Part shown: in pieces, positions 1 to 50,274 of the stretch | Layout: each line of letters opens with the position of its first letter | Numbering within the stretch: the first letter of the stretch is position 1 | From: Acidimicrobiales bacterium | GTDB taxonomy: Bacteria; Actinomycetota; Acidimicrobiia; Acidimicrobiales; CADCSY01 | NCBI GenBank assembly: GCA_035512495.1 | Contig: DATKDW010000023.1 | Span: 1 to 50,274, forward strand | Reading direction: 5' to 3' | DNA length: 50,274 bases | Notes under the pieces: generated by a model | Databases searched by the model: none | What the model was told of the DNA's origin: nothing | What the model saw: only the letters and a program-made list of their open reading frames with translations | Position numbers and translations under genes: made by a program

Positions 1-609
1 GCCCGCCAGGCAGCCGCTCGACAGCGGCGGGGTCATCAGCCGGCCGCCGCGGGCGATGAAGACGTTGGTGCCGGTGCCCTCACACAGCTCGCCCCTGGTG
101 TTGGCGAAGATGGCCTCGCTCGCATCCTGACCAGCCGCGGCAGCGAGGGCGACCACGTTCTCGCCGTAGCTGGTGGTCTTCATGCCGGCGAGGGCGCCGC
201 GCTCGTTGCGGGTCCACGGGACGGTGATCACCTCCGCGGTGGGAGGGAACGGCTCGAGGGCGGCCACCGCGGCGATGACGGTGGGAGGCGCGTCGCCTCT
301 GCCGGAGCCGAGGGGTGCCCGGCCACCGGTGATGGTGAGGCGGAGACGGGCGTCGGCCAGCTCAGATGCCTCCACCACCTCGGTGAGGGCTCGGGCGAGG
401 AGGTCGCGTTCGGGGATGCGCAGGCCGAGGCCTCCGGCCGAGAGGGCAAGGCGGTCGAGGTGGCGGGTGACCGCGAAGGGCGCCCCGCCGTAGACGCGCA
501 TCGTCTCGAAGACGCCGTCGCCCACGGTGATGCCGTGGTCGAACGCCGACACGCGCGCCTCGTCGGCCGCCACCAGCCCGCCGTCGAGCCACACCATGGG
601 CTCAGTCAC
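1..609 (-). CDS. pabC: Aminodeoxychorismate lyase / class IV aminotransferase, 3' end cut by window edge
   Basis: Reads from GTG at 609 to the window edge, about 203 residues. PLP fold-type IV family: converts 4-amino-4-deoxychorismate to p-aminobenzoate for folate. Visible: WLDGG at the N-terminus, FDHGITVGDGVFETMR, then GMKTTSYGENVVA, whose lysine is the expected PLP Schiff-base residue, and CEGTGTNVFI. Its GTG overlaps the pabB stop as GTGA, so the pair is translationally coupled and pabB context favours PabC over a branched-chain or D-amino acid aminotransferase. An ATG at 597 is an alternative start. The C-terminus, with the rest of the cofactor site, lies outside the window. Confidence 0.85.
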   Translation of the reverse strand, partial: MTEPMVWLDGGLVAADEARVSAFDHGITVGDGVFETMRVYGGAPFAVTRHLDRLALSAGGLGLRIPERDLLARALTEVVEASELADARLRLTITGGRAPLGSGRGDAPPTVIAAVAALEPFPPTAEVITVPWTRNERGALAGMKTTSYGENVVALAAAAGQDASEAIFANTRGELCEGTGTNVFIARGGRLMTPPLSSGCLAG

Positions 610-1634
610 GTGAGGACCCCCGCGCCGGATGCCACCTGCAGCAGCCGCTTGGCCTTCAGCTCGGTCTCCTCCCACTCGCCCACGGGGTCAGAATCCCACG
701 TGACGGCGCCGCCCGTGCCGAAGTGCAGCTCGCCGTCGTCGAACCAGAAGGTGCGGATGGCCACGTTGAGGTCACCGAGGCCGGCATCGGCGTCGACCCA
801 GCCCACGGCTCCGCAGTAAGGGCCCCGTCCCACCGGCTCGAGGCGGTCGATCACCTTCAGGGCAGCCAGCTTGGGGGCGCCGGTGACCGAGCCGGGCGGG
901 AAGGTGGCGGCCAGCAGCTCGGGCCAGCCGACGCCGGAGCGCAGACGCCCCTCCACCGTGCTCACCAGGTGGACGAGGCCGGGGTGGTGCTCGACGGCGC
1001 ACAGGGCGGGAACGGTGACGCTGCCCCACTCGCACACCCGACCGAGGTCGTTGCGGACGAGGTCGACGATCATCACGTTCTCGGCCCGGTCCTTGGCCAG
1101 GAACCCCTCGGCCGTGGACGCGGTGCCCTTGATGGGCTGCGAGGTCACCCGGCGGCCGTCGCGCCGGAGGAAGCGCTCGGGCGAGGCCGAGGCGACGTGG
1201 ACGCCCTGGGCCGGGAGGCGGACCACGGCGGCATGGGGGGCGGGGTTGCCGCCGGCAAGGGCGGTGCCGAGAGCCAGCACATCGGCTCTCGGGGGCAGGG
1301 GGGCCGACAGCCGGCGGGTGAGGTTGACCTGGTAGACGTCGCCGTCGGCGATGGCCTCGCGCACGGCGGCGACCCCTGCGGTGAAGCCCGCCCGGTCGAG
1401 GCTGGACCGCCACGCGCCTGCGTCGGGGCCCACCCACGTGCGGGCCGGCCGGCCGACCATGGGCCGCCGGGAGCCGAAGCGGGCGCACACCGGCTCGCCC
1501 TCGAAGGGCAGGACCACGACCCAGAAGCCGACGCCGTCGAGCGCGGCGACGTCGTCGGTCACGTCGAGCAGCTCGGTTGCCACCCAGCCCCCGACGGCGG
1601 CGACCGGCGCCACGTCGAGGTCTGCAGCGGCCAT
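606..1634 (-). CDS. pabB: Aminodeoxychorismate synthase component I
   Basis: 342 residues, a chorismate-binding enzyme making 4-amino-4-deoxychorismate from chorismate. Family motifs in order: DGDVYQVNLT, SASPERFLRR, PIKGT, ENVMIVDLVRNDLGRV, HLVSTVEG and FPPGSVTGAPK. The lysine of PIKGT is the nucleophile that distinguishes PabB from anthranilate and isochorismate synthases (which have PIAGT), so the call is specific. The glutaminase subunit PabA is not in view. The frame stays open upstream to 1778, but that extension translates an inverted repeat; ATG 1634 has a TACGCT box 6 bases before it, which fits a leaderless start. Followed by pabC with a GTGA overlap. Confidence 0.92.
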   Translation of the reverse strand: MAAADLDVAPVAAVGGWVATELLDVTDDVAALDGVGFWVVVLPFEGEPVCARFGSRRPMVGRPARTWVGPDAGAWRSSLDRAGFTAGVAAVREAIADGDVYQVNLTRRLSAPLPPRADVLALGTALAGGNPAPHAAVVRLPAQGVHVASASPERFLRRDGRRVTSQPIKGTASTAEGFLAKDRAENVMIVDLVRNDLGRVCEWGSVTVPALCAVEHHPGLVHLVSTVEGRLRSGVGWPELLAATFPPGSVTGAPKLAALKVIDRLEPVGRGPYCGAVGWVDADAGLGDLNVAIRTFWFDDGELHFGTGGAVTWDSDPVGEWEETELKAKRLLQVASGAGVLT

Positions 1635-1640
1635 GGGCCC

Positions 1641-1646
1641 AGCGTA
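1641..1646 (-). promoter_or_regulatory. -10 box TACGCT of pabB (leaderless)
   Basis: TACGCT read on the minus strand, separated by 6 bases from the pabB ATG. Transcription would begin at or next to the start codon. The -35 region would fall near 1664-1669, immediately beside the palindromic repeat at 1673-1725. I see no Shine-Dalgarno sequence, which supports a leaderless message. Confidence 0.55.
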
Positions 1647-1672
1647 CGCACCCTGCGCAGCCTCCCCGAGAG

Positions 1673-1725
1673 CGTTCTGGCACCAGGATCGCGCCGAGGA
1701 CCAGCGCGGTTCTGGTGCCAGAACG
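1673..1725. repeat. 53-base palindromic repeat, copy 1 of 4
   Basis: Arms CGTTCTGGCACCAG (1673-1686) and CTGGTGCCAGAACG (1712-1725) are perfect reverse complements. The 25-base centre carries GCGC on both sides of a variable core. Three other copies with the same 14+25+14 layout lie at 15372, 16427 and 31000. This copy sits between the divergent pabB and acyl-CoA dehydrogenase promoters, so it cannot be a terminator for either; it occupies the interval between the two expected -35 regions. Confidence 0.9.
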
Positions 1726-1746
1726 GGGGTGGGTGGGGCGGGGCCG

Positions 1747-1752
1747 TACGCT
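1747..1752 (+). promoter_or_regulatory. -10 box TACGCT of acyl-CoA dehydrogenase gene
   Basis: TACGCT followed after 7 bases by GTG at 1760. The same hexamer serves pabB in the opposite direction. The expected -35 position near 1724-1729 overlaps the right end of palindromic repeat copy 1. Confidence 0.5.
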
Positions 1753-1759
1753 GCACGGT

Positions 1760-2908
1760 GTGATGCAGGAGCTGACACCCGAGCAGGAGGCCTTCCGAGC
1801 GGTGGTGCGCGACTTCGCCCAGGCGGAGATCGCGCCCCACGCGGCCGAGTGGGACCGCGACCACCACTTCCCGGTCGACACCGTCCTCGCCATGGGCGCC
1901 CTCGGCCTCTTCGGCCTCCCCTTCCCCGAGGAGTACGGGGGTTCGGACGCCGACTTCACCACCGTCTGCCTGGCGATCGAGGAGCTGGCGCGGGTCGACC
2001 ACTCCATGGCGATCACCCTCTCGGTCACCTGCGGGCTCGGCGCCGGGCCCATCCACCGCTTCGGGACCGAGGAGCAGAAGCAGCGGTGGCTGCCCGACAT
2101 CTGCGAGGGCCGGGCCATCGCCGCCTTCGGCCTCACCGAGCCCGACGCCGGTAGCGACGCCGGCGCCACCCGCACCCGGGCCACGCTCGACGAGGCGACC
2201 GGCGAGTGGGTGATCGACGGGGAGAAGGCGTTCATCACCAACTCGGGGACGCCGATCACCTCGATCATCACCGTCACCGCTCGCACCGGCCCCGGCGAGA
2301 TCAGCGCCATCGTCGTCCCCGCCGGGACGCCCGGCCTCGAGGTGCAGCCCTCGTACCGCAAGCTCGGCTGGCACGCCTCCGACACCCACGGCCTGGGCTT
2401 CAGCGACTGCCGGGTCCCGGCCGACCACCTCCTCGGTGAGCGCGGGCGAGGCTTCGCCGCCTTCCTGAGCCTCCTCGACGAGGGCCGGGTCGCCATCTCG
2501 GCGCTGGCCGTCGGCTGCATCGAGGCGTGCCTGGAGGCGTCGGTGGCCTATGCCAAGGAGCGCCACGCCTTCGGGCGGCCCATCGGCGCCAACCAGGCGG
2601 TGGCCTTCGCGTGCGCCGACCTGGCGGTGATGGCGGCCAACGCCCGCAGCCTCACCTACACGGCGGCGGCACTGAAGGACGCCGGCAAGCCCTTCAAGCA
2701 GGCAGCGGCCATGGCCAAGCTGTACTCGACCGAGGCGGCGGTGAGCGCGACCCGGACGGCCACCCAGATCTTCGGCGGATCGGGCTTCATCGACGACACG
2801 CCGGTGGCCCGCTTCTACCGGGACGCCAAGGTCCTCGAGATCGGCGAGGGCACCAGCGAGATCCAGCGGCTCGTCATCAGCCGCGGCCTCGGCCTGCCGG
2901 TCGAGTAG
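1760..2908 (+). CDS. Acyl-CoA dehydrogenase
   Basis: About 382 residues, usual length for the soluble FAD family that introduces the alpha,beta double bond into acyl-CoA thioesters and passes electrons to ETF. Seen: N-terminal LTPEQEAFRAVVRDF helix, EEYGGSDADF, the FAD-region motif FGLTEPDAGSDAG, YKERHAFGRPI-like AKERHAFGRPIGANQAV, and C-terminal LEIGEGTSEIQRLVISR, whose glutamate is the catalytic base. Chain-length specificity cannot be read; short- or branched-chain is typical. Start: GTG 1760 fits the local leaderless spacing, while ATG 1763 directly after it is equally readable. Monocistronic, divergent from pabB. A homologue (fadE25) lies near the equivalent wall locus of mycobacteria. 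Confidence 0.92.
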   Translation: MMQELTPEQEAFRAVVRDFAQAEIAPHAAEWDRDHHFPVDTVLAMGALGLFGLPFPEEYGGSDADFTTVCLAIEELARVDHSMAITLSVTCGLGAGPIHRFGTEEQKQRWLPDICEGRAIAAFGLTEPDAGSDAGATRTRATLDEATGEWVIDGEKAFITNSGTPITSIITVTARTGPGEISAIVVPAGTPGLEVQPSYRKLGWHASDTHGLGFSDCRVPADHLLGERGRGFAAFLSLLDEGRVAISALAVGCIEACLEASVAYAKERHAFGRPIGANQAVAFACADLAVMAANARSLTYTAAALKDAGKPFKQAAAMAKLYSTEAAVSATRTATQIFGGSGFIDDTPVARFYRDAKVLEIGEGTSEIQRLVISRGLGLPVE

Positions 2909-2941
2909 CGGGGCCGCCTCGGCGTTCGGCGCTCGGCGTCG

Positions 2942-2947
2942 TATCCT
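2942..2947 (+). promoter_or_regulatory. -10 box TATCCT of the LCP gene (leaderless)
   Basis: TATCCT, then 8 bases, then ATG 2956. It is the most likely promoter for the glycan operon that begins with the LCP gene, because the following genes are spaced by a few bases or overlap. No Shine-Dalgarno is visible before 2956. Confidence 0.5.
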
Positions 2948-2955
2948 CACCGGCG

Positions 2956-4401
2956 ATGGTCGCCGCCACCCCCGCGAGCGTCCGCCTTCGGCGCACCTGG
3001 CCGCAGCGGCTGCTCATCACGTTCAACTGCCTGCTGATCGTGGGCTGCCTCAGCGCCGCGGGCGGCGTCGGGTACTTCTACTACCGCTTCGGCACCCTCC
3101 CCCGGCTGACCTTCGGTGACGGCGTGCTCAGCGGCGACTCCGACCCCGGTGGCGCCCAGAACTACCTGCTGGTGGGCAGCGACACCCGGGCGGGCCAGGA
3201 TGCCGAGTCGTTCGGCACGGTTGGTGGTGCGAGGGCCGACACGATGATCCTGGTGCGGATCGACCCCCGCGCCGAGCGGGCGGCGATGGTCTCGTTCCCC
3301 CGCGACCTCTTCATCCCGATCTACAGCGCCGAGGGGCTCGAGGGGGGTCGGGATCGCATCAACACCGCCTTTGCGAACGGCCCCGATCAGCTCGTCATGA
3401 CCATCACCAAGAACTTCGGCATCCCCATCCACCACTACGTGCAGGTCAACTTCGCCGGGTTCCGCGACCTGGTCGACGCCGTCGGCGGCGTGGAGCTGTA
3501 CCTGGCCGGCGCGGTGCGCGACCGCGAACCGGGGACGGGTCGCAACGTCGCCGGCCTCGACGTGCCCGAGAGCGGTTGCGTGACGCTCGGTGGCGGCCAG
3601 GCCCTGGCCTACGTGCGCAGTCGCAACTTCGAGCAGTTCGTCGACGGCCGGTGGCAGCGCGACCCCAGCGGCGACCACGGGCGCATCCAGCGCCAGCAGG
3701 ACTTCATCCGCCGGGCCGTCCGGGCGGCGCTGTCCGAGGGCCTCACCAACCCCACCAAGCTGAACCAGCTCCTCGACGTGGCCGACGACAACATCGTCGT
3801 CGACAGCAAGCTCGACGGGCGCGACGTGGTCAACATCGGGAAGCGCTTCCGGTCGCTGACGCCCGACACCCTCGACCAGCGCTCGCTGGTGGTCAGCGAC
3901 TTCCGGACGTCGGCGGGGGCCGCCGTCCTGCGCCTCGTCGACGGGCCGGACAACGAGGAGACCTTCGACATCTTCCGAGGGATCGAGGCCGGCCCCGAGG
4001 ACGTCACGCCGGCGTCGGTGCGGCTGCGCGTGCTCAACGGGACGGGGCGCTCGCGCGAGGCCGGCGGCGCCCGCGACGGCCTGGGCGTGGCCGGGTTCAA
4101 CGTGGTCGGCGTGGGCGACGGTTCCTTCGGCACCGACCTCACGACCATCCGCTACGCCGCCGGGCAGGAGGCCAAGGCCGCCCTCCTCGCCGCCTACCTC
4201 GTCAGCCCCGGAGCCCACTTCGTCCTCGACCCCGCCCTCACCGTCGACATCGTGCTCACCACCGGCATGGACTACGAGGGCATCCTCGCCGAGCCCCGCC
4301 CGGTGGAGGCGGTGCCGCCCCCGGCGGCCGAGGAGCCCCCGCCCCCGGCCGACGAGGCGCCCGAGGCCGAGGCCGAACCAGACCCTGCGGAGGACTGCTG
4401 A
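2956..4401 (+). CDS. LytR-CpsA-Psr (LCP) family wall-polymer ligase with LytR_C domain
   Basis: 481 residues. LCP proteins transfer polyprenyl-diphosphate-linked glycans to peptidoglycan on the outer membrane face. Residues about 17-42 form one membrane helix, so the protein is anchored with its catalytic part outside. The LCP core runs from about 80 to 300: NYLLVGSDTRAG, ADTMILVRID, MVSFPRDLFIPI, RINTAFANG, VDAVGGVELYL, LGGGQALAYVRSR and GRIQRQQDFIRRA, including the arginines that bind pyrophosphate. A LytR_C domain follows (VRLRVLNGTG...GVAGFNVV), then a proline/glutamate-rich tail ending in Cys. It heads the rml/ugd operon, matching the mycobacterial CpsA-like gene Rv3267 next to rmlD and wbbL. 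Start ATG 2956 has TATCCT upstream. Confidence 0.92.
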   Translation: MVAATPASVRLRRTWPQRLLITFNCLLIVGCLSAAGGVGYFYYRFGTLPRLTFGDGVLSGDSDPGGAQNYLLVGSDTRAGQDAESFGTVGGARADTMILVRIDPRAERAAMVSFPRDLFIPIYSAEGLEGGRDRINTAFANGPDQLVMTITKNFGIPIHHYVQVNFAGFRDLVDAVGGVELYLAGAVRDREPGTGRNVAGLDVPESGCVTLGGGQALAYVRSRNFEQFVDGRWQRDPSGDHGRIQRQQDFIRRAVRAALSEGLTNPTKLNQLLDVADDNIVVDSKLDGRDVVNIGKRFRSLTPDTLDQRSLVVSDFRTSAGAAVLRLVDGPDNEETFDIFRGIEAGPEDVTPASVRLRVLNGTGRSREAGGARDGLGVAGFNVVGVGDGSFGTDLTTIRYAAGQEAKAALLAAYLVSPGAHFVLDPALTVDIVLTTGMDYEGILAEPRPVEAVPPPAAEEPPPPADEAPEAEAEPDPAEDC

Positions 4402-4402
4402 C

Positions 4403-5269
4403 GTGAAGGGCATCGTCCTCGCCGGGGGTTCCGGCACGCGCCTGCACCCGGTGACGCGGGCCGTCTCCAAGCAGCTGTTGCCGGTCTACGACAAGCCGAT
4501 GGTCTTCTACCCCCTGTCGGTGCTGATGCTGGCGGGCGTGCGCGACGTGCTGCTCATCTCCACGCCCGACGACCTGCCGCTGTTCCGCCGGCTGCTGGGC
4601 GACGGCACCGACATCGGCATGCGGATGACCTACGCCGAGCAGGCCGAGCCGCGCGGCCTGGCCGAGGCGTTCGTGATCGGGGCCGACCACATCGGCGACG
4701 ACAGTGCCGCGATGGTGCTCGGCGACAACATCTTCCACGGCCACGGGCTCTCACAGATCCTCCAAGCCGAGGTCGCCGCCCTCGACGGGTGCACCCTCTT
4801 CGGCTACTCGGTCAAGGACCCCGAGCGCTACGGCGTGGCCACCACCGACGGCGCCGGTCGCATCGTCGACATCGAGGAGAAGCCGGCCCATCCGAAGTCG
4901 TCCACCGCGGTCACCGGCCTCTACCTCTACGACAACGACGTGGTCCGCTACGCCGCCGAGGTGAAGCCGTCGGCCCGCGGCGAGCTCGAGATCACCGACA
5001 TCAACAACCGCTACGTGGCCGAGGGGCGGGCCAAGCTCGTCGAGCTGGGGCGGGGCATGGCCTGGCTCGACACCGGCACCCACGACTCGCTGTTGGAGGC
5101 CTCCACGTTCGTGCAGGTGCTCGAGCACCGCCAGGGCGACCAGATCGCCTGCCTGGAGGAGATCGCGTTCCGCCAGGGCTGGATCGAGCGGGAGCAGCTG
5201 GTGGAGCTGGCGGCGCAGTACGGGAAGTCGTCCTACGGCGACACCCTCCGCCGCCTCGCCGCCACGTAA
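4403..5269 (+). CDS. rmlA: Glucose-1-phosphate thymidylyltransferase
   Basis: 288 residues, the usual length for RmlA. Makes dTDP-glucose from dTTP and glucose-1-phosphate. Motifs: MKGIVLAGGSGTRLHPVT (nucleotide loop), SKQLLPVYDKPMVFYPLS, LGDNIFHGHG (metal-binding Asp), YGVATTD, EEKPAHPKS, VTGLYLYDNDVV, ARGELEITDIN and MAWLDTGTHDSLLEAS. All expected substrate residues appear present. GTG 4403 starts one base after the LCP stop; GGAGG at 4389-4393 lies upstream. First of three adjacent dTDP-6-deoxyhexose genes. Confidence 0.95.
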   Translation: MKGIVLAGGSGTRLHPVTRAVSKQLLPVYDKPMVFYPLSVLMLAGVRDVLLISTPDDLPLFRRLLGDGTDIGMRMTYAEQAEPRGLAEAFVIGADHIGDDSAAMVLGDNIFHGHGLSQILQAEVAALDGCTLFGYSVKDPERYGVATTDGAGRIVDIEEKPAHPKSSTAVTGLYLYDNDVVRYAAEVKPSARGELEITDINNRYVAEGRAKLVELGRGMAWLDTGTHDSLLEASTFVQVLEHRQGDQIACLEEIAFRQGWIEREQLVELAAQYGKSSYGDTLRRLAAT

Positions 5270-5280
5270 CCTCGCTGGCC

Positions 5281-6303
5281 ATGAACGTCCTGATCACCGG
5301 CGGCGCCGGGTTCATCGGCGCCAACCTCGTGCGCCGTTGGGTGAGGGACTCGCCCGGCGACGCGGTGGTGGTGCTGGACGCGCTCACCTACGCCGGCAAC
5401 CTGGCCAACCTCGAAGGCATCGACCAGCTGGTCACCTTCGTTCACGGCGACATCGCCGACGAGCCGCTGGTCCAGTCGCTGCTGCGGGAGCACCACGTCG
5501 ACGTCATCATCAACGTCGCCGCTGAGTCGCACAACAGCTTGGCGGTGCTCGACCCGGGCTTGTTCTTCAGGACCAACGTGCTGGGCACGCAGTCGCTGCT
5601 GGAGGCGGCACGGCAGGTCGGGGTGCACCGGTTCCACCACATCTCCACGTGCGAGGTATACGGCGACCTCCCGCTCGACAGCGACGAGGCGTTCACCGAG
5701 TCGTCTCCGTACCGGCCCCGCACGCCGTACAACGCCTCCAAGGCAGGAGCCGACCACGCGGTCCGTGCCTACGCCGAGACCTTTGGGCTGCCCGTCACCA
5801 TCACCAACTGCGCCAACAACTACGGGCCCTACCAGTTCCCGGAGAAGGTGATCCCCTACTTCACCACCCTCGCCCTCGACGACAAGCCGCTCCCGCTCTA
5901 CGCCTCAACCGAGAACCGGCGTGAGTGGATCCACGTCGACGACCACTGTGCCGCCATCGAGATGGTCGTCCGTGAGGGCCGCGTCGGCGAGACGTATCAC
6001 GTCGGCACGGGCACCGAGGCGTCGATCGACGACATCGCCGACGCCGTGCTCGGCGCCCTCGGCAAGCCGGCGTCGCTCAAGACCATCGTGCCCGACCGTC
6101 CCGGCCACGATCGTCGCTACCTGCTCGACTCCTCGAAGATCCGCCGCGAGCTGGGATGGGAGCCGACCGTCGACTGGCCGGGTGGTCTCGCTTCGACCGT
6201 GGCGTGGTACGCCGACAACCGGTCGTGGTGGGAGCCGCTGCTCGGTCGGGCGCCGGTGGTCGAGGCGGCCTGGCCTGGCGGTGCTGCGGGCGCTCCATCG
6301 TGA
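5281..6303 (+). CDS. rmlB: dTDP-glucose 4,6-dehydratase-like protein with Asp-to-Cys change at the active site
   Basis: 340 residues, short-chain dehydrogenase/reductase fold: GGAGFIGANLV binds NAD, YNASKAG supplies the catalytic Tyr/Lys, and NCANNYGPYQFPEKVIPY and REWIHVDDHC are RmlB hallmarks. The product would be dTDP-4-keto-6-deoxyglucose. Classical RmlB has TDEVYG, where Asp and Glu act in water elimination; here the DNA reads HISTCEVYGDL (acg tgc gag), so Asp is Cys. The usual AESHVDRS is also changed to AESHNSLAV. Either this is a functional variant subfamily or its substrate differs. It lies between rmlA and rmlD, and overlaps rmlD as GTGA. Confidence 0.88.
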   Translation: MNVLITGGAGFIGANLVRRWVRDSPGDAVVVLDALTYAGNLANLEGIDQLVTFVHGDIADEPLVQSLLREHHVDVIINVAAESHNSLAVLDPGLFFRTNVLGTQSLLEAARQVGVHRFHHISTCEVYGDLPLDSDEAFTESSPYRPRTPYNASKAGADHAVRAYAETFGLPVTITNCANNYGPYQFPEKVIPYFTTLALDDKPLPLYASTENRREWIHVDDHCAAIEMVVREGRVGETYHVGTGTEASIDDIADAVLGALGKPASLKTIVPDRPGHDRRYLLDSSKIRRELGWEPTVDWPGGLASTVAWYADNRSWWEPLLGRAPVVEAAWPGGAAGAPS

Positions 6304-7157
6304 GACGACCCACGGTGCTCGTCACCGGGGCCGGGGGCCAGCTCGGGACCGACCTGGTCGCCACCTTCGAGGCCGGCGGCCACCACGTCGTGGCTGCCGA
6401 CCGGGCCACCCTCGACGTGTCCGACCGCCACGCCGTGCTCCAGGCGCTCACCGGGGTGCGGCCCGAGCTCGTGGTGCACGCCGCGGCGTGGACGGCGGTC
6501 GACGCCTGCGAGTCCGACCCCGACCGCGCCTATGCCGTGAACGCCCTCGGCACCCGCCACGTGGCCGAGGGTGCCCGGCTGGTCGGTGCCCACGTGGTCG
6601 CGATCTCCACCGACTACGTCTTCGACGGCACCTCGGACCGGCCCTACGTGGAGTGGGACCAGCCCAACCCGCAGTCGGTGTACGGGCGCTCGAAGCTCGG
6701 CGGCGAGCTCGAGCTCGATCCGGCCGCCACGCTGGTGCGCACGGGGTGGGTGGTGGGTCCCCATGGCCACAACATGGCCAAGACGGTGCTGCGCCTCCAC
6801 GCCGAGGGCCGCCCGCTGGCCTTCGTCGACGACCAGCGGGGCAGCCCCACCACCACCGGCGACCTGGCGGCCGCCGTCTGCCGTCTGGCCGTGGCCCGCC
6901 AGCCCGGCACGTTCCACGTCACCAACCAGGGCGACACCACCTGGCACGGCTTCGCCCGCGCCGTGGTCGCCGCAGCCGGCGGCGATCCCGGGGCGGTGCG
7001 GGCCATCACCACCGCCGAGCTCGATCCGCCCCGTCAGGCACCCCGGCCCGCCATGTCGGTGCTCGACAACGCCGCCCTCCGGCTCCAGGGACTGCCCCTC
7101 CTGCCAGACTGGAAAGACTCGCTGGACCGACTGGTGAAGGAGCTCGTGGGTGAGTAG
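6300..7157 (+). CDS. rmlD: dTDP-4-dehydrorhamnose reductase
   Basis: 285 residues, NAD(P)H-dependent reductase giving dTDP-L-rhamnose. Seen: VLVTGAGGQLGTDLV, LDVSDRHAV, HAAAWTAVDACESD, NALGTRHVA, STDYVFDG, YGRSKLGGE (YxxxK), VRTGWVVG and DDQRGSPTTTGDLA, all standard for RmlD. Start GTG 6300 overlaps the rmlB stop. The stop at 7155-7157 lies 8 bases inside ugd. No 3,5-epimerase (rmlC) gene is present between rmlB and rmlD or elsewhere in the window, so it must be unlinked or the pathway must end differently. Confidence 0.92.
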   Translation: MRRPTVLVTGAGGQLGTDLVATFEAGGHHVVAADRATLDVSDRHAVLQALTGVRPELVVHAAAWTAVDACESDPDRAYAVNALGTRHVAEGARLVGAHVVAISTDYVFDGTSDRPYVEWDQPNPQSVYGRSKLGGELELDPAATLVRTGWVVGPHGHNMAKTVLRLHAEGRPLAFVDDQRGSPTTTGDLAAAVCRLAVARQPGTFHVTNQGDTTWHGFARAVVAAAGGDPGAVRAITTAELDPPRQAPRPAMSVLDNAALRLQGLPLLPDWKDSLDRLVKELVGE

Positions 7158-9816
7158 CAGGATCGCGATCGTCGGCACCGGCTACGTCGGGCTCACCACC
7201 GGCGCCTACCTGGCCCATCTGGGGCACACGGTGGTCTGCGCCGACCTCGACGCCGCCAAGGTCGAGCAGCTGAACCGGGGCGAGGTGCCCATCCTCGAGG
7301 CCGGCCTCGACGAGCTGGTGGCAGAGGGCCTCGACACCGACCGGCTGTCGTTCGTCGTCGGCGCCGCCAACGCCGTGGTCGACGCCGAGTTCGTGTTCCT
7401 CTGCGTGCAGACCCCCCAGGACGACGACGGCTCGGCCGACCTCACCTACATCCGCGAGGCGGCGAGCGAGATCGGGCCGGCGCTCGAGGCCGAGTGCGTC
7501 GTGATCAACAAGTCGACCGTGCCCGTCGGCTCCACCCGGGTGGTCGAAGCGGCCGTCGGCCGCGACGACATCTTCGTGGTCTCCAACCCCGAGTTCCTCC
7601 GCGAGGGCTCGGCGGTCCACGACTGCCTCCACCCCGACCGCATCGTGATCGGCTCCGACGACCAGGCCGCTGCCATGCGGGTCGCCGACCTCTTCGCCAG
7701 CCTCAAGGCGCCGCTGGTGGTCACCGACCCCGCCTCGGCCGAGACGATCAAGTACGCCTCCAACGCCTTCCTCGCCACCAAGGTCAGCTACGTCAACGCC
7801 CTCGCCAACGTCTGCGAGGCGGTGGGCGCCGACGTGCGCGAGGTCGTCCTCGGCATGGGCTACGACAAGCGCATCGGCTTCGAGTTCCTCAAGCCCGGCC
7901 CCGGCTGGGGCGGTAGTTGCTTCGTCCCCGACGAGACGGTGCTGGCGGCCCGGGGCGGCCGGCTGCGGCTGTTGACCTTCGAGCAGCTCTTCGCCGAGGT
8001 CGAACGGGTCGGGTCGGATGGGTGGTCCGTGCTCTCATGGGTCCCAGGTGAGGTGACCGCCGAGCTGCTCCCCGTGTCGACGTTCACCGCCCGTCCGTGG
8101 GACGGCGACGTGACCGAGGTCCGCACCAAGATGGGCCGACGTGTGACGACCACGCCATGCCACCCCTTCGTCGTCGGTGACGGGGTCGCCGGGCTCCCAG
8201 GATCGGTCAAGCGTGCGGACGAGCTGACCACCCGCGACTGGCTCCCCATCGCGCAGGGCATGCCGGTCTTCGTCGACGACCGTGACGAGTCGTCAACGGT
8301 CCTCGACGGGCTGGGGAGTGCGGGCATCGCGCCAGAGGCGGTGATCGTCCACCTCTCGGAGAGCCAGCGCCAACTCGCTCGCAAGCGAGACCACCGTCTG
8401 CCCGCCCACCGTCGGTACGAGTCGCGCCGGACCGGCTGCCTCCGCCTCCACGAGGTCCGAGAGCTCGACCTCCCAGAGGGCGAGGGAACCTTCGGGACGG
8501 TCAACAACGGAACGTTCGTCCCCGCGGGTCTCGACATGGATCACGCCTTCTGGCGCATGGTCGGTCTCTACCTGGCCGAAGGGCACATCGGCAGCGACGG
8601 CACCCGCCGGCGCATTGCGTGGTCGTTCCACCTGACCGACGAGCCGGAGCTCGTCGAGGAGGTGGCTGGCTACTGGACGAGCGTCGGGGTGAAGGCGACG
8701 GTGAGGCCCATGACGACCGCCTGTCAGGTGTCAGTCTCTTCGCGGATCCTGGCGGGTTGGTTCGAGCACGTCCTTGAGGTAGGGGCCGACTGCTACTCCA
8801 AGCGCATCCCTGATGCGATCTGGACGGCGCCGGAGTCGCACAAGCGGGAGCTGCTCCGCGGACTCTGGGACGGTGACGGATCGTGGTCGCTGGTGAGGGG
8901 TGGTCCCAGCGTGGTGCTCGAGTACGGCACCGTCTCGCGAGATCTGGCCGACGGCATGCTCCGTCTGCTGGGAGACCTCGGCATCGTGGCCAGGCTGAAG
9001 GTGGGGCGCACCGCGAAGTCGACGGTCGACACGTACTGGCTCACCATCAGCGGTGCCGATCAGATCGACAAGTGCGCCTGGCTCCTCCCCGACGACGAGC
9101 AGCTGGAGGTGCGCCGAGCCACCGCCGGCCAGGCCAAGCGGATCGCGCCCACGGGGTACCGACGCTTCGCCGAGTCCAAGAACGCCGCGTGGGTCCGGGT
9201 GACGAGCACCGAGCGTCGTCACCACCGCGGGACCGTCTACTCCCTAGAGGTCCCCGGGGCCCACACGGTCGTGACCAGCTTCGGGTTGGTGGGCCACAAC
9301 TGCTTCCCGAAGGACACTCGGGCGATGGTGCACATCGCTGAGGAGGCGGGGTACGACTTCGGGCTGCTGAAGGGCGTCATCACCGTCAACGACGAGCAGT
9401 ACGAGCGCATGGCCGACAAGGTCGAGCGCATGGCGGGGGGCTCGCTGGAGGGCTGCGTGGTGGCGGCGTGGGGGCTCACCTTCAAGGCCCGCACCGACGA
9501 CATCCGCGACTCGCCGGCCATCGCCGTCATCCGCCGGCTCCAGGAGCGCGGCGCCACCGTGCAGGCCTACGACCCCGCCATCCCCCGGACCCGCACCGGC
9601 CTCGAGGGCATCGACGTTCGGCCCGACGCGTACGCCGCCGCCGAGGGCGCCGAGGTGCTGGTGGTGCTCACCGAGTGGGACGAGCTGCGCTGGCTCGACT
9701 TCGCCAAGGTGGCCGGGCTCATGCGAGGGGCGCGCATCGTCGACACCCGCAACCTTCTGGAGCCGGCGGCGGTGCGACGCCTCGGGTTCGCCTACGACGG
9801 CTTGGGGCGGGCCTAG
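7150..9816 (+). CDS. ugd: UDP-glucose 6-dehydrogenase precursor containing an intein
   Basis: 888 residues before splicing; removal of residues 257-717 leaves about 427, the normal length. Oxidises UDP-glucose twice to UDP-glucuronate with NAD. Extein motifs: IVGTGYVGLTTGAYLA, VFLCVQTPQ, INKSTVPVGST, VVSNPEFLREG, PDRIVIG, AETIKYASNAFLATKVSY and NEVCEA-like NVCEAVGAD. The active-site loop GPGWGGS is interrupted and resumes as CFPKDT, whose Cys is the catalytic nucleophile. The C-terminal UDP-binding domain follows (WGLTFKARTDDIRDSPA, VLTEWDE). GTG 7150 overlaps rmlD by 8 bases; uxs begins directly after the TAG stop. Supplies UDP-GlcA for the downstream UDP-xylose synthase. Confidence 0.95.
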   Translation: MSSRIAIVGTGYVGLTTGAYLAHLGHTVVCADLDAAKVEQLNRGEVPILEAGLDELVAEGLDTDRLSFVVGAANAVVDAEFVFLCVQTPQDDDGSADLTYIREAASEIGPALEAECVVINKSTVPVGSTRVVEAAVGRDDIFVVSNPEFLREGSAVHDCLHPDRIVIGSDDQAAAMRVADLFASLKAPLVVTDPASAETIKYASNAFLATKVSYVNALANVCEAVGADVREVVLGMGYDKRIGFEFLKPGPGWGGSCFVPDETVLAARGGRLRLLTFEQLFAEVERVGSDGWSVLSWVPGEVTAELLPVSTFTARPWDGDVTEVRTKMGRRVTTTPCHPFVVGDGVAGLPGSVKRADELTTRDWLPIAQGMPVFVDDRDESSTVLDGLGSAGIAPEAVIVHLSESQRQLARKRDHRLPAHRRYESRRTGCLRLHEVRELDLPEGEGTFGTVNNGTFVPAGLDMDHAFWRMVGLYLAEGHIGSDGTRRRIAWSFHLTDEPELVEEVAGYWTSVGVKATVRPMTTACQVSVSSRILAGWFEHVLEVGADCYSKRIPDAIWTAPESHKRELLRGLWDGDGSWSLVRGGPSVVLEYGTVSRDLADGMLRLLGDLGIVARLKVGRTAKSTVDTYWLTISGADQIDKCAWLLPDDEQLEVRRATAGQAKRIAPTGYRRFAESKNAAWVRVTSTERRHHRGTVYSLEVPGAHTVVTSFGLVGHNCFPKDTRAMVHIAEEAGYDFGLLKGVITVNDEQYERMADKVERMAGGSLEGCVVAAWGLTFKARTDDIRDSPAIAVIRRLQERGATVQAYDPAIPRTRTGLEGIDVRPDAYAAAEGAEVLVVLTEWDELRWLDFAKVAGLMRGARIVDTRNLLEPAAVRRLGFAYDGLGRA
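7918..9300 (+). mobile_element. Intein with LAGLIDADG homing endonuclease, inserted before the UGD catalytic Cys
   Basis: In-frame insert of 461 codons (residues 257-717). Block A begins with Cys1 (CFVPDETVL). Block B is VTTTPCHPFVV with the TxxH signature. The two dodecapeptide endonuclease motifs are MVGLYLAEGHIG (about residue 469) and LLRGLWDGDGSW (about 568), both with acidic residues kept. Block F is YSLEVPGAHTVVTSFGL and block G is VGHN followed by Cys+1. All splicing residues (Cys1, block B Thr/His, penultimate His, terminal Asn, +1 Cys) are intact, so self-excision is expected. Codon choice looks less GC-extreme than in the flanking extein, suggesting horizontal arrival. An intein in the UDP-sugar dehydrogenase of Methanocaldococcus jannaschii is established. 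Confidence 0.95.
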
Positions 9817-10755
9817 GTGGCCCGCATCGTCGTCACCGGGGGGGCGGGGTTCCTCGGGTCGCACCTCTGCAAGGCCCTGCTCGACCGCGGCGACCAGGTC
9901 GTCGCCCTCGACAACCTGATCACCGGCAACGCCGACAACATCGCCGACCTGTTCGGGCGCGAGGGGTTCGTCTTCCAGCGCCAGGACGTGTCGAACCACG
10001 TGCACGTGACCGGCCGGGTCGACGCGGTGATGCACCTGGCCAGCCCGGCCTCGCCCAAGGACTTCACCGAGATCCCCATCCAGATCCTCAAGGTCGGCGC
10101 GCTCGGCACCCACAACCTCCTCGGGATGGCCAAGGACAAGGGCGCCACCTTCTTCCTGGCCTCCACCAGCGAGGTGTACGGCGACCCCCAGGTGCACCCG
10201 CAGCCCGAGACCTACTGGGGCCACGTGAACCCCATCGGTCCGCGCGGCGTCTACGACGAGGCCAAGCGCTACGCCGAGGCCATGACCATGGCGTACCACC
10301 GCCACCACGGCGTCGACGTCCGGATCGCGAGGATCTTCAACGTGTTCGGACCGCAGATGAGGCCGGGGGACGGGCGGGTGGTGTCGACGTTCCTGGTGCA
10401 GGCGCAAGCCGGCAAGCCGCTCACCATCCACGGCGACGGCAGCCAGACCCGCAGCTTCTGCTACGTCGACGACGAGATCCGGGGCTTCCTCGACCTCCTC
10501 GACTCCGGCTACGTCGGACCGGTCAACATCGGCAACCCCGACGAGTTCACCGTCCGGGAGCTGGCCGAGATCGTGCTCGAGGTCACCGGGTCGAGGTCCG
10601 AGATCACCTACGAGGCGTTGCCTGTCGACGACCCCGCCCAGCGCCGCCCCGACATCACCCTGGCCCGCGAGCTGCTCGGGTGGGAGCCCCGCATCTCGCT
10701 GCGCGACGGCCTGGCCCGCACCGGCGAGTGGCTGTCCCAGGTCGTGGGGCACTAG
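9817..10755 (+). CDS. uxs: UDP-glucuronate decarboxylase (UDP-xylose synthase)
   Basis: 312 residues, cytoplasmic SDR-fold enzyme turning UDP-glucuronate into UDP-xylose and CO2. Diagnostic features: [73 protein letters not shown] (YxxxK), [19 protein letters not shown] and TRSFCYVDD. The usual CYDE is VYDE here, a minor change. GTG 9817 follows the ugd stop with no gap, so substrate and enzyme are co-produced. dTDP-glucose dehydratase is ruled out by the SPASP and YWGxVNPIG motifs. Confidence 0.93.
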
Positions 10756-10799
10756 CCGACATCGCCGGTCGCGCGGGGAGCGGTCAAGATGGAGCCGCC

Positions 10800-11666
10800 A
10801 TGAGCTCCGAGGTCGCCGCCGTCATCGTCAGCTACAACGTCGCCGACCTCCTGCTCGAGTGCATCGAGAGCCTTCAGGACGACGGCGTCGACCACATCGT
10901 GGTCGTCGACAACGCCTCGGCTGACGGCTCCGTGGAGGCCGTGCGCCGGGCCTACCCGGAGGTCGAGGTGGTGGCCCTCGAGCGCAACATCGGGTTCGGC
11001 TCGGGCGTCAACCAGGGCGTGGTCCGCACCACCGCGCCCTTCGTGCTGGTCGTGAACCCCGACGTCGTTGTCCACTCCGGTTCGACCAAGGCACTGCTGC
11101 AGGCGCTCGAAGCCGACCCCGGCCTGGCTGTGGTCGCTCCCCGCATCCAGACGCCCGAGGGCGCGCTCTACCCGTCGGCCCGCACCTTCCCCGACATGGT
11201 CGACGCCGCCGGCCACGCCTTCTTGCACTTCGTGTGGCCGTCGAACCCCTTCAGCCGGCGGTACCGGATGCTCGACTGGGATCACGCCACCGCCAGCGAC
11301 GTCGACTGGGTGGCCGGCACCCACTTCATGGTCCGCCGAGAGGCGTGGGACGCCGTCGGCGGCTTCGACGAGTCGTACTTCATGTACATGGAGGACGTCG
11401 ACCTCTGCTGGCGGCTCGAGAAGGCGGGCTGGCGGCGCGGCTACGAGCCCGCCGCCACCGTGACCCACGGCATCGGCCGGTCCACCGACCAGACGCCGTA
11501 CCGCATGATCGCCGCCCACCACCGCTCGCTGCTCCGCTACGCCGCCCGCACCACCACCGGTGCCCAGCGCCTGCTGCTGCCGCTCATCGCCGCGGCGCTG
11601 GTGGTGCGCACCGCCATGGCCTGGGCCCAGCGCGCCTTCCGAGGCCGCCCCCACGCCGCCCCTTAG
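10800..11666 (+). CDS. GT2 glycosyltransferase, WbbL-like rhamnosyltransferase
   Basis: 288 residues, GT-A fold. Seen: AAVIVSYNVADLLLECIESL, VVVDNASADGSVEAV, RNIGFGSGVNQGV, LVVNPDVVV (metal-binding region), DWVAGTHFMVRREAWDAVGGFDE and YMEDVDLCWRLEKAGW. These are hallmarks of the rhamnosyltransferase branch, and the mycobacterial wbbL (Rv3265c) lies beside rmlD and the mannose-1-phosphate guanylyltransferase just as here. It would add rhamnose to a lipid-linked GlcNAc, the linkage unit of a wall polysaccharide. GGAG at 10791-10794 gives a ribosome site 5 bases before ATG 10800. The acceptor is not provable from sequence. Confidence 0.85.
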   Translation: MSSEVAAVIVSYNVADLLLECIESLQDDGVDHIVVVDNASADGSVEAVRRAYPEVEVVALERNIGFGSGVNQGVVRTTAPFVLVVNPDVVVHSGSTKALLQALEADPGLAVVAPRIQTPEGALYPSARTFPDMVDAAGHAFLHFVWPSNPFSRRYRMLDWDHATASDVDWVAGTHFMVRREAWDAVGGFDESYFMYMEDVDLCWRLEKAGWRRGYEPAATVTHGIGRSTDQTPYRMIAAHHRSLLRYAARTTTGAQRLLLPLIAAALVVRTAMAWAQRAFRGRPHAAP

Positions 11667-11762
11667 AAGAGGCCTCGGGGCCCGTCGTCGAGCGGGGCCC
11701 TCCCGTCCTCCGCAGGCTCCGGACGGGTCCCTCCCCTCGACGCCACCCGCTCGCGCGCGGTG

Positions 11763-11790
11763 AAGCGGTCTCGGCTTCGCCGAGGCCCTT
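11763..11790 (+). terminator. Hairpin downstream of the GT2 gene, possible terminator
   Basis: GGTCTCGGC, loop TTC, GCCGAGGCC form a 9-pair stem (one G-T), extended by AAG/CTT outside a bulge. No U-run follows, so termination is uncertain. It lies in the 203-base gap between the GT2 and the next gene, which otherwise holds only GC-rich sequence, the operator-like dyad at 11818 and a -10 box. Confidence 0.35.
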
Positions 11791-11817
11791 CCCCCGTCGG
11801 CGACGGGCCCCGTGAGG

Positions 11818-11837
11818 GTCCCCGGTGAATCGGGGAC
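11818..11837 (+). promoter_or_regulatory. Dyad GTCCCCG-n6-CGGGGAC over a -35 region
   Basis: A perfect 7-base inverted repeat ending 16 bases before the TACGGT box, so it covers the expected -35 position of the following gene. It could be an operator or a small hairpin. Two copies of GACGGGCCCCG flank it (about 11802 and 11835). Confidence 0.3.
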
Positions 11838-11853
11838 GGGCCCCGCGAAGCGC

Positions 11854-11859
11854 TACGGT
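11854..11859 (+). promoter_or_regulatory. -10 box TACGGT before the His-rich membrane protein gene
   Basis: TACGGT with 10 bases to ATG 11870, so the transcript would have a leader of only a few bases. This probably starts a second transcription unit (11870-14633). Confidence 0.45.
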
Positions 11860-11869
11860 GGCGCCCGCC

Positions 11870-12637
11870 ATGGGACGAGCATCATCGAGCAAGAAGGTCG
11901 CCAAGGCGGCCCGCACCGCCGGGCGACCCGGCGAGTCGAAGAACATCGTGTGGCCCGTCGCCATCGGCGCCGTGGTGCTGCTCGGCGTGCTGCTGGTCGT
12001 GGTGTCGCGACCCGACAACCCCGAGCCGGTCGCTCCACGCCTCGGCGACCACTGGCACGCCGCCTACGGCGTCAACGTGTGCGGCGACTGGATGCCCCCG
12101 CTGCAAGACCAAGGCCAGGACGCCTCCGGCCTCCACACCCACGGCGACGGCCTGATCCACCTGCACCCCTTCTCCACCCGCTCCTCCGGCCACAACGCCA
12201 ACCTGAACACCTTCGGTGAGATCGTCGGCATGGAGATCGGCGACGGCTCGCTCTCGCTGCCCGGCGGCATCGAGCTCGAGGACGGCGACGACTGCAACGG
12301 CGAGCCCGGCGTGGTGCAGGTGATGGTCTGGGACAACCCGGCCGCCACCGAGGGCCGCCGGGTCCCGGCCGACCCCGGTGGCTACGCCCCGCAGGACGAC
12401 GAGGTCGTCACGATCGCCTTCCTCCCCGAGGGTGCCGGGCTCGAGATGCCGCCCACGGTGGCCCGCCTGGCCGACCCCCTCGCCGCCGAGGAGGGCCGCG
12501 AGCCAGTGCCCATCGACGACCCCAACGCCCCCGACGACCCCAACGCCCCCGAGGATCCCGAGGCGGGCACCTCGCCGGAGGACGGCGAAGCGCCGCTGAC
12601 CGATGACGAGGGCGACCCCGCCGACGCCGGACAGTGA
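11870..12637 (+). CDS. Membrane-anchored His-rich protein, function unknown
   Basis: 255 residues. A basic N-terminus (SSSKKVAKAARTAGR) precedes one membrane helix at about 26-46; the rest is probably outside. The exposed domain has HWHAAYGVNVCGDW, then HTHGDGLIHLHPF: eight histidines in about 50 residues with one Cys, and a second Cys in DDCNGEP. This pattern suggests metal binding or a disulfide-stabilised fold, but no enzyme family is recognised. The last 60 residues are acidic and repetitive (DDPNAPDDPNAPEDPEA), probably disordered. Its stop overlaps the GTG of the NDP-sugar pyrophosphorylase, so it is coupled to glycan precursor genes. Confidence 0.75.
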   Translation: MGRASSSKKVAKAARTAGRPGESKNIVWPVAIGAVVLLGVLLVVVSRPDNPEPVAPRLGDHWHAAYGVNVCGDWMPPLQDQGQDASGLHTHGDGLIHLHPFSTRSSGHNANLNTFGEIVGMEIGDGSLSLPGGIELEDGDDCNGEPGVVQVMVWDNPAATEGRRVPADPGGYAPQDDEVVTIAFLPEGAGLEMPPTVARLADPLAAEEGREPVPIDDPNAPDDPNAPEDPEAGTSPEDGEAPLTDDEGDPADAGQ

Positions 12638-13689
12638 GGGCGGTCGTGCTCGTCGGGGGCTTCGGCACCCGGCTCCGACCCCTCACCCTGAGCACGCCCA
12701 AGCAGATGCTGCCGGTGGCCGGCCGGCCCATGATCGAGCGGGTCCTCGCCCACCTGGCGTCGCACGGCATCGACGAGGTGGTGCTGTCGCTCGGCTACCG
12801 GCCCGACGCCTTCATGGGCGCCTACCCCGACGCCACCTGCGCCGGCGTGCGGCTGCGGTACGCGGTGGAGCCCGAGCCGCTCGACACCGCCGGCGCCATC
12901 CGCTTCGCCGCCACCGAGGCGGGGATCGACGAGCGCTTCCTGGTCGTCAACGGTGACGTGCTGACCGACCTCGACCTGGGGGCGCTGATCGACTTCCACG
13001 ACGCCGCCGGCGCCGAGGGCACCATCGCCCTGACCAAGGTCGACGACCCGTCGCAGTTCGGGGTCGTCCCCACCGACGACGACGGGCGGGTGGAGGCCTT
13101 CGTCGAGAAGCCGCCGCCGGGCGAGGCCCCGACCGACCTCATCAACGCCGGCTTCTACGTGCTCGAGGCGTCGGTGCTCGGCCGGATCGCGCCCGGTGTG
13201 CGGGTGAACATCGAGCGGGAGACGTTCCCGGCCATGGTGGCCGACGGCACCCTCTTCGCCCGGCCCGACGAGGCCTACTGGCTCGACGTGGGCACGCCGG
13301 AGCGCTACCTCGCGGCCTCGCTCGACCTCCTCGACGGCAGGCGGGTCGAGCAGCTCGAGGCCTCCGACGCCGACCTGGTGGCAGGCGAGGTCATCCTCCC
13401 CGCCGCCCTGGGCGACGGCGTGCGGATCGCCGAGGGTGCCTCGGTGGCGCGCTCGGTGCTCGGCGACGGGGCCCGGGTCGAGCCCGGGGCCCGGGTGACA
13501 GGATCGGTGCTGCTGCCCGCCGCGGTGATCGGCCGCAACGCCGTGGTGACCGACTCCGTGGTGGGCCTCGGCGCCGTGGTCGGCGAGGAGGCCACGGTGG
13601 AGGGCGTCAGCGTCCTCGGGGACGCCGCCTTCGTCGAGGCGGGCGAGCACCTCGACGGGGCCCGCCGGCCCGACGCGGACGAGGCGTGA
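12634..13689 (+). CDS. NDP-sugar pyrophosphorylase, probable mannose-1-phosphate guanylyltransferase
   Basis: 351 residues. The N-terminal nucleotidyltransferase has VVLVGGFGTRLRPLTL, PKQMLPVAGRPMIERVL, VVNGDVLTDLDL (metal Asp) and VEKPPPGEAPTDLINAGFYVLE. From about residue 255 a left-handed beta-helix follows, with hexapeptide-like repeats VARSVLGDGARVEPGARV and GLGAVVGEEATVEG. This two-domain layout and the position between wbbL-like and cofD/cofE genes match mycobacterial Rv3264c (GDP-mannose pyrophosphorylase). GDP-mannose would feed Gmd/Rmd at 30-32 kb. A glucose-1-phosphate nucleotidyltransferase is the main alternative. GTG 12634 overlaps the upstream stop. Confidence 0.85.
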   Translation: MRAVVLVGGFGTRLRPLTLSTPKQMLPVAGRPMIERVLAHLASHGIDEVVLSLGYRPDAFMGAYPDATCAGVRLRYAVEPEPLDTAGAIRFAATEAGIDERFLVVNGDVLTDLDLGALIDFHDAAGAEGTIALTKVDDPSQFGVVPTDDDGRVEAFVEKPPPGEAPTDLINAGFYVLEASVLGRIAPGVRVNIERETFPAMVADGTLFARPDEAYWLDVGTPERYLAASLDLLDGRRVEQLEASDADLVAGEVILPAALGDGVRIAEGASVARSVLGDGARVEPGARVTGSVLLPAAVIGRNAVVTDSVVGLGAVVGEEATVEGVSVLGDAAFVEAGEHLDGARRPDADEA

Positions 13690-14633
13690 AGGCCCTCGTC
13701 ACCGGTGGGGCCGGCTTCATCGGTTCGACCCTGGTCGACCGCCTGCTGGCCGAGGGGCACAGCGTCGACGTCGTCGACGACTTCTCCACCGGCTCGCTCA
13801 CCAACCTCACCGCCGCCCGCGCCGACCGGAGCCACGACCTCCGGGTCCACCAGGTCGACATCCGCAGCCCGGAGACCATCGACCTCGTCGCCCGCCGCGA
13901 GCCCGAGGTGATCTTCCACCTCGCCGCCCAGGCCGACGTCCGGGTCTCCGTCACACGGCCTGCCCACGACGCGGCGATCAACATCATCGGCAGCCTGAAC
14001 GTGCTCGAAGGCGCCCGGGCCGCCGGCACCCGCAAGGTCGTCTTCGCCTCCAGCGGCGGCACCATCTACGGCGACCCCGACCCGTCGGATCTCCCCGTCC
14101 GGGAGTCGCACCCCCAGCACCCCCTCTCGCCCTACGGGGTGGCGAAGAAGGTGGTGGGCGACTACCTGCGCGCCTACCGCTCGCTCCACGGCCTGGAGTA
14201 CACCGCCCTGGCGCTGGCCAACGTCTACGGGCCCCGCCAGGACCCCCATGGCGAGGCGGGCGTGGTGGCCATCTTCGCCGGCCGGCTCCTGGCGGGTGAG
14301 GCGTGCACCATCTTCGGCGACGGCACCCAGACGCGTGACTTCGTCTACGTCGACGACGTGGTCGACGCCTTCGTCCGGGCCGCCGACCGGGGCAGCGGCC
14401 TGCTGTGCAACATCGGCACCGGCGTCGAGACCTCCGTCCGCCACCTCTACGAGACGATGGTGCGCCAGGCCGATGTGGTCGCCACCGCCACCGAGGCGCC
14501 GGCCCGCCCCGGTGAGCTGGCCCGCAACGCCCTCGACCCCGGCCGCGCCGCCATCCACCTCGGCTGGACGCCCTGGACCACCCTCGACGAGGGAACCGCC
14601 GCCGTCCTCGACTGGTGCCGCCGGAGCTCGTGA
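13686..14633 (+). CDS. NAD-dependent nucleotide-sugar epimerase (UDP-glucose 4-epimerase-like)
   Basis: 315 residues, extended SDR: ALVTGGAGFIGSTLVDRLL, VVDDFSTGSLTNL, IFHLAAQADVRVSV, FASSGGTIYGD (catalytic Ser/Thr), SPYGVAKKVVGDYL (YxxxK), LANVYGPRQDPHGEAGVVAIF and TRDFVYVDDVVDAF. This resembles the GalE/WbpP-type epimerases that swap C4 configuration of UDP-Glc, UDP-GlcNAc or their uronates; the exact substrate cannot be fixed. GTG 13686 overlaps the previous stop, making it the last gene of the operon. It ends 16 bases before the convergent cofE stop. Confidence 0.88.
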   Translation: MKALVTGGAGFIGSTLVDRLLAEGHSVDVVDDFSTGSLTNLTAARADRSHDLRVHQVDIRSPETIDLVARREPEVIFHLAAQADVRVSVTRPAHDAAINIIGSLNVLEGARAAGTRKVVFASSGGTIYGDPDPSDLPVRESHPQHPLSPYGVAKKVVGDYLRAYRSLHGLEYTALALANVYGPRQDPHGEAGVVAIFAGRLLAGEACTIFGDGTQTRDFVYVDDVVDAFVRAADRGSGLLCNIGTGVETSVRHLYETMVRQADVVATATEAPARPGELARNALDPGRAAIHLGWTPWTTLDEGTAAVLDWCRRSS

Positions 14634-14649
14634 CGGAACCCGTGAGCCG

Positions 14650-15354
14650 CTAGCGGAACAGGTCCTCGGCGGGTGGGCGCACCACCTCGTCGTGGACCGA
14701 CCCCTCCCGCAGCCACGCCGGGTCGATGCCCCGCACGATGGCGACGGGGACGCCCGTGGCCTTGCCCATGACCAGCTCGGCCGCCGCGGCGATCTCGTCG
14801 ACGATCGCGACCTCGGTGACCATCAGCTCGCGCCCGTAGGCGTCGACCGTGCCCCGCAGGTCGACGATGCCGGCGACGCCCGCGCACCCGATGGCCACGT
14901 CGGTGACCCCACGGCGCCAGGCCCGGCCGAAGGTGTCGGACACGATCACCCCGACCTCGACGGCCAGGCGGGCCCGCAACCCGTCGCGGATGCGGCGGGC
15001 CGAGCGGTCGCTGTCGACGGGGAGCAGGGCGGCCTGGCCCCGCTCGACGTTCGACAGGTCGATGCCGGAGTTGGCGCACACGAAGCCGTGCTCGGTCTCG
15101 GTGATGAGCAGGTCGCCACGACGCCGCAGCACCCGCACCGCCTCGTCGACCACCAGCCCCTTGTGCGACAGCGGGTCGTCGGGATCGACGGCCACGAGGC
15201 GGCCCTCGGCTTTCGAGACCACCTTCTGGGTGACGACCACGACGTCGCCGGTGAGGATCTCGGCCCCGGAGGCGGCGAGCACCTCGGCGAGCACGTCGCC
15301 GGGCACCACCTCGGGCAGCCCCCGGACCGGGATCACGCGCAGCTCGCCGCTCAT
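14650..15354 (-). CDS. cofE: Coenzyme F420:L-glutamate ligase
   Basis: 234 residues. Adds gamma-linked glutamates to F420-0 using GTP. Seen: PVRGLPEVVPGD, GDVVVVTQKVVSKAEGR, VCANSGIDLSNV, LLPVDSDRSARRIRDGL, VIVSDTFGRAWRRGVTDVAIG and AAELVMGKATGVPVAIVRG, which follow the CofE family from end to end. Mycobacterial FbiB carries an extra C-terminal flavin domain; this protein is the single-domain form. GAGAGG lies about 10 bases before ATG 15354. It is downstream of cofD, separated by 82 bases that contain palindromic repeat copy 2. Confidence 0.95.
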   Translation of the reverse strand: MSGELRVIPVRGLPEVVPGDVLAEVLAASGAEILTGDVVVVTQKVVSKAEGRLVAVDPDDPLSHKGLVVDEAVRVLRRRGDLLITETEHGFVCANSGIDLSNVERGQAALLPVDSDRSARRIRDGLRARLAVEVGVIVSDTFGRAWRRGVTDVAIGCAGVAGIVDLRGTVDAYGRELMVTEVAIVDEIAAAAELVMGKATGVPVAIVRGIDPAWLREGSVHDEVVRPPAEDLFR

Positions 15355-15371
15355 CGACCCTCTCCCACGGG

Positions 15372-15424
15372 CGTTCTGGCACCAGGATCGCGCCGGGATC
15401 CGGCGCGATCCTGGTGCCAGAAGC
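15372..15424. repeat. 53-base palindromic repeat, copy 2 of 4
   Basis: CGTTCTGGCACCAG (15372-15385), a 25-base centre, and CTGGTGCCAGAA plus GC (15411-15424). In this copy the centre is also self-complementary (GGATCGCGCCGG/CCGGCGCGATCC), making an almost continuous stem of about 24 pairs. It lies between cofD and cofE, both on the minus strand, 18 bases before the cofE start. Confidence 0.9.
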
Positions 15425-15436
15425 GGGAGGGGGTGC

Positions 15437-16405
15437 TCATCTCAGCGTCACCTCGGCGAGGGCGGCGGCCTCGGCCGGTCCTCGCATGATCGTGGGCGCC
15501 ACCACGCACCGCACGCCCTCGGCCTCGACGGCGGCGGCCAGGTCGGCATCGGCCTCGTCGATGACGAGGGTGGCGGCGAAGGGGGCGTAGAGACGGGCCA
15601 CGCCCACCACCGACGCCTCGTGGCCGAGCTCGGTGAGCAGGCGGTCGGCGGGGCCCTTGAGGGCAGCGCCGGCGACGATGGGGGAGACGGCCACGACGTC
15701 GTCGCGGCGGGCGTCGAGGCGCTCGCGCACACCGGCCACGGCCAGGACCGGGCCGATCGAGACCACCGGGTTGGAGGGAGCCACCACGATGCGGCCGGCC
15801 CCGTCGATGGCGTCGAGCACGCCGGGCGCCGGGCATGCCTCGCCCACGCCGGCGAAGCGGACCGAGGTGACCGCCACGTCGTGGCGGCGCTGCACGAAGT
15901 ACTCCTGGAAGCCGACCTCCTCGCCCGTCGCCGCCATGGTCAGGCGGGTCTCCACCCGGTCGTCGGTCATCGGCAGCAGGCACAGCCCCAGGCCGAACGC
16001 CCTGCCCACCTCGGCGGCCACGGTGCTCAGCGAGGCCCCCTCGTGCAGGCGCGCCGTGCGGTACAGGTGGGTGGCCAGGTCGCGGTCGCCGAGGCCGAAC
16101 CACGTGGTGCCGGCCCGGGAGCCTGCCGGTGCGTGGGCGCCGAAGCGGCCGAGGGCGTCCATGGCCTGCCACGTCTCGCCGGCCAGGCCCCACCCGGTCT
16201 CGGGGTTGATGGCCCCGGCCAGGGTGTAGGTGACGGTGTCGAGGTCGGGGCTGATGTGCAGGCCGTGGAGGACGATGTCGTCGCCGGTGTTCACCACCGC
16301 GGTCACCGAGGTGGGGTCGACCACCTGGAGGAGGCCGCTCAGGTAGCGGGCCGCGCCCACCCCACCCGCCAGCACGGTGATGCGGTCGCCAGCGGGTGTC
16401 GGCAC
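15437..16405 (-). CDS. cofD: 2-phospho-L-lactate transferase (F420-0 synthesis)
   Basis: 322 residues, CofD/FbiA family: transfers the phospholactyl-type moiety from its guanylated donor to Fo. Motifs: ITVLAGGVGAARYLSGL, VVNTGDDIVLHGLHISPD, DTVTYTLAGAIN, WFGLGDRDLATHLYRT, LLPMTDDRVETRL, FQEYFVQRRHD, IVVAPSNPVVSIGPVL and VAVSPIVAGAALKGPADRLL. Complete compared with the family (about 310-330). The frame remains open far upstream through the palindromic repeat, but GTG 16405 has TAGCGT 7 bases before it and begins the conserved domain. Paired with cofE, as fbiA/fbiB in mycobacteria. Confidence 0.95.
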   Translation of the reverse strand: MPTPAGDRITVLAGGVGAARYLSGLLQVVDPTSVTAVVNTGDDIVLHGLHISPDLDTVTYTLAGAINPETGWGLAGETWQAMDALGRFGAHAPAGSRAGTTWFGLGDRDLATHLYRTARLHEGASLSTVAAEVGRAFGLGLCLLPMTDDRVETRLTMAATGEEVGFQEYFVQRRHDVAVTSVRFAGVGEACPAPGVLDAIDGAGRIVVAPSNPVVSIGPVLAVAGVRERLDARRDDVVAVSPIVAGAALKGPADRLLTELGHEASVVGVARLYAPFAATLVIDEADADLAAAVEAEGVRCVVAPTIMRGPAEAAALAEVTLR

Positions 16406-16412
16406 CCCGGCG

Positions 16413-16418
16413 ACGCTA
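16413..16418 (-). promoter_or_regulatory. -10 box TAGCGT of cofD (leaderless)
   Basis: TAGCGT on the minus strand, 7 bases before GTG 16405. The expected -35 position (about 16436-16441) lies inside palindromic repeat copy 3. Confidence 0.55.
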
Positions 16419-16426
16419 CCGGCCAC

Positions 16427-16479
16427 GGTTCTGGCACCAGGAACGCGCTGCCCGACGGCGCGGATCTGGTGCCAGAACG
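16427..16479. repeat. 53-base palindromic repeat, copy 3 of 4
   Basis: Left arm GGTTCTGGCACCAG (16427-16440), centre of 25 bases with GCGC on each side, right arm CTGGTGCCAGAACG (16466-16479). It lies between the stop of the minus-strand GT4 gene and the cofD promoter, overlapping the likely cofD -35. Confidence 0.9.
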
Positions 16480-16503
16480 GAGGTGGGGGGGTGGGCTCTG
16501 GGG

Positions 16504-17646
16504 TCAGCCTGCCGCCAGGCGGTAGGCGGCGACGTGACCCTCGGCGCAGGCCTCCCACGTGTACGGGGCGGCGACGGGTGGGCCGGCGGCCCGCAGGGCG
16601 GTGGCCACGCCGTCGGTGTCGTCCACGAGGGTGGCCAGGGCATCGGCGAGGGCGTCGTGGTCGTCGGGCGGCACGAGCAGGGCGGCGTCGCCCACCACGT
16701 CGGCCATGGGGGATCCAACCGTCGTCACCAGGGGCGCCCCGCACGCCAGCGCCTCCAGCGCCGGCAGGCCGAAGCCCTCCTCGAACGAGGGGTAGGCGAC
16801 GGCCGCGGCTTCGCGGAAGAGCACCGCCGGCACGTCGGCGTCGACGTAGCCGAGGCGGAGCACGCGGCTCTCCAGTCCGTGGTCGGCGACCGACTCGTCG
16901 ACCGCCGCCGCCCCCCAACCGGGCTGGCCGGCGATGACGAGGCTGAGGTCGGGCCGCGCCTCGGCGATGCGGGCGAAGGCCGACACCAGGCCGGGGACGT
17001 CCTTGCGGGGCTCGAGGGTGCCCAGGAAGGCGATGAAGGGGGCCTGCACCCCGAGGCTGGCGAGGCGGACGGCGTCGGCCTCGACCGTCCCGGCGGTGGT
17101 GTCGTGGCGGAACCTGGTGTGGTCGACGCCGTGGGGGACGACCAGCACGGGCGCGGTGGGGGCGAGCACCTCGCCGAGGCGGTCCGCCGTCCGTTGGCTG
17201 ACGCAGATGAGGGCGTCGGCGCGGTGGGCGGCGGCCCGGATCATCCGGCGGAAGTAGACGACCTTGCTGCGCTCGTGCCACTCGGGATGGTCGAAGAAGG
17301 TGAGGTCGTGCACGGTCACCACCCGCGGCCCGGACGCACGCAGGGGCATCGTGTAGTGGGGGCCGTGCCAGACGTCGGCGCCGACGCGGCGCACCACCCT
17401 CGGCGCCAGCACCTGCTCCCACGCCAGGCGGACCGGCCGGCGGGTGGGAGCCACAGCGTGGATCTGCGCGGCGGGGGCGAGACCGATCCAGCGGCTGACG
17501 TCGCGGGTGGTGGTGATCAGCTCGAGATCGATGGCGTCTCCGGCGGCCAGGGCCTCGACCATCCGGAGCACGTAGATGCCCGCGCCGGCGGGCCGTTCGG
17601 GGATGGCGGTGACGTCGATGGCGGCCCGGAGGCGGCGGGCGCTCAC
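16504..17646 (-). CDS. GT4 family glycosyltransferase
   Basis: 380 residues, GT-B fold. Opens with RAAIDVTAIPERPAGAGIYVLRMVEAL, then DVWHGPHYTMPL, VVTVHDLTFFDHPEWH, LICVSQRTADRL, VVPHGVDHTRF, FIAFLGTLEPRKDVPGLVSAF and PSFEEGFGLPALEALACG (the E-x7-E nucleotide-sugar site). Likely a mannosyl- or rhamnosyl-type transferase acting in the cytoplasm on a lipid-linked glycan; the sugar cannot be read. GTG 17646 overlaps the upstream gene's stop as GTGA, so the reading frame that continues upstream is not one protein. Last of three such genes in a row. Confidence 0.88.
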   Translation of the reverse strand: MSARRLRAAIDVTAIPERPAGAGIYVLRMVEALAAGDAIDLELITTTRDVSRWIGLAPAAQIHAVAPTRRPVRLAWEQVLAPRVVRRVGADVWHGPHYTMPLRASGPRVVTVHDLTFFDHPEWHERSKVVYFRRMIRAAAHRADALICVSQRTADRLGEVLAPTAPVLVVPHGVDHTRFRHDTTAGTVEADAVRLASLGVQAPFIAFLGTLEPRKDVPGLVSAFARIAEARPDLSLVIAGQPGWGAAAVDESVADHGLESRVLRLGYVDADVPAVLFREAAAVAYPSFEEGFGLPALEALACGAPLVTTVGSPMADVVGDAALLVPPDDHDALADALATLVDDTDGVATALRAAGPPVAAPYTWEACAEGHVAAYRLAAG

Positions 17647-18713
17647 CTGGATGCCACCGCCGAGCGGTAGGCGCCGGCGTGGCTGGCGGCGCTGGCCTCC
17701 CAGGAGAAGTCGCCGGCGCGGGCCCGCCCCGCGGCGGCCCGGCGCGACCGGTGGTCGTCGTCGTCGAGCAGTCGCGCCAGCGCATCGGTGAGGGCGTCGA
17801 CATCGCCGACCGGTACGAGGTCGGCGGCCCCTCCGGCGATCTCCGGCAGGCAGGCGGCGTCGGTGGTCACCACCGGGCATCCGCGAGCCATGGCCTCGAC
17901 CACCTGGAGGCCGAAGCCCTCGTAGCGGCTGGGTAGCGCCAGGGCGACGGCCGAGCGGTAGAGGGCGTCGAGCTCGACGTCGCCGACCATGCCGGCGATG
18001 ACGAGACCGGGGCCCCGTAGGTCGGGCGCGAGGCCCCACCCCTTGGGGCCGGCGAGCACCAGGCCGAGGTCCGGTCGTGCCGCCCGCAGCGCCCGGTGGG
18101 CGGCCACCACGTCGACGACCCCCTTGCGGGGCTCGATGGTGGCGACGAAGAGGATGAACGGCGTGGCGACCCCCAGGCGCTCGAGCGCAGCGGCCGTGGA
18201 CGCCGGGTCGGGATCGGCGGGGAGGTGCACGCCGTGGTGCGCCACGTGGATGCGCTCGGCCTCGAACCCCTCGCTGACGAGGTCGTTGCGCCCGAAGGCG
18301 GTGGGGACCACGACGGCGTCGGCATGACGGCGGGCCAGGGCCAGCCCCCGCCGGTGGAACGACACGCCCCGGGGGGTCAGGTGCTCGGGCTGGCGGAGGA
18401 AGACCAGGTCGTGGATGGTCACCACCAGGGGTCGCCGCCCGCTGGGGGGCACGGCCAGGCTGGTGGCGTGGACGACGTCGGCGGGGATCCGGATCCGGGG
18501 GTGGCGCAGCCGGTGCCAGAGCTCGTAGCGCAGCGGGGCCACCGGCCAGCCCAGGTCGACGTAGCCCTCGACGCCCTCGGGCGGCCCGCCGGCGGCGAAG
18601 GGCACCGCCTCGACCCCCGCACCGGGAAGGCTGGCCAGCAGGTTGCGGACGTAGCGGCCGATGCCGCCCGGCACGGGCTGGAGGAGCTGTCCGACGTGGA
18701 CCGCGGCCCTCAC
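17643..18713 (-). CDS. GT4 family glycosyltransferase
   Basis: 356 residues. Seen: VHVGQLLQPVPGGIGRYVRNLL (acceptor-side loop), DVVHATSLAVPP, VVTIHDLVFLRQPEHL, VVVPTAFGRNDLV, VAHHGVHL, FILFVATIEPRKGVVDVVAAH, LVLAGPKGWG and PSRYEGFGLQVVEAMARGCPVV with the E-x7-E pair. About one third of the positions I can align by eye match the neighbours at 16504 and 18710, suggesting old duplication. GTG start overlaps the preceding stop and its own stop overlaps the next GTG, so the three proteins are probably made in equal amounts. Confidence 0.88.
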   Translation of the reverse strand: MRAAVHVGQLLQPVPGGIGRYVRNLLASLPGAGVEAVPFAAGGPPEGVEGYVDLGWPVAPLRYELWHRLRHPRIRIPADVVHATSLAVPPSGRRPLVVTIHDLVFLRQPEHLTPRGVSFHRRGLALARRHADAVVVPTAFGRNDLVSEGFEAERIHVAHHGVHLPADPDPASTAAALERLGVATPFILFVATIEPRKGVVDVVAAHRALRAARPDLGLVLAGPKGWGLAPDLRGPGLVIAGMVGDVELDALYRSAVALALPSRYEGFGLQVVEAMARGCPVVTTDAACLPEIAGGAADLVPVGDVDALTDALARLLDDDDHRSRRAAAGRARAGDFSWEASAASHAGAYRSAVASR

Positions 18714-19819
18714 GCCGCGACCGCCTCACGCCACAGCGCCGCCATGCCTGCCGCGTGGTGCGCCCACGAGTACGACGCAGCCCGGGCGCGCCCCGCCGCC
18801 ACGAGGGTCGACCGGTGGGCGTCGTCACCGAGCACCCGGGCGAGGGCGGCGGCCAGTGCCGCGTCGTCACCGGGCGCCACGAGCTCGGCGGCGTCACCGG
18901 CCACCTCGGGGATGGCGCCGGCGCTGCTCGCCACCACCGGTGTGCCCACCGACATGGCCTCGAGCAGCGGGAACCCGAACCCCTCGTCGAGGGACGGGTA
19001 GGCGAGGACGGCGGCGCCGCGGAGCAGGGCGGCCCGCCGCGCGTCGGAGACGGCGCCGGGGAGGTCGACCCGGGCGGCCACGGCCGGGTCGAGGCCGGCG
19101 ACGGCCTCGTCGACGGCGGGCCGACCGGCATCGTCGGCGCCGGCCAGCACCAGCCGGAGGTCGTCGGGCACGCCCGGGGCCCCCGAGGCCACCAGGGCGC
19201 CGAAGGCGCGGACGAGGCCGTCGAGGCCCTTGCGGGGGTCGAGGGTGGCGAGGGAGACGATCGTCGGTGGGCCCGGCGGGGACGGGGGGACCTCGGCGAC
19301 GGGTGGCACGCCGAAGGGGACGACCACCAGCCGCTCGGCCCCGTAGACGTCGCGGACCTCCCGGGCGACGTGGTCGGTGGACGCGTGCACCCACGCCCCC
19401 CGGTCGACCGCCCGCTGCACCGCAGCGGTGGCCGCCCGGACGGCGGGGGCGCAGGCCTCGGGGTGGCGGGCGCACCAGCAGTCGTGCACGGTGAGGGTGG
19501 TGGGACGCCGGCTCATGGGAGGCACCACGAAGTTGGCGCCGTGCACCACGTCGGCGTCGCCGAGCCAGCGGTCGCCGCGGGGGCGGTCGAGGCGGCCCCA
19601 CGCCCGCACGACCGCGCCCGCAGGGAGGGGCAGGGCACGCGTGCCGGGCGGCAGACCGGCCAGCGTCGCCGAGCCGGCCCGGGCCCGGCCGCTGAGGACG
19701 TAGGGCACGATCTCCACCTCGGGAGCGGCGCCGGGCAGGGCGGCGAGGAGCTGCGACACCGTCTGGGCCACGCCGGAGCCGGCGCCGAGGAGCGGTGTGA
19801 CATCGAGGGCGACCCGCAT
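18710..19819 (-). CDS. GT4 family glycosyltransferase
   Basis: 369 residues, first gene of the three-gene minus-strand set. Motifs: MRVALDVTPLLGAGSGVAQTV, DVVHGANFVVPP, TLTVHDCWCARHPEAC, VVPFGVPPVAEV, IVSLATLDPRKGLDGLVRAF and PSLDEGFGFPLLEAMSVGTPVVAS. The insert CWCARHPEAC has two cysteines not seen in the sister enzymes. ATG 19819 has GGAG 6 bases upstream and TAACGT slightly further. Divergent from the wzm/wzt exporter, so both units may respond to one intergenic control region. Confidence 0.88.
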   Translation of the reverse strand: MRVALDVTPLLGAGSGVAQTVSQLLAALPGAAPEVEIVPYVLSGRARAGSATLAGLPPGTRALPLPAGAVVRAWGRLDRPRGDRWLGDADVVHGANFVVPPMSRRPTTLTVHDCWCARHPEACAPAVRAATAAVQRAVDRGAWVHASTDHVAREVRDVYGAERLVVVPFGVPPVAEVPPSPPGPPTIVSLATLDPRKGLDGLVRAFGALVASGAPGVPDDLRLVLAGADDAGRPAVDEAVAGLDPAVAARVDLPGAVSDARRAALLRGAAVLAYPSLDEGFGFPLLEAMSVGTPVVASSAGAIPEVAGDAAELVAPGDDAALAAALARVLGDDAHRSTLVAAGRARAASYSWAHHAAGMAALWREAVAA

Positions 19820-19829
19820 GAGGCTCCGC

Positions 19830-19886
19830 ACGTTACCGCCGGGAGCGCACGGTGGTGCGGGTTCCGGGGCCGGCAACGGTTAGTTT
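19830..19886. promoter_or_regulatory. Divergent promoter region between GT4 set and wzm
   Basis: On the minus strand TAACGT (19835-19830) lies 10 bases before ATG 19819. On the plus strand TAGTTT (19881-19886) lies 46 bases before GTG 19933, which has AGGA at 19921-19924 as ribosome site. The two boxes are about 45 bases apart; no clear -35 consensus or operator is visible. Confidence 0.4.
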
Positions 19887-19932
19887 GGGCCGGCTCCCGG
19901 ACCCGGGGGCGCGCCTGCCCAGGACCCGCTCC

Positions 19933-20889
19933 GTGACCACTGCCAGCCCTGAGACGGCCACCAACGTCATCGCCCCCCGGCGGTCCGTGCTCGAGCACGT
20001 GACCCAGCTGTGGCGCTACCGCGAGCTGCTCGGCAACCTCGTGCGCAAGGAGCTCAAGGTCAAGTACAAGGGCTCCAGCCTGGGGTTCCTGTGGTCGCTG
20101 CTGAACCCGGCGATGTACCTGGTGGTGTTCTACATCGCCTTCCAGATCGTGCTCGGCGCGGGCATCCCGTCGTTCGCGGTGTTCATCCTCACCGGGCTGC
20201 TGGCGTGGAACTTCTTCTCCATCGCCGCCGGCTCGTCGGTCAACGCCATCGTCGGCAACTCGTCGCTCGTCAACAAGGTGTACTTCCCCCGCGAGATCCT
20301 CCCGCTGGCGGCGGTGGGGGCCAACCTCGTCCACTTCGCCCTCCAGGCGCTCGTGCTGCTGCTGGTGATCGCCGGCGTGGAGATCTTCAAGGTGGTCGCC
20401 GACGTGACGCCCGAGCGGCTGGCGACGCTGCCCAACGTCGACGTCGCCTACCTGTGGCTCCTCGTGCCGGCGCTGGTCGCCCTCTTGCTGTTGACCTCGG
20501 CCTTCGGGGTCTTCCTGTCGTGCGTGAACGTCTACGCACGCGACACCCAGCACCTCCTCGAGCTGGCGCTGCTGGCGTGGTTCTGGATGACGCCGATCAT
20601 CTACCCCTGGGGCCTCCAGGCCGCCAAGGTGCCCACCTGGCTCACCCTGGTGAACCCCATCACCCCGATCGTGCTCGCCATCCAGCGCGCCCTCTACGGG
20701 ATCGTGGAGGCGCCCCCGGGCGGCATCGGCGTGCAGGGCCAGGCAGGGGTGGTGCTGCAGCTGCCGCCCGAGTCGCCGCTGTGGTACTTCCGCAACCTGG
20801 TCATCGTGGCCTTCGTCGCCACCGTCCTCCTCGGCCTCGCCTTCAAGCTCTTCGCCCGCCTCGAGGGCAACTTCGCCGAGGAGTTGTAG
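19933..20889 (+). CDS. wzm: Polysaccharide ABC exporter, permease subunit
   Basis: 318 residues, ABC-2 type permease of the Wzm/TagG/RfbA kind. Cytoplasmic start, then LVRKELKVKYKGSSLGFLWSLLNPAMYLVVFYIAFQ, the classic signature entry to helix 1, and about six membrane helices, including FAVFILTGLLAWNFFSIAAGS, LVHFALQALVLLLVIAGV, LWLLVPALVALLLLTSAFG and a final helix before KLFARLEGNFAEEL. ARDTQHLLELALLAWFWMTPIIYP is typical. It moves lipid-linked glycan from the inner to the outer leaflet with the adjacent ATPase. GTG 19933 was chosen for the AGGA site and homology start. Confidence 0.92.
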   Translation: MTTASPETATNVIAPRRSVLEHVTQLWRYRELLGNLVRKELKVKYKGSSLGFLWSLLNPAMYLVVFYIAFQIVLGAGIPSFAVFILTGLLAWNFFSIAAGSSVNAIVGNSSLVNKVYFPREILPLAAVGANLVHFALQALVLLLVIAGVEIFKVVADVTPERLATLPNVDVAYLWLLVPALVALLLLTSAFGVFLSCVNVYARDTQHLLELALLAWFWMTPIIYPWGLQAAKVPTWLTLVNPITPIVLAIQRALYGIVEAPPGGIGVQGQAGVVLQLPPESPLWYFRNLVIVAFVATVLLGLAFKLFARLEGNFAEEL

Positions 20890-20892
20890 ACG

Positions 20893-22146
20893 ATGGCGAA
20901 CGCGATCGAGGTGCGGGGCGTCTCCAAGCGCTTCCGGCTGAACACCGAGCGCCACTCGTCGCTGAAGGAGCGCGTCATCAACATCGGGCGGCGCAAGCCG
21001 GCCGAGGAGTTCTGGGCGCTGCGCGACATCGAGTTCGACGTGGAGGAGGGCCACACCGTCGGCCTCCTCGGTCACAACGGGTCGGGGAAGTCCACCCTGT
21101 TGAAGTGCACCGGCGGCATCCTCCAGCCCACCACCGGCGAGATCCGCACCCGCGGCCGGCTGGCCTCGCTGCTGGAGCTCGGTGCCGGCTTCCACCCCGA
21201 CCTCACCGGCCGAGAGAACGTCTACCTCAACGCCTCCATCCTCGGGATGTCACGGCGCGACATCGACATCCGCTTCGACGACATCGTCGGCTTCGCCGAG
21301 CTCGAGCAGTTCATCGACCAGCAGGTGAAGCACTACTCGTCGGGCATGTACGTGCGCCTCGGGTTCGCGGTGGCCACCAACGTCGAACCCGACCTCCTGC
21401 TCGTCGACGAGGTCCTGGCTGTCGGCGACGAGGCCTTCCAGCGCAAGTGCCTCGACAGGATCAAGACGTTCCAGAAGCAGGGCCGCACCATCGTCTTCGT
21501 GACCCACGGCGCTGACCTCGTCCGCCAGCTCTGCGACCGGGCGGTGGTGCTCGACCACGGCCGCCTCGTGATCGAGGGCACGCCGAGCGAGGCGGTGCGG
21601 ACCTTCCGCGAGCGCCTCCTCCTCGGCGCCACCGAGGCCGCCGAAGGCGCCGACGGCGCGAAGGACGACGCTCCGGCCCACGACCAGCGGGTGCGCATCA
21701 CCGAGGTCAGCATCGACTACCCCGAGGACGGTCGGCCCTACGTCCGCAACGGCGAACCCCTCACCGTCCGGGTGGCCTACGAGGCCGCCACGGCCGTGCC
21801 CGACGCCATCTTCGTCATGTCGCTGCATGGCCAGGACGGCCACATCGTCTACGGGAACAACACCTGGGCGGAGGGCATCCGCCTGCCGCCGCTGAAGGGC
21901 GCCGGCGAGATCTCGTTCACCTTCGTGTCGACGCCGCTGCTGGAGGGCACCTACCCGCTCACCGTCGGGGTCCACGGCCTCGAGGGTGGTGTGGTGTTCG
22001 ACTGGCGTGAGCAACAGCACCACGTCGACGTCATCAACGTCGAGGGCAAGCACACCTGGGGCGTGGTCGACGTGCCCTTCCGCGTGGGCCTCGACAAGAT
22101 GGCCCTCGCGGCCGGACACACCATCGAGGAGGCGACCCGCCCATGA
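20893..22146 (+). CDS. wzt: Polysaccharide ABC exporter, ATPase with C-terminal carbohydrate-binding domain
   Basis: 417 residues. N-terminal ABC domain: Walker A GLLGHNGSGKSTLLK, Q-loop region, signature QVKHYSSGMYVRLGFAVA, Walker B PDLLLVDEVLAVGDEAF and switch VTHGADL. From about residue 270 a beta-sandwich Wzt_C domain follows (VRITEVSIDYPEDG, PLTVRVAYEA, GTYPLTVGVHG, VFDWREQQHHVDV). In Wzt proteins this extra domain recognises the finished, often capped, O-glycan before export; capping by methylation would fit the methyltransferase-like gene directly downstream. It starts 3 bases after wzm and overlaps the next gene as ATGA. Confidence 0.93.
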   Translation: MANAIEVRGVSKRFRLNTERHSSLKERVINIGRRKPAEEFWALRDIEFDVEEGHTVGLLGHNGSGKSTLLKCTGGILQPTTGEIRTRGRLASLLELGAGFHPDLTGRENVYLNASILGMSRRDIDIRFDDIVGFAELEQFIDQQVKHYSSGMYVRLGFAVATNVEPDLLLVDEVLAVGDEAFQRKCLDRIKTFQKQGRTIVFVTHGADLVRQLCDRAVVLDHGRLVIEGTPSEAVRTFRERLLLGATEAAEGADGAKDDAPAHDQRVRITEVSIDYPEDGRPYVRNGEPLTVRVAYEAATAVPDAIFVMSLHGQDGHIVYGNNTWAEGIRLPPLKGAGEISFTFVSTPLLEGTYPLTVGVHGLEGGVVFDWREQQHHVDVINVEGKHTWGVVDVPFRVGLDKMALAAGHTIEEATRP

Positions 22147-23204
22147 GCACCGAGACCCCGGCCGGCGACGTGCCGGCGCTCGACCTCGACCGCGTCCGCC
22201 GCGAGATCGACGACGAGGTCCGCGCCCGGCGGGCCTCGGGCGACTTCCCGCCCGGCCTCGAGCGCGACCTCGACCTGATCTTCGCCCGCTTCGCCCCCGC
22301 CACCACCAGCGGCGACGACCTCGACGGCGTGCTCGAGGCCGCCGACCGCACCTCGTTCGTCAACGTCGACGTCCCCACCGCCTCCAACCTCCCCGGGGTC
22401 TCGTTCGTCAAGCGCCTCCTGCGCAAGCTGATGGCCTGGTACCTGCGGTACCTGGCCCAGCAGGTGTCGGTCTTCGCCACCTCCGCCGTCGCCGCACTCA
22501 AGCTCCTGGGCCGGCGGGTGGAGGCGCTCGAGGCGGCGTCACCTGGGGCCAACCCCCGGATCCTCGACGAGGGCCGCCACGTCGGCCCCACCGCCGACCC
22601 CGCCCCCTTCGCCACCCGGGTGGCCACCGAGATGGGCCGGGTCGGCGGCCGGGTCCTGGTGGCCGAGGTCGGCAGTGGCTCGCTCCTCCGGGACCTGGTG
22701 GACGCCGGGGTCGATGCCTACGGGCTCGACCCGGGCCACCACGCCGACCGGATCACCACCACCGGCCTCGAGGTCCGCGACGAGGAGACGGTCGCCCACC
22801 TGACCAACGTGGGGGAGGAGGCCCTCGACGGCCTCGTGCTCGCCGGCGGCGTCGACCGCCTCCCGCTGGGCGGCCAGCTGGCGCTGGTCGAGCGCGCCGC
22901 CGCGACCCTGGCCGACGGGGCGCTGCTGGTGGTCATCAGCACCACGCCCGCCGCCTGGGCGCAGGCCGTCGACCCCGTCGACGCCGACCTCGCCCCCGGC
23001 CGCCCCTTGCACCCCGCCACCTGGCGACACCTGCTCGAGCACCGGGGCTTCACCGACGTCGAGGTCCACGACGGGCCCGCCATCGGCACCCTCGACCGAG
23101 TCGACGGACCCGGCGCCGAGGTGCTCAACACCAACCTGGCCCGCATCGAGGCCGCCCTCTTCGGGCCGGCCAGCGTCGCCGTCACCGCCCGCCGCGCCCG
23201 CTGA
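22143..23204 (+). CDS. Methyltransferase-like protein with N-terminal helical region
   Basis: 353 residues. N-terminal 90 residues are charged and helical (LDRVRREIDDEVRARRASG, LERDLDLIFARFAP), followed by an amphipathic stretch LLRKLMAWYLRYLAQQVSVFATSAVAALKLL that may touch the membrane. From about 165: RVLVAEVGSGSLLRDLVDAGVDAYGLDP resembles SAM motif I with the second acidic strand, but the usual GCGxG is GSGS; LDGLVLAGGVDRLPLGGQLAL and LADGALLVVIST fit later motifs; HPATWRHLLEHRGFTDVEV is a common C-terminal feature. Catalytic competence is unclear. ATGA-coupled to wzt, so it may cap or time the glycan. Confidence 0.65.
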   Translation: MSTETPAGDVPALDLDRVRREIDDEVRARRASGDFPPGLERDLDLIFARFAPATTSGDDLDGVLEAADRTSFVNVDVPTASNLPGVSFVKRLLRKLMAWYLRYLAQQVSVFATSAVAALKLLGRRVEALEAASPGANPRILDEGRHVGPTADPAPFATRVATEMGRVGGRVLVAEVGSGSLLRDLVDAGVDAYGLDPGHHADRITTTGLEVRDEETVAHLTNVGEEALDGLVLAGGVDRLPLGGQLALVERAAATLADGALLVVISTTPAAWAQAVDPVDADLAPGRPLHPATWRHLLEHRGFTDVEVHDGPAIGTLDRVDGPGAEVLNTNLARIEAALFGPASVAVTARRAR

Positions 23205-23207
23205 GCG

Positions 23208-24290
23208 ATGCCGCCTGCGGTCCACCAGCTGATCCCGTCGTTCACGCCGCGCTCGGCGGTGGGCAACCACACCCTGCAGGTGCGGGCTCTGCTCCACGAG
23301 CTCGGGGTCCGCTCCGAGGTCTACGTCGGCGAGGCCAGCCGCGAGGTGGTCGGCATCTCCCGGCCGTTCCGCGAGTACGAGGGTGCGCCCGGCGACGTGC
23401 TGCTGTACCAGGCGTCCACCGGCAGCGCCCTGGCGGACTTCGTCCGGACGAGGGACGAGCGCCTCGTCGTCAACTACCACAACATCACCCCTTCCGCGAT
23501 GTTCGCCCCGTGGGAGCCCCACGTAGCGGCCGAGCTCGTCGCCGGCCGCCGGCAGGTCGCCGACCTCGCCGCCCGCACCACCATCGCCATCGCCGACTCC
23601 TCCTACAACGCCGGCGAGCTCGACGCCTTCGGCTACCGGAACACCACGGTGGTACCGATCCTGCTCGACACCGCCACCTTCGAGCGGGCCGTCGACACCG
23701 CCGCCCTCGACCGGCTGCGGTCGGCGGGCGCCAGGGGGGCGACGTGGCTCTTCGTCGGGCGGGTGGCCCCCAACAAGGCCCAGCACGACCTGATGAAGGC
23801 GCTGGCGGTGTACCGGCGGACCTACGACCCCCACGCCCGGCTCGTCCTCGTGGGCGGCTCGTCCTCCCACGCCTACTGGACGGCGCTGGAGTCCTACCGC
23901 GCCGCCCTGCAGCTCGACGACGCGGTCACCTTCGCCGGCGACGTCACCGACGGCGAGCTGGCGGCCCACTACCGGGCGGCCGACGTCTTCGTGTGCGCCT
24001 CTGAGCACGAGGGGTTCTGCGTGCCGCTCCTCGAGGCCATGCACCACGAGCTGCCGATCGTGGCGTACGCGTCGACCGCGGTGCCCGAGACGCTCGGCGA
24101 CGGCGGCATCTGCATTCCGTCGAAGGCCCCCACCACGTTCGCGGCCGCCGTCCACCGAGTGCTGTCGGACCGGGCGCTGGTCGATGCCCTGGCCGCCGCC
24201 GGGCGTGCCCGCTTGGCCGACTTCGCCCTCGACCGGACCCGCGCCGCCTTCGCCGTCGCGCTGGCGCCGGTGCTGGACGGCCAGGGGTGA
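23208..24290 (+). CDS. GT4 family glycosyltransferase, tandem copy A
   Basis: 360 residues. VHQLIPSFTPRSAVGNHTLQVRALL, DVLLYQASTGSALADFV, VVNYHNITP, IADSSYNAGEL, WLFVGRVAPNKAQHDLMKAL, VLVGGSSSHAYW and ASEHEGFCVPLLEAMHHELP with the E-x7-E pair. The N-terminal YHNITP form is common in wall and antibiotic glycan clusters. Full-length paralogue of the next gene, same size; the 3' half includes a block nearly identical in DNA (see findings). Starts 3 bases after the previous stop and ends in GTGA overlap with the next start. Confidence 0.88.
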   Translation: MPPAVHQLIPSFTPRSAVGNHTLQVRALLHELGVRSEVYVGEASREVVGISRPFREYEGAPGDVLLYQASTGSALADFVRTRDERLVVNYHNITPSAMFAPWEPHVAAELVAGRRQVADLAARTTIAIADSSYNAGELDAFGYRNTTVVPILLDTATFERAVDTAALDRLRSAGARGATWLFVGRVAPNKAQHDLMKALAVYRRTYDPHARLVLVGGSSSHAYWTALESYRAALQLDDAVTFAGDVTDGELAAHYRAADVFVCASEHEGFCVPLLEAMHHELPIVAYASTAVPETLGDGGICIPSKAPTTFAAAVHRVLSDRALVDALAAAGRARLADFALDRTRAAFAVALAPVLDGQG

Positions 24291-25369
24291 ACACCGGCGC
24301 CGTGCACCAGTTCGTGCCCGCCCTCGAGCGGGGGGCGGTGGGCGGTCACCTCCTCGAGGTGCGCCACCTGGCCCGGGAGCTCGGCCTCCGCTCCGAAGCC
24401 TTTGCCGAACACGTGCGGCCCGAGATGGCGTCGGTGGGCCACTCCTTCACCGACTACGGCGGGCGGGTCCCGGCACGGCCCGACGACGTCCTGCTCTACC
24501 ACAGCGCCATCGGCTCGAGCGTGGCCGACTTCGTGCTCCAGCGGCCCGAGCGACTCGCCGTCGACTACCACAACATCACCCCCGAGCGGTTCTTCTCGGC
24601 GTGGGAGCCGTCGGTCACCTACGGCCTCAGCTGGGGCCGGTCGCAGCTGGCATCGCTGGCGGCGAGGGCCGAGCTGGGCATCGCCGACAGCGCCCACAAC
24701 GAGTCCGAGCTCCGCGCCCTGCGGTACCGCCGGACCACGGTGGTCCCGATCCTGCTCGACCTCGAGACCTTCGACGTCGAGGCCGATCCGCGCACCCTCG
24801 AAGAGCTGAGCGACGGTGGTGGCGCGGCCTGGCTGTTCGTGGGCCGGGTGGCGCCCAACAAGTGCCACCACGACATCATCAAGGCCTTCGCCGTCCACCG
24901 GCGCACCTACGACCCCGCTGCCACCCTGCGCCTGGTGGGTGCCTCGTCGTCCGACACCTACGTCGAGTCCCTGCGGGACTACGTCGCCGCCCTCCAGCTC
25001 GACGACGCCGTCCTCATCACCGGGGCGGTGTCGCCCGCCGAGCTGTCGGCCCACTACCGGGCGGCCGACGTGTTCGTGTGCCTCTCCGAGCACGAGGGGT
25101 TCTGCGTGCCGCTCCTCGAAGCCATGCACCACGGACTGCCGATCGTGGCGTACGCGTCGACCGCCGTGCCCGAGACCCTCGGGGGCGCCGGGCTGTGCCT
25201 GGAGGCCAAGGGCGCCGAGCTGGTCGCCGCCGCCGTCGACCGGGTGGTCCGCGACGGCGAGCTCCGCTGTGGACTCGTTGCCGCCGGTCGGGCCCGCCTG
25301 GCCGACTTCGACCTTCGGGTCACCAGGGCGCGGATGACAGCCGCCCTCGAGTCGCTGGTCGGCGCATGA
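24287..25369 (+). CDS. GT4 family glycosyltransferase, tandem copy B
   Basis: 360 residues, exactly the length of copy A. AVHQFVPALERGAVGGHLLEVRHLA, DVLLYHSAIGSSVADFV, AVDYHNITPERFFSAWEP, WLFVGRVAPNKCHHDIIKAF, RLVGASSSDTYV and LSEHEGFCVPLLEAMHHG. Divergence is greater in the N-terminal acceptor half than in the C-terminal donor half, as expected if the two add the same sugar to different acceptors. GTG 24287 overlaps the stop of copy A; its TGA overlaps the ATG of the next transferase. Confidence 0.88.
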   Translation: MNTGAVHQFVPALERGAVGGHLLEVRHLARELGLRSEAFAEHVRPEMASVGHSFTDYGGRVPARPDDVLLYHSAIGSSVADFVLQRPERLAVDYHNITPERFFSAWEPSVTYGLSWGRSQLASLAARAELGIADSAHNESELRALRYRRTTVVPILLDLETFDVEADPRTLEELSDGGGAAWLFVGRVAPNKCHHDIIKAFAVHRRTYDPAATLRLVGASSSDTYVESLRDYVAALQLDDAVLITGAVSPAELSAHYRAADVFVCLSEHEGFCVPLLEAMHHGLPIVAYASTAVPETLGGAGLCLEAKGAELVAAAVDRVVRDGELRCGLVAAGRARLADFDLRVTRARMTAALESLVGA

Positions 25370-26544
25370 GGGTCGACTTCGTCGTCCCCCGCTACGGCCT
25401 CGAGGTGGTGGGCGGCGCCGAGTACGGCGCCCGCATGCTGGCCGAGCGCCTGGTCGAGCTCCGGGGCTGGGACGTCCAGGTGCTCACCACCTGCGCCGTC
25501 AGCAGCGACACCTGGGCCGACGAGTACGAGGACGGGACCACCGACATCAACGGCGTCACGGTCCGCCGGTTCCGGTCGCTGGCCGGGCGCGACCCGGGCT
25601 TCGACCGCTGGTCCGATCGGGTGCTGGCCGACCCGAGGCGAGCTGCGCCCCGCGACCAGGAGCGCTGGATCGAGCTGCAGGGGCCGGTCAACCCCGACGT
25701 CATCGAGGCTGCCCGACGGTCGGACGCAGGGGCGATCGTCTTCTACCCCTACCTGTTCTACCCGACGGTGCACGGCGTCCCGGCGGTGGGCCGGCGGGCG
25801 GTCCTCCAGGCGGCGGCGCACGACGAGGCACCGCTGCGGCTCCCGCTGTTCCGCCCGGTCTTCACCGCCGCCGCGGGCCTGGTGTTCCACACCTTCGGCG
25901 AACAGGACCTGGTGCAGCGGCTCTTCCCCGTCGCCGCCACCCGCCAGATCGTGCTGGGCCTCGGTGTGGAGGAGGGGCCCGGCGAGGCGGAGCCGGCGCG
26001 CGCCGCGCTCGGGATCGGCGACCGCCCCTACCTGGTCTGCGTCGGGCGGGTCGACGACGGCAAGGGCACCCGCATGCTCGTGGAGCTCTTCGCCGCCTAC
26101 AAGGCCCGCCGGCCCGGGCCGCTGGCGCTGGTGCTGGTCGGGCCGGTGATCGACGAGCCGCCCCGCCACCCCGACGTGATCGTCGCCGGTGGCGTCGACC
26201 AGGAGACCAAGTGGGGGGCCATCCGCGGGGCGGTGGCGCTGGTGAACCCGTCGGCCTACGAGTCGTTCTCCATCGTCCTCATCGAAGCGTGGACCGTCGG
26301 CGTCCCGGTCCTGGTCAACGCCCGGTGCGCCGCCACCCGGGAGCACTGTGAGCGGTCCGGTGGAGGGCTGTGGTTCGACGGCTACGCCGAGCTGGAGGTG
26401 ACCCTCGACCGCCTGCTCGCCGACCGGGACCTGCGGAGCAGCCTGGCGGCGAAGGGGCGCGCCTACGTCGACGGGAGCTTCCGCTGGCCGGTGCTCATCG
26501 AGCGCTACGCCACCTTCCTCGAAGGTGTTGCCGCCCACGGGTGA
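25366..26544 (+). CDS. GT4 family glycosyltransferase
   Basis: 392 residues, not closely related to its two neighbours. Begins RVDFVVPRYGLEVVGGAEYGARMLAERL, with DVQVLTTCAVSSDTWADEY and a long acceptor domain; then IVFYPYLFYPTVHG, VLQAAAHDEAPLRLPLF, VFHTFGEQDLV, YLVCVGRVDDGKGTRMLVELF and PSAYESFSIVLIEAWTVGVPVLVN. It lacks the middle Gly of EGFG but keeps both glutamates. ATG 25366 lies in an ATGA overlap, ending the run of wzm/wzt and transferase genes. Substrate unknown. Confidence 0.87.
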   Translation: MRVDFVVPRYGLEVVGGAEYGARMLAERLVELRGWDVQVLTTCAVSSDTWADEYEDGTTDINGVTVRRFRSLAGRDPGFDRWSDRVLADPRRAAPRDQERWIELQGPVNPDVIEAARRSDAGAIVFYPYLFYPTVHGVPAVGRRAVLQAAAHDEAPLRLPLFRPVFTAAAGLVFHTFGEQDLVQRLFPVAATRQIVLGLGVEEGPGEAEPARAALGIGDRPYLVCVGRVDDGKGTRMLVELFAAYKARRPGPLALVLVGPVIDEPPRHPDVIVAGGVDQETKWGAIRGAVALVNPSAYESFSIVLIEAWTVGVPVLVNARCAATREHCERSGGGLWFDGYAELEVTLDRLLADRDLRSSLAAKGRAYVDGSFRWPVLIERYATFLEGVAAHG

Positions 26545-26569
26545 CCGCTGGCCGTGACGGCGCGCAAAC

Positions 26570-26622
26570 TAGCCTCTCCGGGGACGGCGCCCGCAGGTGC
26601 TCGAACGCGTGTGCCAGGAGGG
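26570..26622 (+). promoter_or_regulatory. Promoter (TAGCCT) and strong Shine-Dalgarno of the amidase gene
   Basis: TAGCCT at 26570-26575 is a -10 candidate. AGGAGGG at 26616-26622 is the best ribosome site in the window, 5 bases before GTG 26628, and decides that start against upstream in-frame codons. Unlike many genes here this one appears to have a leader of about 45 bases. Confidence 0.5.
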
Positions 26623-26627
26623 CGGCG

Positions 26628-28088
26628 GTGGGACGGGACGAGCACGACGAGACAGGCAGGAGGGACGCCGGCCTGCTCGGCCGTCGCTCGCTGCTCGGTG
26701 GCGTCGTGGCAGGTGGCGCGCTGGCGCTGGTCGGCCCCGGGCCGCTACGCCCGTTCGCCCGCGCCTCGACCGTCAACGCCGTCCTCACCGGGCCGGTGGA
26801 GACCACCTCCGCCCCGCCCCTCCCGCGGATCATCACCCGGGCCGAGTGGGGGGCCGACGAGTCGCTCCGAAGCGGCAGCCGGAGCTTCGCCACCCTCCGC
26901 AAGGCCTTCGTGCACCACACCGACATCAAGACGGTGCCCGACCCGGCCGCCCACATGCGCGCCGTCTACCGGTTCCACACCGAGGGCAGGGGATGGTCCG
27001 ACATCGGCTACAACTTCGGCGTCGACGCCGCCGGGCGGATCTACGAGGGCCGGTGGGCCCGCGCCTACGCCACGGGCGAGCCCCACACCGGTGAGGACAC
27101 CGCCGGTCGTGGGGTCATCGGCGCTCATGCCGCCGGCTTCAACACCGGCTCGTTCGGCATCGCCCTCCTCGGCGACTTCCAAGGCGAGGGCCGGTCGCCG
27201 ACCGCCGATGCACGCCGCGCCATGGCCGACCTGATCGCCTGGAAGTTCGCCCGCAACGACCTCGACGCTCACGCCGACGACCCCTACGAGCTGCCCGACG
27301 GCTCGGGGACCGTGACGTTCCCCAACATCGCCGGCCACCGCGACGTCGGGCAGACCTCCTGTCCGGGCAGCGACATGTACCCGCTGATGCCGCAGCTGCG
27401 GGACCACGTCGCCGACCGGCTCCTCCGCGGGCTCGTCGGCTACCGCGTCCTCGGCAGCGACGGGTCGTTCTCGACCTTCGGGCGCACCCCGACCTTCGGC
27501 AGCACCGCCGACATCGGCGACCTGCCCCGGTCGGGGATCGACGGCCGGCCGGTGGGCGGGGCCGCCGGCACCGCCTCGGGGTTCGGTGCCTGGGTGGTCG
27601 GGCCCGACGGCGGCATCTACTCCTTCGGCGACGCCCGCTTCTTCGGCTCCATGGGCGGCACCCGCCTCAACAAGCCCATCGTGGGCATGGCCACCACGGT
27701 GACGGGCAACGGGTACTGGATGGTCGCCACCGACGGCGGGATCTTCAGCTTCGGCGACGCCCGCTTCTTCGGCAGCACCGGCAACATCGTGCTCTTCCAG
27801 CCGATCGTGGGGATGGCGGCGGCGCCGTCCGGCAACGGCTACTGGATGGTTGCCCGAGACGGCGGGGTCTTCGCCTTCGGTGTCGCTCCCTTCCTCGGCA
27901 ACCCCATCGGGCGCCCGGGCTTCACCGGTCCGGCGCGCTCCATCGCCGCCACGCCGTCGGGCCAGGGCTACTGGGTCCTCGACAGCGCCGGTCGCGTCCA
28001 CGCCTTCGGTGACGCCCCCGGCTTCGGTGGCGGGATCGTCGCCGGCGCCCGCCCGGCGGTCGACCTCGTGCCCATCGTCCGCCCGTGA
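26628..28088 (+). CDS. Tat-exported N-acetylmuramoyl-L-alanine amidase (PGRP-type) with five-repeat C-terminus
   Basis: 486 residues. The N-terminus has LGRRSLLGGVVAGGALALVG, a twin-arginine signal with its hydrophobic core. The Amidase_2/PGRP domain spans about 65-260: IITRAEWGAD, FVHHTDIKT (zinc His), SDIGYNFGVDAAGRIYEGR, GAHAAGFNTGSFGIALLGDF and AGHRDVGQTSCPG (zinc His and Cys/Asp region). It would cut the bond between MurNAc and the stem peptide outside the cell. Residues 271-486 hold five approximately 42-residue repeats (GYWMVATDGGIFSFGDA), shared with the next gene. Coupled to that gene by GTGA. Confidence 0.9.
   Translation: MGRDEHDETGRRDAGLLGRRSLLGGVVAGGALALVGPGPLRPFARASTVNAVLTGPVETTSAPPLPRIITRAEWGADESLRSGSRSFATLRKAFVHHTDIKTVPDPAAHMRAVYRFHTEGRGWSDIGYNFGVDAAGRIYEGRWARAYATGEPHTGEDTAGRGVIGAHAAGFNTGSFGIALLGDFQGEGRSPTADARRAMADLIAWKFARNDLDAHADDPYELPDGSGTVTFPNIAGHRDVGQTSCPGSDMYPLMPQLRDHVADRLLRGLVGYRVLGSDGSFSTFGRTPTFGSTADIGDLPRSGIDGRPVGGAAGTASGFGAWVVGPDGGIYSFGDARFFGSMGGTRLNKPIVGMATTVTGNGYWMVATDGGIFSFGDARFFGSTGNIVLFQPIVGMAAAPSGNGYWMVARDGGVFAFGVAPFLGNPIGRPGFTGPARSIAATPSGQGYWVLDSAGRVHAFGDAPGFGGGIVAGARPAVDLVPIVRP
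27438..28085 (+). repeat. Five protein repeats (amidase C-terminus), putative propeller
   Basis: Five units beginning GYRVL, GAWVV, GYWMV, GYWMV and GYWVL. The central units are 42 residues (126 bases) with DGGI(F/Y)(S)FGDA, FFGS and PIVGM at fixed positions. At DNA level the central units stay clearly alignable. Confidence 0.85.
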
Positions 28089-29962
28089 GCGATCGAGTCC
28101 GCTCCGTGCGCAACCACCTCTCCTCAGCTGGCCTCGCCGGACTCCTGCTCGCCGTCTTGCTGGTGGTGGCGCCGAGCGCGGCGAGCGCCGACCCGGTGGC
28201 CCACGACGACCCCGCGTTGGCCGGGGCCGCCGGTCGCCTCGTGGTGCGCCTCGACACGCCGGCAGGGCCGGCCGAGCGCGCCGCCGCTGCGGCACGCCTC
28301 GGCGGGCGGGCCGCCATGGTCGTGGCCGACGACACCTTCGTCGTCGAGCTCGACGCCGGGACGGTCGGTGCCAAGGTCCGACAGGCCCGCGCCGACCCGG
28401 GGGTGGTCTGGGCCGAGCCCGACTCGGTCTACCGCAGCGCCCGGCTGCCCGACGACGAGTGCTTCCCCGGCTGCGACCAGCTCACCCGGGGCCAGACCGA
28501 GCTCGGGTCCGTCGGGGCGCCCGATGCCTGGAACACGACCACGGGCTCGAGCAGCGTGGTGGTGGCGGTGCTCGACACGCCCGCCAACGTCGACCACCCC
28601 GACCTGAGCGGCAAGGTGGAGCGCGGCCCCGTCTTCACCGACCCCGGCCGCACGTGCTTCAACGCCACCGAGGCGAGCCACGGCACCGCCGTCGCCGGGC
28701 TGGTGGGCGCGCGCACCAACAACACCACGGGGATGTCCTCGCTCGGCTGGCGCACGTCGGTGGTGTCGGTGGGGGTCCTCGACAATTGCGGGGAGGGCCG
28801 GGCAAGCGAGATCGCCGCCGGGATCCGCTGGTCGGCCGACCACGGTGCCCGGGTCATCAACCTGTCGCTGGTGGGTGGAGCCAACAGTGCCCTCGACGAC
28901 GCCGTCACCTACGCCCGGGCCTCGGGTGTGCTCGTGGTGGCCGCTGCCGGCAACGAGGGTGGCACGACGCCGCGCTACCCGGCGGCCTACCCCGGTGTGG
29001 TGGGGGTCGGCGCCACCGACAACGCCGGCACCGCCATCGCCTCCTTCTCCAACACCGGCACCTGGGTCGAGGTGGTCGCCCCCGGTGTCGGCATCTTCTC
29101 CACCTCCACCCTCACCGGCGGCTACCACGTCTACGACGGCACCTCGTTCGCCTCCCCACTCGTGGCCGCCTCGGCCGCCCTCGTGCTGGCGCACCGGCCC
29201 GAGCTCGGCGCCGACGACCTGGCACGGCGCATCTCCTGGTCGGCGGTGCGCATCCCCGGCTCGGGGACGCGTGTGGCGTCGGGCCGCCTCGACGCCGCCG
29301 GAGCCCTCGTCGACCCGCCCGCGGCCTATCGCACGGCGGCCAGCGACGGCGCCGTCTACGCCCTCGGCGAGGCCTCGTATCGGGGAGCCGCCAACTCGGC
29401 GCCGCTGAACCGGCCGATCGTCGGCTCCGCGGTGACGCCCTCGCCCCAGGTCGGCGGCGCCGGCAAGGGCGGCGGCTACTGGCTCGTGGCCAGCGACGGT
29501 GGGATCTTCAACTTCGGCGACGCCGGCTTCTACGGGTCGACGGGGGCGAAGCAGCTGAACAAGCCGATCGTGGGGATGGCGCCGACGCCGACCGGCCGGG
29601 GGTACTGGCTGGTGGCCAGCGACGGTGGGATCTTCACCTTCGGCGACGCCGCGTTCTTCGGCAGCACCGGGAGCCTCACCCTGAACCAGCCGATCGTGGG
29701 GATGTCGGCCCACCGGGACAGCGGCTACTGGCTCGTGGCCAGCGACGGTGGCATCTTCACCTTCGGCAGCGCCCCCTTCCACGGCTCATCGGCGGGGCAG
29801 TTGCCGGCCCCGGTCGTGGGGATGTCGCCCACCCGCGCCGGTGACGGCTACTGGATCGCCACCAGCGCCGGTCACGTCACGGCCTACGGCGCTGCCCTCG
29901 ACGCCGGCGGGGCCGAGGGCATCGTCAACGCCCCCATCGTCGCCATCAGCGCCGCCTCGTAG
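28085..29962 (+). CDS. Secreted subtilisin-family (S8) serine protease with five-repeat C-terminus
   Basis: 625 residues. Signal peptide: LAGLLLAVLLVVAPSAASA, cleavage probably after ASA. A propeptide-like segment follows (LVVRLDTPAG...FVVELD...DPGVVWAEPD), then the catalytic domain about 140-400: Asp in VVVAVLDTPANVDHPDL, His in ASHGTAVAGLVGA, oxyanion Asn in VVAAAGNEGG and Ser in YDGTSFASPLVAAS. The Asp motif has DTPANVDHPDL in place of the usual DTGV. Residues 414-625 form five GYWLVASDGGIF-type repeats like those of the upstream amidase. GTG 28085 overlaps the amidase stop. Role probably wall or surface protein processing; target unknown. Confidence 0.92.
   Translation: MSDRVRSVRNHLSSAGLAGLLLAVLLVVAPSAASADPVAHDDPALAGAAGRLVVRLDTPAGPAERAAAAARLGGRAAMVVADDTFVVELDAGTVGAKVRQARADPGVVWAEPDSVYRSARLPDDECFPGCDQLTRGQTELGSVGAPDAWNTTTGSSSVVVAVLDTPANVDHPDLSGKVERGPVFTDPGRTCFNATEASHGTAVAGLVGARTNNTTGMSSLGWRTSVVSVGVLDNCGEGRASEIAAGIRWSADHGARVINLSLVGGANSALDDAVTYARASGVLVVAAAGNEGGTTPRYPAAYPGVVGVGATDNAGTAIASFSNTGTWVEVVAPGVGIFSTSTLTGGYHVYDGTSFASPLVAASAALVLAHRPELGADDLARRISWSAVRIPGSGTRVASGRLDAAGALVDPPAAYRTAASDGAVYALGEASYRGAANSAPLNRPIVGSAVTPSPQVGGAGKGGGYWLVASDGGIFNFGDAGFYGSTGAKQLNKPIVGMAPTPTGRGYWLVASDGGIFTFGDAAFFGSTGSLTLNQPIVGMSAHRDSGYWLVASDGGIFTFGSAPFHGSSAGQLPAPVVGMSPTRAGDGYWIATSAGHVTAYGAALDAGGAEGIVNAPIVAISAAS
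29324..29959 (+). repeat. Five protein repeats (protease C-terminus), putative propeller
   Basis: Units begin AYRTA, GYWLV, GYWLV, GYWLV and GYWIA, 41-42 residues each in the middle. The three central units share near-identical DNA around GGCTACTGGCT(C/G)GTGGCCAG, pointing to recent internal duplication or conversion. Confidence 0.85.
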
Positions 29963-30030
29963 TCGAGCGGCGGCGGGGCCCGTCGTCGATCGGAGCCTTG
30001 GCGCTTTCGGGGGGGTTGGTCGGGTCGCCG

Positions 30031-30036
30031 TAGCAT
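30031..30036 (+). promoter_or_regulatory. -10 box TAGCAT upstream of rmd
   Basis: TAGCAT followed after 8 bases by ATG 30045 (short leader ORF), not by the rmd start itself. The 114-base gap after the protease holds GC-rich sequence and this box. An in-frame ATG at 30035 overlaps the box and is unlikely to be used. Confidence 0.45.
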
Positions 30037-30044
30037 GGCTGCTC

Positions 30045-30080
30045 ATGCCTGCCGTGCCGACCGACCGACCCACCGCGTGA
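30045..30080 (+). CDS. Possible 11-codon leader peptide coupled to rmd
   Basis: ATG at 30045 reads MPAVPTDRPTA and stops at TGA 30078-30080, which overlaps the rmd GTG (30077) as GTGA. With TAGCAT 8 bases upstream, transcription would begin at this ATG, so the peptide would be translated from a leaderless message and ribosomes would be delivered to rmd by coupling. No Shine-Dalgarno is visible for rmd itself. Proline-rich content could slow ribosomes. This is inference from spacing only. Confidence 0.35.
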   Translation: MPAVPTDRPTA

Positions 30081-30982
30081 AGGCGCTCATCACCGGTGCC
30101 GGGGGGTTCGTCGGGGGCTACCTCACCGATCACCTCGAGGCCAGCGGCGACGAGGTGGTCGGCTCCGACTCCGAGGTCGACATCACCGACGGCGAGGCGA
30201 TCCGACGGCTGATCACCGGGGAAGCCCCCGATGTCGTGTACCACCTGGCCGCCGCCAGCCACGTTGGCAGCTCGTGGTCGGCACCCGTCGAGGTGCTGCG
30301 GGTCAACGCCGAGGGGACGCTCAACGTCCTCCTTGCGTGCAGCGAGGCCGAGGTCGACCGCGTGTTGGTGGTCGGCAGCGCCGAGGAGTACGGCCTGGTC
30401 GCGCCCGACCAGCTACCGCTGGCCGAGACGGCACCGCTGCGGCCGGTCAGCCCGTACGGAGCCTCCAAGGTGGCAGCGGAGCACCTCGCCCTCCAGGCCC
30501 ACCTCGGCCGGGGGCTCGGCACGATCATGGCCCGGCCGTTCAACCACCTCGGCCCCGGTCAGTCGGACCGGCTCGTGGCGTCGACCCTCGCCCACCAGGT
30601 CGCCCGCAACGAGGCCGACGGCACCGACGTGATCCTCGCCGGCGACCTCAGCCCCCGGCGCGACTTCACCGACGTCCGCGACGTCGTGCGCGCCTACCGG
30701 CTGCTGGTTGAGCGGGGCGAGCCGGGCGAGGTCTACAACGTGTGCTCGGGCGAGGACCTGCCGGTGCGCGAGGTGGCCGAGCAGCTCATCGGCCTGTCGG
30801 GCCGAGAGATGCGCATCGAGCTCGATCCCGAGCGCCTCCGTCCGGTCGACCTCCCCGCCCTCCGCGGCGACAACTCCAAGCTCCGGGCGGCCACCGGCTG
30901 GACGCCGGAGATCCCCCTCTCGAAGACGCTCACCGATCTCCTCGAGTGGTGGCGGGCGCGCGTGGCCGAGGGCGAGGGGTAG
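30077..30982 (+). CDS. rmd: GDP-6-deoxy-D-mannose (4-keto) reductase
   Basis: 301 residues, extended SDR: ALITGAGGFVGGYLTDHL, VDITDGEAI, VVYHLAAASHVGSSW, VVGSAEEYG (a marker of Rmd), VSPYGASKVAAEHLA (YxxxK), ARPFNHLGPGQSDRLV and RRDFTDVRDVVRAY. It would reduce GDP-4-keto-6-deoxymannose to GDP-D-rhamnose, the product of Gmd encoded just downstream on the other strand. GDP-fucose synthase is less likely because its motifs differ. GTG 30077 starts the conserved domain; longer readings include leader sequence. Confidence 0.88.
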   Translation: MKALITGAGGFVGGYLTDHLEASGDEVVGSDSEVDITDGEAIRRLITGEAPDVVYHLAAASHVGSSWSAPVEVLRVNAEGTLNVLLACSEAEVDRVLVVGSAEEYGLVAPDQLPLAETAPLRPVSPYGASKVAAEHLALQAHLGRGLGTIMARPFNHLGPGQSDRLVASTLAHQVARNEADGTDVILAGDLSPRRDFTDVRDVVRAYRLLVERGEPGEVYNVCSGEDLPVREVAEQLIGLSGREMRIELDPERLRPVDLPALRGDNSKLRAATGWTPEIPLSKTLTDLLEWWRARVAEGEG

Positions 30983-30999
30983 CCCCGCCGGCACTCAGG

Positions 31000-31052
31000 C
31001 GTTCTGGCACCAGAAGCGCGCTGGTGGACAGCGCGTTGCTGGTGCCAGAACG
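31000..31052. repeat. 53-base palindromic repeat, copy 4 of 4
   Basis: CGTTCTGGCACCAG (31000-31013), 25-base centre, CTGGTGCCAGAACG (31039-31052). Between the convergent ends of rmd (18 bases away) and gmd (11 bases away), the only copy placed where a two-way terminator would be expected. Confidence 0.9.
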
Positions 31053-31062
31053 AGTGGATGGC

Positions 31063-32570
<1,508 letters not shown>

Positions 32571-32582
32571 CCCGACGGTCCT

Positions 32583-34439
32583 CTACGGGACCGCACTCCG
32601 TTCGACCGTTCCCTCCTCCACCAGGAGGTCGAGGAGCCGGGCGAGGAACGACGCCATCTGCTCCCGCTGGACGTGCCCGGCGGGTCCGTACAGGTGGGGG
32701 TGCTCACGGCCGCCGGTGATGCCGGCGAAGGCGAGGGCGTTGATGGCGGGCTCGTGGACGTCGTTGGCGTCGTCGGCGAAGTAGTCCGCCGTCGGCGCCA
32801 GCGTGAGGCCGCCGCGGTGCTCGTGGGCCCGCACGAGCAGTGACGCCATCTGGGCCCGGGTGACGGGAGCCTCCGGCCCGTAGGTGCCGTCGGATCGCCC
32901 GCCGATCACGCCGGCGGCGGCGAGTCGGTTGATGGCGTCGCGGTGGACGGTGTGGCTGATGTCGGGGTAGCGATCATCGGTGGCGGCGGGCAACGAGCCG
33001 CCGGTCCGCTCGATCATCCGGGCGAGGAAGGTTGCCATCTGGCCTCGATCGAGGCGCACGCCCGGTGAGTAGCGGCCGGGGCTGGTGCCGGTGGTGAGCG
33101 CCCAGCGCACGACGCAGTCGATGGCGTCCCTGTGGGGGCTGGACTCGACGACGTCGGTGAAGTCGCTCGACGAGCCGCCAGGCGGGCAGGCGTCGTCGGT
33201 CGACCGCACGGAGGCGGTGGCGACCGTGCCGGGGACGGGCAGGAGCACCAGCGCCGTGGTCACCGGCCGCTCGACCCGGCCGGGGTCGCTCGGGCGGTTC
33301 ACCACCCGGCTGTTGACGACGAAGGTGGTGGAACCGCCTCCGTCGAGGTTGAGGGCCTCGACCGCTCCGAGGGCGATCAGCAGATCGGCCGCCTCGCTCA
33401 GGGGCATGCCCTCGCTGTGGCCGGGCTGGCGGCCGTCGACGGTGACGAGCAGCAGCTCACCCGACGCCGTCCACCCCACCACGGTGCGGGGGTGGCGACC
33501 GCGGGTGAAGGTGTCGGGGTTGTCGGGGAACCATCGGTGCGCGTCCCGTACGAGGGTCGGTGAGCCGCCGAGCATCTCGACCACGTCGCCGGGGTCGACG
33601 GTGACGGTGGCCTGCCGTTCGCCGCTGCTGGTCACCTGGTGCCAGAGGGCCTGGATGGCGTCGGCGCCACGCCCGTGGCCGGAGAGGACGACCTGGTTGG
33701 GCTGGATCGGCGTGTTGCCGGGCACCCGCAGCTCGGCGATGTGCACCGGGGTCCCGCCGGCGGCCCGGCCCCACGGGCCGCCCTGCAGCTCGAGGACCAG
33801 CTCCCGGCCGTGGTCGTTGGTAAGGGTGGAGGGTCCGAAGCGGGGGGTGTAGAGCACCAGCGAATCGGCGACGCGCGGCCGGTTGACGCGGTCGATCGTG
33901 ATCGCCTCGGTGCCGGCCGGGGCGAGGATGAGGTCGAAGGTGGGGTCGTGGGTGATCGACGGCCGGCTCTGGCCGTCGAGCGAGAACAGGCCCATGCGGA
34001 TGCCCGACGTTCGGATCACCTCGCCGTCGGCCACGACCGGCCCGACGGCCCCCAGGCCGTCGTGCTCGGTGTAGTCGCCGTTGACCGCCACCAGGCACCG
34101 GACGCGCAGGCACATCGACGACGTGGTCTCCGTCCGCTGCGTCCCGGCCACCTGGTCGTGGGCGGTCATCACCCGCAGCCGACCGGCCAGCTCGGGGGCG
34201 ATGCGGGCCACGTGCACGTCCTGGGCGGCGGGGTGGTCGAGGCGGATGTGCCAGTGCATGGCCCCGGTGTCGACGTGGTTGCGGGCGCGGAGCTGCCAGC
34301 CGTGGGGGACGGCCTCGCCCGCGGCCTGAGCCGGTGCCCGGGCGCCGGACGTCAGCCCGGCCGCGACGACGAGGGTCGCCAGCGCGGCCACCTGCCACGC
34401 CCGCAGCCGCCCCGATCGCCCGCTTCCGCCTGGTTGCAC
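32583..34439 (-). CDS. Secreted phosphodiester glycosidase (NAGPA domain) with three SLH domains
   Basis: About 618 residues. The N-terminus has a basic region then AWQVAALATLVVAAGLTSGARAPAQAAG, a signal peptide. The NAGPA/DUF2233-type domain includes CLVAVNGDYTEHDGLG, ITHDPTFDLILAP, RTVVGWTASGELLLVTVDGRQPG, GMPLSEAADLLIALGA and ALNLDGGGSTTFVV. Related enzymes remove GlcNAc or other sugars held by phosphodiester bonds. From about residue 440 three SLH modules (FTDV..., YPDI..., FADD..., each ending RxQMAxxLxR) would hold it to the wall polymer. GTG 34439 precedes the signal peptide, but the exact start is uncertain because no clear ribosome site is seen. Confidence 0.82.
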   Translation of the reverse strand: MQPGGSGRSGRLRAWQVAALATLVVAAGLTSGARAPAQAAGEAVPHGWQLRARNHVDTGAMHWHIRLDHPAAQDVHVARIAPELAGRLRVMTAHDQVAGTQRTETTSSMCLRVRCLVAVNGDYTEHDGLGAVGPVVADGEVIRTSGIRMGLFSLDGQSRPSITHDPTFDLILAPAGTEAITIDRVNRPRVADSLVLYTPRFGPSTLTNDHGRELVLELQGGPWGRAAGGTPVHIAELRVPGNTPIQPNQVVLSGHGRGADAIQALWHQVTSSGERQATVTVDPGDVVEMLGGSPTLVRDAHRWFPDNPDTFTRGRHPRTVVGWTASGELLLVTVDGRQPGHSEGMPLSEAADLLIALGAVEALNLDGGGSTTFVVNSRVVNRPSDPGRVERPVTTALVLLPVPGTVATASVRSTDDACPPGGSSSDFTDVVESSPHRDAIDCVVRWALTTGTSPGRYSPGVRLDRGQMATFLARMIERTGGSLPAATDDRYPDISHTVHRDAINRLAAAGVIGGRSDGTYGPEAPVTRAQMASLLVRAHEHRGGLTLAPTADYFADDANDVHEPAINALAFAGITGGREHPHLYGPAGHVQREQMASFLARLLDLLVEEGTVERSAVP

Positions 34440-34504
34440 ACCGTTCGATCGGCAGATCAGGAGCCGTGATGAAGGGTTGGTCGGCGACAGGACCCGTGAA
34501 CCCG

Positions 34505-36919
34505 TCAGGGCAGTGAGGCCACCAGCTCGAGGAGGCGGTCGGCGACGTCGTCGAGGGTCCAGGACTCGGCGTATCGGCGTCCGGCCTCGTCCAGGGAGGC
34601 GAGGCGGGCGGGGTCGGCCAGGAGGCGCACCAGGTGTCGGCCCAGCGCCGCTGCGCCCACGTCGTGGGCGACCAGGTCGACGGTGCCCTCGGGCAGCTCG
34701 GTGGCCGACGCCGCGTTGGTGACGACCGGAGTGCCGGCGGCCAGGCAGTCGAGCACGGCGGCCGAGCTCTCCCCGTTGGTGCCCAGTCGCAGCTGCACGG
34801 CGCAGGTGACCTCGGCCAGCCAGCGCTCGTACTCGACGCCCCCGACGTGGCCGGTGATGGTGACCGCGGCCGTCACGCCCGCCGCGTCGGCCAGCTGCTC
34901 GAGGTGGGAGCGGTAGACGTCGTCGACCGGGCCGACCAGCACCAGGCGGGCCCCGGGGGCGGCGGCCAGCACCGTGCGCAGGGCGGTGATGAGCATCTCC
35001 ACGCCCTTCACCGGGGCCACCATCCCGAAGCAGGCGACCACCGGCGCCGATGCGGGTGCCCGACCCCCGGGGGCTCCGCTGGGGACGGGTGGGGCCCCGA
35101 GGGGGACGACCCACGTCGGTGTCGAGGCTGCATCGGGCTGCTGGTCGAGCCGCAGGATCCGGTCGGCCACCTTCGAGCTGACGATCACGCCGCGCGCCTG
35201 GTCCACCAGCTCCTTCGACAGGCCGAGCCCGGCGTGGAGGAACGGGATGGTGATGGCGTCGGACACCGGCCCCTCGACGCCCGACGGCAACCGCCTCCGG
35301 TACTGGCGGAGCAGGCGCTCGCGGATGAAGGCATCGCCCGACCCGGCGGGCACCCGCTCGCGTGCGTACGTCAGGTAGAGCCCGGGGAGTCGCACGTCGT
35401 GCATCCAGAGGATCCCCGGGAGCTCCTGGGCCAGGTCGTAGAGGTCGTGGTGGTCGTCGCTGTTGCCGACGGTGTAGACGATGGCGTCGTACGACCACGG
35501 GTTGGCGGTGCGACCGAGCGCCCGCACCGGGAACCACCCGGCGTCGAGGGCGTCGAGGCCGGCGGGGCGCCGGGTCGGGGAGAAGACGTCGAGCTCGCAG
35601 CGGTGAGCCAGCACCGGCGCCAGGCGCCCGTTGTAGTCGGCGATGCCCGACCGCACCGGCGGCATGGGTCCGACCAGGGCGATGCGAACCGGTGCGCTGG
35701 CACTCGCCCACCCCCCGGGCGGGGGCCGCAGCGAGGCGAGTCGGCTGCCCACGGCGGCGACGGTCCGCTCGGCCACCGCCTCCCACGTCAAGGTCGGCAC
35801 GCGCGCCGCCCCTCGTGCCGTCAGCTCGTCCCGGAAGCCCTCATCGGCCAGGCCGCGGTCGATGGCGCCCGCCATCTCGTCGACGTCGGTGGGGTCGAAG
35901 GTGGAGCCGTCCCAGTCGAGGACCTCCGGCATGGACGACGTCGACGACGTGATCGCCGGGCAGCCGCACGCGATGGCCTCGGCCACGGGCAGCCCGAAGC
36001 CCTCGTAGAGCGGGGGGAAGACGAAGAGGTCAGCGCTGCGGTAGAGGGCGCGCAGCACCTCGTCGGAGATCCAGCCGATCACGACGAGGTCGCCCTCGGC
36101 CAGGCCGGCGACGCGTGCGAGCTCGTGCCAGGCCTCCAGCGTGGCGTCGTCGACGTCGGAGCGGACCACCAGCTGGCGGCGCCCACGGGTGGAGGGGGGC
36201 ACCCGACCCCATGCTTCGATGAGGCGTTCGCTGTTCTTGCGGGGGTCGCCGCCGGCCAAGGTGAAGACGAAGGGGGCGCGGACCTCGGGCAGGTGGCGGG
36301 CGAGGGTGGCGAGCGGGTCGTCGTCGGCGGTGGCGGGGGAGAAGTAGGCCGAGACACCCGCTCCCACGCTCACGACCCGGTCGGGTGCCAGCCCGAGGTG
36401 CTCGATGGCGTCGCGGCGGGTGTGCTGCGAGATGGTCAGCGTGAGGTCGGCCGAGGCCAGCCACTCGACCCGGGCCCGGTAGCGGCGCTCGAAGCGCCGG
36501 TCGACGAGGTAGCGCTCGGCGTGCAGCAGCGGGATCAGGTCGTACAGCGTGGTGATGAGGGGGAGGGAGGCCGAGACGACGTGCGGGGGGACGTCGGCCT
36601 CCACCCACGGTGAGATCTCGAACGGGGACATGGCGTGGTACGCCAGCGGCTCCGGCGAGCGCCTGGCTGCCCGGCGGAGCTCGGACATGGTGCTCCACGC
36701 CAGCTCGGGCGCGGTCAGCAGATCCTCGTCGAGGTGCTTCGGGAACGGCTGGCTGGGGTTCAACAGCAGCGCCTCCACGACGCCGAGGCGCCGCAGGGCA
36801 CGGGCCTGCTCCTTGGTGTAACGAGCGACCCCGCGGTCGGCGTGCACCGGGCTCTGGGTCGCCTGCAGGTCGAGGGCGAGCCGGTGCTCGAGCCCCCCCG
36901 GACCGTGGGCGTCGCTCAC
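34505..36919 (-). CDS. Double-domain GT4-GT4 glycosyltransferase
   Basis: 804 residues, twice the usual length. Domain 1 (about 1-395): RLALDLQATQSPVHADRGVARYTKEQARAL, TLYDLIPLLHAERYL, LTISQHTRRDAI, FVFTLAGGDPRKNSERLIEAW and PPLYEGFGLPVAEAIACG. Domain 2 (about 400-804): RIALVGPMPPVRSGIADYNGRLAPVL, WMHDVRLPGLYL, VVACFGMVAPVKGVEMLI, RLVLVGPVDDVYRSHLEQL and LGTNGESSAAVLDCLAAG. In domain 2 the second acidic residue is Asp rather than Glu. Two linked transferases could build a disaccharide repeat. Linker rich in Ala/Pro/Gly. GTG 36919 overlaps the upstream methyltransferase stop. Confidence 0.88.
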   Translation of the reverse strand: MSDAHGPGGLEHRLALDLQATQSPVHADRGVARYTKEQARALRRLGVVEALLLNPSQPFPKHLDEDLLTAPELAWSTMSELRRAARRSPEPLAYHAMSPFEISPWVEADVPPHVVSASLPLITTLYDLIPLLHAERYLVDRRFERRYRARVEWLASADLTLTISQHTRRDAIEHLGLAPDRVVSVGAGVSAYFSPATADDDPLATLARHLPEVRAPFVFTLAGGDPRKNSERLIEAWGRVPPSTRGRRQLVVRSDVDDATLEAWHELARVAGLAEGDLVVIGWISDEVLRALYRSADLFVFPPLYEGFGLPVAEAIACGCPAITSSTSSMPEVLDWDGSTFDPTDVDEMAGAIDRGLADEGFRDELTARGAARVPTLTWEAVAERTVAAVGSRLASLRPPPGGWASASAPVRIALVGPMPPVRSGIADYNGRLAPVLAHRCELDVFSPTRRPAGLDALDAGWFPVRALGRTANPWSYDAIVYTVGNSDDHHDLYDLAQELPGILWMHDVRLPGLYLTYARERVPAGSGDAFIRERLLRQYRRRLPSGVEGPVSDAITIPFLHAGLGLSKELVDQARGVIVSSKVADRILRLDQQPDAASTPTWVVPLGAPPVPSGAPGGRAPASAPVVACFGMVAPVKGVEMLITALRTVLAAAPGARLVLVGPVDDVYRSHLEQLADAAGVTAAVTITGHVGGVEYERWLAEVTCAVQLRLGTNGESSAAVLDCLAAGTPVVTNAASATELPEGTVDLVAHDVGAAALGRHLVRLLADPARLASLDEAGRRYAESWTLDDVADRLLELVASLP

Positions 36920-38112
36920 GTCGGCGGCGTTGCCCGGAGCAGCACCACGCCGCGGGTGCCGTCGTCCCAGCGCGAGGACGGCGGCGGCCCGTCACCACCG
37001 ACGGGCTCCCAGGTGGCCGGTCCGGTCTGGGCGCAGGTGCGGCGGTCGACGATCGTCCAGCCCTCGAAGAGGGTGACGAGGTGGGCCTCGTCGTACACGC
37101 GCTGTTGCTCGCCGCGCTCCCAGCGGCCGTAGGGAGCAGTGAAGGTGAGCTCGCCTCCGGGTCGGAGCCACTGCCCGAACAAGGAGAGGATCGTGTGGTC
37201 GAGGTCGCCGTCGGTGGGCTCCTCGTCGTAGGCGCCGAGGCCGACGTGCTCGAGGGCCGAGATGCACAGCACCGCGTCGAGCGGGCGCGGGGGCCCGGCC
37301 CAGCGTTCGATTGGCCCCGTGACGGCGGTGATGCCGGGGTGGGCGAAGGGGTGGGGCCGGAGATCGGCGGCGAGGACCTCGAGGCCGAGCGACGCCAGCG
37401 ACAGGGCGATGGTCGACTCGGCGGCACCGAAGTCGAGGACGAGCGACCCGGTCGGGAGGCCCGCCACCGCGGCGAAGGCGTAGGGGATCTCGACGATGCG
37501 CTCGTTGACCTCGTTGGTGCGCACCGAGCCGGGTTCGTGGAGGACGGTGACCGGGGGGTTGAACCAGACCGCGGCCTGTCCCGAGGGACTGGTGTGGCCT
37601 CCCGCCCAGTTGAGCAGCGTGGCCAGGCCCGGCCCCATGGCATCGAGGTCGGTGCCGACGAGCTCACCGGCGACCCGGTCGGCGGCGGCGGGGACCATCC
37701 GGACGAGCAGTCGCGCCAGCTCGAGGTCGGCCTCGGCATCACCGGCCGCCGAGCGGCCGATCAGCGCGGGCAGGGTCGGCTCCTGCGGGGCCAGGATGCG
37801 CAGGAGGCCGTCCATCTCCTGGCGGAGCAGCTCGCTCGTCCGGCGGATCGTCACCATCGCCTCGGTCGCCACCTGCACGTCGACATCGACACTGCCCTGC
37901 ATGGCGGTGACCCGCTCCTGGATGTCGGCGACCCGGTCCTCGACGCGATCGACCCGCCGGTCGATCCGCGGACCGATCTGGTGCTCGACGACCTCGTCGA
38001 GGTGACGGTGGACGTCGGTGGTCCGCTCGTCGACGTGGGTCCTCACCGGGCCGGTGACCCGGCGCGACAGGCGATCGAGCAGACCCCGCACTCCTACCAC
38101 TGCACCGTCCAA
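36916..38112 (-). CDS. SAM-dependent methyltransferase with N-terminal coiled coil
   Basis: About 398 residues. The first 110 are strongly charged and heptad-like (HVDERTTDVHRHLDEVVEH, RRVDRVEDRVADIQERVTAM), a probable coiled coil that could measure chain length or form oligomers. The class I methyltransferase domain follows at about 225: SLVLDFGAAESTIALSLASLG (motif I), VLAADLRPHPF, LDAVLCISALEHVGLG and LRPGGELTFTAPYG. Context between a GT4 fusion and wall proteins suggests methylation of a glycan, as with chain-terminating WbdD-like enzymes, though no kinase domain is present. TTG 38112 has AGGAG 8 bases upstream; GTG 38100 is the alternative start. Confidence 0.82.
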   Translation of the reverse strand: MDGAVVGVRGLLDRLSRRVTGPVRTHVDERTTDVHRHLDEVVEHQIGPRIDRRVDRVEDRVADIQERVTAMQGSVDVDVQVATEAMVTIRRTSELLRQEMDGLLRILAPQEPTLPALIGRSAAGDAEADLELARLLVRMVPAAADRVAGELVGTDLDAMGPGLATLLNWAGGHTSPSGQAAVWFNPPVTVLHEPGSVRTNEVNERIVEIPYAFAAVAGLPTGSLVLDFGAAESTIALSLASLGLEVLAADLRPHPFAHPGITAVTGPIERWAGPPRPLDAVLCISALEHVGLGAYDEEPTDGDLDHTILSLFGQWLRPGGELTFTAPYGRWERGEQQRVYDEAHLVTLFEGWTIVDRRTCAQTGPATWEPVGGDGPPPSSRWDDGTRGVVLLRATPPT

Positions 38113-38135
38113 CGGTTCGGCTCCTGGGACGCCGC

Positions 38136-38141
38136 ATCGTA
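38136..38141 (-). promoter_or_regulatory. -10 box TACGAT of the methyltransferase gene
   Basis: TACGAT on the minus strand, about 23 bases before TTG 38112 and followed by the AGGAG site (38125-38121). This operon (38112 to 34505) therefore appears to have a short leader. Confidence 0.45.
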
Positions 38142-38221
38142 GGCCAGCTGGGCGGCGACGCATCGCCCTCGGCCTGCGGTCGGCCGGCCCGAGGTGCGGT
38201 CGGGGGGTGAGAGGCGAGCGG

Positions 38222-38227
38222 TAGCGT
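38222..38227 (+). promoter_or_regulatory. -10 box TAGCGT of the SpoIID gene (leaderless)
   Basis: TAGCGT with 7 bases to GTG 38235. Same hexamer and spacing as the cofD promoter. Confidence 0.55.
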
Positions 38228-38234
38228 CTGAGCC

Positions 38235-40211
38235 GTGCTCACACGATCTGCTCCCGGTTGCGGCCGGAAATCGCGTCTGCGGCGCACCGCACTCGTTGCC
38301 CTGCTCCTGGCGGTGACCGCCCTCCCGTCACTGGCCCGCACGGCTCCCGCCGAGGCCCAGGTGGGCGCCGAGGTGGGGTTCGAGGGCAGGGGATGGGGCC
38401 ACGGCCGCGGCCTCGGGCAGTACGGCTCGCTCGGCTACGCCCTCGGCCAGGACCGCACCTACGACTGGATCCTCGACCACTTCTACGGCGGGACGACCAA
38501 GGGCACCCAGGCCGACGCCCCCATCTCGGTGCGCCTGAGCGAGCACGACGGCAAGGACATGATCGTCACCTCCGGCGCGGCGTTCACCGTGGGCGGGGAG
38601 GCGGGCATCCAGCGCCCGCCGGGCAGCGCGGCGCGGGTGCGCCGCACGGCCGACGGCACCTGGGCCATCGACGCCGGGCCGGGCACGACCGAGGCAGGCG
38701 ACCCCTGCGCCGGCCCCTGGGAGGAGGCCCTGGCCGGCATCGATGCCACCCAGCGCCCCGAGGCCAAGCTGGTGGTGCCCTACGCCGGCGACGACGTCGG
38801 GCTCATGATCCAGGTCTGCGGGGCCAACCTCCGCCACTACCGCGGCTCGGTGATGGCCCTGGCCATCGACGGCGTCACCCGCGTCGTCAACCACGTCGCC
38901 ATGGAGCAGTACCTGCGTGGGGTCGTGCCCCGCGAGTCGCCGGCCTCGTGGGGCGACCTCGGTGGCGGCAAGGGCATGGAGCAGCTCAAGTCCCAGGCGG
39001 TGGCCGCCCGCTCCTACGCCTGGGGCGAGAACCGCCACGCGCTGTTCAAGACCTGCGACACCACCGCGTGCCAGGTCTACGGCGGGGCCGGCCTCAACGG
39101 CGTGCGCATCGAGCACGCCAACACCGACCAGGCGCTGGCGGCCACCGGGGGGGAGGTCCGCCTCCACACGTCCGGGACGAACGCCGGCAAGGTCGCCCGC
39201 ACCGAGTTCTCGTCGTCGACCGGCGGGCACACCGCCGGCGGCACGTTCCCCGCCGTGGTCGACGAGGGCGACGGCTACCTGGTGAACGGCAAGCCCCTCA
39301 ACCCGAACCACACCTGGAGCACCACGGTCGCGGTGGCCAAGATCGAGGAGGCCTTCCCCACCATCGGCGACTTCCAGAGCATCCGGGTGCTGAAGCGCAA
39401 CGGCCTGGGCGCCGACGGCGGCCGGGTGGTCGAGGTGGCGGTCAACGGCTCTACGGCGTCGGTGACCGTCAGCGGGCTGGCCTTCCGGTCGGCCCTCCAG
39501 CTCAAGTCCGACTGGTTCACGGTGGTGACGCCCACCTACGACCCCGTCCCCACCTCGCGCGACACGAGCCTGTTCGCCTGCCCGCCGCCCGACGTCCCCG
39601 ACTCGGGCTTCGTCGACATCGCCGAGAACACCTTCGAGGACGAGATCGAGTGCCTGCGCTGGTACCTCATCGCCGCCGGGGGCCCCGGCGGACGGCCGGC
39701 GGATCAGTACGCGCCGACGCTGGCCGTGAGCCGGGCCCAGATGGCGACGTTCGTCGTCCGCATGCTCGACCACATCGACGGCGCGCTGCTGGAGCCCTAC
39801 GACGGCACCAACCGCTTCACCGACGTCCCCGACGACAGCCCGCACGTCGAGTCGATCAACCGCCTGGCCGGAGCGGGGATCGTCTCGGGCGGAGCCGGTG
39901 GGGGACCGGCCACGTCCTTCTCGCCGGACGTCGACGTCTCGCGAGCCCAGATGGCCAGCTTCATGGCGAGGAGCCTGAAGGCGGTCACCGGCAACGCGGT
40001 GTGCGCCGTCGCGCAGGACTTCTTCGCCGACGACGGTGGCGACGTCCACGAGAACTGCATCAACGGTCTCGCCGCCCTGGCCATCGTCGGGGGCACCGGT
40101 CCGCAGCAATACAGCCCGGGCCTGCCGGTCACCAGGGCCCAGCTGTCAGCCTTCGTGATGCGAACCGTCGACCTCCTGGTGGAGGCAGGCAAGACCAGCC
40201 CGCCAGCGTAA
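38235..40211 (+). CDS. SpoIID/LytB-domain protein with three SLH domains, secreted
   Basis: 658 residues. Signal peptide: RTALVALLLAVTALPSLARTAPAEA, cleavage before QVGAEV. GRGWGHGRGLGQYGSLGYA at about 50-70 is the SpoIID/LytB glycine signature; VAMEQYLRGVVPRESPASWG and EQLKSQAVAARSYAWGENRH form the core of the SpoIID domain, a lytic transglycosylase acting on denuded glycan strands in endospore formers. Non-sporulating actinobacteria carry such domains too, with unclear substrate. Residues 455-650 hold three SLH modules (FVDIAENTFEDEIECLRWY, FTDVPDDSPHVESINRLAGAGI, FFADDGGDVHENCINGLAALAI). Same wall-anchoring module as the protein at 32583. Confidence 0.9.
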   Translation: MLTRSAPGCGRKSRLRRTALVALLLAVTALPSLARTAPAEAQVGAEVGFEGRGWGHGRGLGQYGSLGYALGQDRTYDWILDHFYGGTTKGTQADAPISVRLSEHDGKDMIVTSGAAFTVGGEAGIQRPPGSAARVRRTADGTWAIDAGPGTTEAGDPCAGPWEEALAGIDATQRPEAKLVVPYAGDDVGLMIQVCGANLRHYRGSVMALAIDGVTRVVNHVAMEQYLRGVVPRESPASWGDLGGGKGMEQLKSQAVAARSYAWGENRHALFKTCDTTACQVYGGAGLNGVRIEHANTDQALAATGGEVRLHTSGTNAGKVARTEFSSSTGGHTAGGTFPAVVDEGDGYLVNGKPLNPNHTWSTTVAVAKIEEAFPTIGDFQSIRVLKRNGLGADGGRVVEVAVNGSTASVTVSGLAFRSALQLKSDWFTVVTPTYDPVPTSRDTSLFACPPPDVPDSGFVDIAENTFEDEIECLRWYLIAAGGPGGRPADQYAPTLAVSRAQMATFVVRMLDHIDGALLEPYDGTNRFTDVPDDSPHVESINRLAGAGIVSGGAGGGPATSFSPDVDVSRAQMASFMARSLKAVTGNAVCAVAQDFFADDGGDVHENCINGLAALAIVGGTGPQQYSPGLPVTRAQLSAFVMRTVDLLVEAGKTSPPA

Positions 40212-40219
40212 AGATACGA

Positions 40220-40257
40220 CGAAGGCCGGGTCCGTGGGGGAACGGACCCGGCCTTCG
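40220..40257. terminator. Perfect 16-pair hairpin, bidirectional terminator
   Basis: Arms at 40220-40235 and 40242-40257 (CGAAGGCCGGGTCCGT and its complement) with loop GGGGGA, 9 bases after the SpoIID stop. On the minus strand it is followed by ATCTTT, a short U-rich run. It serves the convergent genes ending at 40211 and 40290. Confidence 0.85.
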
Positions 40258-40265
40258 AAGAGGAT

Positions 40266-40284
40266 CTCCCGGCGTCGCCGGGAG
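40266..40284 (-). terminator. Second hairpin CTCCCGGCG/CGCCGGGAG after the coiled-coil gene
   Basis: Nine-base arms with a one-base centre (effective 7 pairs, loop of 5), 5 bases past the minus-strand stop at 40290. Together with the 16-pair stem it isolates the two convergent genes. Confidence 0.6.
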
Positions 40285-40289
40285 TGGGA

Positions 40290-40661
40290 TCAGGCGCCGA
40301 CGAGCTGGCGCAGCTGGCCCTGGGCGTCCTTGGCCACGGTGCGGGCCTGGCCGAAGACCTCGCCGGCCTGCTCGGGCAGGCGGCCCTGCAGCTCGTCCAG
40401 GTAACGCTCGAGCTTGGTCTCGAAGGTGGCGATGGCCGCCTCGACCTGGCCCTGGAGGCCCTCGAAGCGCTCCTCGGCGATCTTCACGCGCTCCTCGACG
40501 GTGCCGCTGAGGCGCTCGAAGCCGGCCTTGGGGTCGACCTCGATGTCGGAGAGGCGCTTCTGGATCTCCTGGCGCTGGACCTGGGCCTTCTGGAAGGCGA
40601 TGACACCGGCGCCGACGGTGATGTAGGCGGCGTCCTTGAGTACGGTGGTGACGTCGTTCAT
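40290..40661 (-). CDS. Small coiled-coil protein with hydrophobic N-terminus, function unknown
   Basis: 123 residues. MNDVTTVLKDAAYITVGAGVIAFQKAQVQRQ has one hydrophobic helix near residues 10-24; the rest is a long amphipathic helix: EIQKRLSDIEVDPKAGFERLSGTVEERVKIAEERFEGLQGQVEAAIATFETKLERYLDELQGRL. It looks phasin-like or membrane-scaffold-like, but no family is firmly recognised. AGGAG (40671-40667) lies 5 bases before ATG 40661. A near-consensus promoter and a strong terminator on either side indicate an independent, probably highly expressed gene. Confidence 0.8.
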   Translation of the reverse strand: MNDVTTVLKDAAYITVGAGVIAFQKAQVQRQEIQKRLSDIEVDPKAGFERLSGTVEERVKIAEERFEGLQGQVEAAIATFETKLERYLDELQGRLPEQAGEVFGQARTVAKDAQGQLRQLVGA

Positions 40662-40724
40662 GGTTGCTCCTGGGGGTGGGGGGCAGATCGGCACCGGTCG
40701 GGGGCTCCCGCCGGTGTGCTAGCC

Positions 40725-40753
40725 ACCATAGCGCCTTCGTTAAACAGTTGCAA
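40725..40753 (-). promoter_or_regulatory. Sigma-70-type promoter TTGCAA-17-TATGGT
   Basis: On the minus strand TTGCAA (40753-40748), exactly 17 bases, TATGGT (40730-40725). The best two-box promoter in the window, giving a leader of about 57 bases before ATG 40661. Confidence 0.75.
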
Positions 40754-40795
40754 GCACTTCGGTGGGCCGAGTGAGGGGGCCCCGGGGGCGACGAC

Positions 40796-40801
40796 TACCC
40801 T
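40796..40801 (+). promoter_or_regulatory. -10 box TACCCT of the large GT2 gene (leaderless)
   Basis: TACCCT, 9 bases, then GTG 40811. Divergent from the coiled-coil gene promoter 43 bases away. Confidence 0.5.
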
Positions 40802-40810
40802 CGGTCGGCC

Positions 40811-43800
40811 GTGGTTGCGCACGACCTCCCCACGCCGGCCGGTGCGCCTCACGACGACGACGCCCCGCCCGACGACAGCCCCCAGGCCCCGCCGGTGGTC
40901 GCCGTGGTGGTGACCCACGATGCCGGGCCGTGGTTCCGTGACGCCCTCGGGTCGCTGCGGGCCCAGGACTACCCCAACCTCTCGGTGCTCGTCATCGACG
41001 CCGACAGCGCCACCGACCCGATGCCACTCGTCGCCGAGGTCCTGCCCGACGCCTACGTGCGCCACCTGGACGCCAACCCCGGCTTCGGGCCGGCCGCCAA
41101 CGAGGTGATCGAGGTCGTCGAGGGAGCCGCCTTCTACGCCTTCTGCCACGACGACGTCGTCCTCGACCCCACCGCCATCCGCTTCCTGGTGGAGGAGGCC
41201 TACCGCTCCAACGCCGGCGTCGTGGGCCCCAAGGTCGTCGCCTTCGGCGCTCCCCAGCACCTCCTCCAGGTCGGGATGTCGAGCGACAAGACCGGGGTGC
41301 TCTCGCCGCTCGTCGAGCGGGGGGAGCTCGACCAGGAGCAGCACGACCGGGTGCGCGACGTGTTCACCATCCCCGGGGCCTGCACCCTCGTGCGCACCGA
41401 CCTCTTCGAGGCCCTCGGGGGCTTCGACCCGGCGATCACCTTCCTCGGTGAGGACCTCGACCTGTGCTGGCGCGCCCAGGTGGCGGGGGCCCGGGTCATT
41501 GTGGTTCCCGCCGCCCGCGTCGAGCACGTCGAGGCCCTCGGGTCCCGCCGGCCGACCGACGACCGGCGCCGCCTGCTGGCCCGCCATCGGCTCCGCACCG
41601 TCCTGACCTGCTACGGGCCCTTCCACCTCCTGCGGGTGCTTCCCCAGGCGGCGGTGTTCACCCTCTTCGAAGCGATGTATGCCTCCGTCACCGGTCACCT
41701 CGACCAGGCGGGCGACGTCCTGGGCGCCTGGACGTGGAACCTCAGACGCATCGGTGCGCTCCGCCAACGACGCGCCCTGCTGCGCCGGCACCGCCAGCTC
41801 GGTGACGGCGAGGTCCGTCGCCTCCAGGTGCGGGGCAGCGCCAGGCTGTCGGGCTTCGTCCGGGGCGAGCTCGGCACCACCGACCGGGTCCGCGCCTCGC
41901 TCTCCGGGGTCGGCCGGGACCTGTCCGACCGCCTGGCGTCGGGTCCCCGCCGCGTCGTCGTCGCCGCGTGGCTCCTGGTGGCGCTGCTGCTGCTGGTCGG
42001 CTCGCGCGACCTGATCAGCGGCCCTCTCCCCGCCATCGGGGCGTTCGCTCCGATCGAGGAGGGCCCCCTCGGCCTGCTCCGCGAGTACGTGAGCGGCTGG
42101 CGCTCCGCCGGCCTCGGCTCCGAGTCGCCCGCCCCCACTGCGTTCGCCCTCCTCGGCCTGCTCGGCATCGTGGTGCTCGGGGCCACGGGCTTCCTGCAAC
42201 AGGTGCTCGTGCTCGGCATGCTCCCGCTCGGCGTGGTCGGGATGTGGCGCCTCACCGGCCCCCTGGCGTCCAAGCGGGCACGAGCGGTCGCCATCGTCGT
42301 CTACGCCGTCGTCCCCCTGCCCTACGACGCCCTGGCGCGGGGCCGATGGGGCGCGCTGGTCGCCTACGCCGCCATGCCCTGGATCCTCGCCCGCCTGCTG
42401 CGGAGCAGCGGGGAGGCGCCGTTCGCCCCGGAGGGCGAGGTCGACGAGTCGGCTCCCGACCGCGAGACGGCCCGGGCCCTCGTCGAGACCGACCGACGCC
42501 GAGCGGTGTTGGTGCTCGGCGTCATCGTCGCCCTGGTGGCCGCGGTGGTGCCCGTGGTCGTGCTCGTCGTCCCGCTCGTCGCCCTCGCGCTCACCCTCGG
42601 CGCCGTCTTCACCGGTGGGGTGAGGCGTGTGCTGCAGACCGTCACCGTCGGCCTCGGCGCGTCGGTCGTGGCCCTGGTGCTGCACCTGCCATGGACCCTC
42701 GACTTCGTCCTGCCGGGTTCGGAGTGGGCGACGGTCGGCGGCATCTCGCGGATGGGCGTCGACCGCCTCGGCATCGACCAGCTGCTCCGCTTCGAGACGG
42801 GGCCGGCGGGTTCGTCGGTCTTGCACTGGGCCCTGCCCGTGGCCGGCACCCTGGCGCTGCTGATCGGCCGGGGCTGGCGCTTCACCTGGGCCACCCGCGC
42901 CTGGTTCGTCGCCCTCGCCTCGTGGTCGCTGGTATGGGTCGCGGGCCAGGACCTGCTCCCCGTCGCCCTCCCGTCGGCCGACCTGCTGCTCGTCCCCGCT
43001 GCCGCCGCCCTCGCCCTCGCCGCCGGCCTCGGCATGGTGGCCTTCGAGCGGGACCTGCCGGGCTACCGATTCGGGCTCCGGCAGGTGGCATCGATCGTTG
43101 CTGCCGCGGCCGTGGTGGTGGCCTCCCTGCCGGTCCTGGCAGACGCCCTCGACGGCCGCTGGGGTCTCCCGCCGGCGGACTTCCGCACGTCGCTCAACGC
43201 CATCGAGGCCGGCGAGGTGCTCGACCAAGGGTCGTTCCGGGTGCTGTGGGTCGGCCACCCCGACGTGGTGCCCCTCGGGTCGCACCGACTCGAGGACGGG
43301 CTCGGCTACGGCATCTCGACCGAGGGGGCACCCGGGCTCACCGACCAGTGGGCGGGCAGCGCCGACGGCGCGACCGGCCTGGTCGAGGACGCCCTTCGCC
43401 TCGCCGCCGACGGCCAGACCCAGCGCCTCGGGCGCCTGCTCGCCCCCATGGGGATCCGCTTCCTCGCCCTCCCCGAGCGCTCCGTGCCGGAGCGGGCGCG
43501 CACCTCCCGCCGACCGCTCCCGCCCGGCGTCCGTCGCACCGTCGACAGCCAGCTCGACCTCCGCCGCCTCGACGTCGACCCCGCCATCGCCCTCTACGAG
43601 AACGTCTCCTGGGCGCCGACCCGCGCCGCGCTGCCGGCCGAAGCCGGCGCCGTCGTCGCCGGCGCCAACAGCCTCTTCGGCCCTGCCGTCGCCACCGACC
43701 TGTCGGGTGCCGTGCCGGTGCTCGGTGAGAGCACCGGCCACCTCCGCTTCGAGGGGGAGGTGCCGGCGGGGGTGGTCTACCTCGCCGAGGCGGCGTCCGA

Positions 43801-44044
43801 CCGCTGGCGGCTCGAGGTCGGTGGCCGGTCCGCGGCGCGCACCCGGGCGCTCGGCTGGGCCAACGCCTTCGAGGTCGCCGAGGCGGGCGACGCCGTGCTG
43901 CGCTACCGGACCTCGCCGACGCGGTGGCTGGTGGTGGCGCTCCAGGCGCTGCTCTGGGCGGCCGCCGCCGTCGCCCTGGTGCGCGGCCGGCGCCGTCGTG
44001 CGACCGAGGTGGGCGCCCGCTCGGTTGCATGGGGACGGTCGTGA
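40811..44044 (+). CDS. Giant GT2 glycosyltransferase with multi-pass membrane and extracytoplasmic domains
   Basis: 1077 residues. After an acidic proline-rich lead (DDDAPPDDSPQAPP), the GT2 domain spans about 28-270: VAVVVTHDAGPWFRDALGSL, VLVIDADSATDP, FCHDDVVLDP (DDD-type metal site), GACTLVRTDLFEALGGFDP and FLGEDLDLCWRAQVAGA. From about 375 there are roughly 10-12 hydrophobic helices (VVVAAWLLVALLLLVGS, TAFALLGLLGIVVLGATGF, VLVLGVIVALVAAVVPVVVL), then a C-terminal soluble part around 790-1040 and a last helix. Resembles the actinobacterial wall GT2 whose next gene encodes DUF5719, as here. Probably adds or exports a sugar at the membrane. Confidence 0.87.
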   Translation: MVAHDLPTPAGAPHDDDAPPDDSPQAPPVVAVVVTHDAGPWFRDALGSLRAQDYPNLSVLVIDADSATDPMPLVAEVLPDAYVRHLDANPGFGPAANEVIEVVEGAAFYAFCHDDVVLDPTAIRFLVEEAYRSNAGVVGPKVVAFGAPQHLLQVGMSSDKTGVLSPLVERGELDQEQHDRVRDVFTIPGACTLVRTDLFEALGGFDPAITFLGEDLDLCWRAQVAGARVIVVPAARVEHVEALGSRRPTDDRRRLLARHRLRTVLTCYGPFHLLRVLPQAAVFTLFEAMYASVTGHLDQAGDVLGAWTWNLRRIGALRQRRALLRRHRQLGDGEVRRLQVRGSARLSGFVRGELGTTDRVRASLSGVGRDLSDRLASGPRRVVVAAWLLVALLLLVGSRDLISGPLPAIGAFAPIEEGPLGLLREYVSGWRSAGLGSESPAPTAFALLGLLGIVVLGATGFLQQVLVLGMLPLGVVGMWRLTGPLASKRARAVAIVVYAVVPLPYDALARGRWGALVAYAAMPWILARLLRSSGEAPFAPEGEVDESAPDRETARALVETDRRRAVLVLGVIVALVAAVVPVVVLVVPLVALALTLGAVFTGGVRRVLQTVTVGLGASVVALVLHLPWTLDFVLPGSEWATVGGISRMGVDRLGIDQLLRFETGPAGSSVLHWALPVAGTLALLIGRGWRFTWATRAWFVALASWSLVWVAGQDLLPVALPSADLLLVPAAAALALAAGLGMVAFERDLPGYRFGLRQVASIVAAAAVVVASLPVLADALDGRWGLPPADFRTSLNAIEAGEVLDQGSFRVLWVGHPDVVPLGSHRLEDGLGYGISTEGAPGLTDQWAGSADGATGLVEDALRLAADGQTQRLGRLLAPMGIRFLALPERSVPERARTSRRPLPPGVRRTVDSQLDLRRLDVDPAIALYENVSWAPTRAALPAEAGAVVAGANSLFGPAVATDLSGAVPVLGESTGHLRFEGEVPAGVVYLAEAASDRWRLEVGGRSAARTRALGWANAFEVAEAGDAVLRYRTSPTRWLVVALQALLWAAAAVALVRGRRRRATEVGARSVAWGRS

Positions 44045-45468
44045 ACCGCCGCCTGCCCGTCCTGGTGGTGATCGTCGGGGTGCTCGTCGTCCTGGGGCTC
44101 GTCGCCACCGACGGCCCCACCGGGAGGTCCGACGACCTCGGCGGGGCGGCGGCGCCGCTCATGCCGGTGGCCGACCGCGCCGGCGCGCTGTCGTCGACCT
44201 GGTACTGCGCCGCCGGCACGGCGATCGAGGGTGGGGAGGCCAACCTGATCGTGGTGGTCGCCAACCCCCAGCGCGAGGTGCGCCGGGGCACGGTCACCTG
44301 GTACCCGGGCGCCGACGAGCCGCTGGTGGAGACCATCCAGGTGGGTCCCCAGGAGTCGCTCACCCTCACCGCCCGCGACTCCCTCACCGCCCCCGTCGTC
44401 TCCGCCGTCGTGGAGGTCGAAGGTGGTGGCGTCGGCGTCGAGCACGGCGTCAGCGGCCCGCGTGGCGCCGACGTCGGGCCGTGCGCCTCGGCACCATCCG
44501 ACCGGTGGCACTTCGCCAACGGCTCCACCACGCGCGACGCCCGCCAGGCCCTCTTCCTGTTCAACCCCTTCCCCGACGACGTGATCGTCGACATCAGCTT
44601 CGCCACCGAGCAGCTGCGCGAAGAGCCCGTCGGGCTGCAGGGCCTGCCGCTGGCGCCGGGGACATCGACCGTGATCGACATCGGTGCCTTCGTGCGGCGC
44701 CGCGCCGTCACCGCGACCTCCGTGGTGGCCCGCAGCGGCCGTCTGGTGGTCGACCGCGTCCAGACCTTCGACGGCAGCGAGGGCCGCAACGGCCTGTCGC
44801 TGGCGCTCGGCGCACCGGCAGCCGCCGAGGTCTGGCACTTCCCCGACGGGCTCCACGACGAGGGCCTCGACCAGCGGTGGCACATCTACAACCCCGGTGA
44901 GGACGAGGCCGTGGTCCTCCTCGAGGTGGTCCCCGACGAGGGCAACACCCCCGAGCCCACGGAACGCACGATCCCGCCCCGTTCGCACGTGATGGTCGAC
45001 GCCGCCGAGCTGGCACCGGTGCCCGCGGGCGTGGCCCACTCCTCGACCGTCCGCTCCATCAACCGGGTCGGGGTCGTCGCCGAGCGCGAGGTCGAGGCCC
45101 GGTCGCCGGCGCCCCGGCGGGGCTGGACGTCGAGCCTCGGCTCCCGGGTGGAGGCCGAGCGCTGGCTGCTCCCCTTCGGCCAGGCGTCGTCGACGATCGA
45201 CGAGTACCTCGTCGTCTCCAACCCCACAGCGGAGGAGGTCACCTTCTCGGTGGTCGCCCTCGCCGGCGGGCGGGTGGTCGAGATCGAGGGGCTGCAGGGT
45301 GTCACCCTCGGTCCCGCCGAGCGCACCGCCGTCCGCCTCGGCGACCGGATCCAGCGCAGCCCCCTCCCGCTGGTGGTCGAGGCCGACGGGCCGGTGGTGG
45401 TCGAGCGCGACCTCTACCGCGTGGGCGGTGTCGGCATCTCCATCGCCATCGGCATCCCCCTGCCGTAA
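44041..45468 (+). CDS. DUF5719 family protein, membrane-anchored extracytoplasmic
   Basis: 475 residues. RLPVLVVIVGVLVVLGLVATDG is an N-terminal anchor; the rest is a series of beta-rich segments of about 100 residues beginning WYCAAGTAIEGGEANLIVVVANP, WHFANGSTTRDARQALFLFNPF, WHFPDGLHDEGLDQRWHIYNPG and WLLPFGQASSTIDEYLVVSNPT: four related repeats each with W..., G..., then NP/YNPG. DUF5719 is regularly adjacent to a wall GT2 in actinobacteria; activity unknown, perhaps a glycan-binding partner. GTG 44041 overlaps the GT2 stop. Confidence 0.85.
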   Translation: MNRRLPVLVVIVGVLVVLGLVATDGPTGRSDDLGGAAAPLMPVADRAGALSSTWYCAAGTAIEGGEANLIVVVANPQREVRRGTVTWYPGADEPLVETIQVGPQESLTLTARDSLTAPVVSAVVEVEGGGVGVEHGVSGPRGADVGPCASAPSDRWHFANGSTTRDARQALFLFNPFPDDVIVDISFATEQLREEPVGLQGLPLAPGTSTVIDIGAFVRRRAVTATSVVARSGRLVVDRVQTFDGSEGRNGLSLALGAPAAAEVWHFPDGLHDEGLDQRWHIYNPGEDEAVVLLEVVPDEGNTPEPTERTIPPRSHVMVDAAELAPVPAGVAHSSTVRSINRVGVVAEREVEARSPAPRRGWTSSLGSRVEAERWLLPFGQASSTIDEYLVVSNPTAEEVTFSVVALAGGRVVEIEGLQGVTLGPAERTAVRLGDRIQRSPLPLVVEADGPVVVERDLYRVGGVGISIAIGIPLP

Positions 45469-45490
45469 CTGGCCTGCGGCCGAGGCCTCA

Positions 45491-45496
45491 TACTCT
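45491..45496 (+). promoter_or_regulatory. -10 box TACTCT of the thioredoxin-like gene (leaderless)
   Basis: TACTCT, 7 bases, then GTG 45504. A small GGCCT...AGGCC hairpin (about 45473-45489) just upstream may end the DUF5719 transcript. Confidence 0.5.
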
Positions 45497-45503
45497 GGGT
45501 GGG

Positions 45504-45968
45504 GTGGAGCGCGCGCTGATCGCCGGGGTGCTCGTGGTGGTCGCTGTGGCGGTTGCCCTGCTGCTGGAACGACGGCGTCCGGCCCCGCCCACCCAGGCGC
45601 GGTGGGCGGTGCCCAGCCAGCTCGACCGTGCCGACTTCGCCCGGCCCGACGCGGCGTGGCTGGTGGCGGTGTTCACCTCGCTCACCTGTGACTCGTGCGC
45701 GGGCACGGCGGCCAAGGCCGAGGTGCTCGCCAGCGACCAGGTCGCGGTCGACGCGGTCTCGGTGCAGGACCGGCCGGAGGTGCACCGCCGCTACGGGATC
45801 GACGCTGTGCCCCTGCTGGTGGTGGCCGACGGCGAGGGCGTCGTGCGGGCCAGCTTCGTCGGCCCCCCGACGGCCACCGACCTCTGGGCGGCCGTGGCCG
45901 AAGCGCGCGAGCCGGGGTCGAGCCCCGAACCCCACCTGGGCCGGGGCGACCCCCCGCCGGCGGGCTGA
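45504..45968 (+). CDS. Membrane-anchored thioredoxin-like protein (CDSC)
   Basis: 154 residues. One N-terminal helix (LIAGVLVVVAVAVALLLE), then a thioredoxin fold: LDRADFARPDAAWLVAVFTSLTCDSCAGTAAKAEVLAS, with the active-site CxxC written CDSC, and YGIDAVPLLVVADGEGVV with the cis-proline. The fold would lie outside the membrane. CDSC instead of CGPC suggests oxidant or specialised reductant use rather than general thioredoxin activity. Convergent with ftsH and 30 bases from it; leaderless start. Partner unknown. Confidence 0.85.
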   Translation: MERALIAGVLVVVAVAVALLLERRRPAPPTQARWAVPSQLDRADFARPDAAWLVAVFTSLTCDSCAGTAAKAEVLASDQVAVDAVSVQDRPEVHRRYGIDAVPLLVVADGEGVVRASFVGPPTATDLWAAVAEAREPGSSPEPHLGRGDPPPAG

Positions 45969-45998
45969 CCGGTCCGGGCCAGGGCGGCGACCGGCCGG

Positions 45999-46001
<3 letters not shown>
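45966..46001. terminator. Dyad between convergent thioredoxin-like gene and ftsH
   Basis: TGACCGG (45966-45972) pairs with CCGGTCA (45995-46001), and GACCGGCCGGTC (45989-46000) is itself palindromic. The stop codons of both genes lie in the arms. No U-run; termination is plausible but unproven. Confidence 0.35.
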
Positions 46002-48038
<2,037 letters not shown>

Positions 48039-48044
48039 GGACCC

Positions 48045-48050
48045 ATGGTA
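48045..48050 (-). promoter_or_regulatory. -10 box TACCAT of ftsH (leaderless)
   Basis: TACCAT on the minus strand, 6 bases before ATG 48038. Confidence 0.5.
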
Positions 48051-48101
48051 GGGAATGCCCCGTGGCTTGCTGGCATCCAACCCCCGGCGCGGAGGGGTCG
48101 C

Positions 48102-48107
48102 TACCGT
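48102..48107 (+). promoter_or_regulatory. -10 box TACCGT of the DUF3499 gene (leaderless)
   Basis: TACCGT, 6 bases, then ATG 48114. Confidence 0.5.
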
Positions 48108-48113
48108 CGGGCC

Positions 48114-48341
48114 ATGGCCCGCCTCTGTGCCCGGCCCGCCTGCTCCTCGGCGGCGTCGGCGACCATGACCTACGACTACGACTCCCGCACCGCGTGGGTC
48201 GACGACCTCACGGGCGACCCCTCACCCGCCGGGTACGACCTCTGTCCCGCCCACGCTGACCGCCTCGGCGTGCCGCAGGGCTGGAGCCGGGCCGACCGCC
48301 GAGTGGCGGTCCGCTCCCTCGTCGACCGCCTCGCCGGCTGA
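48114..48341 (+). CDS. DUF3499 family small cysteine protein
   Basis: 75 residues. ARLCARPACSSAASATMTYDYDSRTAWVDDL, then YDLCPAHADRLGVPQGWSRA. Two Cys near the start with C and H in LCPAH make a plausible zinc site. The pattern CxRxxC...YDLCxxHxxRLxxPxGW is that of DUF3499, a family restricted to actinobacteria and often next to wall and F420 genes. Function not known. Leaderless ATG; divergent from ftsH. Confidence 0.85.
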   Translation: MARLCARPACSSAASATMTYDYDSRTAWVDDLTGDPSPAGYDLCPAHADRLGVPQGWSRADRRVAVRSLVDRLAG

Positions 48342-48362
48342 TCCCTCCCCCGGTGCCCTGGG

Positions 48363-48368
48363 TACCCT
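48363..48368 (+). promoter_or_regulatory. -10 box TACCCT of the CPBP gene (leaderless)
   Basis: TACCCT, 7 bases, then ATG 48376; same box as the large GT2 gene. Confidence 0.5.
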
Positions 48369-48375
48369 CCCCGGG

Positions 48376-49119
48376 ATGTCCGTTGACCCGGAGGTGGTGA
48401 CACCCGAGGCCACCTCCCCGCCCGAGGTCCGCTGGGGCATGGGCGACGCCCTGGCCGGCAACCTGGCGATCTACATCGCCTCGTTCGCCGCCTTCGCCGT
48501 GGCAGTGGCCGTCTTCGGGCCCGACGTGCTCGACGGTGACATGCCCCTGTGGCGCACGGCGCTGTTCCAGGTCCCGGTGTGGGTCGGCCTCCTCGGGGCA
48601 CCCCTGTGGGCGACGTACCGCAAGGGCCTCCGCAGCCTGGTCGACGACTTCGGCCTGCGCATGCGGTGGGTGGACATCCCGCTCGGCCTGGGGATCGGGC
48701 TGGTCGGCCAGCTGGCGCTGGCCCTCGTCGTCACCGTGGTCTACCGGGCGCTCGGGATCGACCTCGACCGGGTGGGGGAGAGCGCCGAGGCCCTCACCGG
48801 CGCCGCCGTCGACCCCTTCAGCGTGGTGCTGCTGGTGCTGGTCGCGGTCGTGGTCGCCCCCGTGCTCGAGGAGCTCTTCTACCGGGGCCTCTGGCTGCGG
48901 GCCGCCGAGCGGCGCATCGGCCGGGTGGGGGCGGTGCTGCTCACCTCGGCGGTGTTCGGGATCGTCCACCTCCAGCCCTACGACTTCGTCGCCCTGGCCG
49001 GCTTCGGCCTCCTCCTCGGGGTGCTCACGGTGCGCACGGGGCGACTGGGCCCGGCGATCTGGGCCCATGTGGCCTTCAACCTCACCGCGGTGATCAACCT
49101 GCTCGCCCTCTCGAGCTGA
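48376..49119 (+). CDS. CPBP-family intramembrane glutamic endopeptidase
   Basis: 247 residues, about seven membrane helices. Signature motifs near the C-terminus: VVVAPVLEELFYRGLWLRAAERR (EExxxR, the catalytic glutamates), FGIVHLQPYDFVALAGFGLLLG (FxxxH) and WAHVAFNLTAV (HxxxN). CPBP proteases cleave prenylated or membrane proteins; in bacteria many relate to peptide immunity or signalling, but nothing nearby suggests a bacteriocin. Leaderless ATG. Confidence 0.92.
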   Translation: MSVDPEVVTPEATSPPEVRWGMGDALAGNLAIYIASFAAFAVAVAVFGPDVLDGDMPLWRTALFQVPVWVGLLGAPLWATYRKGLRSLVDDFGLRMRWVDIPLGLGIGLVGQLALALVVTVVYRALGIDLDRVGESAEALTGAAVDPFSVVLLVLVAVVVAPVLEELFYRGLWLRAAERRIGRVGAVLLTSAVFGIVHLQPYDFVALAGFGLLLGVLTVRTGRLGPAIWAHVAFNLTAVINLLALSS

Positions 49120-49140
49120 CCGCCGGCGGTCCCGGCCGGT

Positions 49141-49160
49141 TCAAGTCCTCGCGCCGATCG
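49141..49160 (+). promoter_or_regulatory. TCAAGT...GCCGATCG motif before the zinc-ribbon gene
   Basis: TCAAGT (49141-49146), 6 bases, GCCGATCG (49153-49160), 9 bases before ATG 49170. The order and spacing differ from the usual TAnnnT leaderless boxes in this window. GCCGAT resembles the -10 of sigma-28-type promoters, but the spacing to TCAAG is too short for the classical class. Possible alternative sigma site or regulator box. Confidence 0.3.
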
Positions 49161-49169
49161 GTCGAGAAA

Positions 49170-49397
49170 ATGACCATGGCCCCCAGAGCGACCCTCGACC
49201 GCACCGCCCGCTGCACCTCCTGTGCCGGGCACCTCGTCTCCATCTCTCTGGCACGCGGCGACGGCACCATGACGATGCACTCCTGTTCGCGCTGCGACAC
49301 CCGCTGGTGGCAGCGCGACGGCGAGGCCACCGACCTCACTCGGGTCCTCGGGACCATGGTCGACGACCGGCTCACTACGATCCGCGGTCATAACTAG
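49170..49397 (+). CDS. Small zinc-ribbon protein
   Basis: 75 residues. Two CxxC knuckles, RCTSCAGH and HSCSRCDTRWW, 20 or so residues apart, with HLVSISLARGDGTMTMHSC between them, form a compact zinc ribbon. The C-terminal half (DGEATDLTRVLGTMVDDRLTTIRGHN) is helical. No enzyme domain. ATG 49170 is preceded by GAGAAA, a weak ribosome site. Too short for most databases; function unknown. Lies alone between the CPBP protease and the secreted protein. Confidence 0.75.
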   Translation: MTMAPRATLDRTARCTSCAGHLVSISLARGDGTMTMHSCSRCDTRWWQRDGEATDLTRVLGTMVDDRLTTIRGHN

Positions 49398-49579
49398 TCA
49401 AGATTGATCATTTCCCCCACGGGGGGTGGTGTTCCACCGCACTCAGTCGTACGCTCACCACTGTGCACCCACACGGGGTGCGCGTGGGGAGGCGCTGATC
49501 CCCCGGGTGTGATTGGTCACGTTGCCTGGGGAGGAGCCAAAGTGAACCCGGCCCCACCACCGACCTTTTGGAGGCAGTG
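49398..49579 (+). promoter_or_regulatory. 182-base intergenic region with hairpins and possible structured leader
   Basis: Contains CCCCCACGGGGG and GGTGGTGTTCCACC near 49416-49438 (terminator candidates), a TACGCT -10 candidate at 49450-49455, an 8-pair hairpin GTGCACCC/GGGTGCGC at 49463-49483, and GGTCAC pairing with GTGAACC further on. GGAGG (49570-49574) is the ribosome site for the next gene. If TACGCT is the promoter, the leader is about 118 bases, unusually long for this window. Confidence 0.4.
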
Positions 49580-50274
49580 GTGCGACCAGCCGACCGATCC
49601 CCGTCACGTTCCCCCCGACGAACCATCGGAGCAATCGCTGCGGTGGTGGGCCTCGCCCTCCTCCCCATCGGGTTCTTGTCCGCCCCCGCGGGCGCCCACC
49701 ACAACGAAGGCCACGATGGCGGCCAGGGTGCCGAGAAGGTCTGGGTCTGCAAGATGGTCGGCGTCCCCGGTGACGCGACCCTGAGCCCCGGCCTGAACCC
49801 CATCCACGTCAGCGTGAACTCCTCCGACGGGCAGAACGCGTTCAGCGACGCTCACCCGAGCTTCGTCGCCCTCGGTGCGAACGATGACTGCATCAGGACC
49901 ACGGGCGGTGGCGGTGGCGGCGGTGGCGGTGGCGGTGGCGGCGGCGGCGGTGGCGGTGGCGACACTGGCGGTGGCGACACTGGCGGTGACCCCGTCGTCG
50001 AGACCACCGACGTCTGCTCGAACCTCGAAGGGGACCAGGCTGAGGTGCCCAATGGTCTGGTGGCCGTCGACGGTGAGTGCTTCGAGATCGAGCCGACCGA
50101 GGTCGGTGGCGTGGTCATCACGCCTCCTGCCGACACGCCTCCTGCCGACACGCCGGCTGCGGAGGTGCCCGTCGAGAGCGCCCCGGAGGTCCAGGTCGAC
50201 GCGTCGCCGGCGGTGCCGGTGGTGCTCGGCGTCACGCTGGAGCGCGAGGCCGCTGCCATCAGCCAGCTGCCCCG
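49580..50274 (+). CDS. Secreted protein with polyglycine spacer, 3' end cut by window edge
   Basis: At least 231 residues, open to the end of the window. GTG 49580 has GGAGG 5 bases upstream. Signal peptide: basic start, RRTIGAIAAVVGLALLPIGFLSAPAGA, cleavage before HHNEGH. Domain KVWVCKMVGVPGDATLSPGLNPIHVSVNSSDGQNAFSDAHPSFVAL with two Cys is a small exported module I have seen in other actinobacterial surface proteins. Then 19 glycines, GDTGGGDTGGD, and a Pro/Val/Glu-rich part with DVCSNLEGDQ. Start of a second domain follows. Possibly a surface or wall-attached protein; the C-terminal sorting or SLH region is not seen. Confidence 0.8.
   Translation, partial: MRPADRSPSRSPRRTIGAIAAVVGLALLPIGFLSAPAGAHHNEGHDGGQGAEKVWVCKMVGVPGDATLSPGLNPIHVSVNSSDGQNAFSDAHPSFVALGANDDCIRTTGGGGGGGGGGGGGGGGGGGDTGGGDTGGDPVVETTDVCSNLEGDQAEVPNGLVAVDGECFEIEPTEVGGVVITPPADTPPADTPAAEVPVESAPEVQVDASPAVPVVLGVTLEREAAAISQLP
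49904..49960 (+). repeat. Polyglycine codon run (19 Gly, GGC/GGT)
   Basis: 57 bases made only of GGC and GGT codons, in frame with the secreted protein. A simple-sequence tract of this type can change length by slippage in steps of three or six bases without shifting frame, altering the spacer between two exported domains. Confidence 0.9.

Follow-up and report, generated by a model that had tools for sequence, protein, structure and literature searches.

Introduction

Chain-length control by a terminator that carries a coiled coil has been worked out in a few Gram-negative O antigens. In Escherichia coli O8 and O9a, the gene of the terminator WbdD lies immediately upstream of the gene of the dual-GT4 polymerase WbdA. 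WbdD unites a methyltransferase (MT) and a coiled coil in one protein, the coiled coil being C-terminal to the catalytic domain and ending in a region that recruits the polymerase, and the Wzt of these systems has a C-terminal carbohydrate-binding domain. The gene order in E. coli HS is wzm-wzt-(708-aa methyltransferase)-wbdA, where we took the 708-aa methyltransferase as WbdD. The O12 glycan of Klebsiella pneumoniae ends in Kdo. According to the portion of PMC11231755 used here, K. pneumoniae O7 ORF6 and O12 WbbB combine a terminator, a coiled coil and two glycosyltransferase (GT) modules in one machine, and the O7 terminus is a methyltransferase-kinase product. For the S-layer glycan of Geobacillus stearothermophilus, excerpts of PMC2943079 describe WsaE as a methyltransferase with two rhamnosyltransferase modules, and a 2-O-methyl cap and its reading by Wzt were proposed there. 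In the Wzt of Aquifex aeolicus, Asn313, Thr346, His350 and Trp362 sit at bound 3-O-methyl-mannose, as given in part of PMC9445017.

Here we describe what appears to be an inverted version of the WbdD–WbdA arrangement in a high-GC, probably actinobacterial lineage. It lies in a stretch of 50,274 nucleotides, which we call the window.

The dual glycosyltransferase and its partner

The central pair of genes and the parts of the second are:
34505 to 36919, minus strand: dual GT4 glycosyltransferase of 804 aa, proposed chain polymerase (ORF and Pfam)
36916 to 38112, minus strand: partner with a basic N-terminal helix, a coiled coil and a class I SAM methyltransferase domain (ORF, heptad score, AlphaFold and fold search)
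37781 to 38091, minus strand, borders approximate: N-terminal helix and coiled-coil module of the partner, also present in MT-less relatives
36919 to 37632, minus strand, borders approximate: methyltransferase domain, with VLDFGAAEST at the SAM-binding position

A first-pass annotation had described an 804-residue GT4-GT4 fusion overlapping a methyltransferase gene, and both observations were confirmed. The GT gene starts with GTG, Pfam found Glycos_transf_1 and Glyco_trans_1_4 in two stretches each, and the two genes share 4 bases; in E. coli HS, wbdA and the gene of the 708-aa methyltransferase are 10 bases apart. In GT module 1, E306 and E314 were invariant in all 15 aligned homologs, and their spacing is that of the EX7E motif. 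Sequence comparison shows this module to be a homologue of WbdA from E. coli (E 8e-49, with 33% identity across 300 aa); no clear homology was seen when module 2 was compared in sequence with module 2 of WbdA.

In-frame starts of the partner include ATG at 38163 (415 aa), TTG at 38112 (398 aa) and GTG at 38091 (391 aa). The first-pass annotation implied TTG 38112 as the start, and by eye an AGGAG lies eight bases 5' of it. The N-terminal coiled coil that it had proposed is beyond chance expectation: the best 28-residue heptad score in residues 25–130 (415-aa numbering) was 1.00, and none of the shuffles, at 0.42 ± 0.11, equalled it. The score is home-made and not a published predictor; up to 500 shuffles were used, and those with no proline-free window were dropped. 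AlphaFold placed helices at residues 15–64 and 71–100 of the 391-aa form, with low confidence there (block pLDDT 38–54).

C-terminal to the coiled coil, the partner carries a class I SAM methyltransferase domain. In Pfam, DUF268 (19.0 bits) and Methyltransf_12 (17.9 bits) both stayed below their cut-offs, and the partners of two relatives, L025 and L029, passed the Methyltransf_23 cut-off. In a Foldseek search, the 50 matches listed were all SAM methyltransferases, and in hhalign the MT profile matched WbdD with E 1e-6 and a probability of 91% over 67 columns only. As the first-pass annotation had said, a kinase domain was found neither in Pfam nor among the 50 fold matches listed.

The coiled coil is the constant part of the partner

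We compared 34 readable GT4-GT4 loci, taken from the order and class surveys. A helical or coiled-coil partner was encoded directly upstream of the GT4-GT4 gene in 30 of them, with a 4-base overlap in 13 of the 30. Eight loci of the 34 had a full-length fused MT, one partner (G115, 210 aa) had a decayed MT with no Pfam MT match, and 21 consisted of the coiled coil alone (77–141 aa, lengths that are estimates because the starts were hand-picked at a conserved basic stretch). The partner was assigned by eye in G058, G131, G255, G081 and G325a, where automatic calling had put the GT start at another position, and the FkbM label and the coiled coils of G102 and G039 were also judged by eye. Across these loci, what stays constant in the partner is the coiled coil rather than the MT.

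A heptad signal (p ≤ 0.05) was obtained for 28 of 32 partner sequences versus 4 of the 54 control proteins, out of 60 drawn, that were scored; the test was not significant for the partners of G140, G058, G131 and G420. The median charge of the N-terminal 30 residues was +3 in the 32 partners versus 0 in 192 controls, and the amphipathic test, which is suggestive only, was positive in 13 of 32 partners versus 9 of 80 controls. Controls came from the gene calls of the window and L025–L041, without L029, L038 and L040 and largely without L030 and L037.

With a profile of the coiled-coil-only partners, 8 of 11 MT-fused N-termini scored above all 550 shuffles (best 9.5 bits) and 5 above every one of 196 control proteins (highest 16.6 bits), while those of G058, G131 and G420 stayed below 6 bits. 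In the reverse search, 13 of 21 coiled-coil-only partners exceeded every one of 420 shuffles (best 11.4); the best control (15.3) was exceeded by 6 of the 21. Composition limits the case for homology among the coiled coils. No kinship was detectable between the N-terminal module of the partners and the C-terminal module of WbdD-like proteins, for which the highest-scoring partner reached 11.1 bits and the highest-scoring shuffle 7.5. Seven MT-less stubs from other phyla were scored against the latter: L072, L078 and L082 matched at 54.3, 24.5 and 34.4 bits, where 350 shuffles reached 7.5 at most, and L068, L074, L077 and L079 did not match. L072 is the sole clean MT-less stub among them, because the contig begins within L078 and a separate FkbM-like gene stands just upstream of L082.

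The full-length MTs scored 314–358 bits with an MT profile that is partly circular, having been built from all but one of the ten full-length copies to which it was applied, that of the window included. On the GT tree, the MT label switches at least 5 times, and 3 of these switches are forced by well-supported branches. We searched for the MT domain in 24 genomes lacking an intact fused copy, some of them incomplete (the 21 coiled-coil-only genomes, G115, G030, where the partner is cut off, and G560). Only three weak matches were found (E 2e-7, 5.7e-7 and 7.7e-4), all on contigs other than that of the GT4-GT4 locus. It is unlikely that the coiled-coil-only genes are assembly or frameshift artefacts, since a missing MT would have to sit between the coiled coil and the GT, where the coiled-coil reading frame often ends inside or a few bases from the GT start, and since the search of these 24 genomes gave only the three matches. 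Generic methyltransferases of other types occur near some GT4-GT4 loci.

Export and sugar-precursor genes

The following genes elsewhere in the window may belong to the same pathway:
19933 to 20889, plus strand: Wzm, ABC-2 permease
20893 to 22146, plus strand: Wzt with C-terminal carbohydrate-binding domain
22143 to 23204, plus strand: protein of 353 aa with an N-terminal helical stretch and a weak methyltransferase-like domain
30077 to 30982, plus strand: probable RMD reductase (best solved relative 2pk3, E 9.8e-68)
31063 to 32046, minus strand: GDP-mannose 4,6-dehydratase, GMD (TIGR01472 above cut-off)

The C-terminal domain ascribed to Wzt at first pass was recovered (Wzt_C, PF14524, 70.5 bits, cut-off 30.4). 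Residues 12–380 match Aquifex Wzt (E 1.5e-68), and four of eight cap-pocket residues are kept: N323, T357, H361 and W371 correspond to Asn313, Thr346, His350 and Trp362, the Trp being the one that stacks on the methyl group. The other four are changed, with M309, S310, G359 and L363 at Aquifex Ile299, Leu300, Ala348 and Met353. Among 13 readable actinobacterial Wzt proteins, both the Asn and the Trp are kept only in the window and in the coiled-coil-only G374, whereas the MT-bearing G017, G058, G131 and L060 lack the pair; all nine readable Wzt proteins among the other named relatives (L062–L086) keep both. We therefore rejected the pocket as a family-wide marker of the MT, and conclude that the MT and an Aquifex-like pocket are not coupled. 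Some 12 kb separate the end of Wzt and the dual GT4 gene, a distance that the first-pass annotation did not mention.

The second methyltransferase-like gene, likewise absent from the first-pass annotation, directly follows that of Wzt. In five relatives, all coiled-coil-only, a member of this 353-aa family stands head-to-head with the coiled-coil/GT4-GT4 pair, so we did not accept that loss of the fused MT means loss of a cap. This protein and the other GT4 genes could serve the same glycan.

No NCBIfam model scored above cut-off for the probable RMD. Together with GMD it would probably yield GDP-D-rhamnose, and both lie beside the partner and GT4-GT4 genes, as they also do in the sister genome G013. 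The window contains RmlA, RmlB and RmlD as well, all above NCBIfam cut-offs, so that L-rhamnose is possible instead. A methyl-capped D-rhamnan is a sensible prediction, because Wzt keeps half of the pocket residues and the GDP-D-rhamnose genes adjoin.

Discussion

We propose, at roughly even chances and by analogy, that the locus encodes a machine of the WbdA/WbdD kind whose terminator is inverted, in which tethering and recruitment would be the conserved core and the methyl terminator optional. The GT4-GT4 protein would be the cytoplasmic polymerase of a polysaccharide, probably a D-rhamnan, exported by the ABC transporter, and the upstream gene would supply its membrane partner. The basic N-terminus of the partner would sit on the membrane, and its coiled coil would form oligomers and bring in the polymerase. 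The C-terminal methyltransferase, placed at the other end of this rod, would O-methylate the non-reducing end of the chain, which would stop growth, set the length and label the chain for Wzt. The complex would thus work as E. coli O8 WbdD does with WbdA, with coiled coil and methyltransferase in swapped order. The conserved core of the partner is probably a membrane tether.

The full model suggested by the first-pass annotation goes further: a methyl cap would end the chain, and the coiled coil would act as a ruler on which chain length depends. Its parts are those of WbdD and WbdA, Wzt has the cap-reading domain and the coiled coil is of sizeable length, but coiled coils are also retained in genomes in which the search did not find the fused cap enzyme, so that their general role cannot be to measure the distance to this cap. 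The likeness to WbdA/WbdD-type systems was upheld by gene order, module 1, the class I MT, the coiled coil and the Wzt domain; against the cap as the essence of the system speak the 21 coiled-coil-only loci among the 34 and the three weak MT matches in 24 genomes, and we regard the full ruler model as possible but doubtful. The same 21 loci favour a partner that is only a membrane tether or scaffold, the MT decorating sugars along the chain or being vestigial and other proteins, such as Wzt or the second MT-like protein, setting the length. The decayed MT of G115, the repeated switches on the GT tree and the five head-to-head MT-like genes point the same way. Yet the MT is full-length in eight loci, with high scores from the partly circular profile, and the window Wzt keeps part of the methyl-cap pocket; this explanation seems to us rather unlikely. 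That the partner and GT genes are loose operon neighbours without physical coupling is very improbable: Wzm/Wzt and single-module GT4 genes do lie some 8–18 kb from the pair, but the pairing recurs in 30 loci, 13 with the 4-base overlap, and the layout equals that of wbdD–wbdA.

Beyond the inverted machine that we prefer, a bolder and quite tentative idea, which we would not expect to hold, is that these polymerases have the coiled-coil partner as their original and obligate part. It would be a short rod, bound to the membrane, on which the working of the dual GT4 depends and which itself sets chain length or processivity, and cap enzymes (the MT in the window, others in other phyla) would have been added to its free end and lost again. 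If this were true, WbdD-type terminators would represent a single specialised form within a widespread system in which the cap is optional. Natural variants with the rod and without the MT offer material for asking if the rod serves to measure length, to recruit the polymerase or to do both, and bear on the export of uncapped or differently capped chains.

Comparison with known systems

The window resembles E. coli O8/O9a in having the putative terminator gene immediately upstream of the dual-GT4 gene, MT and coiled coil in one protein, and a Wzt with a C-terminal carbohydrate-binding domain. It differs in that its coiled coil is N-terminal and, from O9a WbdD, in having no kinase. The first-pass annotation rightly noted the missing kinase; as a simpler variant it is not new, since a kinase-free, MT-only terminator is already known from O8 WbdD, as stated in the part of PMC3482155 used here. 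WsaE, likened here by description and not by sequence, is one polypeptide and K. pneumoniae O7 ORF6 and O12 WbbB are fused in one protein, whereas in the window the parts lie on two genes. The closest solved relative of the window Wzt belongs to the Wzm-Wzt of A. aeolicus, whose O antigen is rich in D-rhamnose; the window has genes predicted to make GDP-D-rhamnose. What is new here is the inverted domain order and a coiled coil, rather than an MT, as the constant part.

The gene pair and the partner protein

The pair consists of two minus-strand open reading frames of the window, the partner gene first and the GT4-GT4 gene next.

38163, 38112 or 38091 (alternative starts) to 36916, minus strand: partner, coiled-coil methyltransferase gene (ORF reading)
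34505-36919, minus strand: GT4-GT4 protein of 804 aa with two GT4 modules (ORF reading, domain search)

The first-pass annotation had described a two-GT4 protein of 804 aa overlapping a coiled-coil methyltransferase gene; both frames were indeed present and had 4 bases in common. The start chosen there, 38112, is a TTG with AGGAG 8 bases upstream, as judged by eye. The same architecture was found in two named relatives, labelled actinobacterium and Acidimicrobiales, which makes an actinobacterial host likely. The G+C content of the window was 73%, and the only match of the methyltransferase in its own 2.8-Mb, 97-contig assembly was the window itself.

Heptad scoring gave a strong pattern in the N-terminal part of the partner, which also carries a basic amphipathic stretch (charge +3, moment p 0.010). 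An AlphaFold model built with three sequences had a mean pLDDT of 57.6, higher in the methyltransferase domain, and together with Foldseek it predicted a class I SAM methyltransferase at the C-terminus, with TehB as the top match among those listed (E 3.5e-7). The Pfam methyltransferase signal was below threshold in the window copy and above it in both relatives tested. No kinase match was seen among the matches listed. The predicted fold and the heptads agree with the earlier description of a methyltransferase with an N-terminal coiled coil, and the lack of a kinase match among those listed agrees with its kinase-free reading.

SLH-domain proteins lie on both sides of the pair, a phosphodiester glycosidase-SLH protein (32583-34391, minus) and a SpoIID-SLH protein (38313-40211, plus), which raises the possibility that the glycan is an S-layer anchor.

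Partners of GT4-GT4 proteins in relatives

At E <= 1e-60, GT4-GT4 homologs turned up in 18 of the 148 genomes searched in the order and in 29 of the 395 in the class, the latter possibly an undercount as only two candidates were scored per genome. The upstream gene was read at 36 loci, the window and 35 others; contig ends cut two (G030 and G325b), which left 34 readable. A coiled coil-methyltransferase partner was present in eight (the window, its sister genome G013, G062, G017, G058, G131, G420, truncated at the N-terminus, and G235), and a decayed form of 210 aa in one (G115). The helical or coiled-coil part stood alone in 21 of the 34 (77-141 aa, with starts chosen by hand), the partner was by eye an apparent FkbM-type methyltransferase in two (G102, G039), and such a partner was absent in two (G066, G462). 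Two additional named loci, L060 and L061, had the coiled coil-methyltransferase form. At the G115 locus (L026:3693-8353), three small, seemingly helical genes lie near GT genes, one of which (108 aa) precedes a single-module GT4.

In the phylum survey, GT4-GT4 was found in 6 of 296 genomes and the methyltransferase domain in 3 of 396. Contig C21 of G560 carried a coiled-coil-only partner and a second GT copy; no partner was seen by eye on G648 C5, G648 C114 and G560 C57. G568 had a methyltransferase with a basic N-terminus, and GT4-GT4 was not found within the fetched 16-kb stretch.

Profile comparisons suggest that many of the coiled-coil-only partners are, within limits, the same module as the methyltransferase-fused N-termini. 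Against the profile of the coiled-coil-only partners, 8 of the 11 fused N-termini scored above all 550 shuffles and 5 above every one of 196 control proteins; the control in second place was itself a small, apparently coiled-coil gene preceding another GT4. The reverse profile placed 13 of the 21 coiled-coil-only proteins above all 420 shuffles and 6 above the best control. The strongest link was coiled-coil-only G139 (34.2 bits), which has LIHAVKNELV in common with methyltransferase-bearing relatives. Neither Pfam, run on seven coiled-coil-only proteins and on that of G115, nor NCBIfam, run on four and on that of G115, gave a match above cut-off.

On the GT tree, made by a quick method with SH-aLRT support only, the methyltransferase label required at least five changes, three of them forced by well-supported branches. 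G139 was placed within a clade of six, otherwise methyltransferase-bearing, and so reads as a loss; whether the earliest state was with or without the methyltransferase the tree does not say. A search for the methyltransferase domain in 24 genomes (the 21 coiled-coil-only ones, G115, G030 and G560) returned three weak matches (E 2e-7 to 7.7e-4), all on other contigs. We read the pair as a real and new form of the known polymerase-terminator systems, with a conserved rod and an optional cap enzyme.

Wzt, a second helical protein and predicted sugar supply

Two further genes bear on the putative cap.

20893-22146, plus strand: Wzt (Aquifex Wzt aligned over residues 12-380)
22143-23204, plus strand: helical N-terminal stretch and weak methyltransferase-like domain (weak Methyltransf_23), directly after wzt

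Asn313, Thr346, His350 and Trp362 of Aquifex Wzt surround 3-O-methyl-mannose, according to PMC9445017. All four are kept in the window Wzt (N323, T357, H361, W371), and the other four pocket residues compared differ. Across actinobacterial relatives the pocket residues did not track the presence of the methyltransferase, so the pocket may support a methyl cap in the window genome and is no family rule.

The 22143-23204 protein, which may contribute to the capping or take it over, had matches in 14 of the 37 genomes searched, with scores above 150 bits for 8. In five coiled-coil-only relatives (G259, G255, G194, G163, G159) its homologs lie head-to-head with the coiled-coil/GT4-GT4 pair; G030 has the N-terminal part alone at one locus and a fuller copy on another contig. 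Relatives of this protein carry a 'VDRL'-like motif, which we take to occupy the place of the EHL-type motif of typical methyltransferases, and the G031 version is more degraded.

GMD and a reductase most similar to the GDP-D-rhamnose enzyme 2pk3 adjoin the pair, also in G013, whereas in several relatives dTDP-L-rhamnose genes lie near by instead. Since RmlA, RmlB and RmlD are also in the window, a D-rhamnan with a terminal O-methyl stays a prediction, not a finding. A mycosin-like subtilase (28106-29962, plus; TIGR03921 183.7 bits, below the cut-off of 278.75) adjoins the glycan genes. A probable intein, which carries a LAGLIDADG domain, splits the UDP-glucose dehydrogenase gene (7150-9816, plus); in the G013 GMD gene (L025:5445-7451), a single frame of 668 aa, the two parts that match are separated by about 950 bases, perhaps an intein.

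Comparison with known systems

A scan of named organisms gave at least 80 loci, of which 31 (L060-L090) were read, and an upstream ORF was picked for 23 non-actinobacterial ones. A methyltransferase motif stood at the N-terminus of thirteen of these ORFs (8 class I, 5 FkbM), that is, the WbdD-like order as seen from this motif alone; Pfam confirmed a methyltransferase in all four submitted and had no match for six short upstream ORFs. L072 had a WbdD-like C-terminal module (54.3 bits), and four methyltransferase queries found no match within its 14.4-kb locus. In the gammaproteobacterial locus L068 (4924-5995), a short ORF without methyltransferase lies ahead of GT4, Wzt is short (253 aa) without a C-terminal domain, and the same number of methyltransferase queries gave no match.

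Searches of an open-licence library, judged by titles and abstract openings, gave no coiled-coil-only partner of a dual-GT4 polymerase and no WbdD-like system in Actinobacteria. WsaE is described in PMC2943079, and PMC3482155 states that O8 WbdD is a simple methyltransferase, that WbdA is recruited by the C-terminal region of WbdD, and that wbdD mutants produce polymer without exporting it. The gene order in E. coli HS is wzm-wzt-methyltransferase-wbdA; the methyltransferase, annotated as class I SAM-dependent and nothing more, was taken as WbdD because of its place and its length of 708 aa, which PMC3482155 gives for O9a. Homology to WbdA is found in module 1 of the window GT4-GT4 protein (33% identity over 300 aa, E 8e-49) and is not clear in module 2. 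The window methyltransferase is distantly similar to WbdD across the SAM region, but in the window partner the coiled coil precedes the methyltransferase.
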